Assembly: GCA_028456385.1 (NCBI GenBank) | Contig: JALNQF010000190.1 | Coordinates: forward strand, 19,063-83,062 | DNA from: Ophiosphaerella korrae | Lineage: Eukaryota; Ascomycota; Dothideomycetes; Pleosporales; Phaeosphaeriaceae | DNA length: 64,000 bases | Reading direction: 5' to 3' | Part shown: positions 1 to 64,000 of the stretch, in pieces | Layout: every line of letters starts with the position of its first letter | How positions within the stretch are numbered: position 1 is the stretch's first letter | Notes under the pieces: generated by a model | What the model was told of the DNA's origin: nothing | Seen by the model: the letters and a program-made list of their open reading frames with translations, nothing else | Database searches by the model: none | Translations under genes and position numbers: made by a program

Positions 1-812
1 ACAAGCGGCATCTATTCCAGAAACACATCCAGACTTCGCAAGCTTTACGTCGGGAAGGCCATTTCAGGTCGAACAATTCGACCTTATTTTTTGTGGCGCA
101 GCAGTTCAACGTGCACATCGTCGTGCAGAATATCGTGAGTCGCGCGAGCTGCTTCGTCTGACAATTAGTCAATTAATCATCGCGCTTCAGCGCCTTTGCA
201 CCGGTGGATCTTTGGTTTTGTTGATTCATAAACCAGTCATGGGACAGTTTCACAATCATCAGCATATTCTTAAAATTCTCCAACGTCCGCCTCTTCAAAC
301 CTAAGAGAAAGCATGCAATCTGCTCGTCATTTTACATGGTTGCTACAAAAGTGCAACTAGAAAGTTATTAGGCACAATTAGCTATACGTGAGTGGAAGAA
401 GCAGTAGGAAAATGAAACTTTTCAAGTTGGCAACATTGAATCAACACGCATCTGCACTCAGGAAGATAATGTTTTTAGCATGTTGGCGGGATTCGGGCCT
501 CAACTCATAGTTCTTGCGACACCCGTGTAGAAGATTCAAACTAATGCATTGCAGTCAGCTTGGTTCATTCGAAGTAGTGCTAATTTCCGGGGATCTCTCA
601 TGCTTTAGCTAGGCAAAATATCCAAGTTAAAAAGCCCAGACAGATTATAATTTATCTCACGTCTTTACAACACTGATGTGTCTCTATAAGTATGCAATGG
701 GCTCCGGTGAAAACGGGTTGTACATGGAAGCCCAGTCAAGGACGCTACACTCTTAGGCTAGTTGAAATATATCACCCGTGCATCCATACGCCCTTGCCAG
801 CCTCCCGCAATA
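1..812. other. No gene recognised (left edge)
   Basis: No open frame here has a start, length and motif that I would call a gene. The stretch is moderately AT-rich and leads into the decayed fragments that follow on the minus strand. A gene running in from outside the window cannot be excluded. Confidence 0.5.
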
Positions 813-1073
813 TTATCTTATCCAATGAAATGGAATCTTACTTCTCGGAGCAGAGCCATGTGCTTTCTCTGCTGAGAAGTCCACCGCGACCACGGCGTGC
901 AGGAACTCAGACCAGGGGATTTTGCCGCGAAGTTCAAGATTCTCAGACGAATGAAATAGGGCTCGGAGCACCTTACGCGTGCGTTTGTCGACTTTGAATA
1001 TCTGCTTTGCATTGAGTGGTTCTTGCCGCACAGTAGCTTGCGATTCGTGAAGATTTTCTCCACTTGTGAGCAT
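813..1073 (-). pseudogene. Fragment of a conserved fungal hypothetical protein
   Basis: The minus-strand frame includes the blocks KVDKRTRKVLRALFH, GKIPWSEFLHAVVAV and SKIPFHW. They resemble the C-terminus of a widespread fungal hypothetical family that I recall as having a ...VPWxDFLHAM...GSVW...GKIPFR pattern. In that pattern about 25 residues normally separate the GS and GKIPF parts, and here they are directly joined, which suggests an internal deletion. The rest of the gene is absent. Function is unknown. The resemblance is from memory of the family pattern, so confidence is modest. Confidence 0.4.
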
Positions 1074-1812
1074 AAGCGTTACGGTGGGTCCGGATAGCGG
1101 TACTTGCGAATGATGGGCATGACTAGTTTTCGACCTCTCTTGTTCGAAGAGCTCGCCTGTAAGTCTGGTTTAGAATTCAGTAAAAGAGTGCCGCCCGGGC
1201 GTGCCGATGGTAGGGTGAGGGTTCTAGAGCATTTCTGGATCCGAGGAATTTGCTGAGGTAGAGCCCTGGCATTGCTTAGCGAGGCCTGGTTCTTAGAGTA
1301 GTATATTGAGCTTGCTAGCCCATCGATAGACGGCTTACGAACTCCATGTCGTTACTAAGTCTGAAAACCGAAATACTGTCGGTAGTAGTATCTTCTGAAA
1401 GATATGTTAGAAGCGTGGAGATGGTTTATGGAGGTTTAGGCTTGCTTTGACTAGCTGTTTGAAAAGTTCTATTTCTTATTCCAACAGTTTCATTATTCTT
1501 AGGGAGGCTGCCGGGGAGGTTGCCAGCCGGAGGGGATGATCCATGTCTGAGGTCATTTCAAAGGCAGACGGCTGCTGTTATAGCTCTTCGTCCTCCCGCT
1601 TCTCAAACTCATCATCGGCCCCTTCATCGCTTGCTGCCTCAGTAACATTAGAGCTTCCTGCGCAGACATCGCTAAATACGTTCTCCGAAGTCTTGTGGGT
1701 GGCTCGTTCTTCTGCATGGCTGTGTCAGGGATTATTGTGGCCCAAAGTCAACTTTTCAACTACTCCATTCACCCCATCCTTGTTATATACCCATAGCAGC
1801 TACCACAGTTGC

Positions 1813-2025
1813 TCAAGTGACATCAGCCAGCATACTTTGAGCCACCTTGCAGAATCGCCTAATGACAATCAACCGCCCATTTAAATAAAATATCTCTTTG
1901 TCCTTTGACCAGCATGCGTTGCCTGATTTACCAGCGTTCAACGCAATATACCTGCCATACGCGAGTAGACTGATCATCTCGCTCATTGGGCTAAATGATC
2001 CATCTGCGATGTACTCCCTATGCAT
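1813..2025 (-). pseudogene. Fragment resembling the conserved block of RecQ-helicase-linked fungal proteins
   Basis: The frame reads a block with SPMSEMISLLAYGRYIALN, then YWSKD-like and YLNGRLIVIRRF segments. This resembles a conserved block of fungal proteins often encoded beside RecQ-type (telomere-linked) helicases, with the pattern MSEMI...AYGK.IA...WS.D...Y.G..I...RFR. Downstream on the same strand (about 1500-1815) coherent stretches appear in other frames, separated by stops and frameshifts, so the gene seems decayed rather than simply short. It may belong to the same former gene as the fragment at 813-1073. No function can be assigned. Confidence 0.35.
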
Positions 2026-2112
2026 CTCTAAAAATTAATCATGGCCCTCGTCTGACTGCTTATCATGCTGTGCTGCGGAAAGTAGTTTTTCAACTGCAAG
2101 CACCCGTACGCA

Positions 2113-2696
2113 TTATACCACACCTGCTAGCATATACGAATATATTTTTTTTGCAATAAGCAAGCGGTCCATCTCGGTATCTATACCCGGTACGGCCGTA
2201 AAGTGACCAAGCCCACTTATAAGCGGAGAGCTCGGGTACTTCGTAAAGATAAACGAACAGAATGACCCCAATAGCGCACCCATCCGAGTGTCCTTATCGT
2301 CTGCATCGAGCGCGCGCCACAACGTAGATCGTGCTCGATCGCCGCCTTCCCAATACAATTGAGTTTGACTTTGGGTATGTCTTGTGACGCCGCTCTGAGC
2401 GGCCATCGTCTCCTCCCATTCTGCTTCTAGAGCCGGGGTGACGAATTCGTGTGGTTCCCATGTCGGCTCGTACGAACTACCTGTCGCTGGATCGATACCT
2501 TCCCATTCAGCCATGTAATGTGTTCCATTGTCCTGCAGAATTCTCGTCGCGGCCCAAAACGTCTCGCTGACCGGGCAATGACCCCGCTTAGGTTGGGAGG
2601 CATTCGCATAGGCAGACGGTATCGTTCGACGCCGCCTATTCGGGTGAGATCGCTCAAGGTCCGTTTCCGCTTGTTCGCCGTTCGCTTGGAAGCCAT
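2113..2696 (-). pseudogene. Chromodomain gene with a frameshift
   Basis: An ATG at 2696 opens a lysine/arginine-rich N-terminus (MASKRTANKRKRTLSDLT). Around 2630-2650 the coherent reading moves by one base into the frame that encodes the chromodomain: FWAATRILQDNGTHYMAEW, then EGIDPATG and EPTWEPHEFV. Chromodomains bind methylated histone tails, and this short type is abundant in Dothideomycete accessory regions. The frame containing the domain has no usable ATG of its own; it opens with a TTG at 2742. The tail after about 2330 has no recognisable domain and may be a chance extension to the stop. I read it as a one-base indel in a once-functional gene. An undetected intron is less likely because no good donor/acceptor pair lies at the switch. 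Confidence 0.6.
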
Positions 2697-3477
2697 TTCG
2701 TGATAAGGCCTCCGATAGTGGTCGAGTGCCAAGACATCTCAAAACCGAGCCTATTTCATTCGAAGCTTATAATCGGTGCTTATTTGTTTCCAAGCCCCCG
2801 CTAACACAACTCCTGCTTATAATGTGTGCTTTCCAGGTTTGAATTGGCTCAGAAAGTCCGCCAGTACGAGGGGCTTTCGTGGGTTAACGTCAAAAGGAGA
2901 CCTATGAAACTCGGGAGCGATATGATATGCTGTTGCTGTACTAGGGCTCGCGACAAAGACATAGCAGTATATTGTGCGGCGTTGTGAAGTTGAGGGGCAG
3001 TCATTATCACGGCTTGACAGCTAGTCGCTTTGACATAGCGGCGGTGCGGCGCGGTTGCCAAAACAATGGACCAAATTACGAGCTAACGGCGCAACGGCAC
3101 CAAGCCAAAACAGTGGCCACTCCTGCGCTGCGCAATTTAGATGGGTCCTTGCGATATCGTCCCGGATTTCGTTGTACAATCGTGGATCAATTGAAGTCCA
3201 AGTGAATGAGGGGCGGTGAAGACCGTGACTATGCCAACTAGCAAGGCTATGAGTCGTCGTGGCGCTAAGAGCTAAATCGCGTGTTTGCAGCCGTTTCCCA
3301 AAGTCTACGGCGGGTCTGCGAGGTGAGGGACGCTAATTAACGGAGTTTCTCTGCCACTGTGCCTCTTCCGCTTGTCTTGGCAAACTGGCCAAAACAAACA
3401 CCAACCATTTCCGCTCTCACCCCGTATCCTCTCCCCCCCCTCCCTTCCCCTGTCTAGCAGCATTCTTCGGTCGCGAT
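2697..3477. other. Intergenic, between divergent genes
   Basis: No supportable coding frame. A polypyrimidine tract (3430-3450) lies just upstream of the next gene's ATG and probably belongs to its promoter or 5' UTR. Several short frames on both strands lack starts, domains or sensible composition. Confidence 0.5.
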
Positions 3478-4955
3478 ATGAAGCGAGCGTTTTCCTGCCC
3501 TGACATCGAGTGGACCCACGGCCATCCTGCATCTCCGAAACGCCGCAAACTATCCCCTTCGGACAGTGGCCGCTGCCTACGCAGTCCAACATTACACCTG
3601 ACAGCCGAGACTTTACAAACGCTCTCCTTGCCGTCATCGGCAGCCTGGGGCTTGACGCAATCTATCCAACGGTGGGCAAGCAGTTGCGATAGTTGCGGCG
3701 AGGTGGAGATGGCTCCCCAACAGACACCAAGTGTCACTTCGAACGACAGCGGTCAGAGGAGAGTGTCGAAGCTGAGTTACCGGCGACAGCGGTCGCAGAG
3801 CCCCAGCAAGAAATCAAGCCCCCAATATCGATCAAGGAACATGGCCGACGCAAGCGTCTTTGTAGACCATTTCCCCGACCCTCCCTCAGACGTGGAAGAT
3901 CAACTCAAGCACATATTCGATGTATCGATGCTGGAAGACATTGGGAAGACCTCTTTTGGCGAGGATCTGTTCAGCAGGTCGGCAGCCCAAAACGGAGCTG
4001 GAGAGCTCGCGGAGAAGTACTGTCACAAGTCCAGGCAGATGGCCAAGGATTGTGCTGGAGAAGGCCAATGGAAGAGTTGGCTGCTAACAGGTCTCGTGGA
4101 ACCGATGCAAGAGCTGTTGCTTGACATTATAAAACTGAGTGCGTCCGAGAAGCGTAGGTTTATTGATTCCGCTTTCACGGCATGGCTAATCTTGCCGTAG
4201 CATGGATGGCTGAACTTAGACCGACCCCGCCATCCTTTGAAGATATACTTGGCTCCGTTCCACCTCTTCCAGTTTCTCCCGAATCGTATATACCGGCCGC
4301 TGAGCTTCCGCTCCCTCCGCGAGACCCCGTCCTTCCACAGACGCCAATCCTCAGCCCGCCATCTAATGCTCCCAGTGATTTCACCAACGACGACCCTAAT
4401 CGTATTTCTATACCCAAACCAGACATAACTGTTGGCCTTTCCCACACGTCTTTTTCTAAGCTCCACGGCAAGATACTATGGGACCTCCAGGACAACAATC
4501 GCGTCCTTAGTGAGCCACACCAATCGGCAATTGGCCTGCATTTCCCTTTTCTCATTTTCGAAGCAAAAGGCCTCGCTATCGGATCGAATATGATCGGAGC
4601 GCAAAACCAGGCTGCTGTTGACGGGGCTTGTGCCCTTAACATTCTCCGTGACTTGAAGCTCACTGCGATCACTCACATGCCTCGCACCCCCGTAGACGAG
4701 CCTAGGCCAAGGCAGATTCTCTTCTCAGTAGTGACAGAAGGACCTATTCATGAACTGTGGGTTCACTATCAAATAGCCGAGGCCTACCATATGACGCTGT
4801 TGCGGATATGGCGGACTACAATTACAAAAGAGGCAAGAGAATTTGTGCAGGCTTTAAGCAAGGTATTGGAATGGGGTTCATCTGGTTTTAGGACCACTAT
4901 TCTTCAGGAGCTCACAGCTATTGAAACTGTACTTCGAGAGCGCAGGATAGAATAA
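3478..4955 (+). CDS. PD-(D/E)XK nuclease-like fungal protein (two exons)
   Basis: The gene starts at ATG 3478. A 47-bp intron at 4154-4200 (GTAGGT donor, GCTAATC branch, CCGTAG acceptor) joins frame 1 to frame 3 and gives 476 residues. The N-terminus has the SPKRRKLSP-type basic, Pro/Ser-rich segment seen in many fungal members of this family. The C-terminal half has the restriction-endonuclease-like core: Asp300 in KPDITVGL, then FPFLIFEAKG with Glu346 and Lys348 (ExK), followed by an alpha-helical Ala/Gln-rich segment. This matches the fungal PDDEXK_12/DUF7924-type proteins, whose biological role is unknown. The metal-binding triad looks complete, so nuclease activity is possible but unproven. 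Codon frames are clean, unlike the decayed neighbours on both sides. Confidence 0.75.
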
Positions 4956-6471
4956 GTCATACGTTCGCCGAAACAATCTATCTCCGTGAACGTTAATTTC
5001 GGATTTTTCGCTTCCGTGATACAACCCCTGTGGTGTCGATAAGAATAATGTTTTATACTTTGGTCGATCTCTAGTTAAAATCACATGTGAATGCCTCTCA
5101 CATTGCGTCAGGGTAGAAGAGGTTTAAGGGCGCGCCCGTTAAATTGTGCGTAGCCAGGTGTGGGTCCCGTGTTAGTTCCTGTTGGTGGATCATACCCTTT
5201 GCACCAGGTCCCAGGCTGTTTTCATCTCGCCCAGTCGTGTCTGTGCAGCATACCTCTCCAGCGCCAAGCATATCTGCACAACCTCTTGTGGCAACGCCTG
5301 AATTCCATCTCATCCGTATTCTAAAAATTTAAAGTTCATGACTTGTGAGGTGACGAATTCTGCAGATGTTTTCAGAGAGTTGAGTTGGTTGACCGGAGGG
5401 CATAGTCAAGACTGAGTTGAACCGCAAAGGCTTCGGGACTGGCGCCAGTCCGCTTGCTAAGGCTCCGCACGGCTATAGATCTAATAGCTACTTGGAAATA
5501 AATTATGTCCTAATGATTATATAGGATGTACGGGGCGGGTATGCACTAGCTAGTGTAGGTAAGAGAAGTTAGGACACAAAGAGAGACTCTACTAAAACTC
5601 TCTAATTATCCTAAAAGGAGAAGAGAAAGGCCTTAGCCTTAGCTTTAGTAAGTAGCAAGCGTTAGAAATAAGTACGTAGTAATAGGTAAGTTTAAGATGC
5701 TAGCAAAGTTCAAGATACTGTACTACTAAAGGTTATATTACGTAGCTGCAATATTAACGTTCTAAAGAAATATAGATAGTACAAATTGATCGTAAGCCTC
5801 TGTTTACTACTCTACTAGAAGATCTCATGATAATAGCTATTGTTGGTGACTCAATAACCTCATGTTTGCTTACGCTGAGATTGTGTTGGGTGTGTAACTT
5901 ACCGAGGCATGCATTTTACCGACGGGCACGGTAGCAGATTCTGGGAATCTGTTGCGCAACTCACCACACATTCACCGCACATCTGGCCGCGTATCTGGCT
6001 GCGCATCTGATCGCGCATCTTAACGGGCATATAGTCTGACGCAAGGAGAGGCGTGGGCATCCGGCTAGCTCGCCAGCAGGGTGCAGAGCTGTAATTAGAA
6101 AGTCGGCCTTCCTTTCTTTTTTTCTTGTCGCAACGACTAGGATTATCTTAGCACCTTCTAATTAAGAACGACGTTTACTATCTTCCTAATATAAATGCCG
6201 GTAGTAGCTTAATTTTGCAACGGGTAATGTTACCTCGTATTTAAGAGTTCTTCCGAAACAAAACGAAAGAGGAAGGAGTAAAAGCATGTCAAGTTCCTTC
6301 CGCTCTAGGATATATGAATTAGTTAACAGTTTATCTGATAAACCGAGGAAGCAAAATATAAAACCTTATAGCTTCTAACAAATCTACTTGTTTACAAGTC
6401 CGCATTAGCAAACAACATATTTACCAAGCTTATCCGTTGAAGCCGGTTGATATAATCGTCTATTCGCAATT
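4956..6471. other. Non-coding, AT-rich island begins
   Basis: No gene is recognised. From about 5,470 the sequence becomes rich in TA, CTAG and TAAG words with few CpA/TpG, as seen after RIP. Near 5,504 and 5,570 the words TGTCCTAA and TTAGGACA face each other, possibly remains of a small inverted-repeat element. A 12-bp tandem repeat (5975-6022) is listed separately. Confidence 0.5.
5975..6022 (+). repeat. 12-bp tandem repeat, four units
   Basis: Four consecutive 12-bp units with the core CGCATCTG (variants CGCACATCTGG, CGCGTATCTGG, TGCGCATCTGA, CGCGCATCTTA). The units differ mainly by C/T and A/G transitions. The repeat sits inside the AT-rich island, outside any coding frame I can support. 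Confidence 0.7.
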
Positions 6472-7122
6472 ATGATAATCGCCTGCCTTGTTGCTACTAG
6501 CTTTTTCTCCTTACTTAGCGGTTCAGCAGCCGCCGAAAAGCAGTTCAAGCAAGTTCCTCTCGAGCCGCCACTCAATTGGGAACCAGCCCGCCGTATCTGG
6601 CCTGGTAATGTTATCGCAGGATACAACAGCGAACTCTCCAAGTATACAATCACAAGCTGGGGAGAGTATCTCCGGTCGGAGTGCAACACATTCAAGGCTT
6701 GCACATCCTTTAGCGGTTGCCAAGGTATATAATTTGACAATATATCTGTTACATCGTAGAGCCTAAGAGGGGGTGCTAATATATAAATTTTAGCAAATAA
6801 TAGTGGCAATACGGGTGGGCGTTACTGGTTTGGATATGTTTTTCGGGGAGGACCTACCACTCCGGCGGACTATGAGAGAGATAAGGAACTAAGCAGTAAT
6901 GTCACCGACTCATTTGCTTATACGGTTGTCTCAACCGCAAGTTTTATCGCGTAACGAGATGGCGACGAGTGTAACTTTGGCAACCCTCAGCCGCTCTAAG
7001 GAAATGGGCATCTATATCATCTATCTGAAGGTGATACTTCAGATCTCCATGGGAGCTGTTACGTGCCGTAGGGTTTATAGTGTCTCTTTGATCCTCAAGC
7101 GCTCCTCAAGGATTTAATTTAA
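6472..7122 (+). pseudogene. Decayed small secreted-protein gene
   Basis: An ATG at 6472 opens a typical signal peptide (MIIACLVATSFFSLLSGSAAA). A 69-bp intron at 6725-6793 (GTATAT donor, GCTAAT branch, TTTTAG acceptor) joins a second exon that includes GRYWFGYVFRGGPTTP, and a stop follows at 6952. Beyond that TAA the same frame still reads protein-like text (GDECNFGNPQPL, GHLYHLSEGDTSD, GSCYV, CLFDPQALLKDLI), interrupted only by TAA 6997, TAG 7069 and TAG 7078, up to TAA 7122. The stops are what C-to-T changes in CAA/CAG (or G-to-A in TGG) would give. I therefore read it as a longer cysteine-containing secreted protein broken by transitions; the first 138 codons could still be expressed. Function is unknown. 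A secreted candidate effector in an AT-rich island is a known fungal pattern. Confidence 0.55.
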
Positions 7123-7660
7123 TTTATTCTTTTGCTAAGAGTGTTTATTCTAAGTAGTACTGTTATAGTAAGATATTAAGTTAGAATTAGACATTTCTTT
7201 ACTAGCGTTAAATTTATTACTAGTTTTAGAAATATTATTTCCTTTAAGACCCAGTAAACTTACGAGAGTAGAGTATATAGAAAAAAGAAAAAGATGAGAG
7301 AGGTAAGATGTAAGGTTCTCGAAAGGGCTGTAGAATTATATAAAGTGGTCTGTGACGTAGAGTTTTATTCCACTCGGCTCTAAGCCTGAACGGCACCAGT
7401 ATACTGTGTTACATAACCACGCTTCCTGAATGTAGTTAATCTATCAATGACACTCCGTCCGTGAGCCTAGCATTTAGTATATACGGCGAGCTAAGTTAAC
7501 TACTGTAGGATAGATCTCGATCCAATAGATTGGCAAAATACTTCTGTTAATTGGGAATAGTTTGGGTAGAGGCTGCAGGGCAGCCTACGCTGCGCATACC
7601 GTTAAAGCTCTGCAAGACGATTAGACACGTTGTAGTACGGTCGAATTTGTCTTTGTCTAA
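7123..7660. other. AT-rich, no gene seen
   Basis: The sequence is rich in TA and low in complexity, with many stops in all frames. I see no motif or repeat that explains it. It separates two secreted-protein relics. Confidence 0.5.
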
Positions 7661-7933
7661 TTAAGCGAGAGGGTCAACGTTGAATGTGACTGGAGTCCCC
7701 AAGAAACTTCCCAAAGCGACGGCCGAGTTTACCTTCTTGATAAATTCCTCGCGGTCGGGTGGACAAAAGCATAGGATCAAGATATCGTTAGCACCAGTAC
7801 AGCTACTACCGTTAGGGCCCTGACTAGCTATTAAACTAAAGGCTGGAATTAGGCTTAGATCTATAGACACGGTAGGCATTACGGAAGTAGAGATGATAGC
7901 TACTAGAAGAGCAAGAATAGTAGAAGAGCGTAT
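7661..7933 (-). pseudogene. Relic of a second small secreted-protein gene
   Basis: The minus-strand frame has a block with ILILCFCPPDREEFIKKVNS followed by AVALGSFLGTPVTFNVDP. This resembles a conserved ascomycete secreted family with a CFCPPxREtFI...N pattern. A real ATG exists at 7879, but it lies after a hydrophobic stretch (RSSTILALLVAIISTSV) that looks like a signal peptide. The codon directly before that stretch, at 7933-7931, is ATA. The simplest reading is an original ATG start lost by a G-to-A change. The frame ends at 7661, shorter than I would expect for the family, so the 3' part is also lost or lies beyond an intron. Confidence 0.5.
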
Positions 7934-9266
7934 TTTTAATTAGCGTGACGTAGCTCTAGAAAAGTTTGGAATGAAACATTCTTATACTTGAACTTACTAA
8001 CCCTCTCTAAAAATAGCCGTACTAGGAAGACTAAAAGGGTCTACTATTAGAAGCATATTACAGATCTCCATACTACTATAGAGCCTATTTTGGTACCCGT
8101 TGGGAACTGTTTAGTCCCGATCCAGGTTACGCGGCCGCGTTAATCAAAAGTCGCTTTCATCAGTCGTACGGTTACTTGCAAAACCGCACCTTATGCCATT
8201 TGATAAAGCCACGAGTACCACCCTTAGCTTAGTTTGGTAAGGTAACTACCAAGAGTGGCGCGGAGAAAATCTCGCAGCGCGCTAAGAGGAGAAGCTGTCT
8301 CTTCTGCGATATTTCTTTGATCGGTTACATCATTCTTACCGCTATCATACTACTTACATTGACCGACTCGTAGCTATAGCTTCTTGCCAAGACCATCGTG
8401 CAAACACAATGGAAGCGACTATTAAGCAGCATTTCCTCGACCTCGTGAAAATGCTTAAAAGGGACGCCGTCTACCTATCTAAACGGACAATAATACAATC
8501 ATTCAATGTTCCATGCCTAGTGGGTGGGATTTACGGGACGCTCGTTCTATTATCGAGGGATATATTGTTAACCTTCCTCAACGTACGAAGAGCACCGGAC
8601 ATGGGGAATAGAAAATTGTACAGATTGTGTCAGGTAACAAGAAAGACTTTCGGGTCCTCATGTATCGCTGCGACGCTTTTGGTTCTGATAAAGACACGAA
8701 AAATTACGTCATGTCGCTAGAAAATTCGCTGCAGCAGCTTTAATATGCAGACGATGAACTTTAAAATGATGAATAGTAAGCTCCTTGTTTGATCCCGCGC
8801 CGTGGCTTTCCACTAACCATGTTTCTGAGATCGGCCGAGTACTGTATAAAGGTGTTGCAGTAGCCAGGTTGCTGACACAGTGGGAGGTTAGGGCTAGGTG
8901 AACTGTTTGTAAAAATTGCGAGACGAGCATGCGCTGAAAGAGCGCGTGCACAAAAAAACGGAAGCTAATTCTGCGAGTTGCTGTAGCTCTATTGTTAGCG
9001 CTCATGTTTGAGGACCTGTTCTAGTTGTTCACATCTTGAAATTTGATATTTAAGACGCAATACAGTTATCGTAGAGAATATGGCGAAAGCGAAGCCCCAT
9101 AAACTGTAGCCACATGGTTTTTAAAGTGAAGATAACCAAAAAGAACTGTACCCGACCGCATACAGTACTCATCTGGGCAAGGAATTAAGCCGCCCGGTTT
9201 AAACCACCTAAGACGCTGCTTCTCGACGTGTTCCTTTTCTTTCCAAGATCGGCAGAAGTCTCGAAA
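7934..9266. other. No gene recognised
   Basis: Composition moves from AT-rich (to about 8,350) to more balanced. The two longest frames (8409-8720 plus and 8709-9005 minus) show no domain, signal peptide or family pattern, and I leave them uncalled. No repeat unit stands out. Confidence 0.4.
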
Positions 9267-12076
9267 TTACCCTGTTTTACAAGCACAGAAGATGCGCTGT
9301 TTGTTCGTGACCATAACAGGGGCTAATTGCAGCTTGACAGCAGGCTGCGGCGTAGGTTCCGGCATAGGTTCCGGTGTCGAGTCCTTGGGATCCGGCGTCA
9401 TCGCTGGAGTTGGTCTAGCCTCTACCCCCATCTCAGCCCCGACTAGTTGCTGACTGGTAGATGATCCATCTATTTCGGCCCGGGACTAGAGGTGGACTGA
9501 ACGGGCGTCCTCATGAACATGGAAATTGGGTAGCACGCTCTCGCTACTGCTTGCACGTGGACTATCATCTCTATGATCGGTCAGGGCGAGCCCCGACGTT
9601 GTGGCTTCCTTGAGTTGTGGATTTTTTCCGGTTTCTGTGGCCCCTTGGACTAGCTTTGAAGTAATATTAGGGCGATGATCGAGGGAGTAGTCTGTGGATA
9701 AGATCATTGATTCAATTGGATCGACATATAACAACGGCATCCCAATAGGGGACGAGCCACGGTACTTCGGTCGTGGACCAGCAGAAGAAACATCATCGGT
9801 CTCCAAGGTCTCCACGCTCTCCCGTTCGGTGCCTTCTGACTGGTCGAAAAAACCGGATGCTGACTTTATCGTCCATAGCAATAAACGATGACTATGGTCA
9901 CTGGCCTCAGGATAGTCCAATTGGCTGCCCTTTACTCTCTTTCGGCCTTGCCTCAAGTCGTCTGGTAGTAAGCGAGGATCGATTCTCTGAATAATGTCAG
10001 AATCTACCGAAGACGCTGGAGTTTGGGTACCAGACGCCGCATCGGTAGCCGCATCCGGTGTGGTACCCGCTGTGTCCAGCGTCATCGTGTCGTCCGATCG
10101 GTCATTACTAACATCGGTATCATTTCCGGCTTCGAAATCAGCCATGTCTTTATTATCCCTCTTTCGCTTCCTTATATCGAAGTCTTCTCTGCTTCTGCTA
10201 ATGGACAAGGAATCGGGTGATTGGAGTGGATGGGAAGGAGCACACAGGGCCTTGATCTTGCTATGGGCTGATGCCACATGATCATGACATGCATCGCTTC
10301 CGTCAATCTGAACGTCTTCCTTTCCTTGGCGGCAGCATTCAGGGCATGGAAAGGGCTGCTGAAACCGGCCTTCCTTTCGACCGTGGTTTCGGAGTACATG
10401 TCTCGCAAGGCCCCCCCCCCCTTCCATAAAGAAGTCCTCGCAAAGTAGGCACTACATTAAACCTTTGACTAGACTTGTATATAAGGGAAGATTTGGCGCA
10501 TGGACTTTACCGTGGACAGTCTCCACGTGATTGCTCCATGCCGACGCCCCTCCGATCAAAACATTGCCCATTCCTCAACGAAGGCACTCGGGACACAAGA
10601 ATGGCTGATCGAATGTCCCGCTGCGGACATGTATCCTTCGATAATGCTTTGTGAGCTCACTTCGGCCACGGAAGAAGCCACAGCCAAGAAAGCATTGGGA
10701 CTTTCTCTCGTACTGGCGAGCCTCGGGGATTTTTGTGGTCGGAGAGGAAGCAGGATCAATGTCATCTATTACACGGTCGTCGGCAATATGCGTAGAGTCG
10801 ATCTTGGCCATCTCGGATCTAGGATGTAAACTCGCTTGGAGCCGATGAGATAGGTAGTCAACAAGTAGTTCCATACAACGCCTAGAGCGTTGATCCAACA
10901 GATGGCCTTCGTCAACGTTCTTGTCGCAGGCTTGCAAAAACTGAGCAACAGCTTCTGCGCCGCTAATGCAATGCTTCCTCGACAACGTCTTTCTTGTGCC
11001 GCATTCTATAGAGAGGTCTGTGGTCAGTAACCCCTGAGCACGTAGACTGTCGACGCGATCAAAGTACTCAATTCTCTTCTCTTGCACTTTTTAGGTTCGA
11101 CAAGGTCTCGATCAGATTGCCGAGCTGTGATTTGGTTGACCGGAGTGCTTTTGTGTCTTTTGCTTGCCGATATGATTCAAGGTCTACTCGTAGACTACGC
11201 ACGTCATTGCGCTCCTCGAACGATTGCAAATCTTCTACACTTGGGTCCACAGGTGCCCCTGCGTCCCTGCTCAGATACATGCTGCAGAGACTCTGGAAGA
11301 GGTTGTCGTTCCTTCCGGTGGCCATAGGCCCGAATGCCAGCTGCAAAAGGTCCTCACGGACTCTCTTTGTTTGATAACTACCTTGAAACACCTGTGTTGT
11401 ATTGGATAGAACGTAGTTGCGCAATGCATCAGTAAGGACGCCTATAGAGTAAAAAGCAATGTCAGCAACCGAGTAATCTTGCCATGCACGCTCAAAGTAG
11501 AATTTACTAGCTATAAGACGGCCGGAGCGATCAAATAGGTGTGCTTTGCAGGGACGGATTCGACAGATTCAAAGCCCGGATCGAAGGCATCGTCTTTGAT
11601 CGCTCATGCAGCGATAACGCTAACGAGGCAAACGGTACTGTACGGGACAAGGGTCATGGAGAAGGAGATGCTGCGAATTTCGAAGGTTGTCAGCTCACGG
11701 AAATGGCAGAACGAAGAGCGGCCTGATCAGACTTACGAGGTTGCCTTTGAAACATGGGAAGCTCGTCTCATTTTATTCTTCCCAATTGTAGGTGCAACGA
11801 CGAGCTTCTTTGATCGGTCGTTCGGATCCCGCATCACGGCCAGGCATACGTCTCGGTATCTCAGGCGCATAATGGTCGCCTGTCTGAACCCACCAATAGC
11901 CTCTAGGAGGATCACGCTGTGGAAAGAGAGCCTGGTGCTCAGCTAGCAGGGTATGTCTTTTGCTCGCCCCCTAGCGTATTAAGAAGCACGATAACATCGT
12001 CTTTGGTCGCCTCGATCTTTTCGAACGTCAAAGTAGTTGCGAGTTCAAGCTCCTTCGCGAGACTGTGAAATATCCA
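9267..12076 (-). pseudogene. Decayed DUF3435/FluG-type gene with C2H2 fingers
   Basis: Read on the minus strand, the pieces follow the order of a fungal DUF3435 (FluG-domain) protein with C-terminal zinc fingers. First comes ILLEAIGGFRQATIMRLRY with VMRDP and KLVVAPTIGKNKMRR (about 11,915-11,733). A plausible intron follows (GTAAGT donor at 11,732, acceptor near 11,666), then ISFSMTLVPYSTVCLVSVIA. Next is FERAWQDYSVADIAFYSIG running into ALRNYVLSNTTQVFQGSY (about 11,510-11,068), then YFDRVDSLRAQGL (from about 11,080). Finger-like segments CFLGCGFFRGRSELTKHYRRIH, PFLCPECLR, CLLCEDFF and PFPCPECC follow. The tail is Pro/Glu-rich (TPEPMPEPTPQP). It is broken by at least three frameshifts and by in-frame stops, including TGA at 10,577, TAG near 10,454 and TAG at 9,486. 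DUF3435 is related to the tyrosine recombinases of Starship elements, but this copy cannot be active and may be a non-mobile relative. Further relic exons may extend to about 12,540. Confidence 0.7.
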
Positions 12077-13394
12077 CTAGGTAGATAGTTAGCATCTATC
12101 GCGATTTTAACAACGTAGCCAAATAACGCATAAAGGAATAGAGCGCATAAAATTAAGAATGATGTAAGAAAGAAAGCAGGAGGACCTACCCTAGAGATCT
12201 CAAAGACAGCTGCTTGCCCACGCTAATGCGTATGATCCAGAAACCTTAGTCGCTACTTATTATAGTTATCCGGATCCTCGCGCCGCTTGTCCTGTAGGAC
12301 GGTGGAATCAGCCCAGGTAATAAGCTCCCTCTAGCACTGTGTAACGGAGGAAGCCGAATTTATAGTCCGTCTCCATTAATACTCTTCTGGTCCAAGGACT
12401 AAGAATTTTGCCTTCGGCTCTTCAACGTAGCTACGGAGGAACACTCAGCAGTAATCCTTAGCTTGCTCGGTCCCGTAACATAGGTCTAACTAGATGCTGT
12501 CTGGGCTCACCTCTACAGCTTCGGTAAAGTATTTCTACAGACAGATAAGTTAGTAGAAAGTATAGTACAGGCATAATAGACAGAAAAATCTATAGAGAGG
12601 GCGCTTACTATTTCCAGTACGCCATATTACTCTTACGATAGCCCTCCGTCGCCGACGCAATCATTAGCCGGTCATCTAGCGGCTAGGCCTTGTACGATTG
12701 CAAGGTAGACTGTGCCCTCTCCCTCTTCGACTCCAAGTTATCGGGAGAACAGCGCTGAGCTTTCGCGGCCCCCGCATCTTCCTCCTTTCTATTACCGCGT
12801 CGTGCACGAACCATACTAGGAAAAGCCCCTCCTATCCTTAGGCGTAATGCGGCAGGGGAACAGGAAACACTATTATGGGTGATTGTTGGAAAGTTCGGTT
12901 GCGGGAGCTTGTCTAGAGAGTTTGATATCCGTGGGTCGAGTTTTGAGAGAGTGGTTGTTGCTGCTTGAAAGAGTCGTGGAATAAGAATAGATGCGATATG
13001 GGACCGGGAAGAGGATAATAGAAGGGAGCGGAGGGTGTGCTTCCTGAAAGCTAGAGGGAAGGACAGCGGTGCTAGGAGCTATTTATGTGTACGGATGGGG
13101 GGATGGGCCCAAAATAGTCCCCCTAAGTATAGGCTCTCTGCGACGCAGTGAGCAGACGTATCTTGAGGGCCTTGTCGCAAGCGCGCATCCAGAAGGTTAA
13201 GCGGCGGGCCTATTGAGAGGGAGAGAAAGCGATGACGGTATACAGGACTGAGGATTGAGGATTGAGGACGGCAGTGCATTAAGAGAAGACAGGGTGGCAG
13301 GGATGTAAGGTGATGTGAAGGAGGGGAGAGGCCTAAGTGGGAAAGCTGCAGGAACGGGATAGGTCGTACGGGGGCTGAATAGGAACATGACAAA
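12077..13394. other. Possible 5' relic of the preceding gene, then non-coding
   Basis: Between 12,180 and 12,560 the minus strand still shows short protein-like stretches (KYFTEAVEVSPDSI, EEPKAKFLVLGPEEY) between stops. They could be the 5' exons of the DUF3435-type gene. From about 12,640 to 13,394 I see no coding signal. A duplicated GAGGATTGAG word occurs near 13,250. Confidence 0.4.
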
Positions 13395-14782
13395 AAAATT
13401 AGTTACGATACAAAACCATTGAAGACTCTCCTGTAAGACCTATGCTCGCTGGCTTAGGACACCCTTTTCCACGTCGCTCTGGAAGTCATCAATCGGTTTG
13501 CAGATGTAAACACGGCTATGCGAAGAGTTTGGGACCTCGACATATTGTTGCACTAGCCGCTGCGGCTGGAGAAATTCTGTTTTCGAGTTTTCTGCCGAGC
13601 TCGCGGCAATTGTGCAGTAGGCATTGCTGAAAATAGTCCGCATCTTCTTGGCCTATTTTTCCCAGTCGCCTTTGTTGTCTTGAATGATGCAAAGCGAGTC
13701 GATCCAGAGGTATCGCTTGTTAAGTTTTCGAGTTACTGTGACAGCATCTCGAAATGTCAGTGGCAAAACATTGATGCTGAATCCGTCTGTTCGTCTGGCA
13801 TGGAAATTTCCTGGGACTGTGCAGAATTTGGCCTTCTCTTCGGGTTTCACCATTCCCCAGCAATGGGATAAGGCGATGTAGTCCTCCTCTTCCTCTTGCT
13901 TTGGGCAATGAAGACGCCAGAAACCTAAGTTCCTTTCATCAACGAATCGGCAAGGCGGCTGCATAACGGGCTTGCGAACACATCCCCAGTTCTTGTGGTT
14001 TTCGTCACAGAATTTCAGCCACTGACGGAGCAATTCGAAATGAAGCCGACCTCCCGCCTCTGGCAACGCTGGAAACCCGGGTTGGGTGCCTTGGACTGGT
14101 TCGTTTCCTTTCAGACCGGTCAGTCAATCTGAGGCCACTGAGAATTGAGAAAAATGCCCACAGACCTGGTGCGACACAGATTCTCAGCATCTGCCGGCTG
14201 TTAAGGGGCTGAATTTCGCCCACTCCATGCCATTGGAGACAGAGAGACAACATGTTGCATAGCTTGCAAGTCTCTCGCAAGTCAGACAGTTTGATTTGGT
14301 CGCCGAGGTTGATTGTGCTACAGCGTCCACATAAATCTTGAGTTTGTCCATAATCGGGCGGCTTGCCGGATTTCATAAATTGCTCGCAAAAGCGAATGGC
14401 AAAGTCATCCTTCTCAGGAGGATACCATGCATCAGTTGTGTCCTTGTTTGTTTAGATTAATGCTAACCAGATAGCGAGCCTTTGACGAACTCACCCACAG
14501 ATGCGTCTGATGATGATCGACCTGCGCATGTGCCATAATCCGGGACCAATTCTCTACTGCGGCCTGATCACAACAAAAACAGTCTTAGTAAATGCCGCTC
14601 TGTCTCGGCTGACGTTTACTTACTTGCCGCGCCACCAAGGCCGGATGCACATTTGTATGGGCTACCACACCATACGCATCCCCAAAATCAGTCATCCGCA
14701 GATGCACATTCCGAATCAAATCTTCCACAACATGCTCCTCGTTATCGTTTGGAGGCACTGGAATCTCCGCCATGTCGGCCAT
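13395..14782 (-). pseudogene. HET-domain gene, disabled and 3'-truncated
   Basis: The start ATG is at 14,782. Exon 1 (14,782-14,624), a 60-bp intron (14,623-14,564), exon 2 (14,563-14,495) and a 52-bp intron (14,494-14,443) are in phase. Exon 3 then reads CGRCSTINL and later the HET core: DYIALSHCWG, LPLTFRDAV, RYLWIDSLCIIQDN, FSNAYCTIAASSA. HET proteins trigger heterokaryon-incompatibility cell death in filamentous fungi. This copy has a one-base frame switch near 14,110, a TAG at 13,653 where DWEK(Q)AKKM is expected, and a TAG at 13,440 where the family has SQRAWVLQE (TGG to TAG). Reading fades out by about 13,395, before the variable C-terminal part of typical HET proteins. The two TAGs fit C-to-T and G-to-A changes. 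Confidence 0.8.
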
Positions 14783-16190
14783 ATTTCTACGGCGACTAGA
14801 TTTTTCATGTGAAAAAAGTCGATCCACATTTGCGTGACGCTTCGGGAATTAGGAAGGCTCGCTGCGTTATATAATTTCGAGGTTACGAGGAACTAGTGCC
14901 ACTGAATGGGCTTCCCCGACGTCGACAAAGGTCAGGCAGCGCCCGAAATTCATGCCCAACGTGTTTTCAGCTCAAGTACGACTTATCCAATCGTACACAT
15001 CTAGCTGCCGTCATGGTAGCGTAATTCTGAGAGGAAAACGAAGCGGAGCCAATCGGCATACCTTGCAACCACGCGGCAGCTAGCTTTCTATGCAGTGCTG
15101 TTGGATTATATAAGTAGACAGACTCCTACTAGTGCCATCTATACGAGATTCCTATATCTAGGACACGATTCTCACAACCTAATGGACAAGCTTCATCATC
15201 ACAATCACTACAATGCCCATCTTGTCAATATCCTCCCACATATCAATGCCAAAGGGCCTATAACTCCAACAAGTGCAACGTGTCTCCAACTCCCACCGCC
15301 TGTCGTTGAGGTCCATTAGTATGTAAGCAAGCCATCTGCAGCATTTTTATTTCTTCAGATCCGCGATAACCAGCAAGAAAGTTGATGTCGGGAGCGGACT
15401 GGTGGCTTCGCGTGTCTTCACACAATGCAGCCAATCCGAGCCAATTTATTAGAGAAATTCGGGCCGGGCTCATTGCGGGGGATCAGCTCGCTGGGGGTAG
15501 GATTTTCCGGACTCAGCTGAGCTGACTTCTCATCCTGCGTGCCTTGAGGAATGAAAGGCTCTTTCTCTACCCTTCCCTCAAACGCCTGGGCCACCTAGCG
15601 ACACTGATGGGCGGACACGTGGATGCTCACACGAGCCTATTTTGGAAATACGTGCATTAACCTTTTCGCGATGGATGTTAGGCCATTTTGCCGTCGAGAG
15701 CTGTAATGGATACAAAGAGCAGATATAAATCGGGTGAACGAGGCGTTATCTGTGACGGTGGGTCCTCATGCCTATAGCCATCCGGATAACCCCTCAATTG
15801 ACTCCTTACGGTGCTCCGAATCGCCTACTTTCGACTGTTACATTATCCGACCTTCACCGGCCACGAGGGTGACATTCTTCATATCGCAGAGACTACCGGC
15901 GTCATATTTTGAAAGTCAGCAAAGCCTTGCGTAGGACGACGTGTGATGCCGTCATCATCACTTCCATCTATTATTCCTGTCGGTTGTGCTTTTCCGGATC
16001 ATGTGTCCGATACCATTCATCGAGCAATTGAAAATCTCAGCAGGAGCCGTCGTGAAATGGAGGAATAAAATTCATCCGCCGTACCCACTACGGTGCCACC
16101 CGGTGTGTAAAGTCCCCCCCCCCCGACGGCGGAGAAGCTCCCAGTCATCGCAACTAACAAACTCTAGCCCAGTCTCCAGAACATGGAGAT
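14783..16190. other. No gene recognised
   Basis: Short frames at 15,095-15,319 (plus), 15,258-15,473 (minus) and 15,734-15,934 (plus) show no motif, signal peptide or family pattern. A run of ten C lies at about 16,117-16,126, just before the next truncated gene. An intron-like end (CTAACAAACTCTAG) at about 16,153-16,167 suggests that gene has an upstream 5' UTR exon. Confidence 0.4.
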
Positions 16191-16619
16191 ATGGACGATA
16201 GTTCAGAGCCAGGTGTCCCTCCTTCGAACCCGTCTAGCATTGATCTTCGGACGACCGCGGCCGACGCCGACGCCGACGCGGATAGCAAAGAGCTCCAGCA
16301 GCCATCCACGACGTCCACTGCGCAACAGATTCCGAAAGCTTCGTGCGAGATGTGCGGATGTTCCGGTAACGGATTCCCGTTTCCGGGCTCTGGGAGGAGC
16401 GCAGACATCAAGTCGTTCTGGGAGTCACGCATGGCGGGTTGCGTAGGATGCGAGATAGCGCTCACCACCATCGAGATGCTCCAACCTAGTTGGATGACCG
16501 ACCACGATGGCGACGGCGAGATCCGCGTCAACGGAAATGCACCTTTCCAGATTGTTACATTCAACAAACCATACGGCCCTCTACTTATACACAGGATATA
16601 TTGTGGTATCGTGGGATGA
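16191..16619 (+). pseudogene. HET-like N-terminal gene cut by a MITE
   Basis: An ATG at 16,191 opens a frame with an acidic Asp-Ala repeat (DADADAD, from GACGCC units) and then a segment with CEMCGCSGNG, DIKSFWESRMAGCVGCEIA. This cysteine spacing resembles the small region that precedes the HET domain in many HET proteins (C..C...GC..C). The frame runs into the MITE at 16,597 and stops inside it at 16,617-16,619. If the MITE is removed with one copy of its TA target site, the same frame stays open for about 38 further codons. That supports insertion into a formerly longer gene. No HET core (SHCWG) is found downstream, so the gene was also truncated or decayed. Confidence 0.5.
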
Positions 16620-16809
16620 TCGTAGAAGTAGGAGGCAGGTAGCGACCCGCAGTCGGTGAGATGAGTTGAAATATATGGCTTGAGTAGCTACATGCCGAGT
16701 TGGTGTCGGTGGCTATCTACCCCATCCGATCTTACTCGGAGCCCACACAGAGCCGCAATGCTGACCTAAGCCTTACCGACCATGTGCGGTTCTACTACAC
16801 CACAATATA
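16597..16809. mobile_element. MITE, copy 1 (about 213 bp)
   Basis: The ends are inverted repeats: the left begins TATATTGTGGTAT and the right ends ACACCACAATATA, matching at 12 of 13 positions. TA occurs at both outer edges, consistent with a Tc1/mariner-type TA target duplication. The inner part includes GTAGAAGTAGGAGGCAGG and a CGACCCGCAGTCGG palindrome, both shared with the copy at 43,024-43,227. No coding capacity. It interrupts the HET-like gene that starts at 16,191. Confidence 0.8.
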
Positions 16810-18221
16810 GCAGGCATAAAATCGGTGGGCAGATATCTTCGGTCTGGATATCAGTTCAGCCAATTGGAGGTCACTCCCACACAATATGGGGAGTTACATT
16901 TGGTTAACAATGCTCAGGCTCACTAGCCCAAAGAGTAGCCAAGGTGCGCAGACAACTAGAAAAAAAAGCCTTCGGGGGTTTAGCTTAGTTCCTTTCGGCG
17001 AATCCTTTGCGAGCTGGTTGCCTCATTAGGCCCTTGTCGTGAAAAGACCCGCGTGCAAGCAATTTAGTCAACGCTTCGTTCATTCGGGCCGATATTACTG
17101 CGGTTCTATAACCAAGCGATCAGTTAAGCGGCATATATGCACGTCAGTTGGCATCCTTGCTACGTAAAGAATCTGCCCAATCACAGGTCTCAGAAAACGA
17201 GCTGTGCACTTCAATACCGCCGGAATCAGGGATGCCAACCAACGGGCCCCATCCGCTGTACGTCTACCTGTATAACCCGCACTCTTTTATACTCCACTCT
17301 AGACCCGTATCACTTGCATGGTTAGCACCAGATTGATTCACGGTGTATTCTCTTAGAAAAACATGGAGTGTGCTTTAATGCTTTGTACGGTCTTAACAAA
17401 GTGCGCCTTAAGCGGCTTGAATATCAAATGACCTAAAAATCTGACCTTTAATATGAAGCTCAGTGTATTCCTTGAACGCAGAACACATGTAGCTTTTATA
17501 AAAATATCTGACTTTGACCTTCCTGCTTTGGTCGAAGGATTGTTGATAATCGATGATGATTTTATATTGCATGTGATAACTATACGCTCTGTGATTTCTT
17601 TTATACATGTTTGGAAACTGGGTAGAGCGTTGAGTACGCTGGTAGTATTATTGTGCCTTGTTTAGCGCCGTGTTAGCCTTACAAGGAAGGTGATGCGCTC
17701 TAAGCTCCATATTAAATAGCATACTCCGGATGGCTCTGCTATAGGTAGACACCTCGCAGTCAACATAAATGTACTCGGTGCCCGTTGATTGCCCTCTCTA
17801 TGAGTGAACAGTAGAACAAGAGATACGCCAGCAAGTACGTGAGACAAGGCTGTTAGTTAATAATCTACTAGCCTTCTCATCTCCCCTACGGTCAGTTGGA
17901 AGAACTTCCTCCCTCGCTATCCTCTCGTATTACCGGACTGTCAAGAACGTCATCTACCGAGGAACAAGACGACTATCGACGTTCCTATATACTTGATGGG
18001 AAGCGCTCGTCTATAAGCGTGCACGTCCATCATCGCTTACCTATGAGCGTGCACATGCCCTTGTGAGCCAATCTCGTTGAGATACAACGGCCTTGCCCCG
18101 CTTGGTACCGTAACACTTATTAAGAGGTCTGTTACCGCGACTCCTTACAATAGAGGATTTTTCGGAGCTCTACTAAGCTCAACTCGGATAAGCAGCTACA
18201 TTACTTATCTGGGGGGTATAT
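16810..18221. other. No gene recognised, partly AT-rich
   Basis: Short frames (for example 17,453-17,665 plus and 17,662-17,847 minus) have no motif. A word containing GAGCGTGCAC or AAGCGTGCAC occurs twice near 18,015-18,055, in flanks that look duplicated. TA-rich words increase between 17,340 and 18,200, as expected for a decayed repeat. Confidence 0.4.
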
Positions 18222-18541
18222 TGTAGAAACTGCTATATTTAAAGCTGCTCGCTAGAGCAAATGAACCTCAGCCTAGAAGCTCTCTACTCTATCTCAAGCC
18301 TTGGGCACTAAGAGCTTTAAGTACCGAGAGCTCGGATAGCGAAGCTCTAATTACCAAGAACTCGGTCAGCGGAGCTCCCAGTATAGGAGCTCTACCGATC
18401 AATAGCTAGTAGAATCAATAACCTATCTCCCACTCAAAGCTCAAAGCTCCTAGTGCCCGAGACTTGAGATAGAGCGGAGAGCCTCCGAGCTGAGGTTGAT
18501 TTGCTCTAACGAGCAGCTCCAGATATATGAGTTTCTGCAGC
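18222..18541. repeat. Long inverted repeat (arms about 97-100 bp)
   Basis: The left arm (18,222-18,318) and right arm (18,442-18,541) are near-perfect reverse complements over most of their length, with small differences that are largely transitions. Shared words include GCTAGAGCAAATGAACCTCAG on the left against CTGAGGTTGATTTGCTCTAAC on the right. The 123-bp spacer is itself full of GAGCTC-type words. The structure could fold as a long hairpin and fits a fold-back/MITE-like element, though no clear target-site duplication is seen. A long minus-strand frame (18,415-18,942) overlaps the right arm and is not called as a gene. Confidence 0.75.
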
Positions 18542-19841
18542 ACTGTACATATTCCGAAGATCATTGAGCTTGAAGGTGGCAACGAGTACAAGGAGGGCAG
18601 AGGAATCGGTAAAGTGAGATTGATTGAAAATGTGGCGTTTTGGTGGCGCATCGCTAGCAGTTGGTGGCTTTTAGCGTCAGCAAAAACTTTTGAAAGCACC
18701 TCCGTACAGCAGTAGACTAAGATAGAGGCAAAACTACGCGCACGATGAAGTTGAAGGGTCCAAAAGCCTTTGATGGCGTGCACAAGAAAGCGCCAACACA
18801 TAAGAAAGGAACATTGCACAAGCCCATATGTACCCCATAACGCTCGCGCAATCCCGGCTAGTATTACCATGCCAAGCTTAAACACGAGGCCGGACTTCCG
18901 GACCCAACACGCCCAATGGTCCTGGATTCCAACAACAAGCAAGGGACCGGGATTGCTGGCCGCTTTTCCCTAGATCCCATTCCTCTGGGTCGCATCATTG
19001 GCTGGTTTTCTTCTGGAATAAGTAGCCGGCCCCCCCCCCCTCCCCCGCATTCTCACGCCAATTGGCCGGTGCCTATCAAGAATCCTTCGCGCAGCATGGA
19101 ACAGTAAACGGTAATTTTATTCGCTGACTTCGCTTCATCATACTCAAACCATTCCCTGTGCAGATTCGCTTGGACCCTTCTGTGCTAGCTCTCGCAACAT
19201 GCTACCGCCAACGTTCGACGCGGCAATTGTAAGAAAGCTGATTGGTACGGGTGGTGCGGCTCAGCCGCTGTTGCAAAGGATCTACATGCAGGTATTCGTG
19301 GAAATTTAGACATTGATGTGAAGGATCGAGGACCGGAGTTCTCTCATCATTCATTGGTCGGGACTGGGAAGCAGTGTGTGTGTTGGACCCCAGGTTATGC
19401 TTCCTTTCCATCAAATCATACCTCAATTCGAGGTCAGATGGTTCACAATCAGTGATGGTGATCTACAGAGACGTCTAATTTAGATGAAGAAGGAAGAGAC
19501 TACTTGGAATACAGCTTTCAAGCATAGGAAAGCCAGATTGCTATGACCACATATATTCTTATCCGCTCATCGGTCACACAAGGTGTATAGCCAAGACCGT
19601 ATATGCCGCATCCTGCAGTTGGTCCTTCGAACCCAAACTTCCCACGAGCCGTCTAACAAGCCGTCTTGTCGCGGGTCTTGGGGAGCTTTACCAATGGCTT
19701 GGGAAGGTTGGCTACCGCAGGGATGTGTTTATAGTGAGCAAAGCGCGCCCGCTGTTGATGCCTCTAGGCCTAAGTCCTTTTCTGACCTCTTGGAGTCCTT
19801 CGTACTTCTCTCACACTCAACTCTCAAATCCAATCTGAGCC
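18542..19841. other. No gene recognised, ends in transporter promoter
   Basis: I see no supportable coding frame. A C-rich tract lies at about 19,030-19,046. The last 250 bases probably hold the promoter and 5' UTR of the transporter, with pyrimidine-rich words (CTTCTCTCACACTCAACTC) just before its ATG. Confidence 0.45.
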
Positions 19842-21558
19842 ATGCCTCCCGCGGTCATCCTAGTCGAGGAAAGCATCATCGAGAGGCTCGTCGCCAACGA
19901 CCATATAAAATGGTGGAACAAACCCAACCTCCGTCGCCTCTACTTTTTCCTCGTTCCTTTCTGTATCTCCATTGAGTCAACCAGTGGATTCGACAAGTAA
20001 GCAAGTTCTCCCCTGTGTTGTGTATCGTTTGGCTGACGGCCCCTTCGCTCTATGATGAACGGCCTGCAAGCACTAAAATATTGGATCTCTTACATGGACA
20101 ATCCAAGCCCCGCTATGTTGGGATTCCTTACTTCTAGTTACGCGATCGGAGCCATCACCGCCGTTCCCTTCGTTTCACTTGTGACAGATCATCTCGGAAG
20201 AAGGATGAGTATCGTTTTCGGGTCTTGTATTATGGTCATCGGTGCGATCATGCAGGGTCTCGCCCAGAACGGTAAGTCATGGCCAAGTAAAGCTTATGGG
20301 CGCATTCTAACAATGATGAAGTCGGAATGTTTGCCTTTGCGAGATGTGTGCTTGGCCACGGCATTGTGTACGCTATCGTGTCTGGCTCTGCCCTTCTTGG
20401 TGAGCTTGGACATCCTAAGGAACGACCATTCCTCGGTAGTATGTTCAATGCCTTTTATGGCGTAGGCGCTGTTTTGGGTGCTGGCATTGTTGTTCGAACG
20501 ATCGAAATCCGGAATGATTGGAGCTGGCGCCTTCCATCTATCCTCCAAGCTCTGCCATCTATCATCCAAATCGTCTTCGCTTGGACCGTTCCAGAGTCCC
20601 CTCGCTGGCTTGTATCGAAAGATCGTAGCGAAGAAGCGCTTGAGGTCTTGATCAAGTACCACGCGGAAGGCGATGCTTCCCAAGAGCTTCCACACCTCGA
20701 GCTCGCCGAAATCCGAAAGGCGCTGGAGATTGAAAACTCATCTCGTGCTCGTGGGTGGGGAGAACTTTTCCAGACTAAAGGCATGCGACACCGAGCTGCT
20801 GTTGCTTGTGGACTCGGCCTGTTTACACAATTCAGCGGGAATACGCTTATTAGCCAGTACCTTATACAGATTCTGAGAAAGATTGGTATTACTAATGGCC
20901 ATATCCAAGTGCGCTTCAATGTTGGGATGGAGTCCTGGGGCTTTCTTACAGCTTTGATCATCGCCGTCATTGCCCCTAGATATCCAAGACGAAGGATGTA
21001 TATGCTTACTGCGATCCTTCTGCTTATGATTTACTCCGGTTGGACCGCTGCCCAGGCGCGTTACAAGATGTCTCCGTCATCTGGTACAGGAATCGCTGTG
21101 CTTGTCCTAATATTCCTCTATAAGCCCGCCTATGCTATTGGGTATAACGCGTTGACCTATGTTTATCTGGTAAGCATATTTGCATTTTTCTATTTCTTGC
21201 ACCCACTGATTTAGCCGTGCAATAGGTCGAACTCTGGCCATACTATGTTCGAACAAAGGGCATTAGTTTCTTCCAGCTGTTCGGGCGTCTGGCCAACATG
21301 TTTGGTTCTCAGGTAAACCCTATTGGCCTAGCTGAGCTGGACTGGAAATACCTTATTGTGTATGTGGCATGGTTATGCGTTGAGGTGGTCTTTATCTGGT
21401 TCTTGTTCCCAGAAACATATGGTAAGACGTTAGAAGAGCTCACGTTCTTGTTTGAGTCGGAGCAACAGGGTGCGAATGAGCTGGCAGCTACTACAGCGAA
21501 GATTATCGAAGACCCTCGTATAATAGAGGTCCGAGAGACGGTCGAGAAGCAGGCCTAA
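19842..21558 (+). CDS. MFS sugar transporter with a suspect splice acceptor
   Basis: Four exons (19,842-19,996; 20,048-20,271; 20,322-21,169; 21,226-21,558) give 519 residues of a 12-helix major-facilitator sugar transporter, closest in feel to fungal lactose/hexose permeases. Signature motifs are present: DHLGRR after helix 2, PESPRWL in the central region and PETYGKTLEEL near the C-terminus. Introns 2 and 3 are canonical (50 and 56 bp; CTAAC branch in intron 2). Intron 1 (19,997-20,047) has a GTAAGC donor and a GCTGAC branch but ends in CG, not AG. Only that acceptor restores the frame and the family-typical GFDNSMMNGLQ. The next AG, at 20,069-20,070, leads to an early stop. The gene is therefore either mis-spliced (effectively null) or uses a rare acceptor. 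Substrate not determined. Confidence 0.8.
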
Positions 21559-21873
21559 ATAAGCTTGTCCTTTATATAGCCGTTCAAAATTGTCTAGCAA
21601 ATTAGAATGCTAAAAACCCGTTCCGAGTTCAAACCGGAAATCTCTATTATAATCGCAATTACCCCAGAAGATATGTACATTTTTAACGGGCATCTTTGTA
21701 CAGCCGCGCGGGATGAATTGCTTTCACACTGCAAGGCTAGCTCTAAAAGCTTCAAATCTATCCGACTCGGCTTGCAGTTTCTTCAGATGCTGCTTCTTTT
21801 GTTCTTCTCGTCGATGTACTTGCTCCTTAATCTAAACAGAACGAATCGTTAACCAAGCATGACACAAAGCCCG
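21559..21873. other. Convergent intergenic region
   Basis: These 315 bases lie between the 3' ends of the transporter and the large minus-strand kinase gene, so they should hold two 3' UTRs. The small frame at 21,607-21,852 has no motif and is not called. Confidence 0.5.
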
Positions 21874-24800
21874 TTAGGTTGGATGGATAAAACTGACCTT
21901 TAGCTTTGTTTGAAGCATCTTATCCTCCTCACCTAGCGCTTGATACAACGCCTCCATCGTTTGCAGACATGCCAGGTGTAGCTCGGAATGAGCATAGTTC
22001 GTCTCATGCCACTTCTCTGTTCGAGCCAAGGCCATTCTGCCTTGACCGACAGCATGCCCAAAATCCCTCGTGGCAGTCTTCAGCCTGATGTCTTGGATAA
22101 AAGTCCTTACGAGCCCGGTTTTCTCGAGCTCTCCACTGGCTTCTCGTGATTCGGAAAACGCAACCGAGCTGGCCTTGCGCAAGAACTTGCGCGCCTCCTC
22201 GTGGTTGCCAAGCGCTTCGTACAATTGCACAAGGAAGAGGACCGCATCAAGGTTATCCCGATCACTTGCGACCACTTTCCGCTGGAGCGCAACTGCTTCA
22301 TCCAGCCGGCTCTGCTTGAATCGAAGGTAGGCCCGCGCTGGATAGGGGATATCGCGTTCATCGTCGCCCTCGTTGAAGACGTGTTGGCACGTCTCTTGCA
22401 TGAGGTCAATCATCCCATCGGCCTCGTCCATCTTGCTGGCATCGACGAGAACCCGCGCCAGGGCTGCCATGGTCTGCAGCGTGGCCTCTTCTCCGATACC
22501 CAAGCTCGCGAGCCTGAAGTCCATGGCGCGCCGGCCAAAACCCTCAGCCTCGTTCCACCGGCCTTGCTTGCTGCACGACTTGATCAACAAGTCGAGCAGA
22601 ACGCACGCCTCCTCGCGCTCCTCGGGATGTTCCATCTCCATGAAGCGCAGCACATCTTGCTGCACTAGTTCTGCCTCAGGCCAGAAGCCTAGTGCTGGGA
22701 GGATGAAGACGAGGTCCTTCTTAGTGTCGATTGTATCCTCGTGGTACTCCCCGCGCAACTCCCGCCGCCGCCTCAGTAGCTCGCCCGCCAATTCCAACGC
22801 CTCAGTCATATTCTCCTCGGCAAGGGTCACCCGCAACAGGTCCGCCAGCAAGTCCAACGTTGCGTCAGCTGTATCGCCAAGGACCCGCCGTGTCGATTCA
22901 GTCGCCACCCGGTAGTGGGCCACTGCCTCAGAGTTGCGGTCCGTCTGCTCGCAGACGTAGCCTAGAAAAGCAGCCGCCAGCCGCGCCGGCTTTGAGTCGG
23001 CTGCTGCAGCTGCGAGCACCTCGCGCGCCAGTGGCTCCGCAGCAGCGTAGTCAGCTACACCGATGTGCAGTCTCGCTAGGGCGCACATGGACGTTAGCAT
23101 GTCTAACGTCGCAACACCGCCGGCGTTTGCTCTTTCCCGCTCGAGCGAGGCAGCGTACAAACGACGCGCCTCGTCCAGTTCGCCTCGCAGTTCCTTGCAC
23201 GTAGCTTGGATGTACAGCGCCAGAGAGACCATTCCATCGTTGGTCTCGGGCACGTGGCTGGAGATGTGCAGGAGCCGCCCGGCTTGCACCTCGCTCTCGT
23301 CGAGCTGCCGTGCCCGCAACAGGGCTGTGCACAGGTCCTCTACGGCTTTGCCGGTGTGGACGTGGATCTCGCCGTGGGATCGAACGGCAGAGGCGACACG
23401 GCGCTGGAAGAGGTCGATGGCTTCAGCGGACTTGGCTGCGAAGGACAGCGTCAGGCCGAGCTGGCGCTCCGCGTTGAGAGTGGTCTGATGATCATCGCCG
23501 AGCATGGCACGATACGCAAGAACGGCTTCCTGGCCATAGGCTTCGGACTTTTCGACCTGCTCTTGGCTTCTGAGAGCCTCGCAAAGGGCAGTCTTGACAT
23601 CTGCTAGCTCCAAGGCGTCACAGGGAGAGGACTGCTCGAGAATATTCAGCACCTGTTCTTGGAGAAGACTCGCCTGGGCCCAGCTTCCGCACTTGCCCAA
23701 CGCGGTGGCTAGGTTACGCTTTTGCTTGGTCGTGACCAGGTGCTCAGGACCTATGGTGGATTGGAGATGGTCCACCAGCTTCTGTAGCGACTGGGCCTCC
23801 TTTTCCCACAAACGACGCAGTCTGTAGTGGGCGGCAAGCTGTTCCAGCACCGCATGAGTAGCGTGGGACTTTCGCTTTCCGTGGATCTCGAGGCAGGTTT
23901 CGAGCACGTTGGTTAAGATAGGCTCCGAAATCTCGTGCTGTCGGCAAAGATCCAATCCTGCTGCTAGGTCGATGAGAGCATGAAAGACCTCGAAGAATTC
24001 CTTGGGTTTTACGGCACGCAGCCTGCGCGGCAGCAACTCTGTTAACTTGGCCGCTGCTTCAAATTTCTGGGTTCGGCAATAGTCTAGGACGAGACTTGCC
24101 TTGAGGTAAAACAAAGGTCGGGAGAAGTCCAGGGTAACGTCACCCTCGCTGCCGTCGGAGAAGATCTGGTCCTGATAGATTCGGTCGTAGAGCTCCAGCG
24201 CTGCTTCTTGGATCTTGACCGCCTCTTCATGCCTCCCGAGCTGCGACTCTGTGCTCGCACGCGCAGTCTCTACTTTGAGTGTGACGGGGTGATTGCGACC
24301 GAAGGTATCCAAGGCATTGAGAGAGACGGCAAGAGCGTAATCATGTGCTTCTTGAATCCGTCCAAGAGAAGATGAGATGTAGATATTGTCGATCATAGAC
24401 TCGAACAAGTCGACGTGGTCCGGAGGCAGCTGGGCCTGGCGTTGGGCGAGGACGGTTTGGTGCAGCTCTCCTGCTTCCTCGATCTTACTCTGATAACTGA
24501 GTACGTTATACAGTACTGTGGTGGTGCGCAAGGTAGTTGGGTGTGTTTCCCCCAGTCTCTTTCTCTGCAGCTCGAGAGTGTTCCTCAGCTTCACTTCTCT
24601 CTCGGCAGCCGATTCGATACCGTCGCCGACAGAAAGCTCTGTTTCTTCCCGTTCGAGCTTGAGCTTTTCCAGCGTCGCCTGCAGATTAGCCGTAGCCTGT
24701 CTGTTCTCGTCTGAGTCCTCAGGAGCAATTGGATGATCACCCAGCCATTTCTCGAGGGCATCCGGGCTGTTTCCCTGCACGGCGACGTCCCTGACTATCT

Positions 24801-27800
24801 GCAGCTTCACGTACTCGTGCAGTTGTTTCAGCTCCTGAAGATAGCCGTCGTCTTCTCCTGCTTGCTCCAACTCCTCCACGCCCTCTAGCAGTGCCCCGGG
24901 CGTGCGCTTCTCCCGGTCCCCGACAAACATGCGCTGCCCCTGCTGCTCAACAAGCTCCACCACCCTCTGCCTGTTCCCCAGCTCCACCGCGACATGCAGC
25001 CTTGTCCTGCCATGGCCCGGGTCGCCCTTGTCGAGCAACGTGAGGATAATGTCTTCCAGTCCAAGCCGCCACTGATACAGCTCCTCCTTGTCCAGCGACT
25101 TGCCGCTCCACGCGTAGGAGCGCTGCTGCGGCCGCCGCCCCGCGTCCACGGCCATGCCCAGAAGCCAGTCCAGCATGCCGCCCGGCCCAATGCGCGCGCC
25201 CGCCTGCAGCAACGCGAGCACCGCAGGGGCGTTGCCCGCACCGACGGCCATGGCGAGCGGCGGCACATCCCCCACGGCCGCGTTGACCAGCGCCCGCACA
25301 CGCGCGTGCTCCAGCAGGTGGAAGAGGACGTGCATGCCGCGCACCGTGGCCCGCCCCATGGCCGCCGAGTGCAGGATGGTGTGCGAGCCCAAGTCGACGG
25401 CCGCGCCGCGCGCCAGCAGCAGGTCGACAGTGGCTCCGTCGCACGTCGCGGACCCCACGGCAGCCTCGAGCGGCGTCCTGCCATCCCACCGCGTCTCCAG
25501 CGGCGCCCCACGGTCTAGCAGCAGCCGCACCGCCGCCACGTCGCCCAGCCCTACGGCGACAAACAGCAGCGGGATGCGCGCACCGCCCGCCACCAGCGGC
25601 GCATCCACAGCGAGCGCCCGGCCCGCGACGCGCGCATCCAGCACGGCGCCGGCAACTGCAGCGCTGCCGGCCTGCAGCGACGCGGCCAGCACGGCAGCGT
25701 CCAGCGGCAACAGGCCATCCTCGAGCAGGCGGCGCACAATGGCGGCAGCCGCGGCGTCGCGGCGCTTGACGACCGTGTTGGTGACGGCCATGGGCTCTTC
25801 GCCGCGGCCGAAGCGGGCGCGGCGGGCAACAAGGGCGGCAACGGGCTCAAGGCCCAGCCAGCAGGGCGCGCGGGCGACGGCGTGGGACAGCGGCGTGGCG
25901 CCGTCGGCGTCCTCGTCGTTGACGGCGGCTGCGCCCGTGCCCAGCACAAAGCCGAGCGTCGACTCCAGCGCACGCGGGGCTGCGGCGCCGTGGATGAGCA
26001 GCGGCAGCAGGGCGTCGTGCGGGTGGGCGAGGTCGAAGAGGCCCAGCGGCGGCACGCGGGGCGCCGTCCAGAGCGACTCGCGATAGGCCCGCTCCCGGCC
26101 GAGCAGCGACGGGAGCAGGTGGTCGAGGCGCAGGGCGACGGCCAGAGGATACGTGCCTGCGGTCCAGCCCGTGGCCTCGACGCCCAGCCTGGCCTGGAGG
26201 CGCAGAAAGGCGTCGACGAGCGCGGCGTTGTTGGTCGCGATGGCGACTTCCAGCGGCGTGCCCGCCACCATGCAGCCGCCCATCAGGATCCCCGGCTCCG
26301 GTATGCGTTCCAGCAAGCCCTCCTGCCCGCCTGCAGCGGCAGCCAGGAGCTCGAGGGCGACGCCAGCCTCCGCGGGCGCGAGCTGCCCCAGCCAGTGCAG
26401 CGGCGTGGCCCGCGCGCGGCCGCCTGGCAGCATCGAGACGTGTCTGCCGAGAAGCCATCGAAGCACGTCGAGATGGGCGCCGCGACAGGCGGCGACAAGC
26501 AGATCCTGTCCCCATGCCCCCGTGGGCGCCGTTGCTGCAGCACGGGCGAACAACAGCTCCACCAGCGGCAGGAGGCCGAGACGGGCTGCTACGACCAGCA
26601 GGTTGCCCTGCATCTGGGGCGCACTGTCGTCCTCCACCACACATGGCATGCACTCGAGGTGCTCGGCGCACAGGCTCCCAATTTCTTGCAGCTTGGCGTG
26701 CGCATCTGCGAGATGAACCGCTCCGAGAACCGTCTCTCCGTGCTGTTGGATGTCAAATGTCCTCCCGAGTGCGTCTGCCTGGTGCATCTTCTCATACAAC
26801 CGGAGCCGCTCCGCAAAGTACGTCCGGCTGTCGAGCTGCGACAGAGACTTCTCGAGCCTGGCGATGGGGTGGTCCATCTCCCACAACGCTGCAGGCACTT
26901 CGCCCATGGCACATTCGTGGAGCCTAAAGACAATGGCGAGCGCTTTGCGGCTGCCCATTCGTGCGGCCTCGGCCAGGATTCCCAGCGACTTGGCAGCGTC
27001 GACTTTCTCTGTGCCAACGTTAGATAGATAGCACATGGCAAGGTCGAATAGAGCCGACCGTTTGTCAACATTCGATGTCGATGTTTCGGCTGCATAGCGG
27101 AGCTGGCCAAGCAGGTCGACTTGCACCGCGAGCGGCATCTGCGGGATTGCCTGCGTCGTGCCATTTGTTAACGTCCGTCTCAAGCTCGACTGCGGGCGGT
27201 GGATTCATACAAATGTTGCCACCGACGAACCGTCAGCTCCAGAACCGCCAGCTCCAGCAAAAGGCTCAAGCGGCGCGGCCCACTGTTTGTCTTGGGTAGG
27301 AGAGAATCCGATTTGTCGCCTGGGACAGTATTTAGTCTCAGCAGCTACTAGGTTGATAGGAGTTACAACACTGACATCCAGAGATTTTCGCTGAGAGCTT
27401 TGTTCTGACGGAAATAGCTAGCAATTTTTTCAATGCCCTCACGATCGTGCGAATTGTCCCTCAACGATGCCAGAAGAACACGGGATATAATCTGCACAAG
27501 CGAGCCGCCTTCGTTTCCATGAACTTCCTTCAAGGAAGTCATGCTTCGCAAGAGCAGCTCATCTTTCGGTAGGGTATTGAGCCAAGACACGGCCGCCGTG
27601 ACAGCCTCGCTGCCTATGGTTTCACCTAGACTCTTGTAATATCTCACGCCTCCCAAAATCAAGTCCCAGCAGAGAAGTCCAAACGAGTAAATATCACACT
27701 TGAACAGCGCATCTGCCTCCATTGGGACAAAAACATCTCGACATCGTATCTCCGGGGCATTGTATAACAATGTTCCGAGATAGACTTGGCTTCTTTGCTC

Positions 27801-28595
27801 CGGCTTGTGAAGATCAATCAGTGAATAGCCAAAGTCGGACAGCTTGGCAACATAGGGTCGCCCGTACCCCTCGAAGACTAACGTGTTCTCCATCTTCACA
27901 TCTCCATGAGCTATGGCGCACTTGTGGAGAGCCTCAAGTCCGCTCGCAATGTCGTGCATGAGATGAGCCTTGGTGGTAAGGTCCAGCTTCTTGTCGGGGC
28001 CGAGGCCCTGGCAAAAGTCCCTCAGCGTCCCGAATGGAGCAAACTCGGCAACAAGAGAAACTTCGGTGCTGTGCAGAGAGGATTTGGATGCAAATTCAGG
28101 TCGATAACCGAGCAGAGTGACGATATTCATGTGAAACTGCAGTGGCAGATGAGTAAGGATCCGAAGCTCCTTCAAGACTGTGGCCACGGGGCATTGGTGA
28201 GCAGACGAGCTCGCCTCGTCCTGTGGATCATCTTTCTGAAAGATCTTGATCTTCTTGACGGCCACCATGATGGGCTTGCCATCTCTCGTCTCATTGAGTG
28301 CACATTTTTCCACGCGGTACGAAGCCCCGTCGCCAACATACTTGCCTACTCCATCCCAGCCGCCGTCAAAATCCGTAGCCTTGTAATACCGCAGCTTTGT
28401 ATAATCCCCTTCGGCCTCAGTCTTGGATCCTAACCGATTCCAGCTCAGACTGATTAAATAGGTCCATATGTCAATAGGCTCCAGCTTGCCAGATCTTTTG
28501 CCTCCTGAGGTCGTCACCTTCCCGCCCTCACCATGGACAGAAACGGAGGTTACTCCAGAGGAAAGCACAGTACGGAGATCCCAGGTAAGACTCAT
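21874..28595 (-). CDS. Protein kinase with Sel1-like, ankyrin and TPR repeats (2201 residues)
   Basis: Three exons, 28,595-27,376, 27,319-27,211 and 27,150-21,874, are joined by 56- and 60-bp introns with GTCAGT and GTATGA donors and CAG acceptors. Phases match exactly, so what looks like two genes is one. Residues about 70-350 form a kinase domain with glycine loop GDGASYRV, VAVKK lysine 114, catalytic HGDVKMEN (Asp232), DFG 254-256 and APE 280-282; all key residues are present. A Gly/Ala-rich linker follows. Next come a Sel1-like segment (about 472-515), ankyrin-type repeats (about 620-1190, with TPLHWLG, TPLSHAV and TPLEAAV motifs), and kinesin-light-chain-like TPRs to the end (GETHPTTLR, GRNHPVTLK, GDDHQTTLN). 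The ankyrin-coding part (about 24.9-26.7 kb) is strikingly GC-rich. Such repeat proteins are sensors or scaffolds; substrate and ligand are unknown. It shares a promoter with the HeLo-pseudokinase gene. Confidence 0.85.
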
Positions 28596-28860
28596 CTTGA
28601 TTTCCCATGCAAGGTTAGGTAGAGAGAAATAGCAGAACTAGAAAAAGAACGCTACAGAGATGTGCATGTTCAGCCTGGCACACAACCAGGCTGTCAGAAC
28701 ATGATCCCAGTGGCTGAGGTTCAGCTCGCAAGACACATGACAGCTTTGTCAGCCTGTCAAGGGCCGAACAGGAATAGTTAGCGCAGCCACCCCCCGCCTA
28801 CTCGCGCCTCGGTTTCGTCGCCCCAGCACTCTAATTTCCAACAACACAACCGACTAACAC
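28596..28860. promoter_or_regulatory. Shared divergent promoter with a palindrome
   Basis: These 265 bases separate the start codons of two divergent kinase-type genes, so both promoters must lie here or overlap. At 28,667-28,701 there is an inverted repeat: GTTC and AGCCTGG on the left face CCAGGCT and GAAC on the right. Related CAGCCTG/TGTCAG words recur to about 28,765. The palindrome could be a regulator site or an RNA hairpin in one 5' UTR; no factor is assigned. Confidence 0.55.
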
Positions 28861-30566
28861 ATGGAGGTTGCCAGCCTAGTCTTGGGTGCCGTCACCTTGG
28901 TGAAACCGGTTTGCACTACTGTTGAAGAGGTCCTGAAAAACTACAATGGGTTTGGAAAAGATGCCGAGCGTCTGCGCTTGCGCTTTGCAGTATCCAGGAC
29001 CAGGCTGGACTCAGTGGAGCGTGTCTTGTTCGATGAGAACAAGTTCTCGCCCATCATGCCCGGCCGTTTAATTGACCACCTACCAGAGAAATTATGCGAC
29101 GACATGCTGGCACTTCTACGACAACTCTACGGCCTCCTGATGGAATATGCGGCTGTTCGTGTCCAGTACAAAATAGAGCAACAGGAGGCCAAGGTTGGTG
29201 TCAACAGTCTGGCCGATCTGTCGGCAGAAGATCGCATTAAGGTTTTGGCAGTGGACAGGAAAACAACAGATGCATCGCAGCAGAAAGCCGTAGGGTGGGC
29301 ACGGAAAATGATGTGGGTTGCCTTTGACAAAAGTAGCACCGAGAAACTCGTGTTGGAGTTCGAGGCGTGGACACAGAGAACACAGGTACTGCTAGAAGCC
29401 GCATGGTGGCCCTTGTCCTTCTTCCAGACTCTGGAACGACTGCAAAAGCTTGAACAAGATCAGGACGCCAAAACCGTTGGATTGCTGCGTGGCATCGGAG
29501 TGCGCAAATTGCTCGTCACCAGCCCAGCGTTGATGCATTCTCGGTCCCAGGCAAAGGAAGCTATTCCCAAAGATTTTTGTCGTAGCTCCAAGATCAATGT
29601 TTTTGACTTGGGAACCCTGAATGGTTCGGATGGCCACTACATGGCTGAGTACAAACAGTATGCACCTAGCAGCGGGAGTTCAATCAGTGCCCCTGTCGTC
29701 CGACAGCGAGTCGTCCAGCTAGCCGCCCTACTCCACGAGGCTCCCATCTCAGATCCAGCGCTGAGGGTGCTGCAGTGTACACACTACTTCGAGGAAACCC
29801 CAAAGTTACGCTTTGGGCTGCTTTGTCTGCTTCCATCTGCCGGTGGCACAACGCAACATCCCACGACGCTCGCCAGCATCCTGGATGCCAAGTATAAAGG
29901 CTCTCGTCCGTCTCTGACCGCAAGGATACGCCTTGCCCATAAACTCGCCTTGTGCATACAACGGCTGCATACTTACTCGTGGGTGCACAAGTCACTGCGA
30001 CCAGAAAACGTTCTCTTATTCCCATCGGACAACGAGCTGTCCGAAATCGAGAGAGCACTCGAGGATCCACGGCTCGTTGGGTTTGAGTACTCACGGCAGG
30101 AGTCAGACTTTTCTGATCAGTTTGGAGAATCAGAGATCAAACGAAATATCTACCGACATCCCACTCGGTGGGGACAACCGACCAATCGATTTGAAAAGAT
30201 CCACGATATATACGGTATGTTGTAACGGCTTTTTGCTGTATTTCATCGTAGCGCAACTAGAACAGGGAGTACTGATGAAACACCTCATACATAGCCCTAG
30301 GTGTACTCCTTCTCGAAATCGGCCTTTGGTCTCGAGCAGATCAATTCGACAATGGAGCCCTCGTTGGCCCCAGTATGGCTAACAATCCAGTCGCTGTGCA
30401 GAACAAGCTTCTCAAACACGCACAAGTCCGTCTCGGATTCTACGCCGGCAATGCGTTTCGTGACGCCGTAGTTGGTTGTCTTACCAGCCAGTTTCCGGAA
30501 ACAGACATGACGGAAGGGTTTTCGCGTTTGATCGAAGGGATTGAAGCAGCGGGAGCGGCTGTCTGA
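28861..30566 (+). CDS. HeLo-like domain plus pseudokinase (MLKL-like architecture)
   Basis: Two exons (28,861-30,214 and 30,301-30,566), with an 86-bp intron (GTATGT donor, CCCTAG acceptor) inside HDIYG/VLLLEIGLW, give 539 residues. The first 200 or so residues resemble a HeLo/prion-inhibition domain: a hydrophobic start (MEVASLVLGAVTLV), then FGKDAERLRLRFAVSRTRL and an all-helical continuation. The second half is a degenerate kinase fold. The catalytic loop reads HKSLRPEN (376-383), with no HRD aspartate; the DFG position reads GFE (407-409); no glycine loop is evident. IYRHPTRWG and DIYGVLLLEIGLW are typical of fungal pseudokinases. HeLo-type domains act in membranes in fungal cell death (HET-S) and in human MLKL. 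The role here is inference from architecture. It is divergent to the kinase-ankyrin-TPR gene. Confidence 0.8.
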
Positions 30567-31399
30567 TTTATATCGCGCAGCCTAGTGCACGCCTGGTAAT
30601 CGATCCGGCGGTCTCGTACCTTCCCTGATAGATAAGTGCTTCTGCCACATCATTCATACTCTTAAGTGCCAGGTTATGCTCCACTCCTAATCTTTTTTCT
30701 CTTGATAATAGTACTTGTCGGTACGTTGTTTTGGCCGCCGAATATTGCCTAAGGCTTGATTGACACCGTCCTACCCGATCTAGAAGCGAAGCCTTTGTTG
30801 TCTTGTCTACTGCGTCGTTAAGTCCAGTAGATACTAATGTTTTGTTATTGCTAATAAAAGCTGCTGCCTATATAATAGCAAGTAGTAGATAGGTAAGCAC
30901 CTCCAGTAGTTTATTAATAGCTTTGTTACCTACTTGAATCCTAAAACCTTAACAGCTATCGGGCGTAAGCCAAGTTTCCGCACCTACGTAATTGCCATGC
31001 GATTGCAAACCATATAATCACACATTTGTTTGCATAATAACGTAGTTTATAAGCGAGCGCCGGGCCCCAAAACATACCAAAAAGTTGAAAAACAGCCTCT
31101 TGATTAGATGGCGTCCCTAGCGTCAACGCACCTACGCTGATGCAACCAGCACTGACAGAAATACCAAACACGACCCCTCGGGCAAGTCAAACATGGCTTC
31201 GTAAGCGCGCGCACCAAACAGGGCCTAATTTTGGACAGAAGCGACCAGCCCCCACATAGCTAACTACCGTTTCTACGCTAAGCACCACTTTTATATACGT
31301 ATAAAGAAGTGCGGCTACTTGACGTTTACACACCAATATCGTGATCACTATCATTATCATCGTCACCACCACCACCACCGCCACGACCACGACATAGCT
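30567..31399. other. Intergenic, with a CAC microsatellite
   Basis: No gene is recognised between the pseudokinase and the ankyrin gene. The middle (about 30,700-30,960) is TA-rich. A CCGCACCTACGTAATTGC-like word near 30,977 and CGCACCTACGCTGATGC near 31,126 are partly similar, possibly traces of an element. A (CAC)n/(CATCAC)-type tract at about 31,340-31,395 lies just before the next start and is probably 5' UTR. Confidence 0.45.
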
Positions 31400-32320
31400 A
31401 TGGCGCAGTTGACCATGGCAGATTTAAAGGAATTCCCAAGCTGCTACGACTCGCCTAGAGATGTAGATGATGTACTTGTAGGCGAGGACGCCGCCCGCCT
31501 TCTCATTGAAGCAAGCTCGTCTGGCAACGACACGGCCGTACAAAGCTTGCTATCGCAGCCACAATGGATCGAGACAATGCTCAAAGCACCGCACTGCATC
31601 TATAACGAGAGTCGTCCAAGTCAAGGTCCAAACGATGTGCGCGAGGTGACGGCAAGGCGAATATTAAACCTTGAACGGGCTTTGACAGTAGCAGCTCAGA
31701 ACGGCCATGCTGCCGTTGTGTCCACATTACTCGCCTTCGCAACAGACCAAGATATCGAGGCTTCCGACGTTATAACGGGATCGATAATTAACAGGATTAT
31801 CGGCGGTGGGCACGCCGCTGTATTCGAGGCATTAGCATCTGCAGACCCGGATATTATCAACTTCCCCATCGGCCACGGTACGCTGCCACTTTACGAGGCA
31901 GTGAGGCAAAGGCAAACCGGTGTGGTTGCTGTGCTGCTCGAGCTTGGGGCGGATCCATTGCATCCTGTTGAGCAGTCAAAAAGAATTGGGAGCTACAACT
32001 CGTCTCTGATGTCTCTCGCCGCAATAGATGAAGGTCCGCGCATGACTGAGATGCTGTTGGGACACGGTGCCCCTATCGCTCAGACTGGTGCGTTACATAC
32101 CGCCGCACATCGCGGTCATCTTGATACTATGCGCCTCCTGCTGCAGCATGGCGCGGACGTGAATGAGGTCCTTTCTAATTGGCGGAATTGGACGCCGATG
32201 CATTTCGCCGCTTCCAAGGGCCAGGTCGATGCTATAAAGTTGCTGGAGCACAGTAGGGCACGCTCCGACTTGAAGGACGTGGATGGGAAGACACCTGCGC
32301 AACTGCTGGAGGGACCGTAA
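31400..32320 (+). CDS. Ankyrin-repeat protein (306 residues)
   Basis: The first ATG in the frame is at 31,400. The open frame extends upstream only through a His-codon microsatellite that starts with TTG, so I use this ATG. There are several ankyrin-like repeats: ALTVAAQNGHAAVVSTLL, LPLYEAVRQRQTGVVAVLLE with GADP, ALHTAAHRGHLDTMRLLLQ with GADVN, and TPMHFAASKGQVDAIKLLE. There is no other domain, signal peptide or membrane segment. Ankyrin repeats mediate protein-protein contacts. The gene sits 0.8 kb from the HeLo-pseudokinase and on the same strand, but nothing in the sequence ties them functionally. The start is moderately certain. Confidence 0.8.
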   Translation: MAQLTMADLKEFPSCYDSPRDVDDVLVGEDAARLLIEASSSGNDTAVQSLLSQPQWIETMLKAPHCIYNESRPSQGPNDVREVTARRILNLERALTVAAQNGHAAVVSTLLAFATDQDIEASDVITGSIINRIIGGGHAAVFEALASADPDIINFPIGHGTLPLYEAVRQRQTGVVAVLLELGADPLHPVEQSKRIGSYNSSLMSLAAIDEGPRMTEMLLGHGAPIAQTGALHTAAHRGHLDTMRLLLQHGADVNEVLSNWRNWTPMHFAASKGQVDAIKLLEHSRARSDLKDVDGKTPAQLLEGP

Positions 32321-33585
32321 CACTGCTTAGCACTAGCACACGCCGACAATAGGCAATGTTGCTGGGCATTGAGAAAAGTGCTTGTGGAACAGTATCGAGA
32401 CATAGTGGAGAGCACAGCTTGAATCTTTCGGTCTTAAGATTGATTAGCAACATCTTAACAATTGGTAGTGCCTTACTTCCCCTAGATATGGGAACCTAGT
32501 TAATAAATGAGGTTTAAAACTCCTCCCCTTTGTTAATATAATTACTACCTTCTCGGCCATATTTGTTGCGTTGAGATTTGGTCTTGCGCGTTGAGAACCA
32601 GACTCTGCAACAAGTAATCCGGAATGAGTGGATTGATTAACTTGATTGGTAACTCAGTTCCATCAAGCCAATCTGCTCCTCTATAAATTTGGGCGCCAAG
32701 CCAATCACTTCAAGCCAAAAGGTGAAAATTGACTCGGTTGATTTTCAGGATTGTAACTGTAGTGAGATTTTTGAGGTTTTTGAGGTAGCTAGGTTGCCCC
32801 ATCTCGCGATAGTTTTGTGGTGTTGTAGTTAGTGCTTGGTCGTCGTCCCAACTAGTACTAGAGCCGCCTGTGCGCTATATGCACTTACCCAGCCATCTCC
32901 TTATACTATTTGATGAGCATTTGATGAGTATTTGAAGCTCCTATCATCGCCATGCCGCCTATACAGATGCGTCTTCTTAGTGTTTTGAACTTAGTACAAC
33001 GACAAAACTCGCACAAGCTCCATCTGCACAGCTACTACCCGACGTGTACGCCTATCCTCTCAACGCTCAAGCCCTAGCTGCCGCGAGTCAGGCCACGCCC
33101 GAGTTGTCTCGTTAACGATCGTAGTCCGCCCAGTTCGCTTGTGAACCATCGCACACGAGGGACGCGGAGAACAATCTTAGCAACAAAGGCGGTCGAGTGA
33201 AGGTTAGAAAGCGAGTGACAGAACAGCCCACCGACAAGAACCCTATGGTGTGGCACGGCAACATGTTTGGCGCTTTCATGGGCTAGGAATCTGTTCTAGG
33301 GACATTGAAGAGGGCGGTTACCATTTAGGCCGGACGCCCCTGTGTACTGTTTTCGTATGGCAAGCGCACCCCTTATATTTTTCCTTTTCTTAATTTATTG
33401 TTTTCTAATATATAAATTCTGCCTTGCAATGATATATTACCTTACAGTACTTTTCTGAAACTTCTCCGTTCTTTTCCCGGTGGTTTAATTAGCCGGGTAA
33501 TATCCTTTTTCACAGCCACTATTACTTAGGCATTTACACTTCCAAGAAAATTTCATCTTTGCATTATGCTCTGCATTCGTTGACG
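32321..33585. other. No gene recognised
   Basis: The sequence is AT-rich to mixed. Around 32,640-32,720 related words (CAAGCCAATC, TTGATTGGTAACTC) recur in both orientations, which may be a small repeat. The last about 100 bases (TTTCACAGCC, then AT-rich) lead to the Agd3 start. Short frames show no motif. Confidence 0.4.
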
Positions 33586-35923
33586 ATGAATCAACCACGG
33601 CTGTCGCTATTGGGACTGTATACTTTTGTTTTCTGGCTTATCTTCCTACAGGGTGCTATAGCATATGTTGGCGGCGCTACTATCTCAAGTACCGTCCTGA
33701 TAATCGCGCGAGATCAGACATGTGCCGAAAATGGCGCAGCTGCTGGCCTTCGTGGCTACGGAATCCCTTTCGAGATCCTCACTGTTCCCCAGAGCGGAAT
33801 TACAAATCTTCCTGTGCTCAACACATCAGCAACGCAGGGCAATTATGGGGCAGTGATTGTCCTAAGCGAAGTCGGCTATAACTACAACAACCAATATTAC
33901 AGCGCTCTTACAAACATGCAATGGAACGCCTTGTGGGACTACCAAACCCAATTCGGGGTACGGATGGTCCGCCTTGACGTTTTCCCAAGGGCAGAATTCG
34001 GAGTAGTCAGCAATGGTGGCGGTTCAAGCGATGAACCAGTTGTTTTTACAAATACGACTGGTTTTGCCACCGCGAATCTAAAAACGTAAGATCAAAATGC
34101 TCCAGCACGTTCAGCACAACTTTTTCCACCCCTATAGTGCTATCAGAGCGCTAGCAAAATTGCAGTTTGAATCCTTTTTCAATACGACTGTGCTTACAGA
34201 TTCGGTAGGAATGCGGGCGTAAGCATTCAAAACATCTACCACTATCCAGCTACTATCATGAACAAGTCAATGACATGGGAGGTAGCGAAGTTTAACAACT
34301 CTGGCACGGCTGCAGTGATTAATCAAGTTGGATCTCGCCAACAAATGATTTGGTTCATGCCATTTGCGTTGAATTGGGCCACTTCCAGTAATATATTACA
34401 GCACTCATGGATTACGTGGGTTACAAGAGGTCTTTATGTTGGCTTTAGGAGGATATATCTTAACACTCAGGTTGATGATATGTTCCTAGAAACACTAATG
34501 TATAAGTCAGGGGGCCGGAGATACCGCTGCACTCCAGACGATTTATCGCTGCATGTTGATTGGCAAATAAGACTAAATTCAGGGATGCCTGAGGGGTCGG
34601 AATATTTTATTGAGATCGGACACAATGGAAACGGTGACATTGCAACTGCTGCTCGCACGGCTCAAGGTTCCAAGGCCTGTATTCCAAAAGTCGGCATCGA
34701 ACGCGTCGATCTATCTAACGCTACCGCCAGTCCGGATTTTGCGAAGCCACCAGGAACTGGAACAGATACATGGCCAACCTCTCCTTCTCAGTATAGTTGG
34801 AGTCTAGGGTGCGCGCAAGCTGATACCCTAGAAAATTGGTTTGCTAATAAGAACAACCGGGATGCTTTTGCACATGTCTCTCATACATTGTAAGCTTATC
34901 GTCTATGTGTAGCCTCTAGTTAACACTCTCTAGCACACATCCTGTCCTCACCAACGCAACATATTCGGATGCGTCTAAAGAGGTCACTTTCAACCAAGCG
35001 TGGTTAAAGCAAGTTGGCCTCGATACAGCGAAACGCTGGAGTCCAAACGGAATCATCCCGCCAGCTATCACTGGTCTCCATAATGGAGACGCTATTAAAG
35101 CTTGGTTGGATAACGGAATTTTCAACGCTGTGGGAGATAATACACGCCCCCAATTACGAAATAGTGAGAACGCTTTTTGGCCACTAAATTCTACAGTGAC
35201 GGGCAACGGCTATGCAGGATTAAACATTATCCCGCGGTGGGCTACTCTTATGTACTATAACTGCGACCTTCCGGATTGTACATTACAAGAGTGGATTGAT
35301 ACATCAAGTAACAAAGGTACATTTGATGATCTGTTGAATGAAGCGAAGAATATTGCTTTACGAAACTTAATGGGATTGCATTGGGATGCGTAAGTCTATC
35401 CTCTCGGTTTTGAATCGAAATAATAAGTTCTGCAGATATATGTTCCACCAGGCCAACATGCATGTCCATGACGTTTCTCCAACTATTATCGGCAGTAAAC
35501 AAGGACAATTCTCTCTATTAATGTCGTGGGTTGAAGTCGTCAGTGCAGAGTTGATGCGTCTGTAAGTACATCTTCAGCTTGGGGCATGTTCCGAAGCCAA
35601 CGAATGACAGCACTACTTGGCCTATCAAGAGCTTAAAGCACGATGATCTTGCTCAGGCCTTTCTTAACCGTCAGAAACGCGATCTGTGCAGCCCTAATAT
35701 GGCATGGGCAACTTCCGCGAAAGGTGATAGTATCGAAGCCGTAAACGTATACACTGGCAGTGAAAACAAATGCGGTACTCCTATTCCAATTACTGTCCCG
35801 AATGAGGTCTCACCTGATACTGGAATGACGTACGAGCAGCTTGGCAGCGATCCGTTAACTCTATGGGTTATTATGAATGGAGACCAAAAACAATACAGAT
35901 TTAGAACAGCTATCCCATTATAG
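33586..35923 (+). CDS. agd3: Agd3-type secreted galactosaminogalactan deacetylase
   Basis: Five exons (33,586-34,085; 34,200-34,889; 34,934-35,389; 35,436-35,561; 35,611-35,923) are in phase and give 694 residues. The start at 33,586 gives a hydrophobic signal sequence (LYTFVFWLIFLQGAIA). The N-terminal half has the beta-rich carbohydrate-binding-type region with VLIIARDQTC and YGIPFEILTV. The deacetylase core shows NTQVDDMFLE (metal/catalytic aspartates) and HVSHTFTH (histidine motif), the latter recreated exactly across intron 2. The C-terminal domain includes WPIKSLKHDDLA. Agd3 partially deacetylates the alpha-1,4 galactosaminogalactan exopolysaccharide, making it cationic and adhesive; in Aspergillus it lies in a cluster with sph3, ega3 and uge3. 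None of those partners is in this window. Frames and splice sites are intact despite decayed neighbours. Confidence 0.85.
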
Positions 35924-36065
35924 TTATACTGCTTCAAGAAATGCCTTAGCAATTACTATTGTACGCACAAGAGCAATTGGTAAAGGTTAATTTACTAAAC
36001 CGTTTATAGTAAACGCTTCTAGTGCTGTCTCTACTATGAAGGTGTTAGGGAACGGCACAATATAG

Positions 36066-36875
36066 GACTATATTTTATGGGGCAAGTCTTGTATAACCCA
36101 AACACCAACACTGTCCTCAAGCAAGAGCTCACTCCTAAGTAGCAGCACCTCCAAAATCACTACTTCCGCCATGCCCACAAGCAATCTTGGCTCGGTTAGC
36201 ACTACTACTTCAGCCAGTCCCTCCGTGTCCTCAGCTATGTCTCCATCTGGTACCGATGCTATCACGCTTAGCTCTACCTTGCCCGACAACTCGATAACAA
36301 CAGGCTTATCAACTACCACCGCTCCACCGAATAGTATCTCTATTTCTATTATTGACATCACCTCGAGCAGCCTGATACCAAGCAGTATTGAACCGATAAC
36401 TAACACTTCTGCTTCGACCCCTGACACTACTGCACTTACAGCTGCAATCTCCTCTGTTGCTTCTCTTTCATCCATCACACCAACTACTACCAGTCCGAGT
36501 TTGCCAGTACCAACTGTTTGCAATCCATGAGGTCTTCAGCTGCGCTTCTTGCTTCTTGTGACTAGCTCAGGTACTCAATGCGATGGTCGATATGGCATCC
36601 AAGACGATATTGTATTAGCGGAAAGCATGATATTTAGCCCTGTTACGTCAGCTTCCACATTCACCTTCAATGACGACTGCAGCCTTGTCACATTCGGCGG
36701 CAACATTGCCAATTTACCACCTAGGTTGACCAATAGTCCATTTTATTTCGACACCTCTGGTGTTATCACCGACAACGGATTTATACTGGCTAGTTGTAAC
36801 ATTGTTCACAACGCGCTTCGTTATGCGGTTGGGACTGCCAACACCTTTGTTTGCAATAGGCAGCCTTTCCTCTAG
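36066..36875 (+). pseudogene. Relic of a mucin-like secreted glycoprotein
   Basis: One frame reads from about 36,066 with a long Ser/Thr-rich segment (STTTSASPSVSSAMSPS and similar), hits TGA at 36,528-36,530, and continues in the same frame. It then reads GTQCDGRYGIQDD, TFTFNDDCSLVTFGG, FYFDTSGVI and FILASCNIV, ending at 36,875. The second part resembles a domain found at the end of fungal Ser/Thr-rich cell-surface glycoproteins (DUF7908-like, from memory). There is no start ATG or signal peptide upstream, and the TGA breaks it unless an unseen intron spans it. It lies just downstream of Agd3 in the same orientation. Confidence 0.45.
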
Positions 36876-38911
36876 GTAGCCGATAATACATAATTTTGTG
36901 GCCTATTTTTACTTGAAGTAGATAATATAGCTCGCATAACCCCAGGGGACAAAGGTCCCGATGTTTTAGGGATGGAGTATTGTGCTCATCTCAAAAAATT
37001 TTTTTTTTTTTTAAAGCCATCGATTGCACCTCTATAAGTATCCTTGGATTTGCTATTTCTTTCATGAAGCTCTGATGTTACTCGACGTAATGTCGGGACA
37101 GTTTAATGATGCATTTGTATAAACTATGGATATACTCAATGCAGTGATTATTGCGAAAGAATAGTATGAAAAATGTGTCAGCTTCTTATTTCTTTTTCAT
37201 AAGCTTGTATAAAAAAATTTCGTACATTGATTAAGTCGGCATTAAGTCGGCATATCAATGCTCCCTTCCTCCGTCTTCCTCCTACCCTTGACCGGTACGG
37301 CGTGCACGAAGACCACGCCGAAACGAGTTATTTCTAGGATCACGGCTTAGGCTAAAATAAATAAAATCACTAGAGGAACTATTCTAAGTAGTTGTCTCCG
37401 CAAGCTAGAGGGCGAAAGCTGAAGTACTAAGAGTGATGCGAATCATCCTGGTTTTCTCACTTTATTTGCCGCATTAGGAAAATCGCCTGCATGTTCCGGC
37501 AACAATGCGCCTTTGGCACCGAAACATTATCCGGCAATTTCATCAGCCAGGAGGTAGGCCATAAACAGTCGTTTGTACTAACAAACTTTCTACTTTCTCC
37601 GCGTGTAATCAAAGCTGGCACATTTTGTCGGTATTTTCTTTCCTTCTAGTTTTAGTTCCCATCATAGCTAATTAGAGACATTTCTATTAACTAAAATGGT
37701 AGTAATGTGATTGCCCACATATGCGTAGGATATTCCGAAACTTACTGCATTATTTTGGAATCGTACCGAAATTGACATTGCGACTAGATATCGAGAAACG
37801 GAGATTAGGGTCAAGGGCTACCTGGTTGATAAACCCTTGTATGAGATCTTGTCCCCACTTGCGCCAGTCATTTTGTGCATACTTCGTAGACTAAGCCTCG
37901 CAATTACAATTGGAACTTAATTCGTCTTCTTACACTAATACACAATACGGAGACAGTTTACATGATACCCATGAACACTCAATAGTAGATACTCCGGATA
38001 TAATATTTCTTACTACGCCATATCCAAAAGATGTAAGAACTTTGGAGCCTAGCAGAGATGATAGTCGCAAGCTATATCGCTACGTAGTGCCTTGCCCGCC
38101 CTTGTCACGGCCCTTTTGTGGGTTCAGTCTTGGCCAATTAAGACGAGCCATATAAATAAGCGTTGTTGTGCGCTGTGGCATGGTATTTACATCGGCAGAT
38201 GCGTTGGGTGAATGCAAGGTATGATTGATCTATCTTCAAACCCAGCTGTAACTGCCATCGATGTTGCAGTGTCGTGCTACCCCGCTATTCGCCAGCCGTG
38301 GGCCGGGTAATAAGCATACTGAGCAGCAGTTAGCTTCAAGCTTCGCTTACGCTGGGAACCAAGTCCTTCCTGATACTTGATTTGTAGCACACGGCAATTT
38401 CAAGATACTAAAGCCACGGCGTTTCTATGCAGCTATGGTGATAACCCTAAACAATTGCATGTTTTCTAGGTCTGCTCTTGCTCGGCTCACGATTATTGTC
38501 AATACAATAGTAATGGGCCTAATTGTGGAGGTGTAGTTCCTCTACGGAATATTCAATGTGCTGCACTCGCCTCGTGAATTTCGGCAGAAGATAATTAGGT
38601 AGCAAGACCTTGGGATGGTTTAGGGTTAGCGTCTCGGATTCTACCCATCACCGCAACACACCGCACAAACTAACTCAAGGGCTAGCTCTTTTAAGAAATG
38701 ATGAAGCTCATAGCGTCACCGGCAGCTTTGGGACGGTCGATATTTCTTGGCGCTTGTATGATAAATAGTGCGCATCTCGCGACTAGAGTACAGCCCTTGT
38801 GAATATTCCTTCTCTAGTACATTCAACCATCTCTCAATATACTGGAGGATAGCTGCCCTTCGTACGGAACGCCATTTCAACCGAGCTTAGGCTATCTAAA
38901 AAAAAAAAAAA
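36876..38911. other. Long non-coding stretch
   Basis: No supportable gene in about 2 kb. An A/T homopolymer block lies near 36,990-37,013. A TTTAGGGTTAG word at about 38,620 is too short to be telomeric. A run of 15 A (38,898-38,912) directly precedes the amidohydrolase ATG and is probably in its 5' UTR. Confidence 0.45.
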
Positions 38912-40582
38912 ATGTTTCCTCTAGACCTTACGGGTCTATCACAGTTCAACTATAGTGTCGCATACGTAAACGCAAATATCTTTACGGTCAATCCTACTCA
39001 GCCATGGGCTAGCGCTTTTATTGTTTCCCCTCAAGGAACCTTTTCGCATATTGGCAACTCTTCTGAGATCATCAACATTGCCAAAGATGCGAATCTCGTC
39101 ACGGTAAACCTCAGAAACCAGTTCGTTATGCCTGGTATTCACGACGCACATATGCATATGCTAGTTTCTGGCTTAGGTCTTATGACGGATGCAAATATTG
39201 GGTCAAATACGACGAGTGCAGACATTGGACCTAAAATTAAAGAGGCAAACTGCCAGTGTGAGATTCTGAATGCGTATCAAAACTTTGTTGTAGCCAATGT
39301 TTACAATAGTTCTGGATTTCCTGATGGAAAAGCGGACCGTAAATTCCTCGACGAAGCATTCCCCGACCGCCCTGTAATCGTCGTAGGTGGAGCCGGTCAT
39401 GGAAGGCTATTGAACACAAAAGCTTTACAACAAACAGGATATGATCTCCAGAATGAGCCAGACATACAGGGAGGAAAGTTTTTCCGACGAGATGATGGTA
39501 GTCTGACAGGGGAATTAGCTGATGCAGCCTATAACAAGGCTTCAAAGGCTGTTACTTTCCCAGCGCTACCAACTCTCAAGAGGGCCCTTCAAGCAGCAAT
39601 TCAAGCCGCGCACAAAGTTGGAGTCACTAGCCTACAGGAGGCAAGCTCAAATACACATCTATTCAATGCTCTCCGCGAACTCGACGCTGAGAACCAACTG
39701 AAAATGAACTTCCATCCTCATATCGCGTACGGTCCTGAATGGGCAGCCATGGAAGATCAAAAAAGCATTATTTCGCTTCTCGACTCAGCACAGACTCTCA
39801 AAAGCAAGCACGTTGACCCTCGCTTTGTAAAAATCATTCTTGACGGTGTTCCTGCCGTGCCATTGATGACACAGTCCTCGCTAGATGAAAACGGAAAACC
39901 CAATATGAACAACATTCAGGTTCCAGATGTCGCCGAAGCGGTCCTAAAGTACGATAAGATGGGAATGACCGTGAAGATTCACGCTACAGGAGATGGCGCA
40001 ACCCGGCTAGCACTCGATGCGATTGAGCAGGCCAGGAAGAGTAATCCGAATGGACCAAGACATGAGATTGCACATAACAATGCTGTGCATCCGGGTGAGA
40101 CTTCCGGGCCACATATTGGAAAACTGGTTAATACAGTATCTAACTTACCTTGTGTAGATGACTACAAGCGCTATAAGCCGTTGAACATCACGGCCGAGAT
40201 GTCTCCTGCATTTCTCTTCGTCGCCCCTAGCTCACCTCTACAGAACTGGGAATTCGAAAAAATGCTCGACAATGACATCTTTATGACAATTGGATCGGAC
40301 TGGGGGGCAGGACCAGACCCTAATATGTTCCCCTTCCTCGCAGCTATTGTAGAGCGATTGGGTCGAGGTTCCAAGACAGCAGGTGGTGAGATGCTCGTGC
40401 GCATGATGACCATCCATGGCGCACAAGCTGTGGGGAGAGAGAAAGAGGTAGGAAGTATTGAGATTGGTAAGAAGGCAAATTTTATTGTTGTGAATCAGGA
40501 CCTGAGTAAGGGTGAGTTTGGGGGTGCAAGTGTGGTTAGGACGTATTTTGAGGGGGAGCTTGTTTTCGATAAAAATGTATGA
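38912..40582 (+). CDS. Amidohydrolase family 3 protein
   Basis: A single uninterrupted exon of 556 residues starts at ATG 38,912. Amidohydrolase-3 (YtcJ/NfdA-like) features occur in order: an N-terminal beta-sandwich start with AYVNANIFTVNP, the metal motif GIHDAHMHM (HxH), VKIILDGVP in the middle, VKIHATGDGA and EIAHNN histidines, and the C-terminal metal aspartate in GSDWGAGP. A family-typical end (VGSIEIGKKANFIVV) follows. The family hydrolyses C-N bonds of diverse small amides; the substrate cannot be read from sequence. I see no signal peptide or introns. Length and motifs are complete, so it is probably functional. Confidence 0.85.
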   Translation: MFPLDLTGLSQFNYSVAYVNANIFTVNPTQPWASAFIVSPQGTFSHIGNSSEIINIAKDANLVTVNLRNQFVMPGIHDAHMHMLVSGLGLMTDANIGSNTTSADIGPKIKEANCQCEILNAYQNFVVANVYNSSGFPDGKADRKFLDEAFPDRPVIVVGGAGHGRLLNTKALQQTGYDLQNEPDIQGGKFFRRDDGSLTGELADAAYNKASKAVTFPALPTLKRALQAAIQAAHKVGVTSLQEASSNTHLFNALRELDAENQLKMNFHPHIAYGPEWAAMEDQKSIISLLDSAQTLKSKHVDPRFVKIILDGVPAVPLMTQSSLDENGKPNMNNIQVPDVAEAVLKYDKMGMTVKIHATGDGATRLALDAIEQARKSNPNGPRHEIAHNNAVHPGETSGPHIGKLVNTVSNLPCVDDYKRYKPLNITAEMSPAFLFVAPSSPLQNWEFEKMLDNDIFMTIGSDWGAGPDPNMFPFLAAIVERLGRGSKTAGGEMLVRMMTIHGAQAVGREKEVGSIEIGKKANFIVVNQDLSKGEFGGASVVRTYFEGELVFDKNV

Positions 40583-41174
40583 TCAAGTGTAGAGATTAAG
40601 TAATCGGACTAGCAAGACTAGGAGATAGTAACCATAAGTGCAAGTAACAGTAGTACTATTCACAAAGGAGGATTTATCACTGCTAATGTAGCACAGTCGC
40701 GTACCGTAGACGAGATGATTAGAAAGAAGAATGCTCGATTTATCTAGCTCGAAGTGGAGAATATCCCTCAGAAAGATGTTCGATGTCGACTGCATACTTA
40801 TGAGTAAAGGTTTTCTCAAAGCACACTCATCTACGCTGTACATATACTAAAAAAGTTCTCGGGGTCGCACTAAGTGTGCTCTTAGTTGGTCGCAAGCCAT
40901 AATTACAGTTAATTGTGATTTTTTAGGATTCATATCCTCTGATTCAGCCCATATGGGAGCAAAGGCGTCGAGGGAGGGTGTAAGGGGATTATTGGCGACT
41001 TAATAATTATTCAATTGGATGTGTTCTTATACGTGATAGCTAGTAACTTAATAATAGTTATATTGGCTGGCAAATTGTACAAGGTTTCTGGGTGGATAGT
41101 GGAGTTGAAAACTGCTTGACGCGGCGAGGTTGAGATACCTGACTTCTGACTTATGAAGAGTTTAAACATTAGCG
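40583..41174. other. Intergenic, no gene seen
   Basis: AT-rich spacer between the amidohydrolase and the LysM relic. Short minus-strand frames have no motif. Confidence 0.5.
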
Positions 41175-42482
41175 AATAAATTGATACTGTCGAATACTTA
41201 TATCCCCACCCAGACGTTATATCCAAGCCACAATGTCTTAAAATTTTCTTTGGGTTCTATTGATCAACATTCGCTCTCAAGATTCCATACCGACTAACGA
41301 TAGTGTCGCAGTTCTCTTAATCGGCAACTTTGTGCCATTTTTTGCAGCCGCAAATGGGCTAAAGCTGTGGGTTATCTAGCGCATTCGGATTGTAGCTCTT
41401 TGGGTCGTCTGTATATCTAAAAGTTAGAAGTGCGCTTTATCTTCATGCTTAATTTAGAACAGAGTTGCGTTTACTTACCGACGAAGTAGTATTGTCCGTC
41501 GTCGAGTTTAAAAATACATGCCATTATCCACGTCGAAAATTCAGGCCTCGTACTTACCGCAAACGCCGAATTTGGTTTCAACGTTGTCAGCATTGTACCA
41601 GGTACACTAACGTAAAACCACGTGTCTAGCCACAAGCCTCTACAATTCGAGCCCACGGATGGATTTTATGCCAGGGATTATGTAAAAGTAAATGTTCGAA
41701 CTTTCTAACGATCATATCGCAATTCTCATCCTAGACTACAAAGTGGAATTTGTTGCATATGTCGACCATGCCTTCACCAATGGGACTAGGTTTCATAGGG
41801 CTCGTTGAGGTGGGTGTCAGCGTTGCAAAATTTGCGGACGGACGAACTGTTGGTTCTAGATACACCGACACAGTAGTGTGTGTCCTGGCCCGGATACCCC
41901 GGCAGGTTGGACCAACGGCTAGATTCCACTTGGTGAAGTTATCATATGTGAAGGTACCATATTTCGCGACAATCACGTCACGTCGATTATTACCCACAGC
42001 GAATTAGAAGTCTGTACATGACTCAATAAGTTCAGATTGCGTGGGACTTAGTTTCTTGACGCCGGTGGGGGATGGCTTAGCAGTACTGGTGGATGGAGAG
42101 GTGCTGGGGATTTGGTCACAGGGCGAGGAAGGCCGTTGTTGACTTCAACGCAGTATAAGTTTTCGGCATTGACACCACTGCAATCGTTCTTCATACTTGT
42201 ATCCTGGTAAAACAGTAAGCTTCAAGAGCGATCTAATGGCAATGATTTTACAATTCGGATCTGCCTGGATTGATTTATACTTGGATAGTTTAAAAACCCA
42301 TTATGCGTTGAGAGCTAGTTATTTTTGAAGTACTGACAGTTCACAGAGCTGTACATTGATGTTCCAAAGAATGTACGGTCTAAAACGGTGTTAGGGGCCA
42401 CTGGACCATCATAGCGCTTTTCCAGCAAAGCATTGGCAGCGCCCAGTGTCAAAAGAGTAACGGCCATTCGATGATGCATGGT
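41175..42482 (-). pseudogene. Multi-LysM secreted protein gene, decayed
   Basis: The minus strand starts at ATG 42,482 or at the downstream MAVTLLTLGAANAL, which looks like a signal peptide. It then reads DGPVAPNTVLDRTFF and SSVNCQYFKNN, the usual first LysM-like region. After a disrupted part it reads CSGVNAENLYCVEVN, then LSPTQSELIESC, VGNNRRDVIVAKYG and FTKWNLAVGPTCRG. Next come DICNKFHFVV followed by TAG (Gln expected) and DENCDMIVRKF, then GSNCRGLWLDTWFYVSVPG. The last module has CKKWHKVAD, ENCDTIVSRYGI and a Q-TAG-NP where LysM proteins have WNP (TGG to TAG). LysM modules bind chitin, and secreted ones can hide hyphae from host chitin receptors. At least five stops and a frameshift disable this copy, and several fit RIP-type transitions. 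Confidence 0.75.
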
Positions 42483-43023
42483 GAGAATCGGCCACACATA
42501 TCTTGATCGATGCGAACCAGATGGATAGCAATTTGTGTAGTTCAAGCCTATGCAATATATACCTACACATTGTTAGTCCTCTGATTCTTAAAGTGAATAT
42601 AGTATCTACATCAAATTTCATATTAGAGTATAATCGCTCATCTGGTCCCATTTCTCGCCCACAAATTACAAGCCGTAAATCCTAACGCAAGCACTGGCCG
42701 CTCGCCTGGTGAATGTGCCAAACGATGCCCAGTAGCCTTGCTGTGCCTCAATCTATAAGGTCCACCAATGCTTGGCAAAGACTTCTTGCAATGAATCCAT
42801 ATCCGAAAAGTCATCGTCACAATGGGGCTATAGAGTTCATGGGTGGGGTGCCCGGATACAATGTAGCCTGGTCGTTCGGCAAGCCCGCACAGTTTAGTCG
42901 CAGGCTTCAGGCCGTTACATACGACCAACTGCGTCATGGTCAACTCGCAGGAACAGATCATTCACAATCTCTGAAAATTAAGTTTTTTTAGTTGACATGA
43001 ATTAAGACAGATCGTTAACGATA
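42483..43023. other. No gene recognised
   Basis: Frames on both strands (42,638-42,961 minus and 42,713-42,991 plus) overlap and lack motifs; neither is called. The promoter region of the former LysM gene would lie here. Confidence 0.4.
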
Positions 43024-43227
43024 CTATTGTGGCATACTGGGATGCACGTAGAAGTAGGAGGCAGGTGCCGACCCGCAGTCGGTGAGATGAGTTGAAATAT
43101 ATAGATTGGGTAGCTACTTGACGAGCTTGTGTCGGTGTCTGTCTACCCGATCCTAAGACTCTCCGATCACGAACTGAAAAAGTGGGGAAATCACAGTCCT
43201 CATGTCATTGCCACGTGCATACAATAG
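43024..43227. mobile_element. MITE, copy 2 (about 204 bp)
   Basis: The left end CTATTGTGGCAT and an imperfect right end GCATACAATAG are inverted. The interior shares GTAGAAGTAGGAGGCAGG, CCGACCCGCAGTCGG and GATGAGTTGAAATATAT with copy 1 at 16,597-16,809, in the same orientation. The right half has diverged more. No coding capacity. It lies in intergenic sequence beside the LysM relic. Confidence 0.75.
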
Positions 43228-43760
43228 GCTATGTACTATACAATTATATAGCTAGGAACCTTGGATTACTTTAGTTTTATAACTACTGATAAAGATGCCC
43301 TAGATAATACTGATAAATTTTTACTGCTGCATGTTAGGCCACCTAAATCTGAGTTGTTTAATTGACCTAAAACTACCGGAGGCCCACAACATATTATGAA
43401 AGAAAGACATGCCTACTTGTGAGTAAACGTAGCCCTCTGGCTCAACATTGTAATGGTCGAAATTAGTAACACCTTGAGAGCCTTGCACCAAACGATGATC
43501 CCAAGGTCGTCTGCATGCGCCGACACGAAGACAGGGGCTAAAATGTAGCGGACAGGGCGAAGACTATGCCGGCACGCCTCCACACCTACCACTTCCCTCC
43601 CCATTGAATCTCGAAAAACAACGTGAAATTCATAAAGAAAAAAAAAATCGCAAATTTAAGCGCTCGATGCGCGCCATAGTGCAACCCCAACAGCGAAACC
43701 AGACACCTAGCGTTGCTAAAAAAGGGGAGGTCAAAAATCCAACCCCTCAATCCCAAACTT
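43228..43760. other. No gene recognised
   Basis: AT-rich then mixed sequence with no supportable coding frame. A poly-A tract is present at about 43,638-43,647. Confidence 0.45.
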
Positions 43761-43820
43761 GATCCCAAGGGACTCGCATGTACGCTTAAGGACCCCAAGG
43801 GACTCGTACGTACGATTAAG
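43761..43820 (+). repeat. 30-bp tandem duplication
   Basis: Two adjacent 30-bp units (43,761-43,790 and 43,791-43,820) share CCCAAGGGACTCG and differ at about four positions, mainly transitions. The repeat lies outside any recognised gene. Confidence 0.75.
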
Positions 43821-43845
43821 TCCACTCAATTGCTTCGCCGCCCCT

Positions 43846-44130
43846 TCAGCAAACTGTTGACAAAAGACAATGCGCACCCAGTCGAGTGGATGTTTTGTCA
43901 TATACACCTTTAGAATCATAAATTTCGATACAAAGTCTCTTAGCTAGGTGGGCAAGTTCCAGAACACTACCCCAGGATCCATGGTAAGGTTCCCTGAAAC
44001 CAGCTACCTCTTCTAATCTAATAGAAACGCCTTCATAAAGGAACCGATTCGCGGTATTGTATATTATGCGAGATACAAGACAAAGCGTAACAAGGTCTTT
44101 TCGGGACAAATATATTTTCACACGGCTCAA
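43846..44130 (-). pseudogene. F-box-like gene fragment
   Basis: The frame contains YLSRKDLVTLCLVSR followed by NTANRFLYEGVSIRL. This resembles the fungal F-box pattern L..KDL..LCLVSR.....A...LY..V.L. There is no ATG start (the frame opens with TTG) and no long C-terminal region, so it appears to be a fragment. F-box proteins recruit targets to SCF ubiquitin ligases; this piece cannot be assumed to work. Confidence 0.35.
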
Positions 44131-45505
44131 TAGTTCTGGAAGCTACCAGAATCTATTGGAGGCTGTTTCGAGAGGCTGAACAATCTGAACGTGACCAGGG
44201 CTTGATGTGAGCATTTTGTGAAATACTTGGAGAAAACTTTCTTGTAAGTATAAAGGACAATATCAATAGAGAGCCTAGGGAAAATCATAGTAGTTAAATA
44301 ATGTCTAGAAAAGTACTAACCTGCCGACGCAATACAAGTTATAGCCTGACTATACTCACTAGGTTAAACAATAATGCGTGAAATTCTGTAGGCTCTAACC
44401 TGCCATCACGCTAACCATAAAGTATCAATAACTTGTTATTTTCACAATAACCTTCATATAACTTTGTTACCGGCGTAGCACAGTTCCCACGCCGTAGATC
44501 TGTGATACCTACACAATACATCGCCAGCAAGATAGTTGGGGCTAGCCCCGCGAACAGGGGTCGTCGAATTAGTACCTGAACCAACGGCTTCAACGGCGGG
44601 ATCGCAAGACTACAAATACTAACACCCATCATTCAAGCAGCTCTCGACCAAATCCCATCGAAATTGGATTCCAAATGAAGGAACAGAAACACCCCGGATC
44701 CCTATGCGCCGTAGATGCCAAAAAAGGTACCGAGTTCGACGGTACTTTCGTGGTGCTTTTGATATTACGGAAATCGGCGGAATGGCCAGAGCGGTACAGC
44801 GCCGCGCACCGCATTGCCCCTTTGACGGGCTGGAGATAGGGTAAGAAGAGAGAAGGGCTGAGCATTCCTGCTATAAAAAAGGGCGTGTACAAGCTTAGCA
44901 CTTTGAAATCCCACTTGTGTAATGCTCTCGGTGTGCAATTTGTTGATTCGACTTGACGCTTGTATGACTTAGCTCTGTATACTTTGGAAATGGAGATGAT
45001 GGAATTTTTACAGCGCGCGGACAATACTGGGAAAGTATGTAATGACAAGCCTCTTTACGGCCTTGCGGAATATTAGAGTCTCTGTACTTCTGCGTTAGGT
45101 CTACATGCAAGTTGGGGAACACAAAAATATTCGAGGCTCTCAATTTGCTAAAAACTTTCGGCACTGGTATAAGAGAAAAAAAAAGGAGCTTCATATTCCC
45201 ACTTCAATTAAGCCAAGATCTATAAGACATCAAGAAAGGATTATTAGATACACAAATCTTAGTACAAGTATGTAGTATTAGGCTTTCGTATCGATATGCT
45301 AAATAATTGAACTTCATTGAGCGTTTCGATATTGGTATGACGGGACAACACGCAACATACTTCCAACCCCACCCCACCTGCCATTCCAATAACCTGAATG
45401 AAACGAAGCCACCATTCGCATAAACATCGCAGACGCCCATGCACTATCCCAAACCACCCATCCCAAAAAAACTTACACCATAATTAATCGCACCGGCCAC
45501 CCAAC
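44131..45505. other. No gene recognised
   Basis: Several minus-strand frames (44,629-45,048, 44,895-45,194 and 45,204-45,440) overlap one another and lack motifs. Composition is intermediate. This stretch marks the change from the accessory region to the compact core block. Confidence 0.4.
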
Positions 45506-46913
45506 CTAATATCCCCCCCCACCAACCCAAAACTCATCCGCCCCCTCCCTCCACTTCTCAAACAACTCTACAGGAAACCTCCTCGCAACTTCCGCATACC
45601 CCTCCGGACCTGGATGTAAATAATCCCCGCTGTCGAACCTCGGATCCAACTGGCTCGGCGTCTTCTTATCCGCCAGAAACGCGTCAAAATCAACCACAGC
45701 ATCAAACACGCCTGACTGACGAATAAACTTGTTGACGCGCTGACGCGTGACTTCGCGCTCAGGATGACTGTACGGCTGCCCTGTGAAGTTCGCAGGCGCG
45801 CTGAAGGGCGTGATGGTCGCGGCGAAGAGGGGGATGCCGTGGGCATGGATGAGGGCTGCGATTTGTGCGTAGGCAGCAATGAGGGAGTCGTAGGTTTGGG
45901 ATTGTGCGTCGGGGGTTGGGGCAGCGGTGCCGATGTCGTTGACACCTTCGAAGATGAGGGCGTATTTGACGCCCGGATGGGCGAGGATGTCGCGGTCGAT
46001 GCGGGAGAAGGCGGAGGGCCCGAGGCCGTCAGCGAGGATACGGTTGCCGCCGGCGGCGAGGTTGCCGAGGGAGATATGGCGGGTGGAGGAGGAGTTTTGG
46101 AGGCGGCCGAGGAGTTGGTCGGGCCAGCGGTTGTTTTGGTTTGTGGTGGAGCCGCGGCCGTCGGTTATGGAGTCGCCGATTATGAGGAATGAGCCTTGTT
46201 TTGGGGGCACCCATGCTTCGATGGAGGAGAGGAAGTACCAGTGGGCGGTAGACTGGGTGGTAGCGTTTGTGACGGTGATTTGAGCTGCGTCAACTGCGTT
46301 GCCGAACTGGAACCAACTCGTAGTTCTAGACCCTGGGTGAGATGTGATGCTATTAGTAGTCTGGCCTTTTGCAAGATACATTGTGACTGTAACAACTTGC
46401 TGCGCCTTAATTGGGAAATTAAGCGGGTCCGAGACAGCGAGCGCGCCATTTGGAATAGAAATTCCATCTTTTCCAGAGAAGGTAACCTTTTGAACAGTCT
46501 TGGCCTGAATTTGGTGTATGCCTGCGGTGTTGTTGGCCGGCAGTGCGACGGTGATGGCTGTGATGGGGAGGTTGGAGCCACCAAAGACGTTGGAAATCTT
46601 CAGGCGAATTTGATTGGCTTGTGCTGTGAGGAAGAGTGTTTGGCGAATGGTCGAGTTGACGAACACGGCGCCGGTCTGGTTCTACAGCATTGTCAGCAAT
46701 TTCCAGCTGCGTTCGCATATCACATACAAATGGCGCCGGTGGTAGGTTAGCTGGCTCGGTAAGCTGTGGCATTGAAGCCCAAGCATCGATCCAGTGGCCA
46801 TTGGACGGATTTGGTCGAATTGCGCGCCGTGCAACCATGTGACCGTCAATCACATCGCCATGAGCTGAGGGAGCAACCCCAAGAAGAAGCAATGCAAGGC
46901 CCAAAAACGCCAT
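45506..46913 (-). CDS. Secreted SGNH/GDSL-type hydrolase
   Basis: Two exons (46,913-46,728 and 46,681-45,506) are joined by a 46-bp intron (GTATGT donor, GCTGTAG acceptor), giving 453 residues. The start at 46,913 gives a clear signal peptide (MAFLGLALLLLGVAPSAHG); upstream codons in the frame have no ATG. SGNH blocks: IIGDSITDG with nucleophile Ser233, NLAAGGNRI (block II Gly), FEGVNDIG (block III, 308-311) and DYLHP with Asp415 and His418. An N-terminal beta-rich domain precedes the hydrolase domain. The family acts as secreted esterases/acyl-hydrolases, in some cases on acetylated polysaccharides; the substrate here is unknown. Confidence 0.85.
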
Positions 46914-47492
46914 GTTGTCTGTCTTCTTCAATTGACCTCAGAACAAAGGCGGTGTGTTGCGGGCGCATCACGAAGGGGAAGGCATGATGTTATATATGCC
47001 ACGGCGGAACAATTATTGCGGGTGTAGGGAACATGGCAAGCTAAGCAAGAACACGAGGACGGATAGGGTAAAGATCTAGAATGGCGCAGGAACCGTCACG
47101 AGTGCTTGGGTGGAGAGCGGTTGGGGTCGTGGGGATCTGCGGAGTGAACGGATAAAGTGCGGTTGGGAGCAGAACCCGGTTGGTGGACGGCGACATCCCT
47201 GCAACCATGTTTAGCCAGCGGCGCAAAAATGTCTGTGACGTGATGAGCCTAGGCGAGAAAAGTGGAGACTTTTTGGCAAAATTGTTCCTGATTATGATTG
47301 AAGTATTTACTACATTGGAAAAGGGTTGTACTCGTTGGTATCATGACATCCATAGGCCTAGAAGCAGAGTTTAGAGAGGGCGTGAGAATGTGGAGCACGA
47401 TGCACACCTGCTTGAATGGAAGTGCGCAAGAGAGACCGTTACTTCGTGGTCTCGTTGCAAGTGTATAATCGTGGTTAGGAGGGCGCCCATGT
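46914..47492. other. Intergenic between two minus-strand genes
   Basis: It holds the promoter of the SGNH gene (right next to its ATG) and the 3' UTR of the NC2-alpha gene. No coding signal is seen. Confidence 0.5.
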
Positions 47493-48156
47493 TCACAAGT
47501 CGTCATCGTCGTCGACTTTTTTCTTTTTCCTGGCCGACGTCTTCTTCTTCTTGCCGTCCACGTCCATGGCGTCGGGCTCCGTCTTCTCGGGCGCATCGGC
47601 CACCTTGGAGACGATGTCGTTGAGGAAGTCGAACTGCTCGTTGTTGGTGATGGCCTGCTTGAGATGGAGGGTGTTGACGCGTTTGGAGTTGCGCGACTTG
47701 GCCTCGGCCGCGGCTTTGGTGACGAGCGAGATCATGAAGAGCTCGAGTGCTTTTGCTTGGAGGGGCATTAGCGGGCGACGGGGGAGGAGCATCGAGGGGC
47801 TGTATACAAACAACGACAGGCGTGACCTGCGCGACCTTGCCCACGTCGTCGTCGGCCTGCATGATGCGCTTTATGCGGGCGACGGGGAAGTGGTTTTTGA
47901 TGGTGATGTCGTTGACATTGGGGGGCAGCGTGGAGCCGCCGACGCCGTTGCCTGTGTCGGGCAGCTTGCCTATTGGCAGGGACGCGCCAGGCATGTAGTC
48001 GGCATCCTGCATGCTCTCCGCCTTGCGCACGCCGCGAGGCATCGAGAAAGACGCGGGGCTCGAAAAGGGAGCAGGGCGTTGTGGGTAGGTGGAGGGGGTG
48101 GTGAAGGGCTGGTGCTGTGGATGCAAGGACTGGCTGGAGGTCCAGTTGGCGTCCAT
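47493..48156 (-). CDS. BUR6: NC2-alpha (Dr1-associated corepressor) histone-fold protein
   Basis: Exon 1 (48,156-47,808) and exon 2 (47,755-47,493) are separated by a 52-bp intron (GTATAC donor, GCTAATG branch, CCAAG acceptor). Splicing recreates [17 protein letters not shown], the conserved family sequence. The 203-residue protein has a Ser/Pro/Gln-rich N-terminus, then the histone fold: [33 protein letters not shown] and LKQAI. The tail is acidic and lysine-rich ([12 protein letters not shown] then VDDDDDL). With NC2-beta it binds TBP on the promoter and represses or redirects preinitiation-complex assembly. The spacing matches NC2-alpha/Bur6 rather than NF-YC. The AAG acceptor is less usual but used in fungi. 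Confidence 0.85.
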
Positions 48157-48621
48157 TGGCGTGCCGTGCTGTACGATTATGTAGGTGGGTGGTCGTGCCT
48201 GGATCTACGGTCGCAACGCGTCCATGGCATTCCGGGCGGGGGCACTGCAGCTTTTATCCCAGCCGTGCAGCCGCCAAGCCGCGCCCCCAAAACCACCGGC
48301 CGCCCTCTCCCTCCCGCACACCTTACCACTCACTCACTCACTCTCACCATTCACACCCGCCGCCGCCTTTGGCTTTGCGGCCGGGGCTAGGGAGGGTGCA
48401 TGGTGAAGGTGGTGGAGGGGCGCGCAAGCAGTGGATGACGACAACGAGCACCCAGAGACCTGCCGCCAGGCAATGACGAAACCCTGCCCCAGCGCGTCTG
48501 CCTGAGGCTGCGGTTGATCGGCCGGGCACATCCTCATCAGGCAGTCGTTGATGGTAAATTACTTGATCTAATCTGACACGCTTGCGCGCTTTGTTCCATG
48601 GTGGTCTGGTGGTCTGGTGGT
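48157..48621. other. Promoter region of NC2-alpha
   Basis: These 465 bases upstream of the NC2-alpha ATG and downstream of the tafazzin stop are C/A-rich with CTCACTCACTCACTC-type words (about 48,328-48,345). No coding frame is supported. Confidence 0.5.
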
Positions 48622-49961
48622 CTATGGGCGCAGTGCCGGCCACGCGTCCTTGGTGATGCTGCCATCCTCCTTCCGGCCCTCCCTTGCTGGCCCCTCTCTC
48701 AACCACGTCTCTGCGAGGCTGTTCTTCGCATTATCGTCGGGGTATCCGCGCAGCCGCCTCACGTCCAGCACGGCCTGCCGCATCCGGCGCGTACACTCTT
48801 TCCGGATGCTGACTGCTTCCTCCGAGTGCTTGAGCGCCTCGTTCAGCACGCCCACCTCCAGCTGTGCCCCCGTCTTCTGTTCCTTTGCGTGCATAGCCTT
48901 CCACCGCCTGCGCAGGTCCCCAAACACTTCTTCCGTGTCTAGCTTCTCTCCAAATGTCACGCGCACGTTTTTGAATGGCCGAGGAATGAAGCGCGGAAAG
49001 GTGCGCGTCTCGTGCATGATGTCGTCAAAGCCCTCGATGAAAATGGGCACAATGTCAGGCATGGGGTCGCTTTCTAGTATGAGCCGTGAGACTCCCCACT
49101 TGAAATAGCGCATAATGCGCTGCTCTGTCTGGTGGATCATGCCCTCGGGGAAGATGTGCACCCAGGCATGCCGCCGGCTCAGGTATGCTGACGGCGATGG
49201 GAACGTATCGTCGCCAGTCGTTGAAAAGGTGAGGTGTCCGTTGCTGAAGGGGTCGATGAGATCAGGACTCTTCAGCGAGGCAGCGGGTTTTCCAGACCCA
49301 TCGTCCTGGCGCACGAAGGGCCCACGCGAGAGCAGTCGAATTGCTTGGGTTATGGTTGGTTGGAAGGGGCCGCCGAATTGGGAATGCGCCGAGCGATGGG
49401 TAGGTAATACCTGCCCGAATGTGAAGAATGCCGACAGTCCTCTGGCGACTGGTTAGCGGGCGAATGGCGGGGCGAGCATAAGCGCACTTGTTGGTAAAGC
49501 ATAGATCGTAGCTCCCAAGCCCCCAGCGCAGGTTGTCTGGATGGAACATGTAGCTGAGCGGAAGCATGCCCCAGAGAATCGGATCATCCATGCTGCACGG
49601 CACGTCAGCGCAGTCCAGGCCTGCAATTGCAACGCACCTACACCGAGATGTGGTTCGACACTAGCCATAGTCAGTACTCGGACAGCATGTGTGCGCAATA
49701 TCGCATACCCGTAAGCAGCCCCTTCTGTCTCCCCTCGACATGACGCCGCTCGTCCAACAGCTCCAAGAATGCATCCATGCCGTGCGTCTCGACTGTGCTG
49801 AGGCCCTTCAAAAAGCCTTTGCACAGCAAGCCCACCGCGCCCATAGTCGCGGCCGACGCGACCCTCCACGGCGCGCTGGGGGCCTCGGGCTGCTCCTCCG
49901 GTCGCATCGCAAGTGGTGTGATGCTAGCGACACGAAAGTTTTGCCGCCAGAAGGACGACAT
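48622..49961 (-). CDS. TAZ1: Tafazzin, cardiolipin-remodelling acyltransferase
   Basis: Four exons (49,961-49,709; 49,660-49,642; 49,592-49,488; 49,441-48,622) with introns of 46-49 bp give 398 residues in frame. Exon 2 is only 19 bases and carries SNHISV; its join to exon 3 creates the HX4D acyltransferase motif SNHISVMDD. Other hallmarks are PLSYMFHPDNLRW, FFTFGQVLPTHR, HIFPEG and IVPIFIEGFDDIMHE. Tafazzin is a mitochondrial membrane-associated transacylase that remodels cardiolipin. The first ATG is at 49,961; a second in-frame ATG at 49,907 (MRPEEQP) could also be the start. The gene diverges from the NOSIP-like gene with 144 bp between them. Confidence 0.9.
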
Positions 49962-50105
49962 CGCCAGGCACCGGGCACGGCCTGCCTGCGACAGGGATCG
50001 TGCACGCTGGCGCGCTCAGACCCGCATGGCAATCGATAGCAATCCCATCGCAACCTCGCCTCACCAAGCCTCGTCACTCCAGACGCCGCACATCCACAGC
50101 GCGCA
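49962..50105. promoter_or_regulatory. Bidirectional promoter of tafazzin and NOSIP-like genes
   Basis: Only 144 bases separate the two ATGs, so both core promoters must be here. The sequence is GC-rich with no clear TATA box; CATCGCAACC-type words occur near 50,047. No specific factor site is assigned. Confidence 0.55.
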
Positions 50106-50963
50106 ATGCCCCCGCCCAAATCCGTCTTCACGGCCCACGAGCGCGCCGCGCTGAAAGACCGGTGGGGCTCGCAGGCTACGCGCCTCACCCGCGACTCCTT
50201 CCTCCCGTTTGCGTGCTGCCAGCTGTGTCTGCTGCCCGCCGAGTCCCCCGTGTGCTGCCCCCAAGGCGACATGTTTTGCCGCGAATGCGCAATAACCAAC
50301 CTCCTCGCCCAACGCAAGGAAATAAAGCGCCTCGAAAAGCGCGCCGCACACGCCGCCCTCGCATCCTCCGCCCAAGAAGACCGCGCACACGAGGCAGCCC
50401 GCGCCCAGGAAATCCAAGACTTCGAGGCCGTGCAAGCAGGCCTAGAAGCAAAACCAGGCGCAAAACGCAAGGCACACCCCAACACCGCCGCCGCGCCCGC
50501 GAAAAAGGCAAGACACGCCGACGACAACGACAACGACACACACCTTCCCAGTTTCTGGATCCCCACGCAAACCCCAGACGCGCACCACGAGCGCGCCGCT
50601 CCGCGCAAAGCATCGCCCACATGTCCCGCAAGCACACACGCCGCGCCGCACGCGCTGTCGCTAAAGTCGCTCGTCGCCGTGCACTTCAGCGAGGCCACGC
50701 CCGGCGCGCACACGTGCCCCGCGTGCACCAAGGCGCTGAGCAACGCGAGTAAAGCGGTCGTTGCGACGGCGTGCGGGCACGTCGTGTGCAAAGGGTGCAG
50801 CGAGAAATTTGTGCGGGGCGAGGGCGAGGGCGGGGCGCGGTGTTACGTGTGTTCTGGGGCGGTGGGGGAGCGGGGGCTGGTAGAGGTGCGGAGCGAAGGG
50901 ACAGGGTTTGCTAGCGGGGGTGTGGCGGTCGTGAAGAGGGATGGGGTGGGATTTCAGGTGTAG
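50106..50963 (+). CDS. NOSIP-like RING/U-box protein
   Basis: One exon, 285 residues, starting at ATG 50,106. The N-terminus has the family block LKDRWGSQATRLTRDSF, then a RING-like cysteine region (CCQLCLLPAES, FCRECAITNLLAQRKEI). A lysine/alanine-rich coiled region (residues about 70-160) follows. The C-terminal half has a second zinc-binding region, CPACTKAL with ATACGHVVCKGCSEKF and CYVCSG. This is the domain order of NOSIP-family E3 ubiquitin ligases, which are associated with spliceosomes. The family is conserved from fungi to animals; the nitric-oxide-synthase role of the name applies to animals. Very high GC and Ala/Arg codon bias set it apart from the accessory genes. Confidence 0.85.
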   Translation: MPPPKSVFTAHERAALKDRWGSQATRLTRDSFLPFACCQLCLLPAESPVCCPQGDMFCRECAITNLLAQRKEIKRLEKRAAHAALASSAQEDRAHEAARAQEIQDFEAVQAGLEAKPGAKRKAHPNTAAAPAKKARHADDNDNDTHLPSFWIPTQTPDAHHERAAPRKASPTCPASTHAAPHALSLKSLVAVHFSEATPGAHTCPACTKALSNASKAVVATACGHVVCKGCSEKFVRGEGEGGARCYVCSGAVGERGLVEVRSEGTGFASGGVAVVKRDGVGFQV

Positions 50964-51032
50964 CTCGATGTGGTAGATACCCCATTGCTTGATACACACA
51001 CACATATATATATATACATTTCAATTCGCGCG

Positions 51033-53582
51033 CTAGACGCCGCCTTCGGCATACCGCTCCACGCCCTTCTTAATCTCGCGCACAATCTCCACCGCCTCGT
51101 CGCCCGTCTGTGCTTCGAAATCATACCGCTTCGTTTCGCGCTCCTTGAACACGAGCACGCGGAACATCTTTGGGTGCTTCTTCGACACCTTGCTTCCTAC
51201 GACGCTGGAAAAGTGCACTGTCGTCGTCTTGCCGGCCTCCGGCGCAAATCCCCCGGGCCGCATATTCCCCTTTGTCGTTTCGCCGGGCATGATGTGCATG
51301 TACTCGCTGTCGAGCGCGAGAATGCGGGACGTGCTCGAGGCAAAGGACATGGGCTGTTTGCGCAGGACGCGGTAGCGGCGGTAGTAGTTTGTGGAGAGGG
51401 CCGAGGACTCAGCGCGGGCGGCGAGCGGGTGGATGAGGACGTGGCCAGAGACGGCGGCATTGATACGCTCGCCTTTTTTTGTTTTCTTGGGGGCGCCGCC
51501 TGTGCTGATGATGAGGGGTGCATTGGGCGACGACGAGCCTGGGGAGCCGGCGAGGCCAAAGACGCCGTCGCCTACGAAGCGGCGGCGGGAGAGATCGAGG
51601 TCCATTCTTGTGCCAAGGGCCTCGACGGTGCGGTCTGTTGGGGCGACGGTGGTGCTGTTGCTGACTTTGAGTATGTAGAGCGCCTTGTCTAGGCGCAGCT
51701 CGTGACAGACTTGCTCAAAGACGTCGGCGATGTAGGTATCGGTTGTGCAATTGACGGGGATGTGCTTGGTGTGGAAGTTCTCGTCGGTGAAGTGGACGTT
51801 GATTGTCTTGGGAGCGCCTGTTCGACTTGCAGCGTGGGACGCGTTGACGGTAGGCGCATCGGCAAGCGCGCTCTTGTCTTTACGCGTGGCCGTTGGCGCA
51901 AACGATGGGCCAGTGATGGGGTTTCGGAAGCTCTTTGCGCGGCTAGGGATTGGCTTCATAAGCGGCTTCTCTGCCCTTCCTTCGGTTGCATCTTCTTGGG
52001 ACTCAAGTGCCGCCGCGGCTTCACGGCTGTAGATAGGTGTGGTCTGCTCATTCTCGCTGAACTCGCGTGGGCTTGCTTCCACGAGGGCGAACTCATCCCA
52101 GGGCTTCTCTCGAGCGCGTGGACGCATACCCCGAGCATTGTTGGATGCAAAATCTTTGAGTGGCTTGTTTCTTGCTAGGGGACGAAACTCGTCATCAATT
52201 TCGCCATCATCATACATGCGCATCACCCAGCAGTTAACATTCATCTTCTCTGGCGGCAGGGGTGGTTCAAGTTTCTCCTCTTGATAGCGGTGAAGTGCAT
52301 AACCAATAGCCTCAGCTACGATAGGGCCCTCGCCTTTGTCATTGAACTTCCTAATGAGAAGCTCCAGACCCTTGGAAGGCTTGGATGAGAATGGGCAATA
52401 TATCCTTAGATAGATGGGGTTCTGTTGAGCTTCGCTGGCTGCATTCCATCCAGCAAAGCGTTGAAGTGGGTTTGATGGTTTTTGTTCTTTGGCTCTGAGC
52501 GCTTGTGTCAGAGCGCTTACTGGTAGGATAAAACTGATTGGTCTTGGCGGGGGTAAATCAGGGAGTGTTGGCGAAAGCGCCCCTTTCCTTTTATGAGGCG
52601 ACACAGTGAACGACGTCATATCAGTCAAATTAGAAAGTGCGGCGTTTGGTGGGGACGAGTCGAGTGCATCACCGCCCGCGCCCATGAGAGATCCGCTATC
52701 GGCTGAGCCGGAGAAGGCAGATTCCAGGGAACTGTCCGATTCGTTGCCCTCATCCAGCGCTTCCAGACGGGTGCGGTCGTCTTCTTGTATTCGCTGAGCG
52801 AGCAGCTGTCTATTGGCGGCCGCTCTACGGGGGTTGATCTTCCTCTTTCTGTACGCCGAATGGCTATCAATCTCATTCTCGGAAGACATTTCACTGCTGG
52901 TAATGGTGTCTCTCCTTGCTCGTTCCTTGACTGACTCCAAGGTACCCAAGGAACCTCTCCGCAATTCATTATCCGGCCGTCGTGACGGAGATGTGACCAT
53001 AACGGAGGGTCCCTCGGCAGCTTCGGCCACCTCGTTTCGCAGAGCTGAGCCTCGTATAGGTGATGAGCCAGAGCGCCCTCGGAGAGGCATCTTAGTGAAT
53101 TTGATCTGGTTTGCAGGTCTCTGCGAATCTTCCTCCTCATCGCTCTCATCACTCAAATCGCTGCTGTCGTCCTCTTCCAGGAGCTCTTTCCTCCGTCTGC
53201 GCTTGGCGTTTAGCATTGGTCCCACAGTCTCGTTGCTTCCACCGCCTGTGACCATGCCGCCCTCTTCTTCTTCATCGCCGAAGCCTTCTGGAGTTTTGAG
53301 GGCAGCCGATCGTGGGGCCTGGAAATACTCGGAGGTAATGGCGGTGGGGATTGGCGGGGAGTAGGTGCGTTTGATGTCGGCAGCGTTCGACATCCAGCCT
53401 GCAGCGCGAAAGGCAGCATTGTTCAGGACATTGGAATCGATGTTGATCAATCGCTCGCCAACGCCATCTTTGATTGATGAGAGATACGCGGTCCGTAGCT
53501 GATACAAGACAAAGCTGGCGAGGTTAGCTCGTGCTAGGACACTGCTGCACGCTACATACTCTTCGTTCTGCAGGAGTGACAT
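51033..53582 (-). CDS. SIN1: SIN1/AVO1-type TORC2 subunit
   Basis: One open frame of 849 residues from ATG 53,582. The N-terminus (MSLLQNEEYVACSSVLARAN) matches the fungal SIN1 family. A long acidic, Ser-rich stretch follows (DDSSDLSDESDEEED). The CRIM domain is at about 355-510, with NPIYLRIYCPFSSKPS, FNDKGEGPIVAEAIGYALHR and CWVMRMYDDGEIDDEFRPL. A Ras-binding-like domain lies at about 610-690 (INVHFTDENFHTKHIPV), and a PH domain at the C-terminus (YYRRYRVLRKQPMSF, KRYDFEAQT). SIN1 brings substrates such as AGC kinases to TOR complex 2 at the plasma membrane. It converges with the NOSIP-like gene (69 bp apart, with a CA/TA microsatellite at about 50,993-51,017) and diverges from the PRCC gene. 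Confidence 0.9.
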   Translation of the reverse strand: MSLLQNEEYVACSSVLARANLASFVLYQLRTAYLSSIKDGVGERLINIDSNVLNNAAFRAAGWMSNAADIKRTYSPPIPTAITSEYFQAPRSAALKTPEGFGDEEEEGGMVTGGGSNETVGPMLNAKRRRRKELLEEDDSSDLSDESDEEEDSQRPANQIKFTKMPLRGRSGSSPIRGSALRNEVAEAAEGPSVMVTSPSRRPDNELRRGSLGTLESVKERARRDTITSSEMSSENEIDSHSAYRKRKINPRRAAANRQLLAQRIQEDDRTRLEALDEGNESDSSLESAFSGSADSGSLMGAGGDALDSSPPNAALSNLTDMTSFTVSPHKRKGALSPTLPDLPPPRPISFILPVSALTQALRAKEQKPSNPLQRFAGWNAASEAQQNPIYLRIYCPFSSKPSKGLELLIRKFNDKGEGPIVAEAIGYALHRYQEEKLEPPLPPEKMNVNCWVMRMYDDGEIDDEFRPLARNKPLKDFASNNARGMRPRAREKPWDEFALVEASPREFSENEQTTPIYSREAAAALESQEDATEGRAEKPLMKPIPSRAKSFRNPITGPSFAPTATRKDKSALADAPTVNASHAASRTGAPKTINVHFTDENFHTKHIPVNCTTDTYIADVFEQVCHELRLDKALYILKVSNSTTVAPTDRTVEALGTRMDLDLSRRRFVGDGVFGLAGSPGSSSPNAPLIISTGGAPKKTKKGERINAAVSGHVLIHPLAARAESSALSTNYYRRYRVLRKQPMSFASSTSRILALDSEYMHIMPGETTKGNMRPGGFAPEAGKTTTVHFSSVVGSKVSKKHPKMFRVLVFKERETKRYDFEAQTGDEAVEIVREIKKGVERYAEGGV

Positions 53583-53821
53583 GATGGCTGTTCTAGGGTT
53601 TCATAGTCTCGTCAATTTGGTAGCATCAGGCCAGCTGAGTAGGTGGTGTGGTCAGCAAATAAGACAAATGCCGTCCGGTCGCGATGTCGGGAGACGTGTG
53701 GAGTGGAAGTGGGGCCCTTGGCTTGGCAACGGTGATCATCATGCACGTCATTTAACCAACAACTTTATCCGCACTCCCTCATAACAACATTCACACACCC
53801 GCCCACACACCCGCCCACTCG
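53583..53821. promoter_or_regulatory. Bidirectional promoter of SIN1 and PRCC-family genes
   Basis: These 239 bases lie between two divergent start codons. A CACACCCGCCC direct repeat (CCCGCCCACACACCCGCCCACTC, about 53,799-53,820) sits directly before the plus-strand ATG. No TATA box stands out. Confidence 0.5.
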
Positions 53822-55033
53822 ATGAATCTTATCGCGTACTCAGACTCAGAATCGGACGGAGAGTCCGCTCCGGCTCCCAAACCAGCGTTGAAACAAGCAC
53901 CAAAGCCGTCATTCCAGAAAGTCGTCGATCGCTCCAACCCAGGCAGAATCAAAGTCAACCTTCCCGGCGCATCGCGATCACAAGCAGATAAAGATGACAC
54001 CGCATCGGACGCACCACCTGCGAAAAAGCCGCGTTTGGGTGGAGCGACGGCGTTTGGTGGATTCAATGCCATGCTTCCGGCTCCCAAGAAGGCTGGGACG
54101 AGTGCAACAACAGGAAACACAACAGCAGGAAAGAGAGGGCTGGGTAAAGGACTGGCTGCCGGGGTAAACCTCAAAACCGGGGCGGAGCCTGCTTTCAAGC
54201 GAGAATCACGTGTTGAGACGGAAGAGTATGACGAGAATGGGAATCCAATCAAAAAAGAGCCAATGAAGAAGGAGGATTTCAGAGCCCTGCTAAATCTGCC
54301 GGCCCCCAAGAGTGAGAAGAAGGAGGCGGCTATTCCAGAAGCTGCAGCCCCTATAGCGCAAACAGATACACAGCCGGTCGTGAAGCCAGCGGCTCCGCGG
54401 TTTGTCCCCATGTCTGTTGGTAAAGGGAAGAAAAAGAAGCCTGTCACCCGACGTCCAGTGGTCGCATCACCAGAAAACACAAAACCTGGTGTATCTCAGC
54501 CAGAGGCTCCGCCACCGCCCGCGCGCAAGCCTAAAGTCTCGCTCTTTGGCGTTTCTCAGGAACTACCAGCTACAGTCAACACTTTATCAACTGAAGCCTA
54601 TGAGCCTATGCTTTACAAAGCAGACACTGAGATGCAGACGGAAGGTGACTTCCAAAACGAATCTGTCTATACACCTGCAACGACAATGAGCAGTGCGCCC
54701 GCATCAAACGATTTAGTAAATATTGCCTCAGACTTGAATCTATCCGAAGCAGAGCGACGCCAGCTCTTTGGCAAGAAGGGACAAGGGGCAGCTGCCCTTT
54801 CGTCTGCAAGGATAGTGGAATATAACACCGACGCCGAATACGCACATAACGAAACTCTCCGGCAACAAGGTGAACAGGTACAGCACAACCCGCTCAAGTC
54901 CATATCTGGTACAGGGAAGAACAGCCTGCGAAGCTTGGTCAACGTTGCAGTCACTCAAAAAGACGCACTTGAAGATCATTTTACGACTGGGTATAGGAAT
55001 AAAAAGGAGGCAGGCAACAAATATGGATGGTAG
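53822..55033 (+). CDS. PRCC-family protein (mitotic checkpoint/splicing related)
   Basis: A single exon of 403 residues with the PRCC family layout. It opens MNLIAYSDSESD, has a long Pro/Lys/Ala-rich low-complexity middle (PAPKPALKQAPKP; GFNAMLPAPKK), and closes with the conserved C-terminal region: LNLSEAERRQLFGKKG, IVEYNTDAEYAHNE, HNPLKSISGTGKNSLRSLV and the terminal NKYGW. In animals PRCC interacts with MAD2B and the splicing machinery; fungal members are annotated as mitotic checkpoint regulators on that basis. Its role here is family inference. Confidence 0.85.
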   Translation: MNLIAYSDSESDGESAPAPKPALKQAPKPSFQKVVDRSNPGRIKVNLPGASRSQADKDDTASDAPPAKKPRLGGATAFGGFNAMLPAPKKAGTSATTGNTTAGKRGLGKGLAAGVNLKTGAEPAFKRESRVETEEYDENGNPIKKEPMKKEDFRALLNLPAPKSEKKEAAIPEAAAPIAQTDTQPVVKPAAPRFVPMSVGKGKKKKPVTRRPVVASPENTKPGVSQPEAPPPPARKPKVSLFGVSQELPATVNTLSTEAYEPMLYKADTEMQTEGDFQNESVYTPATTMSSAPASNDLVNIASDLNLSEAERRQLFGKKGQGAAALSSARIVEYNTDAEYAHNETLRQQGEQVQHNPLKSISGTGKNSLRSLVNVAVTQKDALEDHFTTGYRNKKEAGNKYGW

Positions 55034-55685
55034 TTCCCAGCATCTTCTGTCCCCATTTAAATATCTTCTTCGTCTTCACCATCTGCCACATAATTGCTCT
55101 TAACCACAATGACAGTTCGGGTACCAGGCAGATATATCGCGAAATGCCATGAGGGGTATGTCTCAACATGATTGTTCACTGCCACTGTTTCTATAAAATT
55201 CCCCATCTGCATAAATAACGCATAGCGTCGTCTAATTCTCTCCTTCCCTTTCAATATCAAAACGTACCTCAAACTTCGTTGTCATACATCGCTGTTTCTT
55301 GTTTCGAGCATTCACCATTTGGATTCCACTATCAACACCCTCATGATACAAAGACTACTTAGTAAACATCATGTGTGCTTCTATGACTAGACTAAACTCA
55401 AATGCGGTAAAAGTAAAACTGCTAGTAAAGTCACTTTTGAGACTGAAGTCGTTTGCCTGGGAGGCACACAATGCCACGTGGAAGCGGAACCAACATTCAC
55501 CTGGCCTATGCAGAATGCCCACCGAGCTTCCCCACTCTTATTCTTTCTATTTCTTTCTATCTCTTTCTATCTCACTCTTTTAGAATCCGGTTTGCCAACT
55601 GCTCGTCGCCTGTAACTGACAAGTAATTTTCATCCTACTATTTGACAGCGCCAACACACAACATAACTAGACCTCGACTTCCGAC
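55034..55685. other. Intergenic
   Basis: It holds the 3' region of the PRCC gene and the promoter of the SET gene. TTTCTATTTCTTTCTATCTC-type pyrimidine repeats occur at 55,544-55,578. No gene is supported. Confidence 0.5.
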
Positions 55686-57689
55686 ATGCCTGCTCGTACG
55701 GCTTCATCGTCTACCCTTGGCTTTGGTAGCGATGAATTGAGCCATGCCGAAGGCTCAAACGACCAGAGCGTAGCCCAGGACAAGAACGGCACCGGGCACG
55801 ATGAGGCTGACCAACCTGCGTCTGATCAGTTTGGCAAGAAGAAAAAACGCAAAGGTCATCGCGGTGGTAAGACCAAGAAGGCCAAACAGAAGGCCACAGG
55901 TATGTTCTCAGCTCTGGGCAAAATTTGCTGCCAGCCTTCTACCGAAGCTGCAGGGTCAGCGACACAAAGCTTTCAGCTCCTAAGACCACTAACTACATTG
56001 CCAGATACAGACGGTGCTACTCCCGAATATCCAACAGGATCGTATCAACCATTCCCGCTTCCGAAGATTCTTCCCTGGCGTGTCCAGACGCCTCCCGGAA
56101 GGTCACTTTGTGAGGTCCGGGCACTGCCTACAGAGAAAGGTGTCATCGCCGTGAACGGGTTCTTCGCCACCAAACCAATGAAGGCAGGCACGCGGATTAT
56201 CTGCGAGTCTGCTAAAATTACCCTTCTTGCCCCATACGATGATCAGTTCCTTGATGTGGTGGCCGCATTTGAACGTCTAGAGCCGAGCGAGCAAGAGCAG
56301 ATATGGAGTCTTAATGCATCAGCCCACACCGCCTCTCCTACGTTAAAGATGATCCATGATCAGATTGTGGAGAAGCTCGCAACCCTTCACGACGCTTTTA
56401 AAGAGAATCGAGATTCTAAGCTAGATGTGATCAACGCCGACGTCGCTAAGCTCGACCGAGCATCAGAAATGTTCCGCATCGTTGCTCGCTGGCACAATGG
56501 CAGACGTTCTTTGATCGATCTTCCAGAAGATGAGCGCGAAAATCTTCCTTCTGACACTCCTATCACAGGTCTGTTCATTGACACTGCCCGGCTCCGACAT
56601 TCCTGCATGCCCAACTGCCACGCACACTACGACTCCAAAACTCAACGTATGACTGTGCATGTCACCAAAGACATCGTTGCTGATGAAGAGCTCACTCTTA
56701 CTTGCCTGGCTTCTGGATTCTACCAGTCTGCCGCCCAACGCCGACTCGAGCTCGAGGAGAAATTCGGCACCACCTGCAATTGCGAAGCGTGCAACCCTAA
56801 ACACGATAAATTCCTCCAACATGATAGAGCGCGCATACTAACCCTCAACCGCGGCTTGCAGGTCCAACACCTCCTCACCTACATCGATCTGATCGACGAA
56901 AAAGGCCTCCAGGCCCGCCTTGCTATCCACAATGACGAGATGCCTGATAACGATGTCAACTTCCAGGATTATGTCAATGGTGAGAAAACCTGCCTTGCTC
57001 TGATAAACGATCTCAAGAGCACCGGCTGCTCAGGCCCCGAGATCCTCCGCTGGTACAACGCGCTTATCGACCGCATCTGCCCCCGCGCCGCCGAGGAATT
57101 GCAAGACGAGGAGCGCATCCGTGCTTGGCGTGTCGTCCTCTTTCACATCAAGGCTAGCCAGCAGATTGCTCTAAATTGCTTCGGCGAAGATGGGCGTGAG
57201 TATCAGGCGATAGTACAGAAGCGCGTGCGAACCGAGCAGTTCATCGACCACCTCAGCGACATGCTGAGCGCGAAGCAAGTGCGGCTCAAGGAGGCTGCTG
57301 CCGACACTGCCGAAGCAGCCGCGAGGTTCGAGCTTCTGGACGACGACGAGAAGCTCCGCGTGCTGGCCGAGAAGGTCGAGGAGCTGGGCAGGCGCAGGCG
57401 CGTTGGCAATAACGCCGACAAGGCTAAGGGTAAAGGTAAGGAGCCCATGAAGACAGTCCTCTGGGACAATCTGAGCGCCGACCAGAAGGTCCAGCTGCTG
57501 ACCGAGAAGATCAAGGAGCTGAGCAGCGACATGGCCGAGGAAAGGGCGAAGGCGGAAGAAGACGATTGTGAGCCTTTGGGTGAGGAGGAAACATTGAAGT
57601 TGTTGGCTGAGAACATCGAAGTTTTGGCCAAGACTGAGACCACGGACAAAGGCAAATCTAAAGAGCCAGCCAAGACGGTCGAGGAGTAG
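55686..57689 (+). CDS. SET-domain protein (SMYD-like)
   Basis: One exon, 667 residues, starting at ATG 55,686. The N-terminus has a lysine-rich basic patch (GKKKKRKGHRGGKTKKAKQK) suggesting nuclear localisation. The split SET domain shows GFFATKPMKAGTRII at its start and DTARLRHSCMPNCHAHY, the RxNHSCxPN signature with Arg-His in place of Asn-His. DEELTLTCL and a cysteine-rich post-SET part (CNCEAC) follow. This is the fungal SET/SMYD-like class of protein lysine methyltransferases; the substrate is unknown. The C-terminus carries about three repeats of a charged helix (KLRVLAEKVEEL, KVQLLTEKIKEL, TLKLLAENIEVL). After the TAG at 57,687-57,689 the same frame is open for 32 more codons with similar composition. 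Confidence 0.8.
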   Translation: MPARTASSSTLGFGSDELSHAEGSNDQSVAQDKNGTGHDEADQPASDQFGKKKKRKGHRGGKTKKAKQKATGMFSALGKICCQPSTEAAGSATQSFQLLRPLTTLPDTDGATPEYPTGSYQPFPLPKILPWRVQTPPGRSLCEVRALPTEKGVIAVNGFFATKPMKAGTRIICESAKITLLAPYDDQFLDVVAAFERLEPSEQEQIWSLNASAHTASPTLKMIHDQIVEKLATLHDAFKENRDSKLDVINADVAKLDRASEMFRIVARWHNGRRSLIDLPEDERENLPSDTPITGLFIDTARLRHSCMPNCHAHYDSKTQRMTVHVTKDIVADEELTLTCLASGFYQSAAQRRLELEEKFGTTCNCEACNPKHDKFLQHDRARILTLNRGLQVQHLLTYIDLIDEKGLQARLAIHNDEMPDNDVNFQDYVNGEKTCLALINDLKSTGCSGPEILRWYNALIDRICPRAAEELQDEERIRAWRVVLFHIKASQQIALNCFGEDGREYQAIVQKRVRTEQFIDHLSDMLSAKQVRLKEAAADTAEAAARFELLDDDEKLRVLAEKVEELGRRRRVGNNADKAKGKGKEPMKTVLWDNLSADQKVQLLTEKIKELSSDMAEERAKAEEDDCEPLGEEETLKLLAENIEVLAKTETTDKGKSKEPAKTVEE

Positions 57690-58179
57690 GAGCTTCACGC
57701 TGACGCTGCAAAAGTCAAGGAGACTCAGAAAACCATGGACAAGAACAGAACTGTGAAGGCCACTCTGAGCCGCTACGTTCTGAAGTAAGAGCTTGACGAT
57801 ATTGAGAGATTTGGGCCTTGAAAAGTCTTGACATGGGTGGTAGTTGGAGACATATTGACTTGACGGCGTTTTTTGTTTTCTACTCAGTCGAGCCAACCTG
57901 TTCGCTCGCGCGAGTTGGAGAGATGAACACCTTTGTCGCCTAATTCCCACTTTCGTAGTGTGGCGTCTACCGAGAGACAGAAAATATAATTATATGATTT
58001 GGAAAGCTTTATACAATGTTTGAAAGTGCAAAGTGATATGTATCCATGCATCCCATCATCGCCTAATTTCCCTTCTAGTGTTGAATCTAATCCACACACG
58101 CAACTGAAGTACAATACAGCCGTTATATGTCCACCACTTGAAATCTTACAGCCATCCTATGAAAATATCTCATGTCGCT
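57690..58179. other. 3' region shared by convergent genes
   Basis: The first 99 bases continue the SET gene's frame beyond its TAG (to TAA at 57,786-57,788), with SET-tail-like composition. The remainder holds the 3' UTRs of two convergent genes. No separate gene. Confidence 0.5.
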
Positions 58180-59828
58180 TCATCTACACTTCCTCTCATG
58201 CCTCCGCAAGTTATCCTTCCTATCCCACTCTTTCCCGGGCAGTTTGCATCCTGGATTCGAACAATAGTACACCTGCCTTGCATCACCTGCATTACTGTCA
58301 TTTCTGTGTACCGTTCTACTATGCCGTGCGAGATCGTTTTGCAGATTGAAAAGCGTATCCGGACAAATCTCACATGCGTATCGTCGGATATGTCGTCTAT
58401 TGAGATGATCCCTGTATTTCATTTAATTTATGCTGGATGCAGTTGAATAGTTTCACCTACCTGAGTTTCCCTTGGGTTGAAAATCTAGCCGGGCAATGGG
58501 TACATGTCAGAGCTGGCGGTGCAGTGGTAGGAGTAGCGGTATGCTCTGCGGTAAGATGGGCCGCTGCTTCATCTCGGGCTACAATGCCATGAGCCTCCGC
58601 CTTCATAATCGAGTTATTTTCATTAGCCGGCCTCTTTGAAGCCGACATACGATACATTGTAGAAGGATTTATATCAGGGTTGGCTGTGAATCCGTTGACC
58701 CCACGGTTTGGCCAGTATTTCTCCAGATGGGAGTACGTAGGATGACTTGCCGTAGAATGATTTGCTCCAACCCATCCGGATACATTGCCACTTCTGTCAT
58801 CCAGGCTGAATTTATTTTGAGAGAGTGGCTGATTCGGATCGTAATGGTTATTTGGATTGGTATTATCACGTGTGTTGGAAAATATCCAAGTGTCTGCGTC
58901 TCTTTCTGTTGATAGGTGGGAGATGTTGTCCCGGTCGATTCTGGATGCATCCATTGGAAGGCCTAGATTAGTTGCCGGATTGAAATTGAAGTCGAATGTA
59001 TCAATCGGCTCATTCACAATAAAACTAGATTCAGCAAGAGAGTATTGGCGAATCTCTAAATCTCTCGGATTCACAGTTCTGTTGTCATCAGTCGCATCAA
59101 GGGTGTTTCGTCGAAGGGCGTTCCCACCAAGCCCGATGATAAAATCTCGATTATTGCGCTCAGCTGAAATTGTCAATAAGTTGCAACAGGCCCAAGATGT
59201 CTAATACAAACCTCGCGATCTGATGTCCTCGAGTTGTGAATCTTTATCCGCACGCAAAATTCGGTCTGTTGTAATTGCCTTAGGAAGATTGCTGTGGGTA
59301 CCATTTCTGGGAGTAGCTTTCAATTTTCTCGCTATTGATGATGATACGGCCTCCAATGGATTGTAAACAGGCGATAGCGCGCTCGGTAGATGTGGCGTAT
59401 GTGGCGTTGATTCAATAAGCGTAAGAGACCTACTTGATCTCTGTTGTGATCTGTTTGATGGCGCTCTATTAAATCTTTGGACACCACTTTCAACGGTGAG
59501 GCTATGAAGATTAGATATATAGGCTGAATGCACGGCCTGTGGATAAGTGACAGATTCGGGGCGACCGAAGATAGAGGCTTCAATATCTTCTCGCTGATCT
59601 GACTGAATCGACCGTTTTCGATGGAACAATCCCAGGCCTGCCGTTTTCAGTAAATCAAACAAATATTTTTACGAGCTACAAACTTTGAACCCATGTGTCT
59701 TCTTCTAGAAGGTTCCGTCTTTTGAGATAGATGTAAAAACAGACCGAAAGGCCGACTAGGAAAACGATAACCGTAATTATAAACCCGTAAACTACGATTG
59801 CCCACTCGCAAGGAGCTAGAGGCGCCAT
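58180..59828 (-). CDS. Membrane-anchored C2H2 zinc-finger protein
   Basis: Four exons (59,828-59,684; 59,637-59,212; 59,163-58,461; 58,411-58,180) with 46-49-bp introns are all in phase and give 501 residues. Exon 1 encodes MAPLAPCEWA and a single hydrophobic helix (residues about 9-35, VVYGFIITVIVFLVGLSVC) followed by KRR. This is a type-III/N-out signal-anchor pattern. A long Asn/Ser-rich, disordered-looking region follows. The C-terminus has three finger-like motifs: CTHCPARFSTQGKLRDHL..H (411-434; intron 3 splits this finger), CEICPDTLFNLQNDLARH...H, and CSNPGCK...RRHERKC. The combination suggests a membrane-tethered transcription factor released by processing. That is inference; the exons could also be mis-joined at intron 1. 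Confidence 0.7.
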
Positions 59829-61783
59829 ATTATCTCGATTAACTTTATTTACGCCGTATTCATGATGAGAGAAAGAAGTATGAAGGTAGATAGGTTGCTG
59901 CTTGCGTAATATGATTATCGTCTAAATTTATGGTATAGGGTGCGCGTTGCAAGAAATCGATGGATTTTATTCCCATACTTGCGGCAAAAACGGAATAGTG
60001 CGAGGCATACTCATAATTAGGCCAAACTAGGCACATGTTTGGGAACTGTCTCGACTAGGATATTCCAGTAGGACCTGAGTTCTGATTGGTAGTCACCCAA
60101 AACGATCATTCAGGTAGGGTGCACTACCAACTCTCTAGAGTTGCATGCAACAATTTCCATAACAAGGCGGACTTGCCAGCTCCCCTATATGCATCTTTCT
60201 AGATCTTGCAAGATACTTCCGCTCCTGCAACTAGATCCTCTAATCAGTCAAAAATCAAAAATCAAAAATCAAAAATCAAAAATGTATTAAATCGCAACAT
60301 TGATTTATTTACCTTTCCATCTACAATGACTTGAAAGAACTATCCGCGTAGGAATATGAGGTTCTGCGGTTGCCTAATACTACGACCATTATGCGACGCG
60401 AGTTGTGACGAGTGTGGGCGCATGAGACGCTCGACAGGGGTCTTCCATAATAGGCGAGTACAAAGCACCGACTCTTACCGGTGAGTGAGGAATAAAACCA
60501 ACTGCGTCTTTCTTTTCAGGAAAACTTTTAAAACTGCTTGCTCCATGAGCTGTGTGCTATGACAAGGCAGACGCACGAATTAGAAAAAACACGGTATCTG
60601 GATAGCCCTAGAGGTGCTCAGTTTGGGGTCATGCGTCGTTCAACGAAAAACGCCGAAGTTTGGAGGACCTCTCCAGTAGCATGAATCAATACTTTGGCTC
60701 TTGCAACGTATGCCACATGTGCTACAGAACACCATGCGCTTATGTTTTTAAAATTTTCGTTGCTTACGGGATAAACTTTTGGTTGCTTACAGGATAGGCA
60801 AACTGCAGCAATGCATAAGATGATGTGTAATGCGTTGACCTGCGGATGCCTTCGCCATGGAGCAGCTAAGGAATAGTTTTCTGCGTTGTTGAAGGACTGC
60901 TGATTTTGGGTTCATGCGACTATTAAGAGCCGTACACACACATTATCCGTGGCTCAAACCACACTACACCACTAACTGACCCGCTTATGATTACAGTTCC
61001 TCAGCTGGTTGGATTTGCTTGAAGACTTTATCGGTGTCAGATGAGCTGGCTCACGAGCCAGCCCATGAGTTGATTCAGATGGCGATCGATCTGGCACGCG
61101 CACGCACGTGCGCCACTAGCTAAGCGAGCCAACCAGCAGATTCGGAATCCGTGGCGACGCACCAACTCAACTGCGGCCATCCCTTTGACAGGAGAGGAAC
61201 TATCGGGCAACACTCCAGCTGAACAAAAGGGCAACCCTTGGGCACAGGAGTCATCAAAGAATCCCACGAAGGATATCAGTAGCAGCCAGAAGGCTGATGA
61301 TAGACAAGAGAACTCAATCAATTCTATTCTGTCCTCTACTCGCATCAGTGACTCAGTGACCATCAAATCTGACAATCGGGCTTCTGAAATTGAAACACAC
61401 TCTTAGTGAACTGAAAAAAAATAAGAAATTTGCTCAAGCTGATGATTATGCTAAGTGAGATATATATTGTACTACGATTTCAAAAAGAGCACTGGGCTAT
61501 TCCGGTGTTAACTGGTTCGCTTAGGATGGTACAGATCTGTATTTTGTTCAGAAAATATGCTATGAAGAAGGCCATACTGGGCGCTCCATACGAGCGAATG
61601 GTTTGATATAGTGCTCGTAGGTTCGGAGAGCAGAGGAAGTTGGCAAAAGCATACCTTGGTATACGCTAGGGACCCATAACAAGGAAAGATAGTAGAAGCA
61701 TATAGTATTCCTCTGTCGGCATATGATTATGTACATCCTATCAACACACCTTTAGCACACGATAAAAATTAAGTCCCGTTTCA
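59829..61783. other. Non-coding stretch with a microsatellite
   Basis: No supportable gene in about 2 kb. Two opposing frames (61,037-61,375 minus and 61,185-61,406 plus) lack motifs. The (TCAAAAA)5 repeat is listed separately. Composition shifts back toward the AT-rich accessory type. Confidence 0.45.
60248..60282 (+). repeat. Heptanucleotide microsatellite (TCAAAAA)5
   Basis: Five perfect tandem copies of TCAAAAA. Intergenic. Confidence 0.9.
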
Positions 61784-63123
61784 TTACTGTCTAAATGTAT
61801 GATGGGCTTCTGCTATTACCCGTCCGTGGATGTTCCATCCAATGATTCCACTTGGGCCCAAATGGTCGGAGATAAGAGTGAACATATACTCTCCCGCATC
61901 CTGAACTTGCCAAAGTGCAGACCAGTGATGCAGCAAAAGTGCATAGTGCGACAAGATAACGAGCGCTTCCGGCTGCCGCCTTGCGAGGAGACTTGCCATT
62001 TCAGGAGGAATAAGCATCGGCCAGCAGTACAGCATGTGGTAGCGATTGTAGTCCGACTCCTCTACTGCTGAAGTTGCATCAAACCCAATCTGCAGGTATC
62101 GTATTGCTATTCGACATGCATCCTGTTCTTCGGCGGTCAACCCGGCTGCGATTTCTATAAGGTTATGTAGGTGCTGACAGTCGTTGTTGATTGGCTCTCG
62201 TGACGTAAAGCTCGCGCTCATCAATATGATGGGCTCGAGTTCGGATGCCATCAACAGCGGCCATGCAGATCTGGCAATTATGTAGATGCCTCGAGACATC
62301 TTGGCGCAGTGGATGTAATGTGTGAGAAAGCCCTCCAGGTTGGCTGAGTCGCGTTTCCCCAAAGTTTCCGCGAGAACGTGGTGGGCTAATACTGAAGAAA
62401 ATAGCAAAACTGCTACGCAATTTGATTGATTGACTCCTGTCCACGAAGCGTTGAAAAGAGAGACAGCGCGTGTCTGCAGTGATACCGCGAGATGGAGATA
62501 ATGCTTAGATCTTCTAGGCCGAAGGTAGGCTAAATGTTGCGCAGAAAAGGCAAGTAGCTCGTACATGAGGTATGGAGTTTGGAGAGCTTCTTTAAGGCCC
62601 AAAGCGAGTCCAGATGGGTGATTGGGCGATACTCCCGTACCAGGATTGAAGATATCGCTGTCTTGTGTTACATGAACTAGCAGCTCCATATGATCAAAAT
62701 CAATGACAGTGTCAAGATTTGCATCTTGAGAAATGCCAATGGGGAGTTGGCCTGGAGAATCGGTAATGGACACTGGCGTCATAGGAGCAATGCTTGGTCT
62801 ATTACCCCTGCTTGAATTACGAAGGCTTTCTAAAGGTGGCGGCGTCACGGACTTTTTGGGCTGGTCTGGCTGACCTTGAGATGTATACCTGCAATCTTGA
62901 CTTGACAAGAGGGATAGTTACAGTTTATATTTAGGTGGAAAATGTCTGTGGATTAACTAACTTTAACATGACGGCGTTTACTATAATAAGTTAATTTAAC
63001 AAAAAGCCTATTGAGAATAGGTATAATGCATGTTTCTGGGCGGGGTTGTTTGCTAATAGTGTATTTTAGGACTTACTACTCAAGGCAACTGCCGCGGGAC
63101 TTCTTGTGGCTCCGGCGAAGCAT
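61784..63123 (-). pseudogene. Fungal transcription factor with damaged Zn2Cys6 exons
   Basis: The 3' exon (from 62,888 after a TTGCAG acceptor, to 61,784) is intact. It encodes about 370 residues of a fungal-specific transcription-factor domain like that of sterol-uptake-control (UPC2-type) proteins: YELLAFSAQHLAYLRP, AVSLFNASW and MLIPPEMASLLARR. The DNA-binding part should lie upstream. An ATG at 63,123 opens MLRRSHKKSRGSCLE, the usual start of such a zinc cluster, then hits TAG/TAA. KRRHVK is readable at 62,979-62,962, and DCRYTSQGQ crosses into the intact exon. Several positions where the cluster needs cysteine codons read TAT, TAG or TAA. The DNA-binding domain therefore seems destroyed, leaving a dominant-negative-like remnant or a pseudogene. 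Confidence 0.6.
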
Positions 63124-63249
63124 TATTATTGAGGTCCTAGAAAAGAATTTAAAGCTAGAATACGCGTATTACATACTTTATGGGAAGATGATTGCCTTGC
63201 AGCTCTTAGCGCATTGCCTGTATCTAATAGCATCTTGGCCTGGGTCGCT

Positions 63250-64000
63250 GACGTAACACGCTTATTCGATAACGTGTCGGATCGGTGAGCGGGCCAGGAC
63301 ACCGAGTGGGCCACCCCACCAAACCGCGCGAGGTCTCTCATGCAATAACTCCACATCCACATAATCAAATTTGATGAGATTTGGATATACGATAGATTAG
63401 ATAGATCTACATTGACGCCTATTATGGCCTTGTTCATGACACTTGCTGCACGTTGGTAGTGCTCTTGTTCGTGTAGGAGTAGGCCCACTTTGATCACCCT
63501 CTTAGACACCCATTTGAGCCTCTGCTATCAGCGCGCGGCCTTCCTAGGCCTAGAGAACGCCTCCTTAAGCTATATACTGTCTACGCTATTAACGGTTATA
63601 TCTCTAGCGTTGATTTAACGCACGTAGCTTTGCATTCTCCTTAGCAAGGATTGTCGCTAATTGTATAGCAAGTTGACAGCCCTTTATAAGCTAGCTAATT
63701 GCGCGGCTTGTAGGACTCTAAGACTAGCAACAGAGTAGGTCTTTTACAAGCTAAGCTTATTAATAGAGCTACTTAGTTGTACGTAGAGTCTTAGCTATCT
63801 ATAGCTCTAATCTAGCAATATCTATCCTTAGAGGAGACAGTGTTCTAATAATAGTAAGAGATAATAGGACGCGCTCTAGACTATATAGGTGTCAGATTTG
63901 AAGGAGGTTATAGCAGTTTGATAAAAAGGCTTTTTCGTAACGGCCATGTGAGGGCCTTGTTGGAGAGGGATACTGAGGCTTTCAGAAAAGCCCTTTTTCA
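63250..64000 (-). mobile_element. pogo/Fot1-like DNA transposon relic (runs off the window)
   Basis: On the minus strand, one frame around 63,700-63,560 reads KGCQLAIQLATILAKENAKL and then, across stops, RRQYIA and GGVL. This is the C-terminal pattern of fungal pogo/Fot1-type DDE transposases (KGCE.A...A.L..EN..LR...KR......GG.LT..EG). It continues into a CCHC zinc knuckle, CSKCHEQGHNRRQC, at about 63,453-63,410. Many TAG/TAA codons interrupt it, as expected after RIP. The catalytic DDE region would be beyond the right edge. The GC-rich segment ending near 63,250 (GACGTAACACGC) may be the 3' terminal part of the element. Confidence 0.6.

What the first reader, a model, noticed from the sequence alone, without database searches (positions are those of the whole stretch)
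21874..30566. Divergent pair: kinase-ankyrin-TPR protein and HeLo-like pseudokinase
Two large signalling-type genes share a 265-bp promoter. The plus-strand protein has a HeLo-like N-terminus followed by a pseudokinase (HKSLRPEN, GFE), the same order as the necroptosis executor MLKL. The minus-strand protein joins an apparently active kinase (Lys114, Asp232, DFG, APE) to Sel1-like, ankyrin and TPR arrays, a typical sensor build. By established knowledge, HeLo-type domains drive membrane-linked cell death in fungi and active kinases switch on pseudokinase executors. That this pair forms a sensor/executor module is inference, and I know of no description of this exact pairing.
Basis: partly seen in the sequence, partly recalled or inferred. 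Interest (0 to 1): 0.85.

Follow-up and report, generated by a model that had tools for sequence, protein, structure and literature searches.

The report
Fungal kinase–HeLo pseudokinase gene pair
Two neighbouring fungal genes read in opposite directions encode an apparently active sensor-type kinase and a catalytically dead kinase carrying a membrane-killing type of domain; similar pairs recur in this genome, which suggests that fungi have a kinase-switched cell-death system resembling human RIPK3/MLKL.

Summary
The plus-strand protein (541 aa) has a HeLo domain (PF14479, 1.1e-7; family profile vs HET-s/HET-S structure 2WVO 1.3e-7), then a dead kinase (HRD Asp to Ser in 50 of 52 aligned sequences, DFG Asp to Gly in 52 of 52). 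The minus-strand gene (probably four exons, about 2,230 aa) joins a kinase with all key catalytic residues (17 of 17 relatives) to ankyrin and TPR arrays. Orthologues come from contigs of identical length in two Fusarium species and carry adjacent locus tags in one Pseudogymnoascus; elsewhere linkage fails or is unknown.

In the window's own genome 16 of 21 pseudokinase loci of this family lie within 6 kb of a kinase match, against 0 of 20 control loci within 8 kb; a local scan made it 17. Ten are divergent, three are kinase plus pseudokinase in one frame. Partner trees share more splits than chance (11 pairs, p 3e-4 to 7e-4).

Best reading: two-gene modules in which a repeat-bearing kinase switches a HeLo-pseudokinase executor, like RIPK3/MLKL. 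Phosphorylation and killing are inferred. My literature searches found no description of the pairing.

The parts
28861..30214 (+). HeLo-pseudokinase gene, exon 1: HeLo domain (residues 6-175) and most of the pseudokinase
30215..30294 (+). intron of the HeLo-pseudokinase gene
30295..30566 (+). HeLo-pseudokinase gene, exon 2 (end of the pseudokinase)
28596..28860 (.). 265-bp intergenic region shared by the two genes (presumed bidirectional promoter)
27376..28595 (-). kinase-ankyrin-TPR gene, exon 1: N-terminal RTVLS-type motif and active-type protein kinase domain (K114, E143, D232, N237, DFG)
27211..27319 (-). kinase-ankyrin-TPR gene, exon 2 (linker, in register with P0067)
21898..27150 (-). 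kinase-ankyrin-TPR gene, exon 3: linker, ankyrin array (Ank_2 2e-16), TPR array (TPR_12 2.6e-36)
21724..21831 (-). probable exon 4 (charged C-terminal tail); inferred from splice signals and a tail of similar kind in a Colletotrichum relative, compared by eye

Best explanation
The pair is a two-gene cell-death module. The large protein is a sensor: ankyrin/TPR arrays detect a non-self or danger signal and cluster or release its kinase, whose catalytic loop lacks the usual Arg (HGD in the window, non-RD). The kinase then acts on the neighbouring protein, whose dead kinase domain is a regulated latch holding a HeLo domain; phosphorylation of the latch (perhaps around Ser418) frees the N-terminal hydrophobic helix, the HeLo domains oligomerise and permeabilise the membrane. 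The shared promoter keeps the two in step. Shown here: domain content, loss or retention of catalytic residues, hydrophobic N-terminal segment, recurrent linkage, partial co-diversification, kinase+pseudokinase single frames. Inferred: that the kinase acts on the pseudokinase, the direction of the signal, killing, ligand sensing, co-expression.
For: HeLo domain and profile match to 2WVO, 2WVN, 2WVQ. In 45 of 50 family members the most hydrophobic 19-mer starts within the first 25 residues. Model of an 81%-identical relative: all-helical N-terminal part, then a kinase fold; RIPK1 is the top Foldseek match and the MLKL pseudokinase rank 26 in a list of many kinases. Loss of catalytic Asp and DFG Asp against kept catalytic residues in the partner. 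Ser/Thr at 418 in 52 of 52. Orthologues on contigs of identical length (F. mundagurra 48,968; F. beomiforme 30,293) and with adjacent tags (V494_00201/00202). Own genome: the seven loci most similar to the window kinase, the window included, all lie 0.27-5.9 kb from a pseudokinase of this family; 16 of 21 vs 0 of 20 controls, still p 6e-14 if all 394 first-look kinase candidates were real; 17 of 21, 10 divergent, after a local scan; three kinase+pseudokinase frames; trees share 4 of 8 splits for 11 pairs, p 0.0003-0.0007.
Against: No functional data. Pfam finds HeLo in only 4 of the 10 divergent pseudokinases (window, C401, C223, C67); C163, C767, C287, C368 and C878 have no Pfam HeLo match, nor has C235 in the part scanned. 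Profile comparison gave C163 9.7% and C368 4.2% probability and C767, C287, C235 and C19 about 0. Linkage fails in Phialemonium (VTK73DRAFT_188 vs _6759, contigs of different length) and Pseudogymnoascus VKM F-3557 (V490_02408 vs _04985). Several species with the HeLo-pseudokinase gave no kinase partner (searches limited by length and candidate number). The seven HGD/HCD-type pairs alone show only borderline co-phylogeny (r 0.42, p 0.058; 2 of 4 splits, p 0.07). Four of 21 loci have no kinase in the 2.8-4.8 kb of flank read.
Confidence: 0.6

Rival explanations
1. The pseudokinase is an allosteric activator or scaffold of the partner kinase (as, from recall, STRAD or HER3 act on their partners), and the HeLo domain only anchors the complex at a membrane; the output is signalling, not death.
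For: Kept kinase fold in the dead domain; kinase+pseudokinase in one frame at three loci fits intramolecular regulation; no killing was tested.
Against: The HeLo domain matches that of HET-S, which kills (PMC12881547, passages read); the N-terminal hydrophobic segment is retained.
Confidence: 0.2
2. The kinase protein is the keeper, not the trigger: it holds the HeLo protein inactive (guard or antidote-like), and disturbance of the large protein releases death.
For: Close divergent linkage with a short shared intergenic region would suit dose-matched pairs; the large repeat array could be the guarded surface (inference).
Against: The catalytic Lys, Glu, Asp, Asn and DFG are kept in 17 of 17 relatives, which argues for catalysis, not mere binding.
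Confidence: 0.1
3. The pair signals by amyloid templating, as in het-S/nwd2 and hellp/pnt1, and the kinase is incidental.
For: The fungal HeLo executors whose activation is described in passages I read use amyloid motifs (PMC12881547; PMC7885112).
Against: No NB-ARC/NACHT or prion-forming-domain family at E 1 and no RHIM/PP-like core pattern common to the two proteins (crude patterns; one isolated GGQEG in the kinase protein). Diverged motifs could be missed.
Confidence: 0.05
4. The linkage is a by-product: one ancestral pair was duplicated many times and neighbours were kept by chance.
For: Trees of the two partners are partly congruent, as block duplication alone would also give.
Against: The linked kinases nearest to the window's are only 31-42% identical to it, so linkage has outlived deep divergence; 0 of 20 control loci are linked; partners are of two kinase types, HGD/HCD-type and HRD-type.
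Confidence: 0.05

Closest known systems
Mammalian RIPK3/MLKL necroptosis pair
   Same: Executor with an N-terminal helical killer domain followed by a dead kinase domain; an active kinase as candidate activator. RIPK1 tops the fold list of the dead kinase. GFE in place of DFG is, from recall, also found in MLKL.
   Different: Killer domain is HeLo by sequence; partner kinase carries ankyrin/TPR arrays and no RHIM pattern was found; genes are adjacent and divergent; homology to MLKL was not shown by sequence.
Fungal NLR/HeLo clusters (nwd2/het-S, pnt1/hellp, fnt1/hellf)
   Same: Two-gene cluster, HeLo-type executor, large partner with repeats (TPR in PNT1 and FNT1).
   Different: No NB-ARC/NACHT found, a protein kinase instead; executor has a pseudokinase instead of a C-terminal amyloid motif.
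Fungal HELL proteins with kinase/pseudokinase domain mentioned in the 2025 review PMC12881547
   Same: [quoted passage not shown] The executor here is of that kind.
   Different: The passages I read describe no paired active kinase gene, no recurrence in a genome and no co-diversification.
Plant tandem kinase-pseudokinase proteins and plant MLKLs
   Same: Three loci of this genome carry a kinase with HHD/HRD and DFG followed by the same pseudokinase in one reading frame.
   Different: The plant comparison is from recall and from passages and reference titles of PMC10951266; sequence relation not tested.

Membership tests
HeLo domain (PF14479) | profile match above curated cut-off | tested here: met
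   32.3 bits vs cut-off 23.2, residues 6-175
HeLo domain (PF14479) | similarity to the solved HET-s/HET-S HeLo domain | tested here: met
   family profile vs 2WVO 1.3e-7 (3-180), 2WVQ 3.2e-7 (20-180), 2WVN 3.3e-7 (3-180)
HeLo domain (PF14479) | N-terminal hydrophobic helix for membrane attack | tested here: met
   most hydrophobic 19-mer starts within the first 25 residues in 45 of 50 family members; helix 3-31 in the model
HeLo domain (PF14479) | membrane permeabilisation / cell death | not testable with these tools
   needs expression
MLKL-type executor | helical killer domain followed by a pseudokinase | tested here: met
   (the model is of relative P0001, 81% identical; its helical part was not searched alone)
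MLKL-type executor | sequence homology to MLKL itself | tested here: inconclusive
   no MLKL chain among the 60 shown of 75 matches at E 0.1; MLKL pseudokinase is Foldseek rank 26, a general kinase-fold match
MLKL-type executor | phosphorylation by a partner kinase | not testable with these tools
   only linkage and a Ser/Thr at 418 in 52 of 52
Pseudokinase | loss of catalytic Asp and metal-binding Asp | tested here: met
   HRD Asp is Ser in 50, Gly in 1, Asn in 1 of 52; DFG Asp is Gly in 52 of 52; beta-3 Lys kept in 42 of 52. P0066, a weak hit with kinase-family annotation, was not in the alignment
Active protein kinase (minus-strand gene) | beta-3 Lys, alpha-C Glu, catalytic Asp, Asn, DFG | tested here: met
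   each 17 of 17; activity itself not tested
Fungal NLR/HeLo amyloid cluster | NB-ARC or NACHT domain in the large partner | tested here: not met
   no such family at E up to 1 in the exon 1 and exon 3 products
Fungal NLR/HeLo amyloid cluster | shared amyloid motif (PFD, PP/RHIM) | tested here: inconclusive
   no Pfam PFD hit; crude patterns negative apart from one isolated GGQEG; diverged motifs could be missed
RIP kinase family | RHIM or death domain with RIP-type kinase | tested here: inconclusive
   no RHIM core pattern, no death-domain hit; fold matches of the kinase are general (FGFR2, PAK1, IRAK4)

The most novel reading that the evidence does not exclude
Filamentous fungi carry a large, co-diversifying family of kinase/pseudokinase death modules, a kinase-switched system parallel to the NLR/amyloid one. 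A repeat-bearing or plain kinase is paired with a pseudokinase adaptor whose N-terminal effector part is exchanged (HeLo in some, unnamed N-termini in others, possibly a protease-like one at C19), and at some loci kinase and pseudokinase are fused into one chain. Kinase control of a MLKL-like executor would then not be special to animals.
Probability: 0.35. Interest if true: 0.92.

Novelty: new variant of a known kind. Interest (0 to 1): 0.8.

Why it matters
In the passages I read, the fungal HeLo executors with worked-out activation are switched on by NLRs or prions through amyloid templating; the kinase-to-pseudokinase step of mammalian necroptosis has no fungal counterpart there. A recurrent fungal pair of an active kinase and a HeLo-pseudokinase could supply it, make the origin of the RIPK3/MLKL logic testable in easily handled organisms, and give a concrete list of candidate fungal immune sensors that are not NLRs.

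Tried and rejected
Splice models: 28 one-intron donor/acceptor combinations gave open frames but, compared by eye, they lack the residues that P0067 has at the junction; a two-intron model has them. Amyloid motifs: nothing convincing. A caspase-like domain in front of the C19 pseudokinase was suspected by eye from YYAGH and DTCN; Pfam gave no hit and the PDB sequence search only an E 0.67 match to a macrolide phosphotransferase, so it is not claimed. Counting co-occurrence across species was given up because searches are limited by length and candidate number. The helical N-terminal half of the HeLo-pseudokinase model was not searched alone: the kinase fold filled the lists. The whole-genome tool says it holds no relatives of this genome, so linkage elsewhere rests on contig lengths and locus tags. 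Literature searches that listed no description of the pair, judged from listings and the passages read; the 2016 PNAS paper on HELLP (PMC4790977) is not held.

Rows dropped before counts: 15 of the 66 hits were left out of A1 (partial or shorter ones, and P0066, a weak hit annotated with kinase families); of the 30 hits, 17 went into A3 (P0067-P0084 without P0077, a run-on gene model; P0085-P0096 are more distant); 10 of 30 rows were dropped from the control, being members of the 21 loci or second pieces of a listed locus. One search scored 122 of 394 kinase candidates, so the kinase list is incomplete: linkage counts are lower bounds and the expected rate was too low; with 394 it is 0.082 per locus and the tail 6e-14. 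The control loci did not get the local scan. Catalytic motifs were read in 14 of the 17 linked kinases; those at C190:359015, C22:14443 and C13:292420 are known only as search matches, the last a weak one (E 7.9e-4). Paralogue sequences for the trees were put together by hand from reading frames; the C163 kinase is cut short. The profile comparison printed a warning that one option was ignored.
Full report
WHAT IS THERE. The window lies in a fungal genome held as G000 (63,029,884 bases, 974 contigs; window = C102:19063-83062). From the closest relatives (Thelonectria 83% on a partial protein, Fusarium 76-81%) it is probably a hypocrealean fungus; this is inference. The plus-strand gene encodes 541 aa in two exons. 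The minus-strand gene has three clear exons and a probable fourth, about 2,230 aa. Their start codons are separated by 265 bp.

THE SENSOR-LIKE PROTEIN. Pkinase 1.4e-25; TPR_12 2.6e-36; Ank_2 2e-16. Lys, Glu, catalytic Asp, Asn and DFG are kept in 17 of 17 relatives. The Arg of HRD is Gly in 16 and Cys in 1, so it is a non-RD kinase; the His of HRD is His in 7, Gln in 8 and Asn in 2; the Glu of APE is kept in 13 of 17; the activation-loop Thr274 (P0067 numbering) is Thr in 16 and Ser in 1. An N-terminal RTVLS-like motif is conserved (T9 invariant, R8 and L11 at 90% or more). The kinase model (mean pLDDT 75.5) matches many kinases (FGFR2, PAK1, IRAK4), so its subfamily stays open.

LINKAGE IN OTHER FUNGI. 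In F. mundagurra both proteins come from a contig of 48,968 bases and in F. beomiforme from one of 30,293, so presumably from the same contig; in Pseudogymnoascus VKM F-4513 the locus tags are V494_00201 (a run-on gene model) and V494_00202, contig length 64,182 for both; in VKM F-4515 they are V496_08968 and V496_08971, where the contig lengths listed for the two clusters differ. Orientation is not seen in any of these. Against: Phialemonium VTK73DRAFT_188 and _6759 lie on contigs of 50,151 and 15,558 bases, and V490_02408 and V490_04985 are far apart. Several species with the HeLo-pseudokinase (e.g. Penicillium canariense, F. longipes) showed no kinase partner; those searches score only proteins of 0.55-1.75 times the query length and about 8,000 candidates, so absence is not shown.

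LINKAGE WITHIN THE GENOME. A relative of the executor finds 22 matches (21 loci, the window included) in G000. The window's kinase exon finds 26 matches; ranks 1 to 8, which are seven loci (the window, C19, C401, C223, C163, C190, C67), all lie 0.27 to 5.9 kb from one of those pseudokinases. With the Pkinase list added (130 merged loci), 16 of 21 pseudokinase loci have a kinase match within 6 kb, where 0.028 per locus is expected (binomial tail 2e-21); of 20 other DUF7580 loci none has one within 8 kb (Fisher 2.4e-7). The kinase list is incomplete; if all 394 first-look candidates were kinases the tail would be 6e-14, and without the one-frame loci 13 of 18 gives 4e-11. A local scan of the five unpaired loci found a kinase with HRDIKPAN and DFG divergent from the pseudokinase at C878: 17 of 21 in all, 10 divergent, 3 in one frame, 2 same strand (C13, C19), 2 convergent (C22, C190). 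C889, C701 and both C346 loci have none in the 2.8-4.8 kb of flank read. Ten divergent of 14 unfused neighbours exceeds one in four (p 3e-4).

ANATOMY OF THE PARALOGOUS PAIRS. C401: kinase (HGDLKLEN, DFG), then a Sel1 match below cut-off (1.8e-5), opposite a HeLo-pseudokinase (HeLo 2e-11). C223: kinase (HGDVKTEN, DFG), then ankyrins (1.4e-9), opposite HeLo (1.7e-26) plus DUF7580. C163: kinase (HGDLKPEN, DFG), ankyrins downstream (9.4e-19), opposite a pseudokinase (HKSIRSSN, GFE). C67: kinase in two frame pieces (HCD, DFG), ankyrins (6.5e-35), opposite HeLo (1.9e-9 and 3.6e-8 on two pieces) plus pseudokinase. C19: kinase (HGDIK, DFG) with ankyrins downstream, same strand as a pseudokinase. C767: kinase (HGDLK, DFG), divergent. 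C287, C235, C368 and C878: HRD-type kinases divergent from pseudokinases. The pseudokinase at C401 keeps HKD in the catalytic loop but has lost DFG. The executor-family profile matches all nine partner pseudokinases tested (E 2.8e-58 to 3.7e-36). C90, C190 and C68 each carry a kinase with HHD or HRD and DFG, and this pseudokinase, in one open frame. Pfam recognises HeLo in four of the ten divergent partners; the others have N-termini that it does not name.

CO-DIVERSIFICATION. Distances among kinases and among pseudokinases correlate for 10 unfused pairs (Mantel r 0.63, p 0.0012) and for 13 with the fused ones (r 0.58, p 0.0001), less for the seven HGD/HCD-type pairs alone (r 0.42, p 0.058). 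Trees share 5 of 7 splits for 10 pairs (p 1.5e-4) but 2 of 4 for the seven (p 0.07). With C878 added, two tree programs give 4 of 8 shared splits (p 7e-4 and 3e-4). Part of the signal is the split between the two kinase types, and several nodes have low support.

HOW IT MOST LIKELY WORKS. A sensor kinase (repeats as ligand or scaffold surface) switches a pseudokinase latch that restrains a HeLo killer domain. Architecture, residue losses and linkage are shown; phosphorylation, release and killing are inferred from MLKL and HET-S biology (PMC12881547, passages read).

WHAT IS KNOWN. [quoted passage not shown] A 2017 review stresses that the fungal and mammalian amyloid motifs do not occur at equivalent positions in the pathway, the mammalian one assembling kinases that phosphorylate the MLKL pseudokinase (PMC5485727, passages). 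The passages of PMC10197012, PMC4986451, PMC9815663, PMC12258605, PMC7885112 and PMC10951266 that I read describe no such paired kinase. DUF7580 occurs in no held paper. The library lacks most subscription papers and all bioRxiv preprints, so prior description elsewhere is possible.

Noticed in passing
L014, L017, L020 (G000 C90, C190, C68): Single open frames with a kinase (HHDLKP or HRDLKP, DFG) followed by the same pseudokinase family, in the order of plant tandem kinase-pseudokinase proteins (comparison recalled).
   Followed up: partly
L053:3210-3952 (G000 C19): The pseudokinase downstream of the C19 kinase is preceded by a stretch with YYAGH and DTCN, suggesting a caspase-like domain by eye; Pfam and PDB sequence searches gave no support.
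   Followed up: partly
L059:23-820 (G000 C67): The C67 kinase-ankyrin frames are followed by a stretch that looks by eye like a second kinase domain without the catalytic motifs (VVHGRIHSEN).
   Followed up: no
window 22000-28000: The ankyrin/TPR exon is GC-rich (0.60-0.65 per 2-kb block) against 0.48-0.53 in the adjacent blocks.
   Followed up: no
window 31319-32320 (+): An ankyrin-repeat open frame (333 aa) lies next to the pair; whether it belongs to the cluster is unknown.
   Followed up: no
window 33493-34893 (+): Frames matching the Agd3 exopolysaccharide deacetylase (CBM87_Agd3 6.9e-47, Agd3_CE 4.6e-50).
   Followed up: no
P0001 (Penicillium canariense): The HeLo-pseudokinase of a Penicillium is 81% identical to the window protein, as high as the best Fusarium hit, hinting at horizontal transfer or patchy loss.
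   Followed up: no
window 51033-57689: Ordinary neighbours: SIN1 (CRIM and PH domains), PRCC-domain protein, SET-domain protein.
   Followed up: no
P0067-P0084, first 20 residues or so: A short conserved N-terminal RTVLS/RTVLSDS motif outside the kinase domain, possibly a docking or interaction motif.
   Followed up: partly
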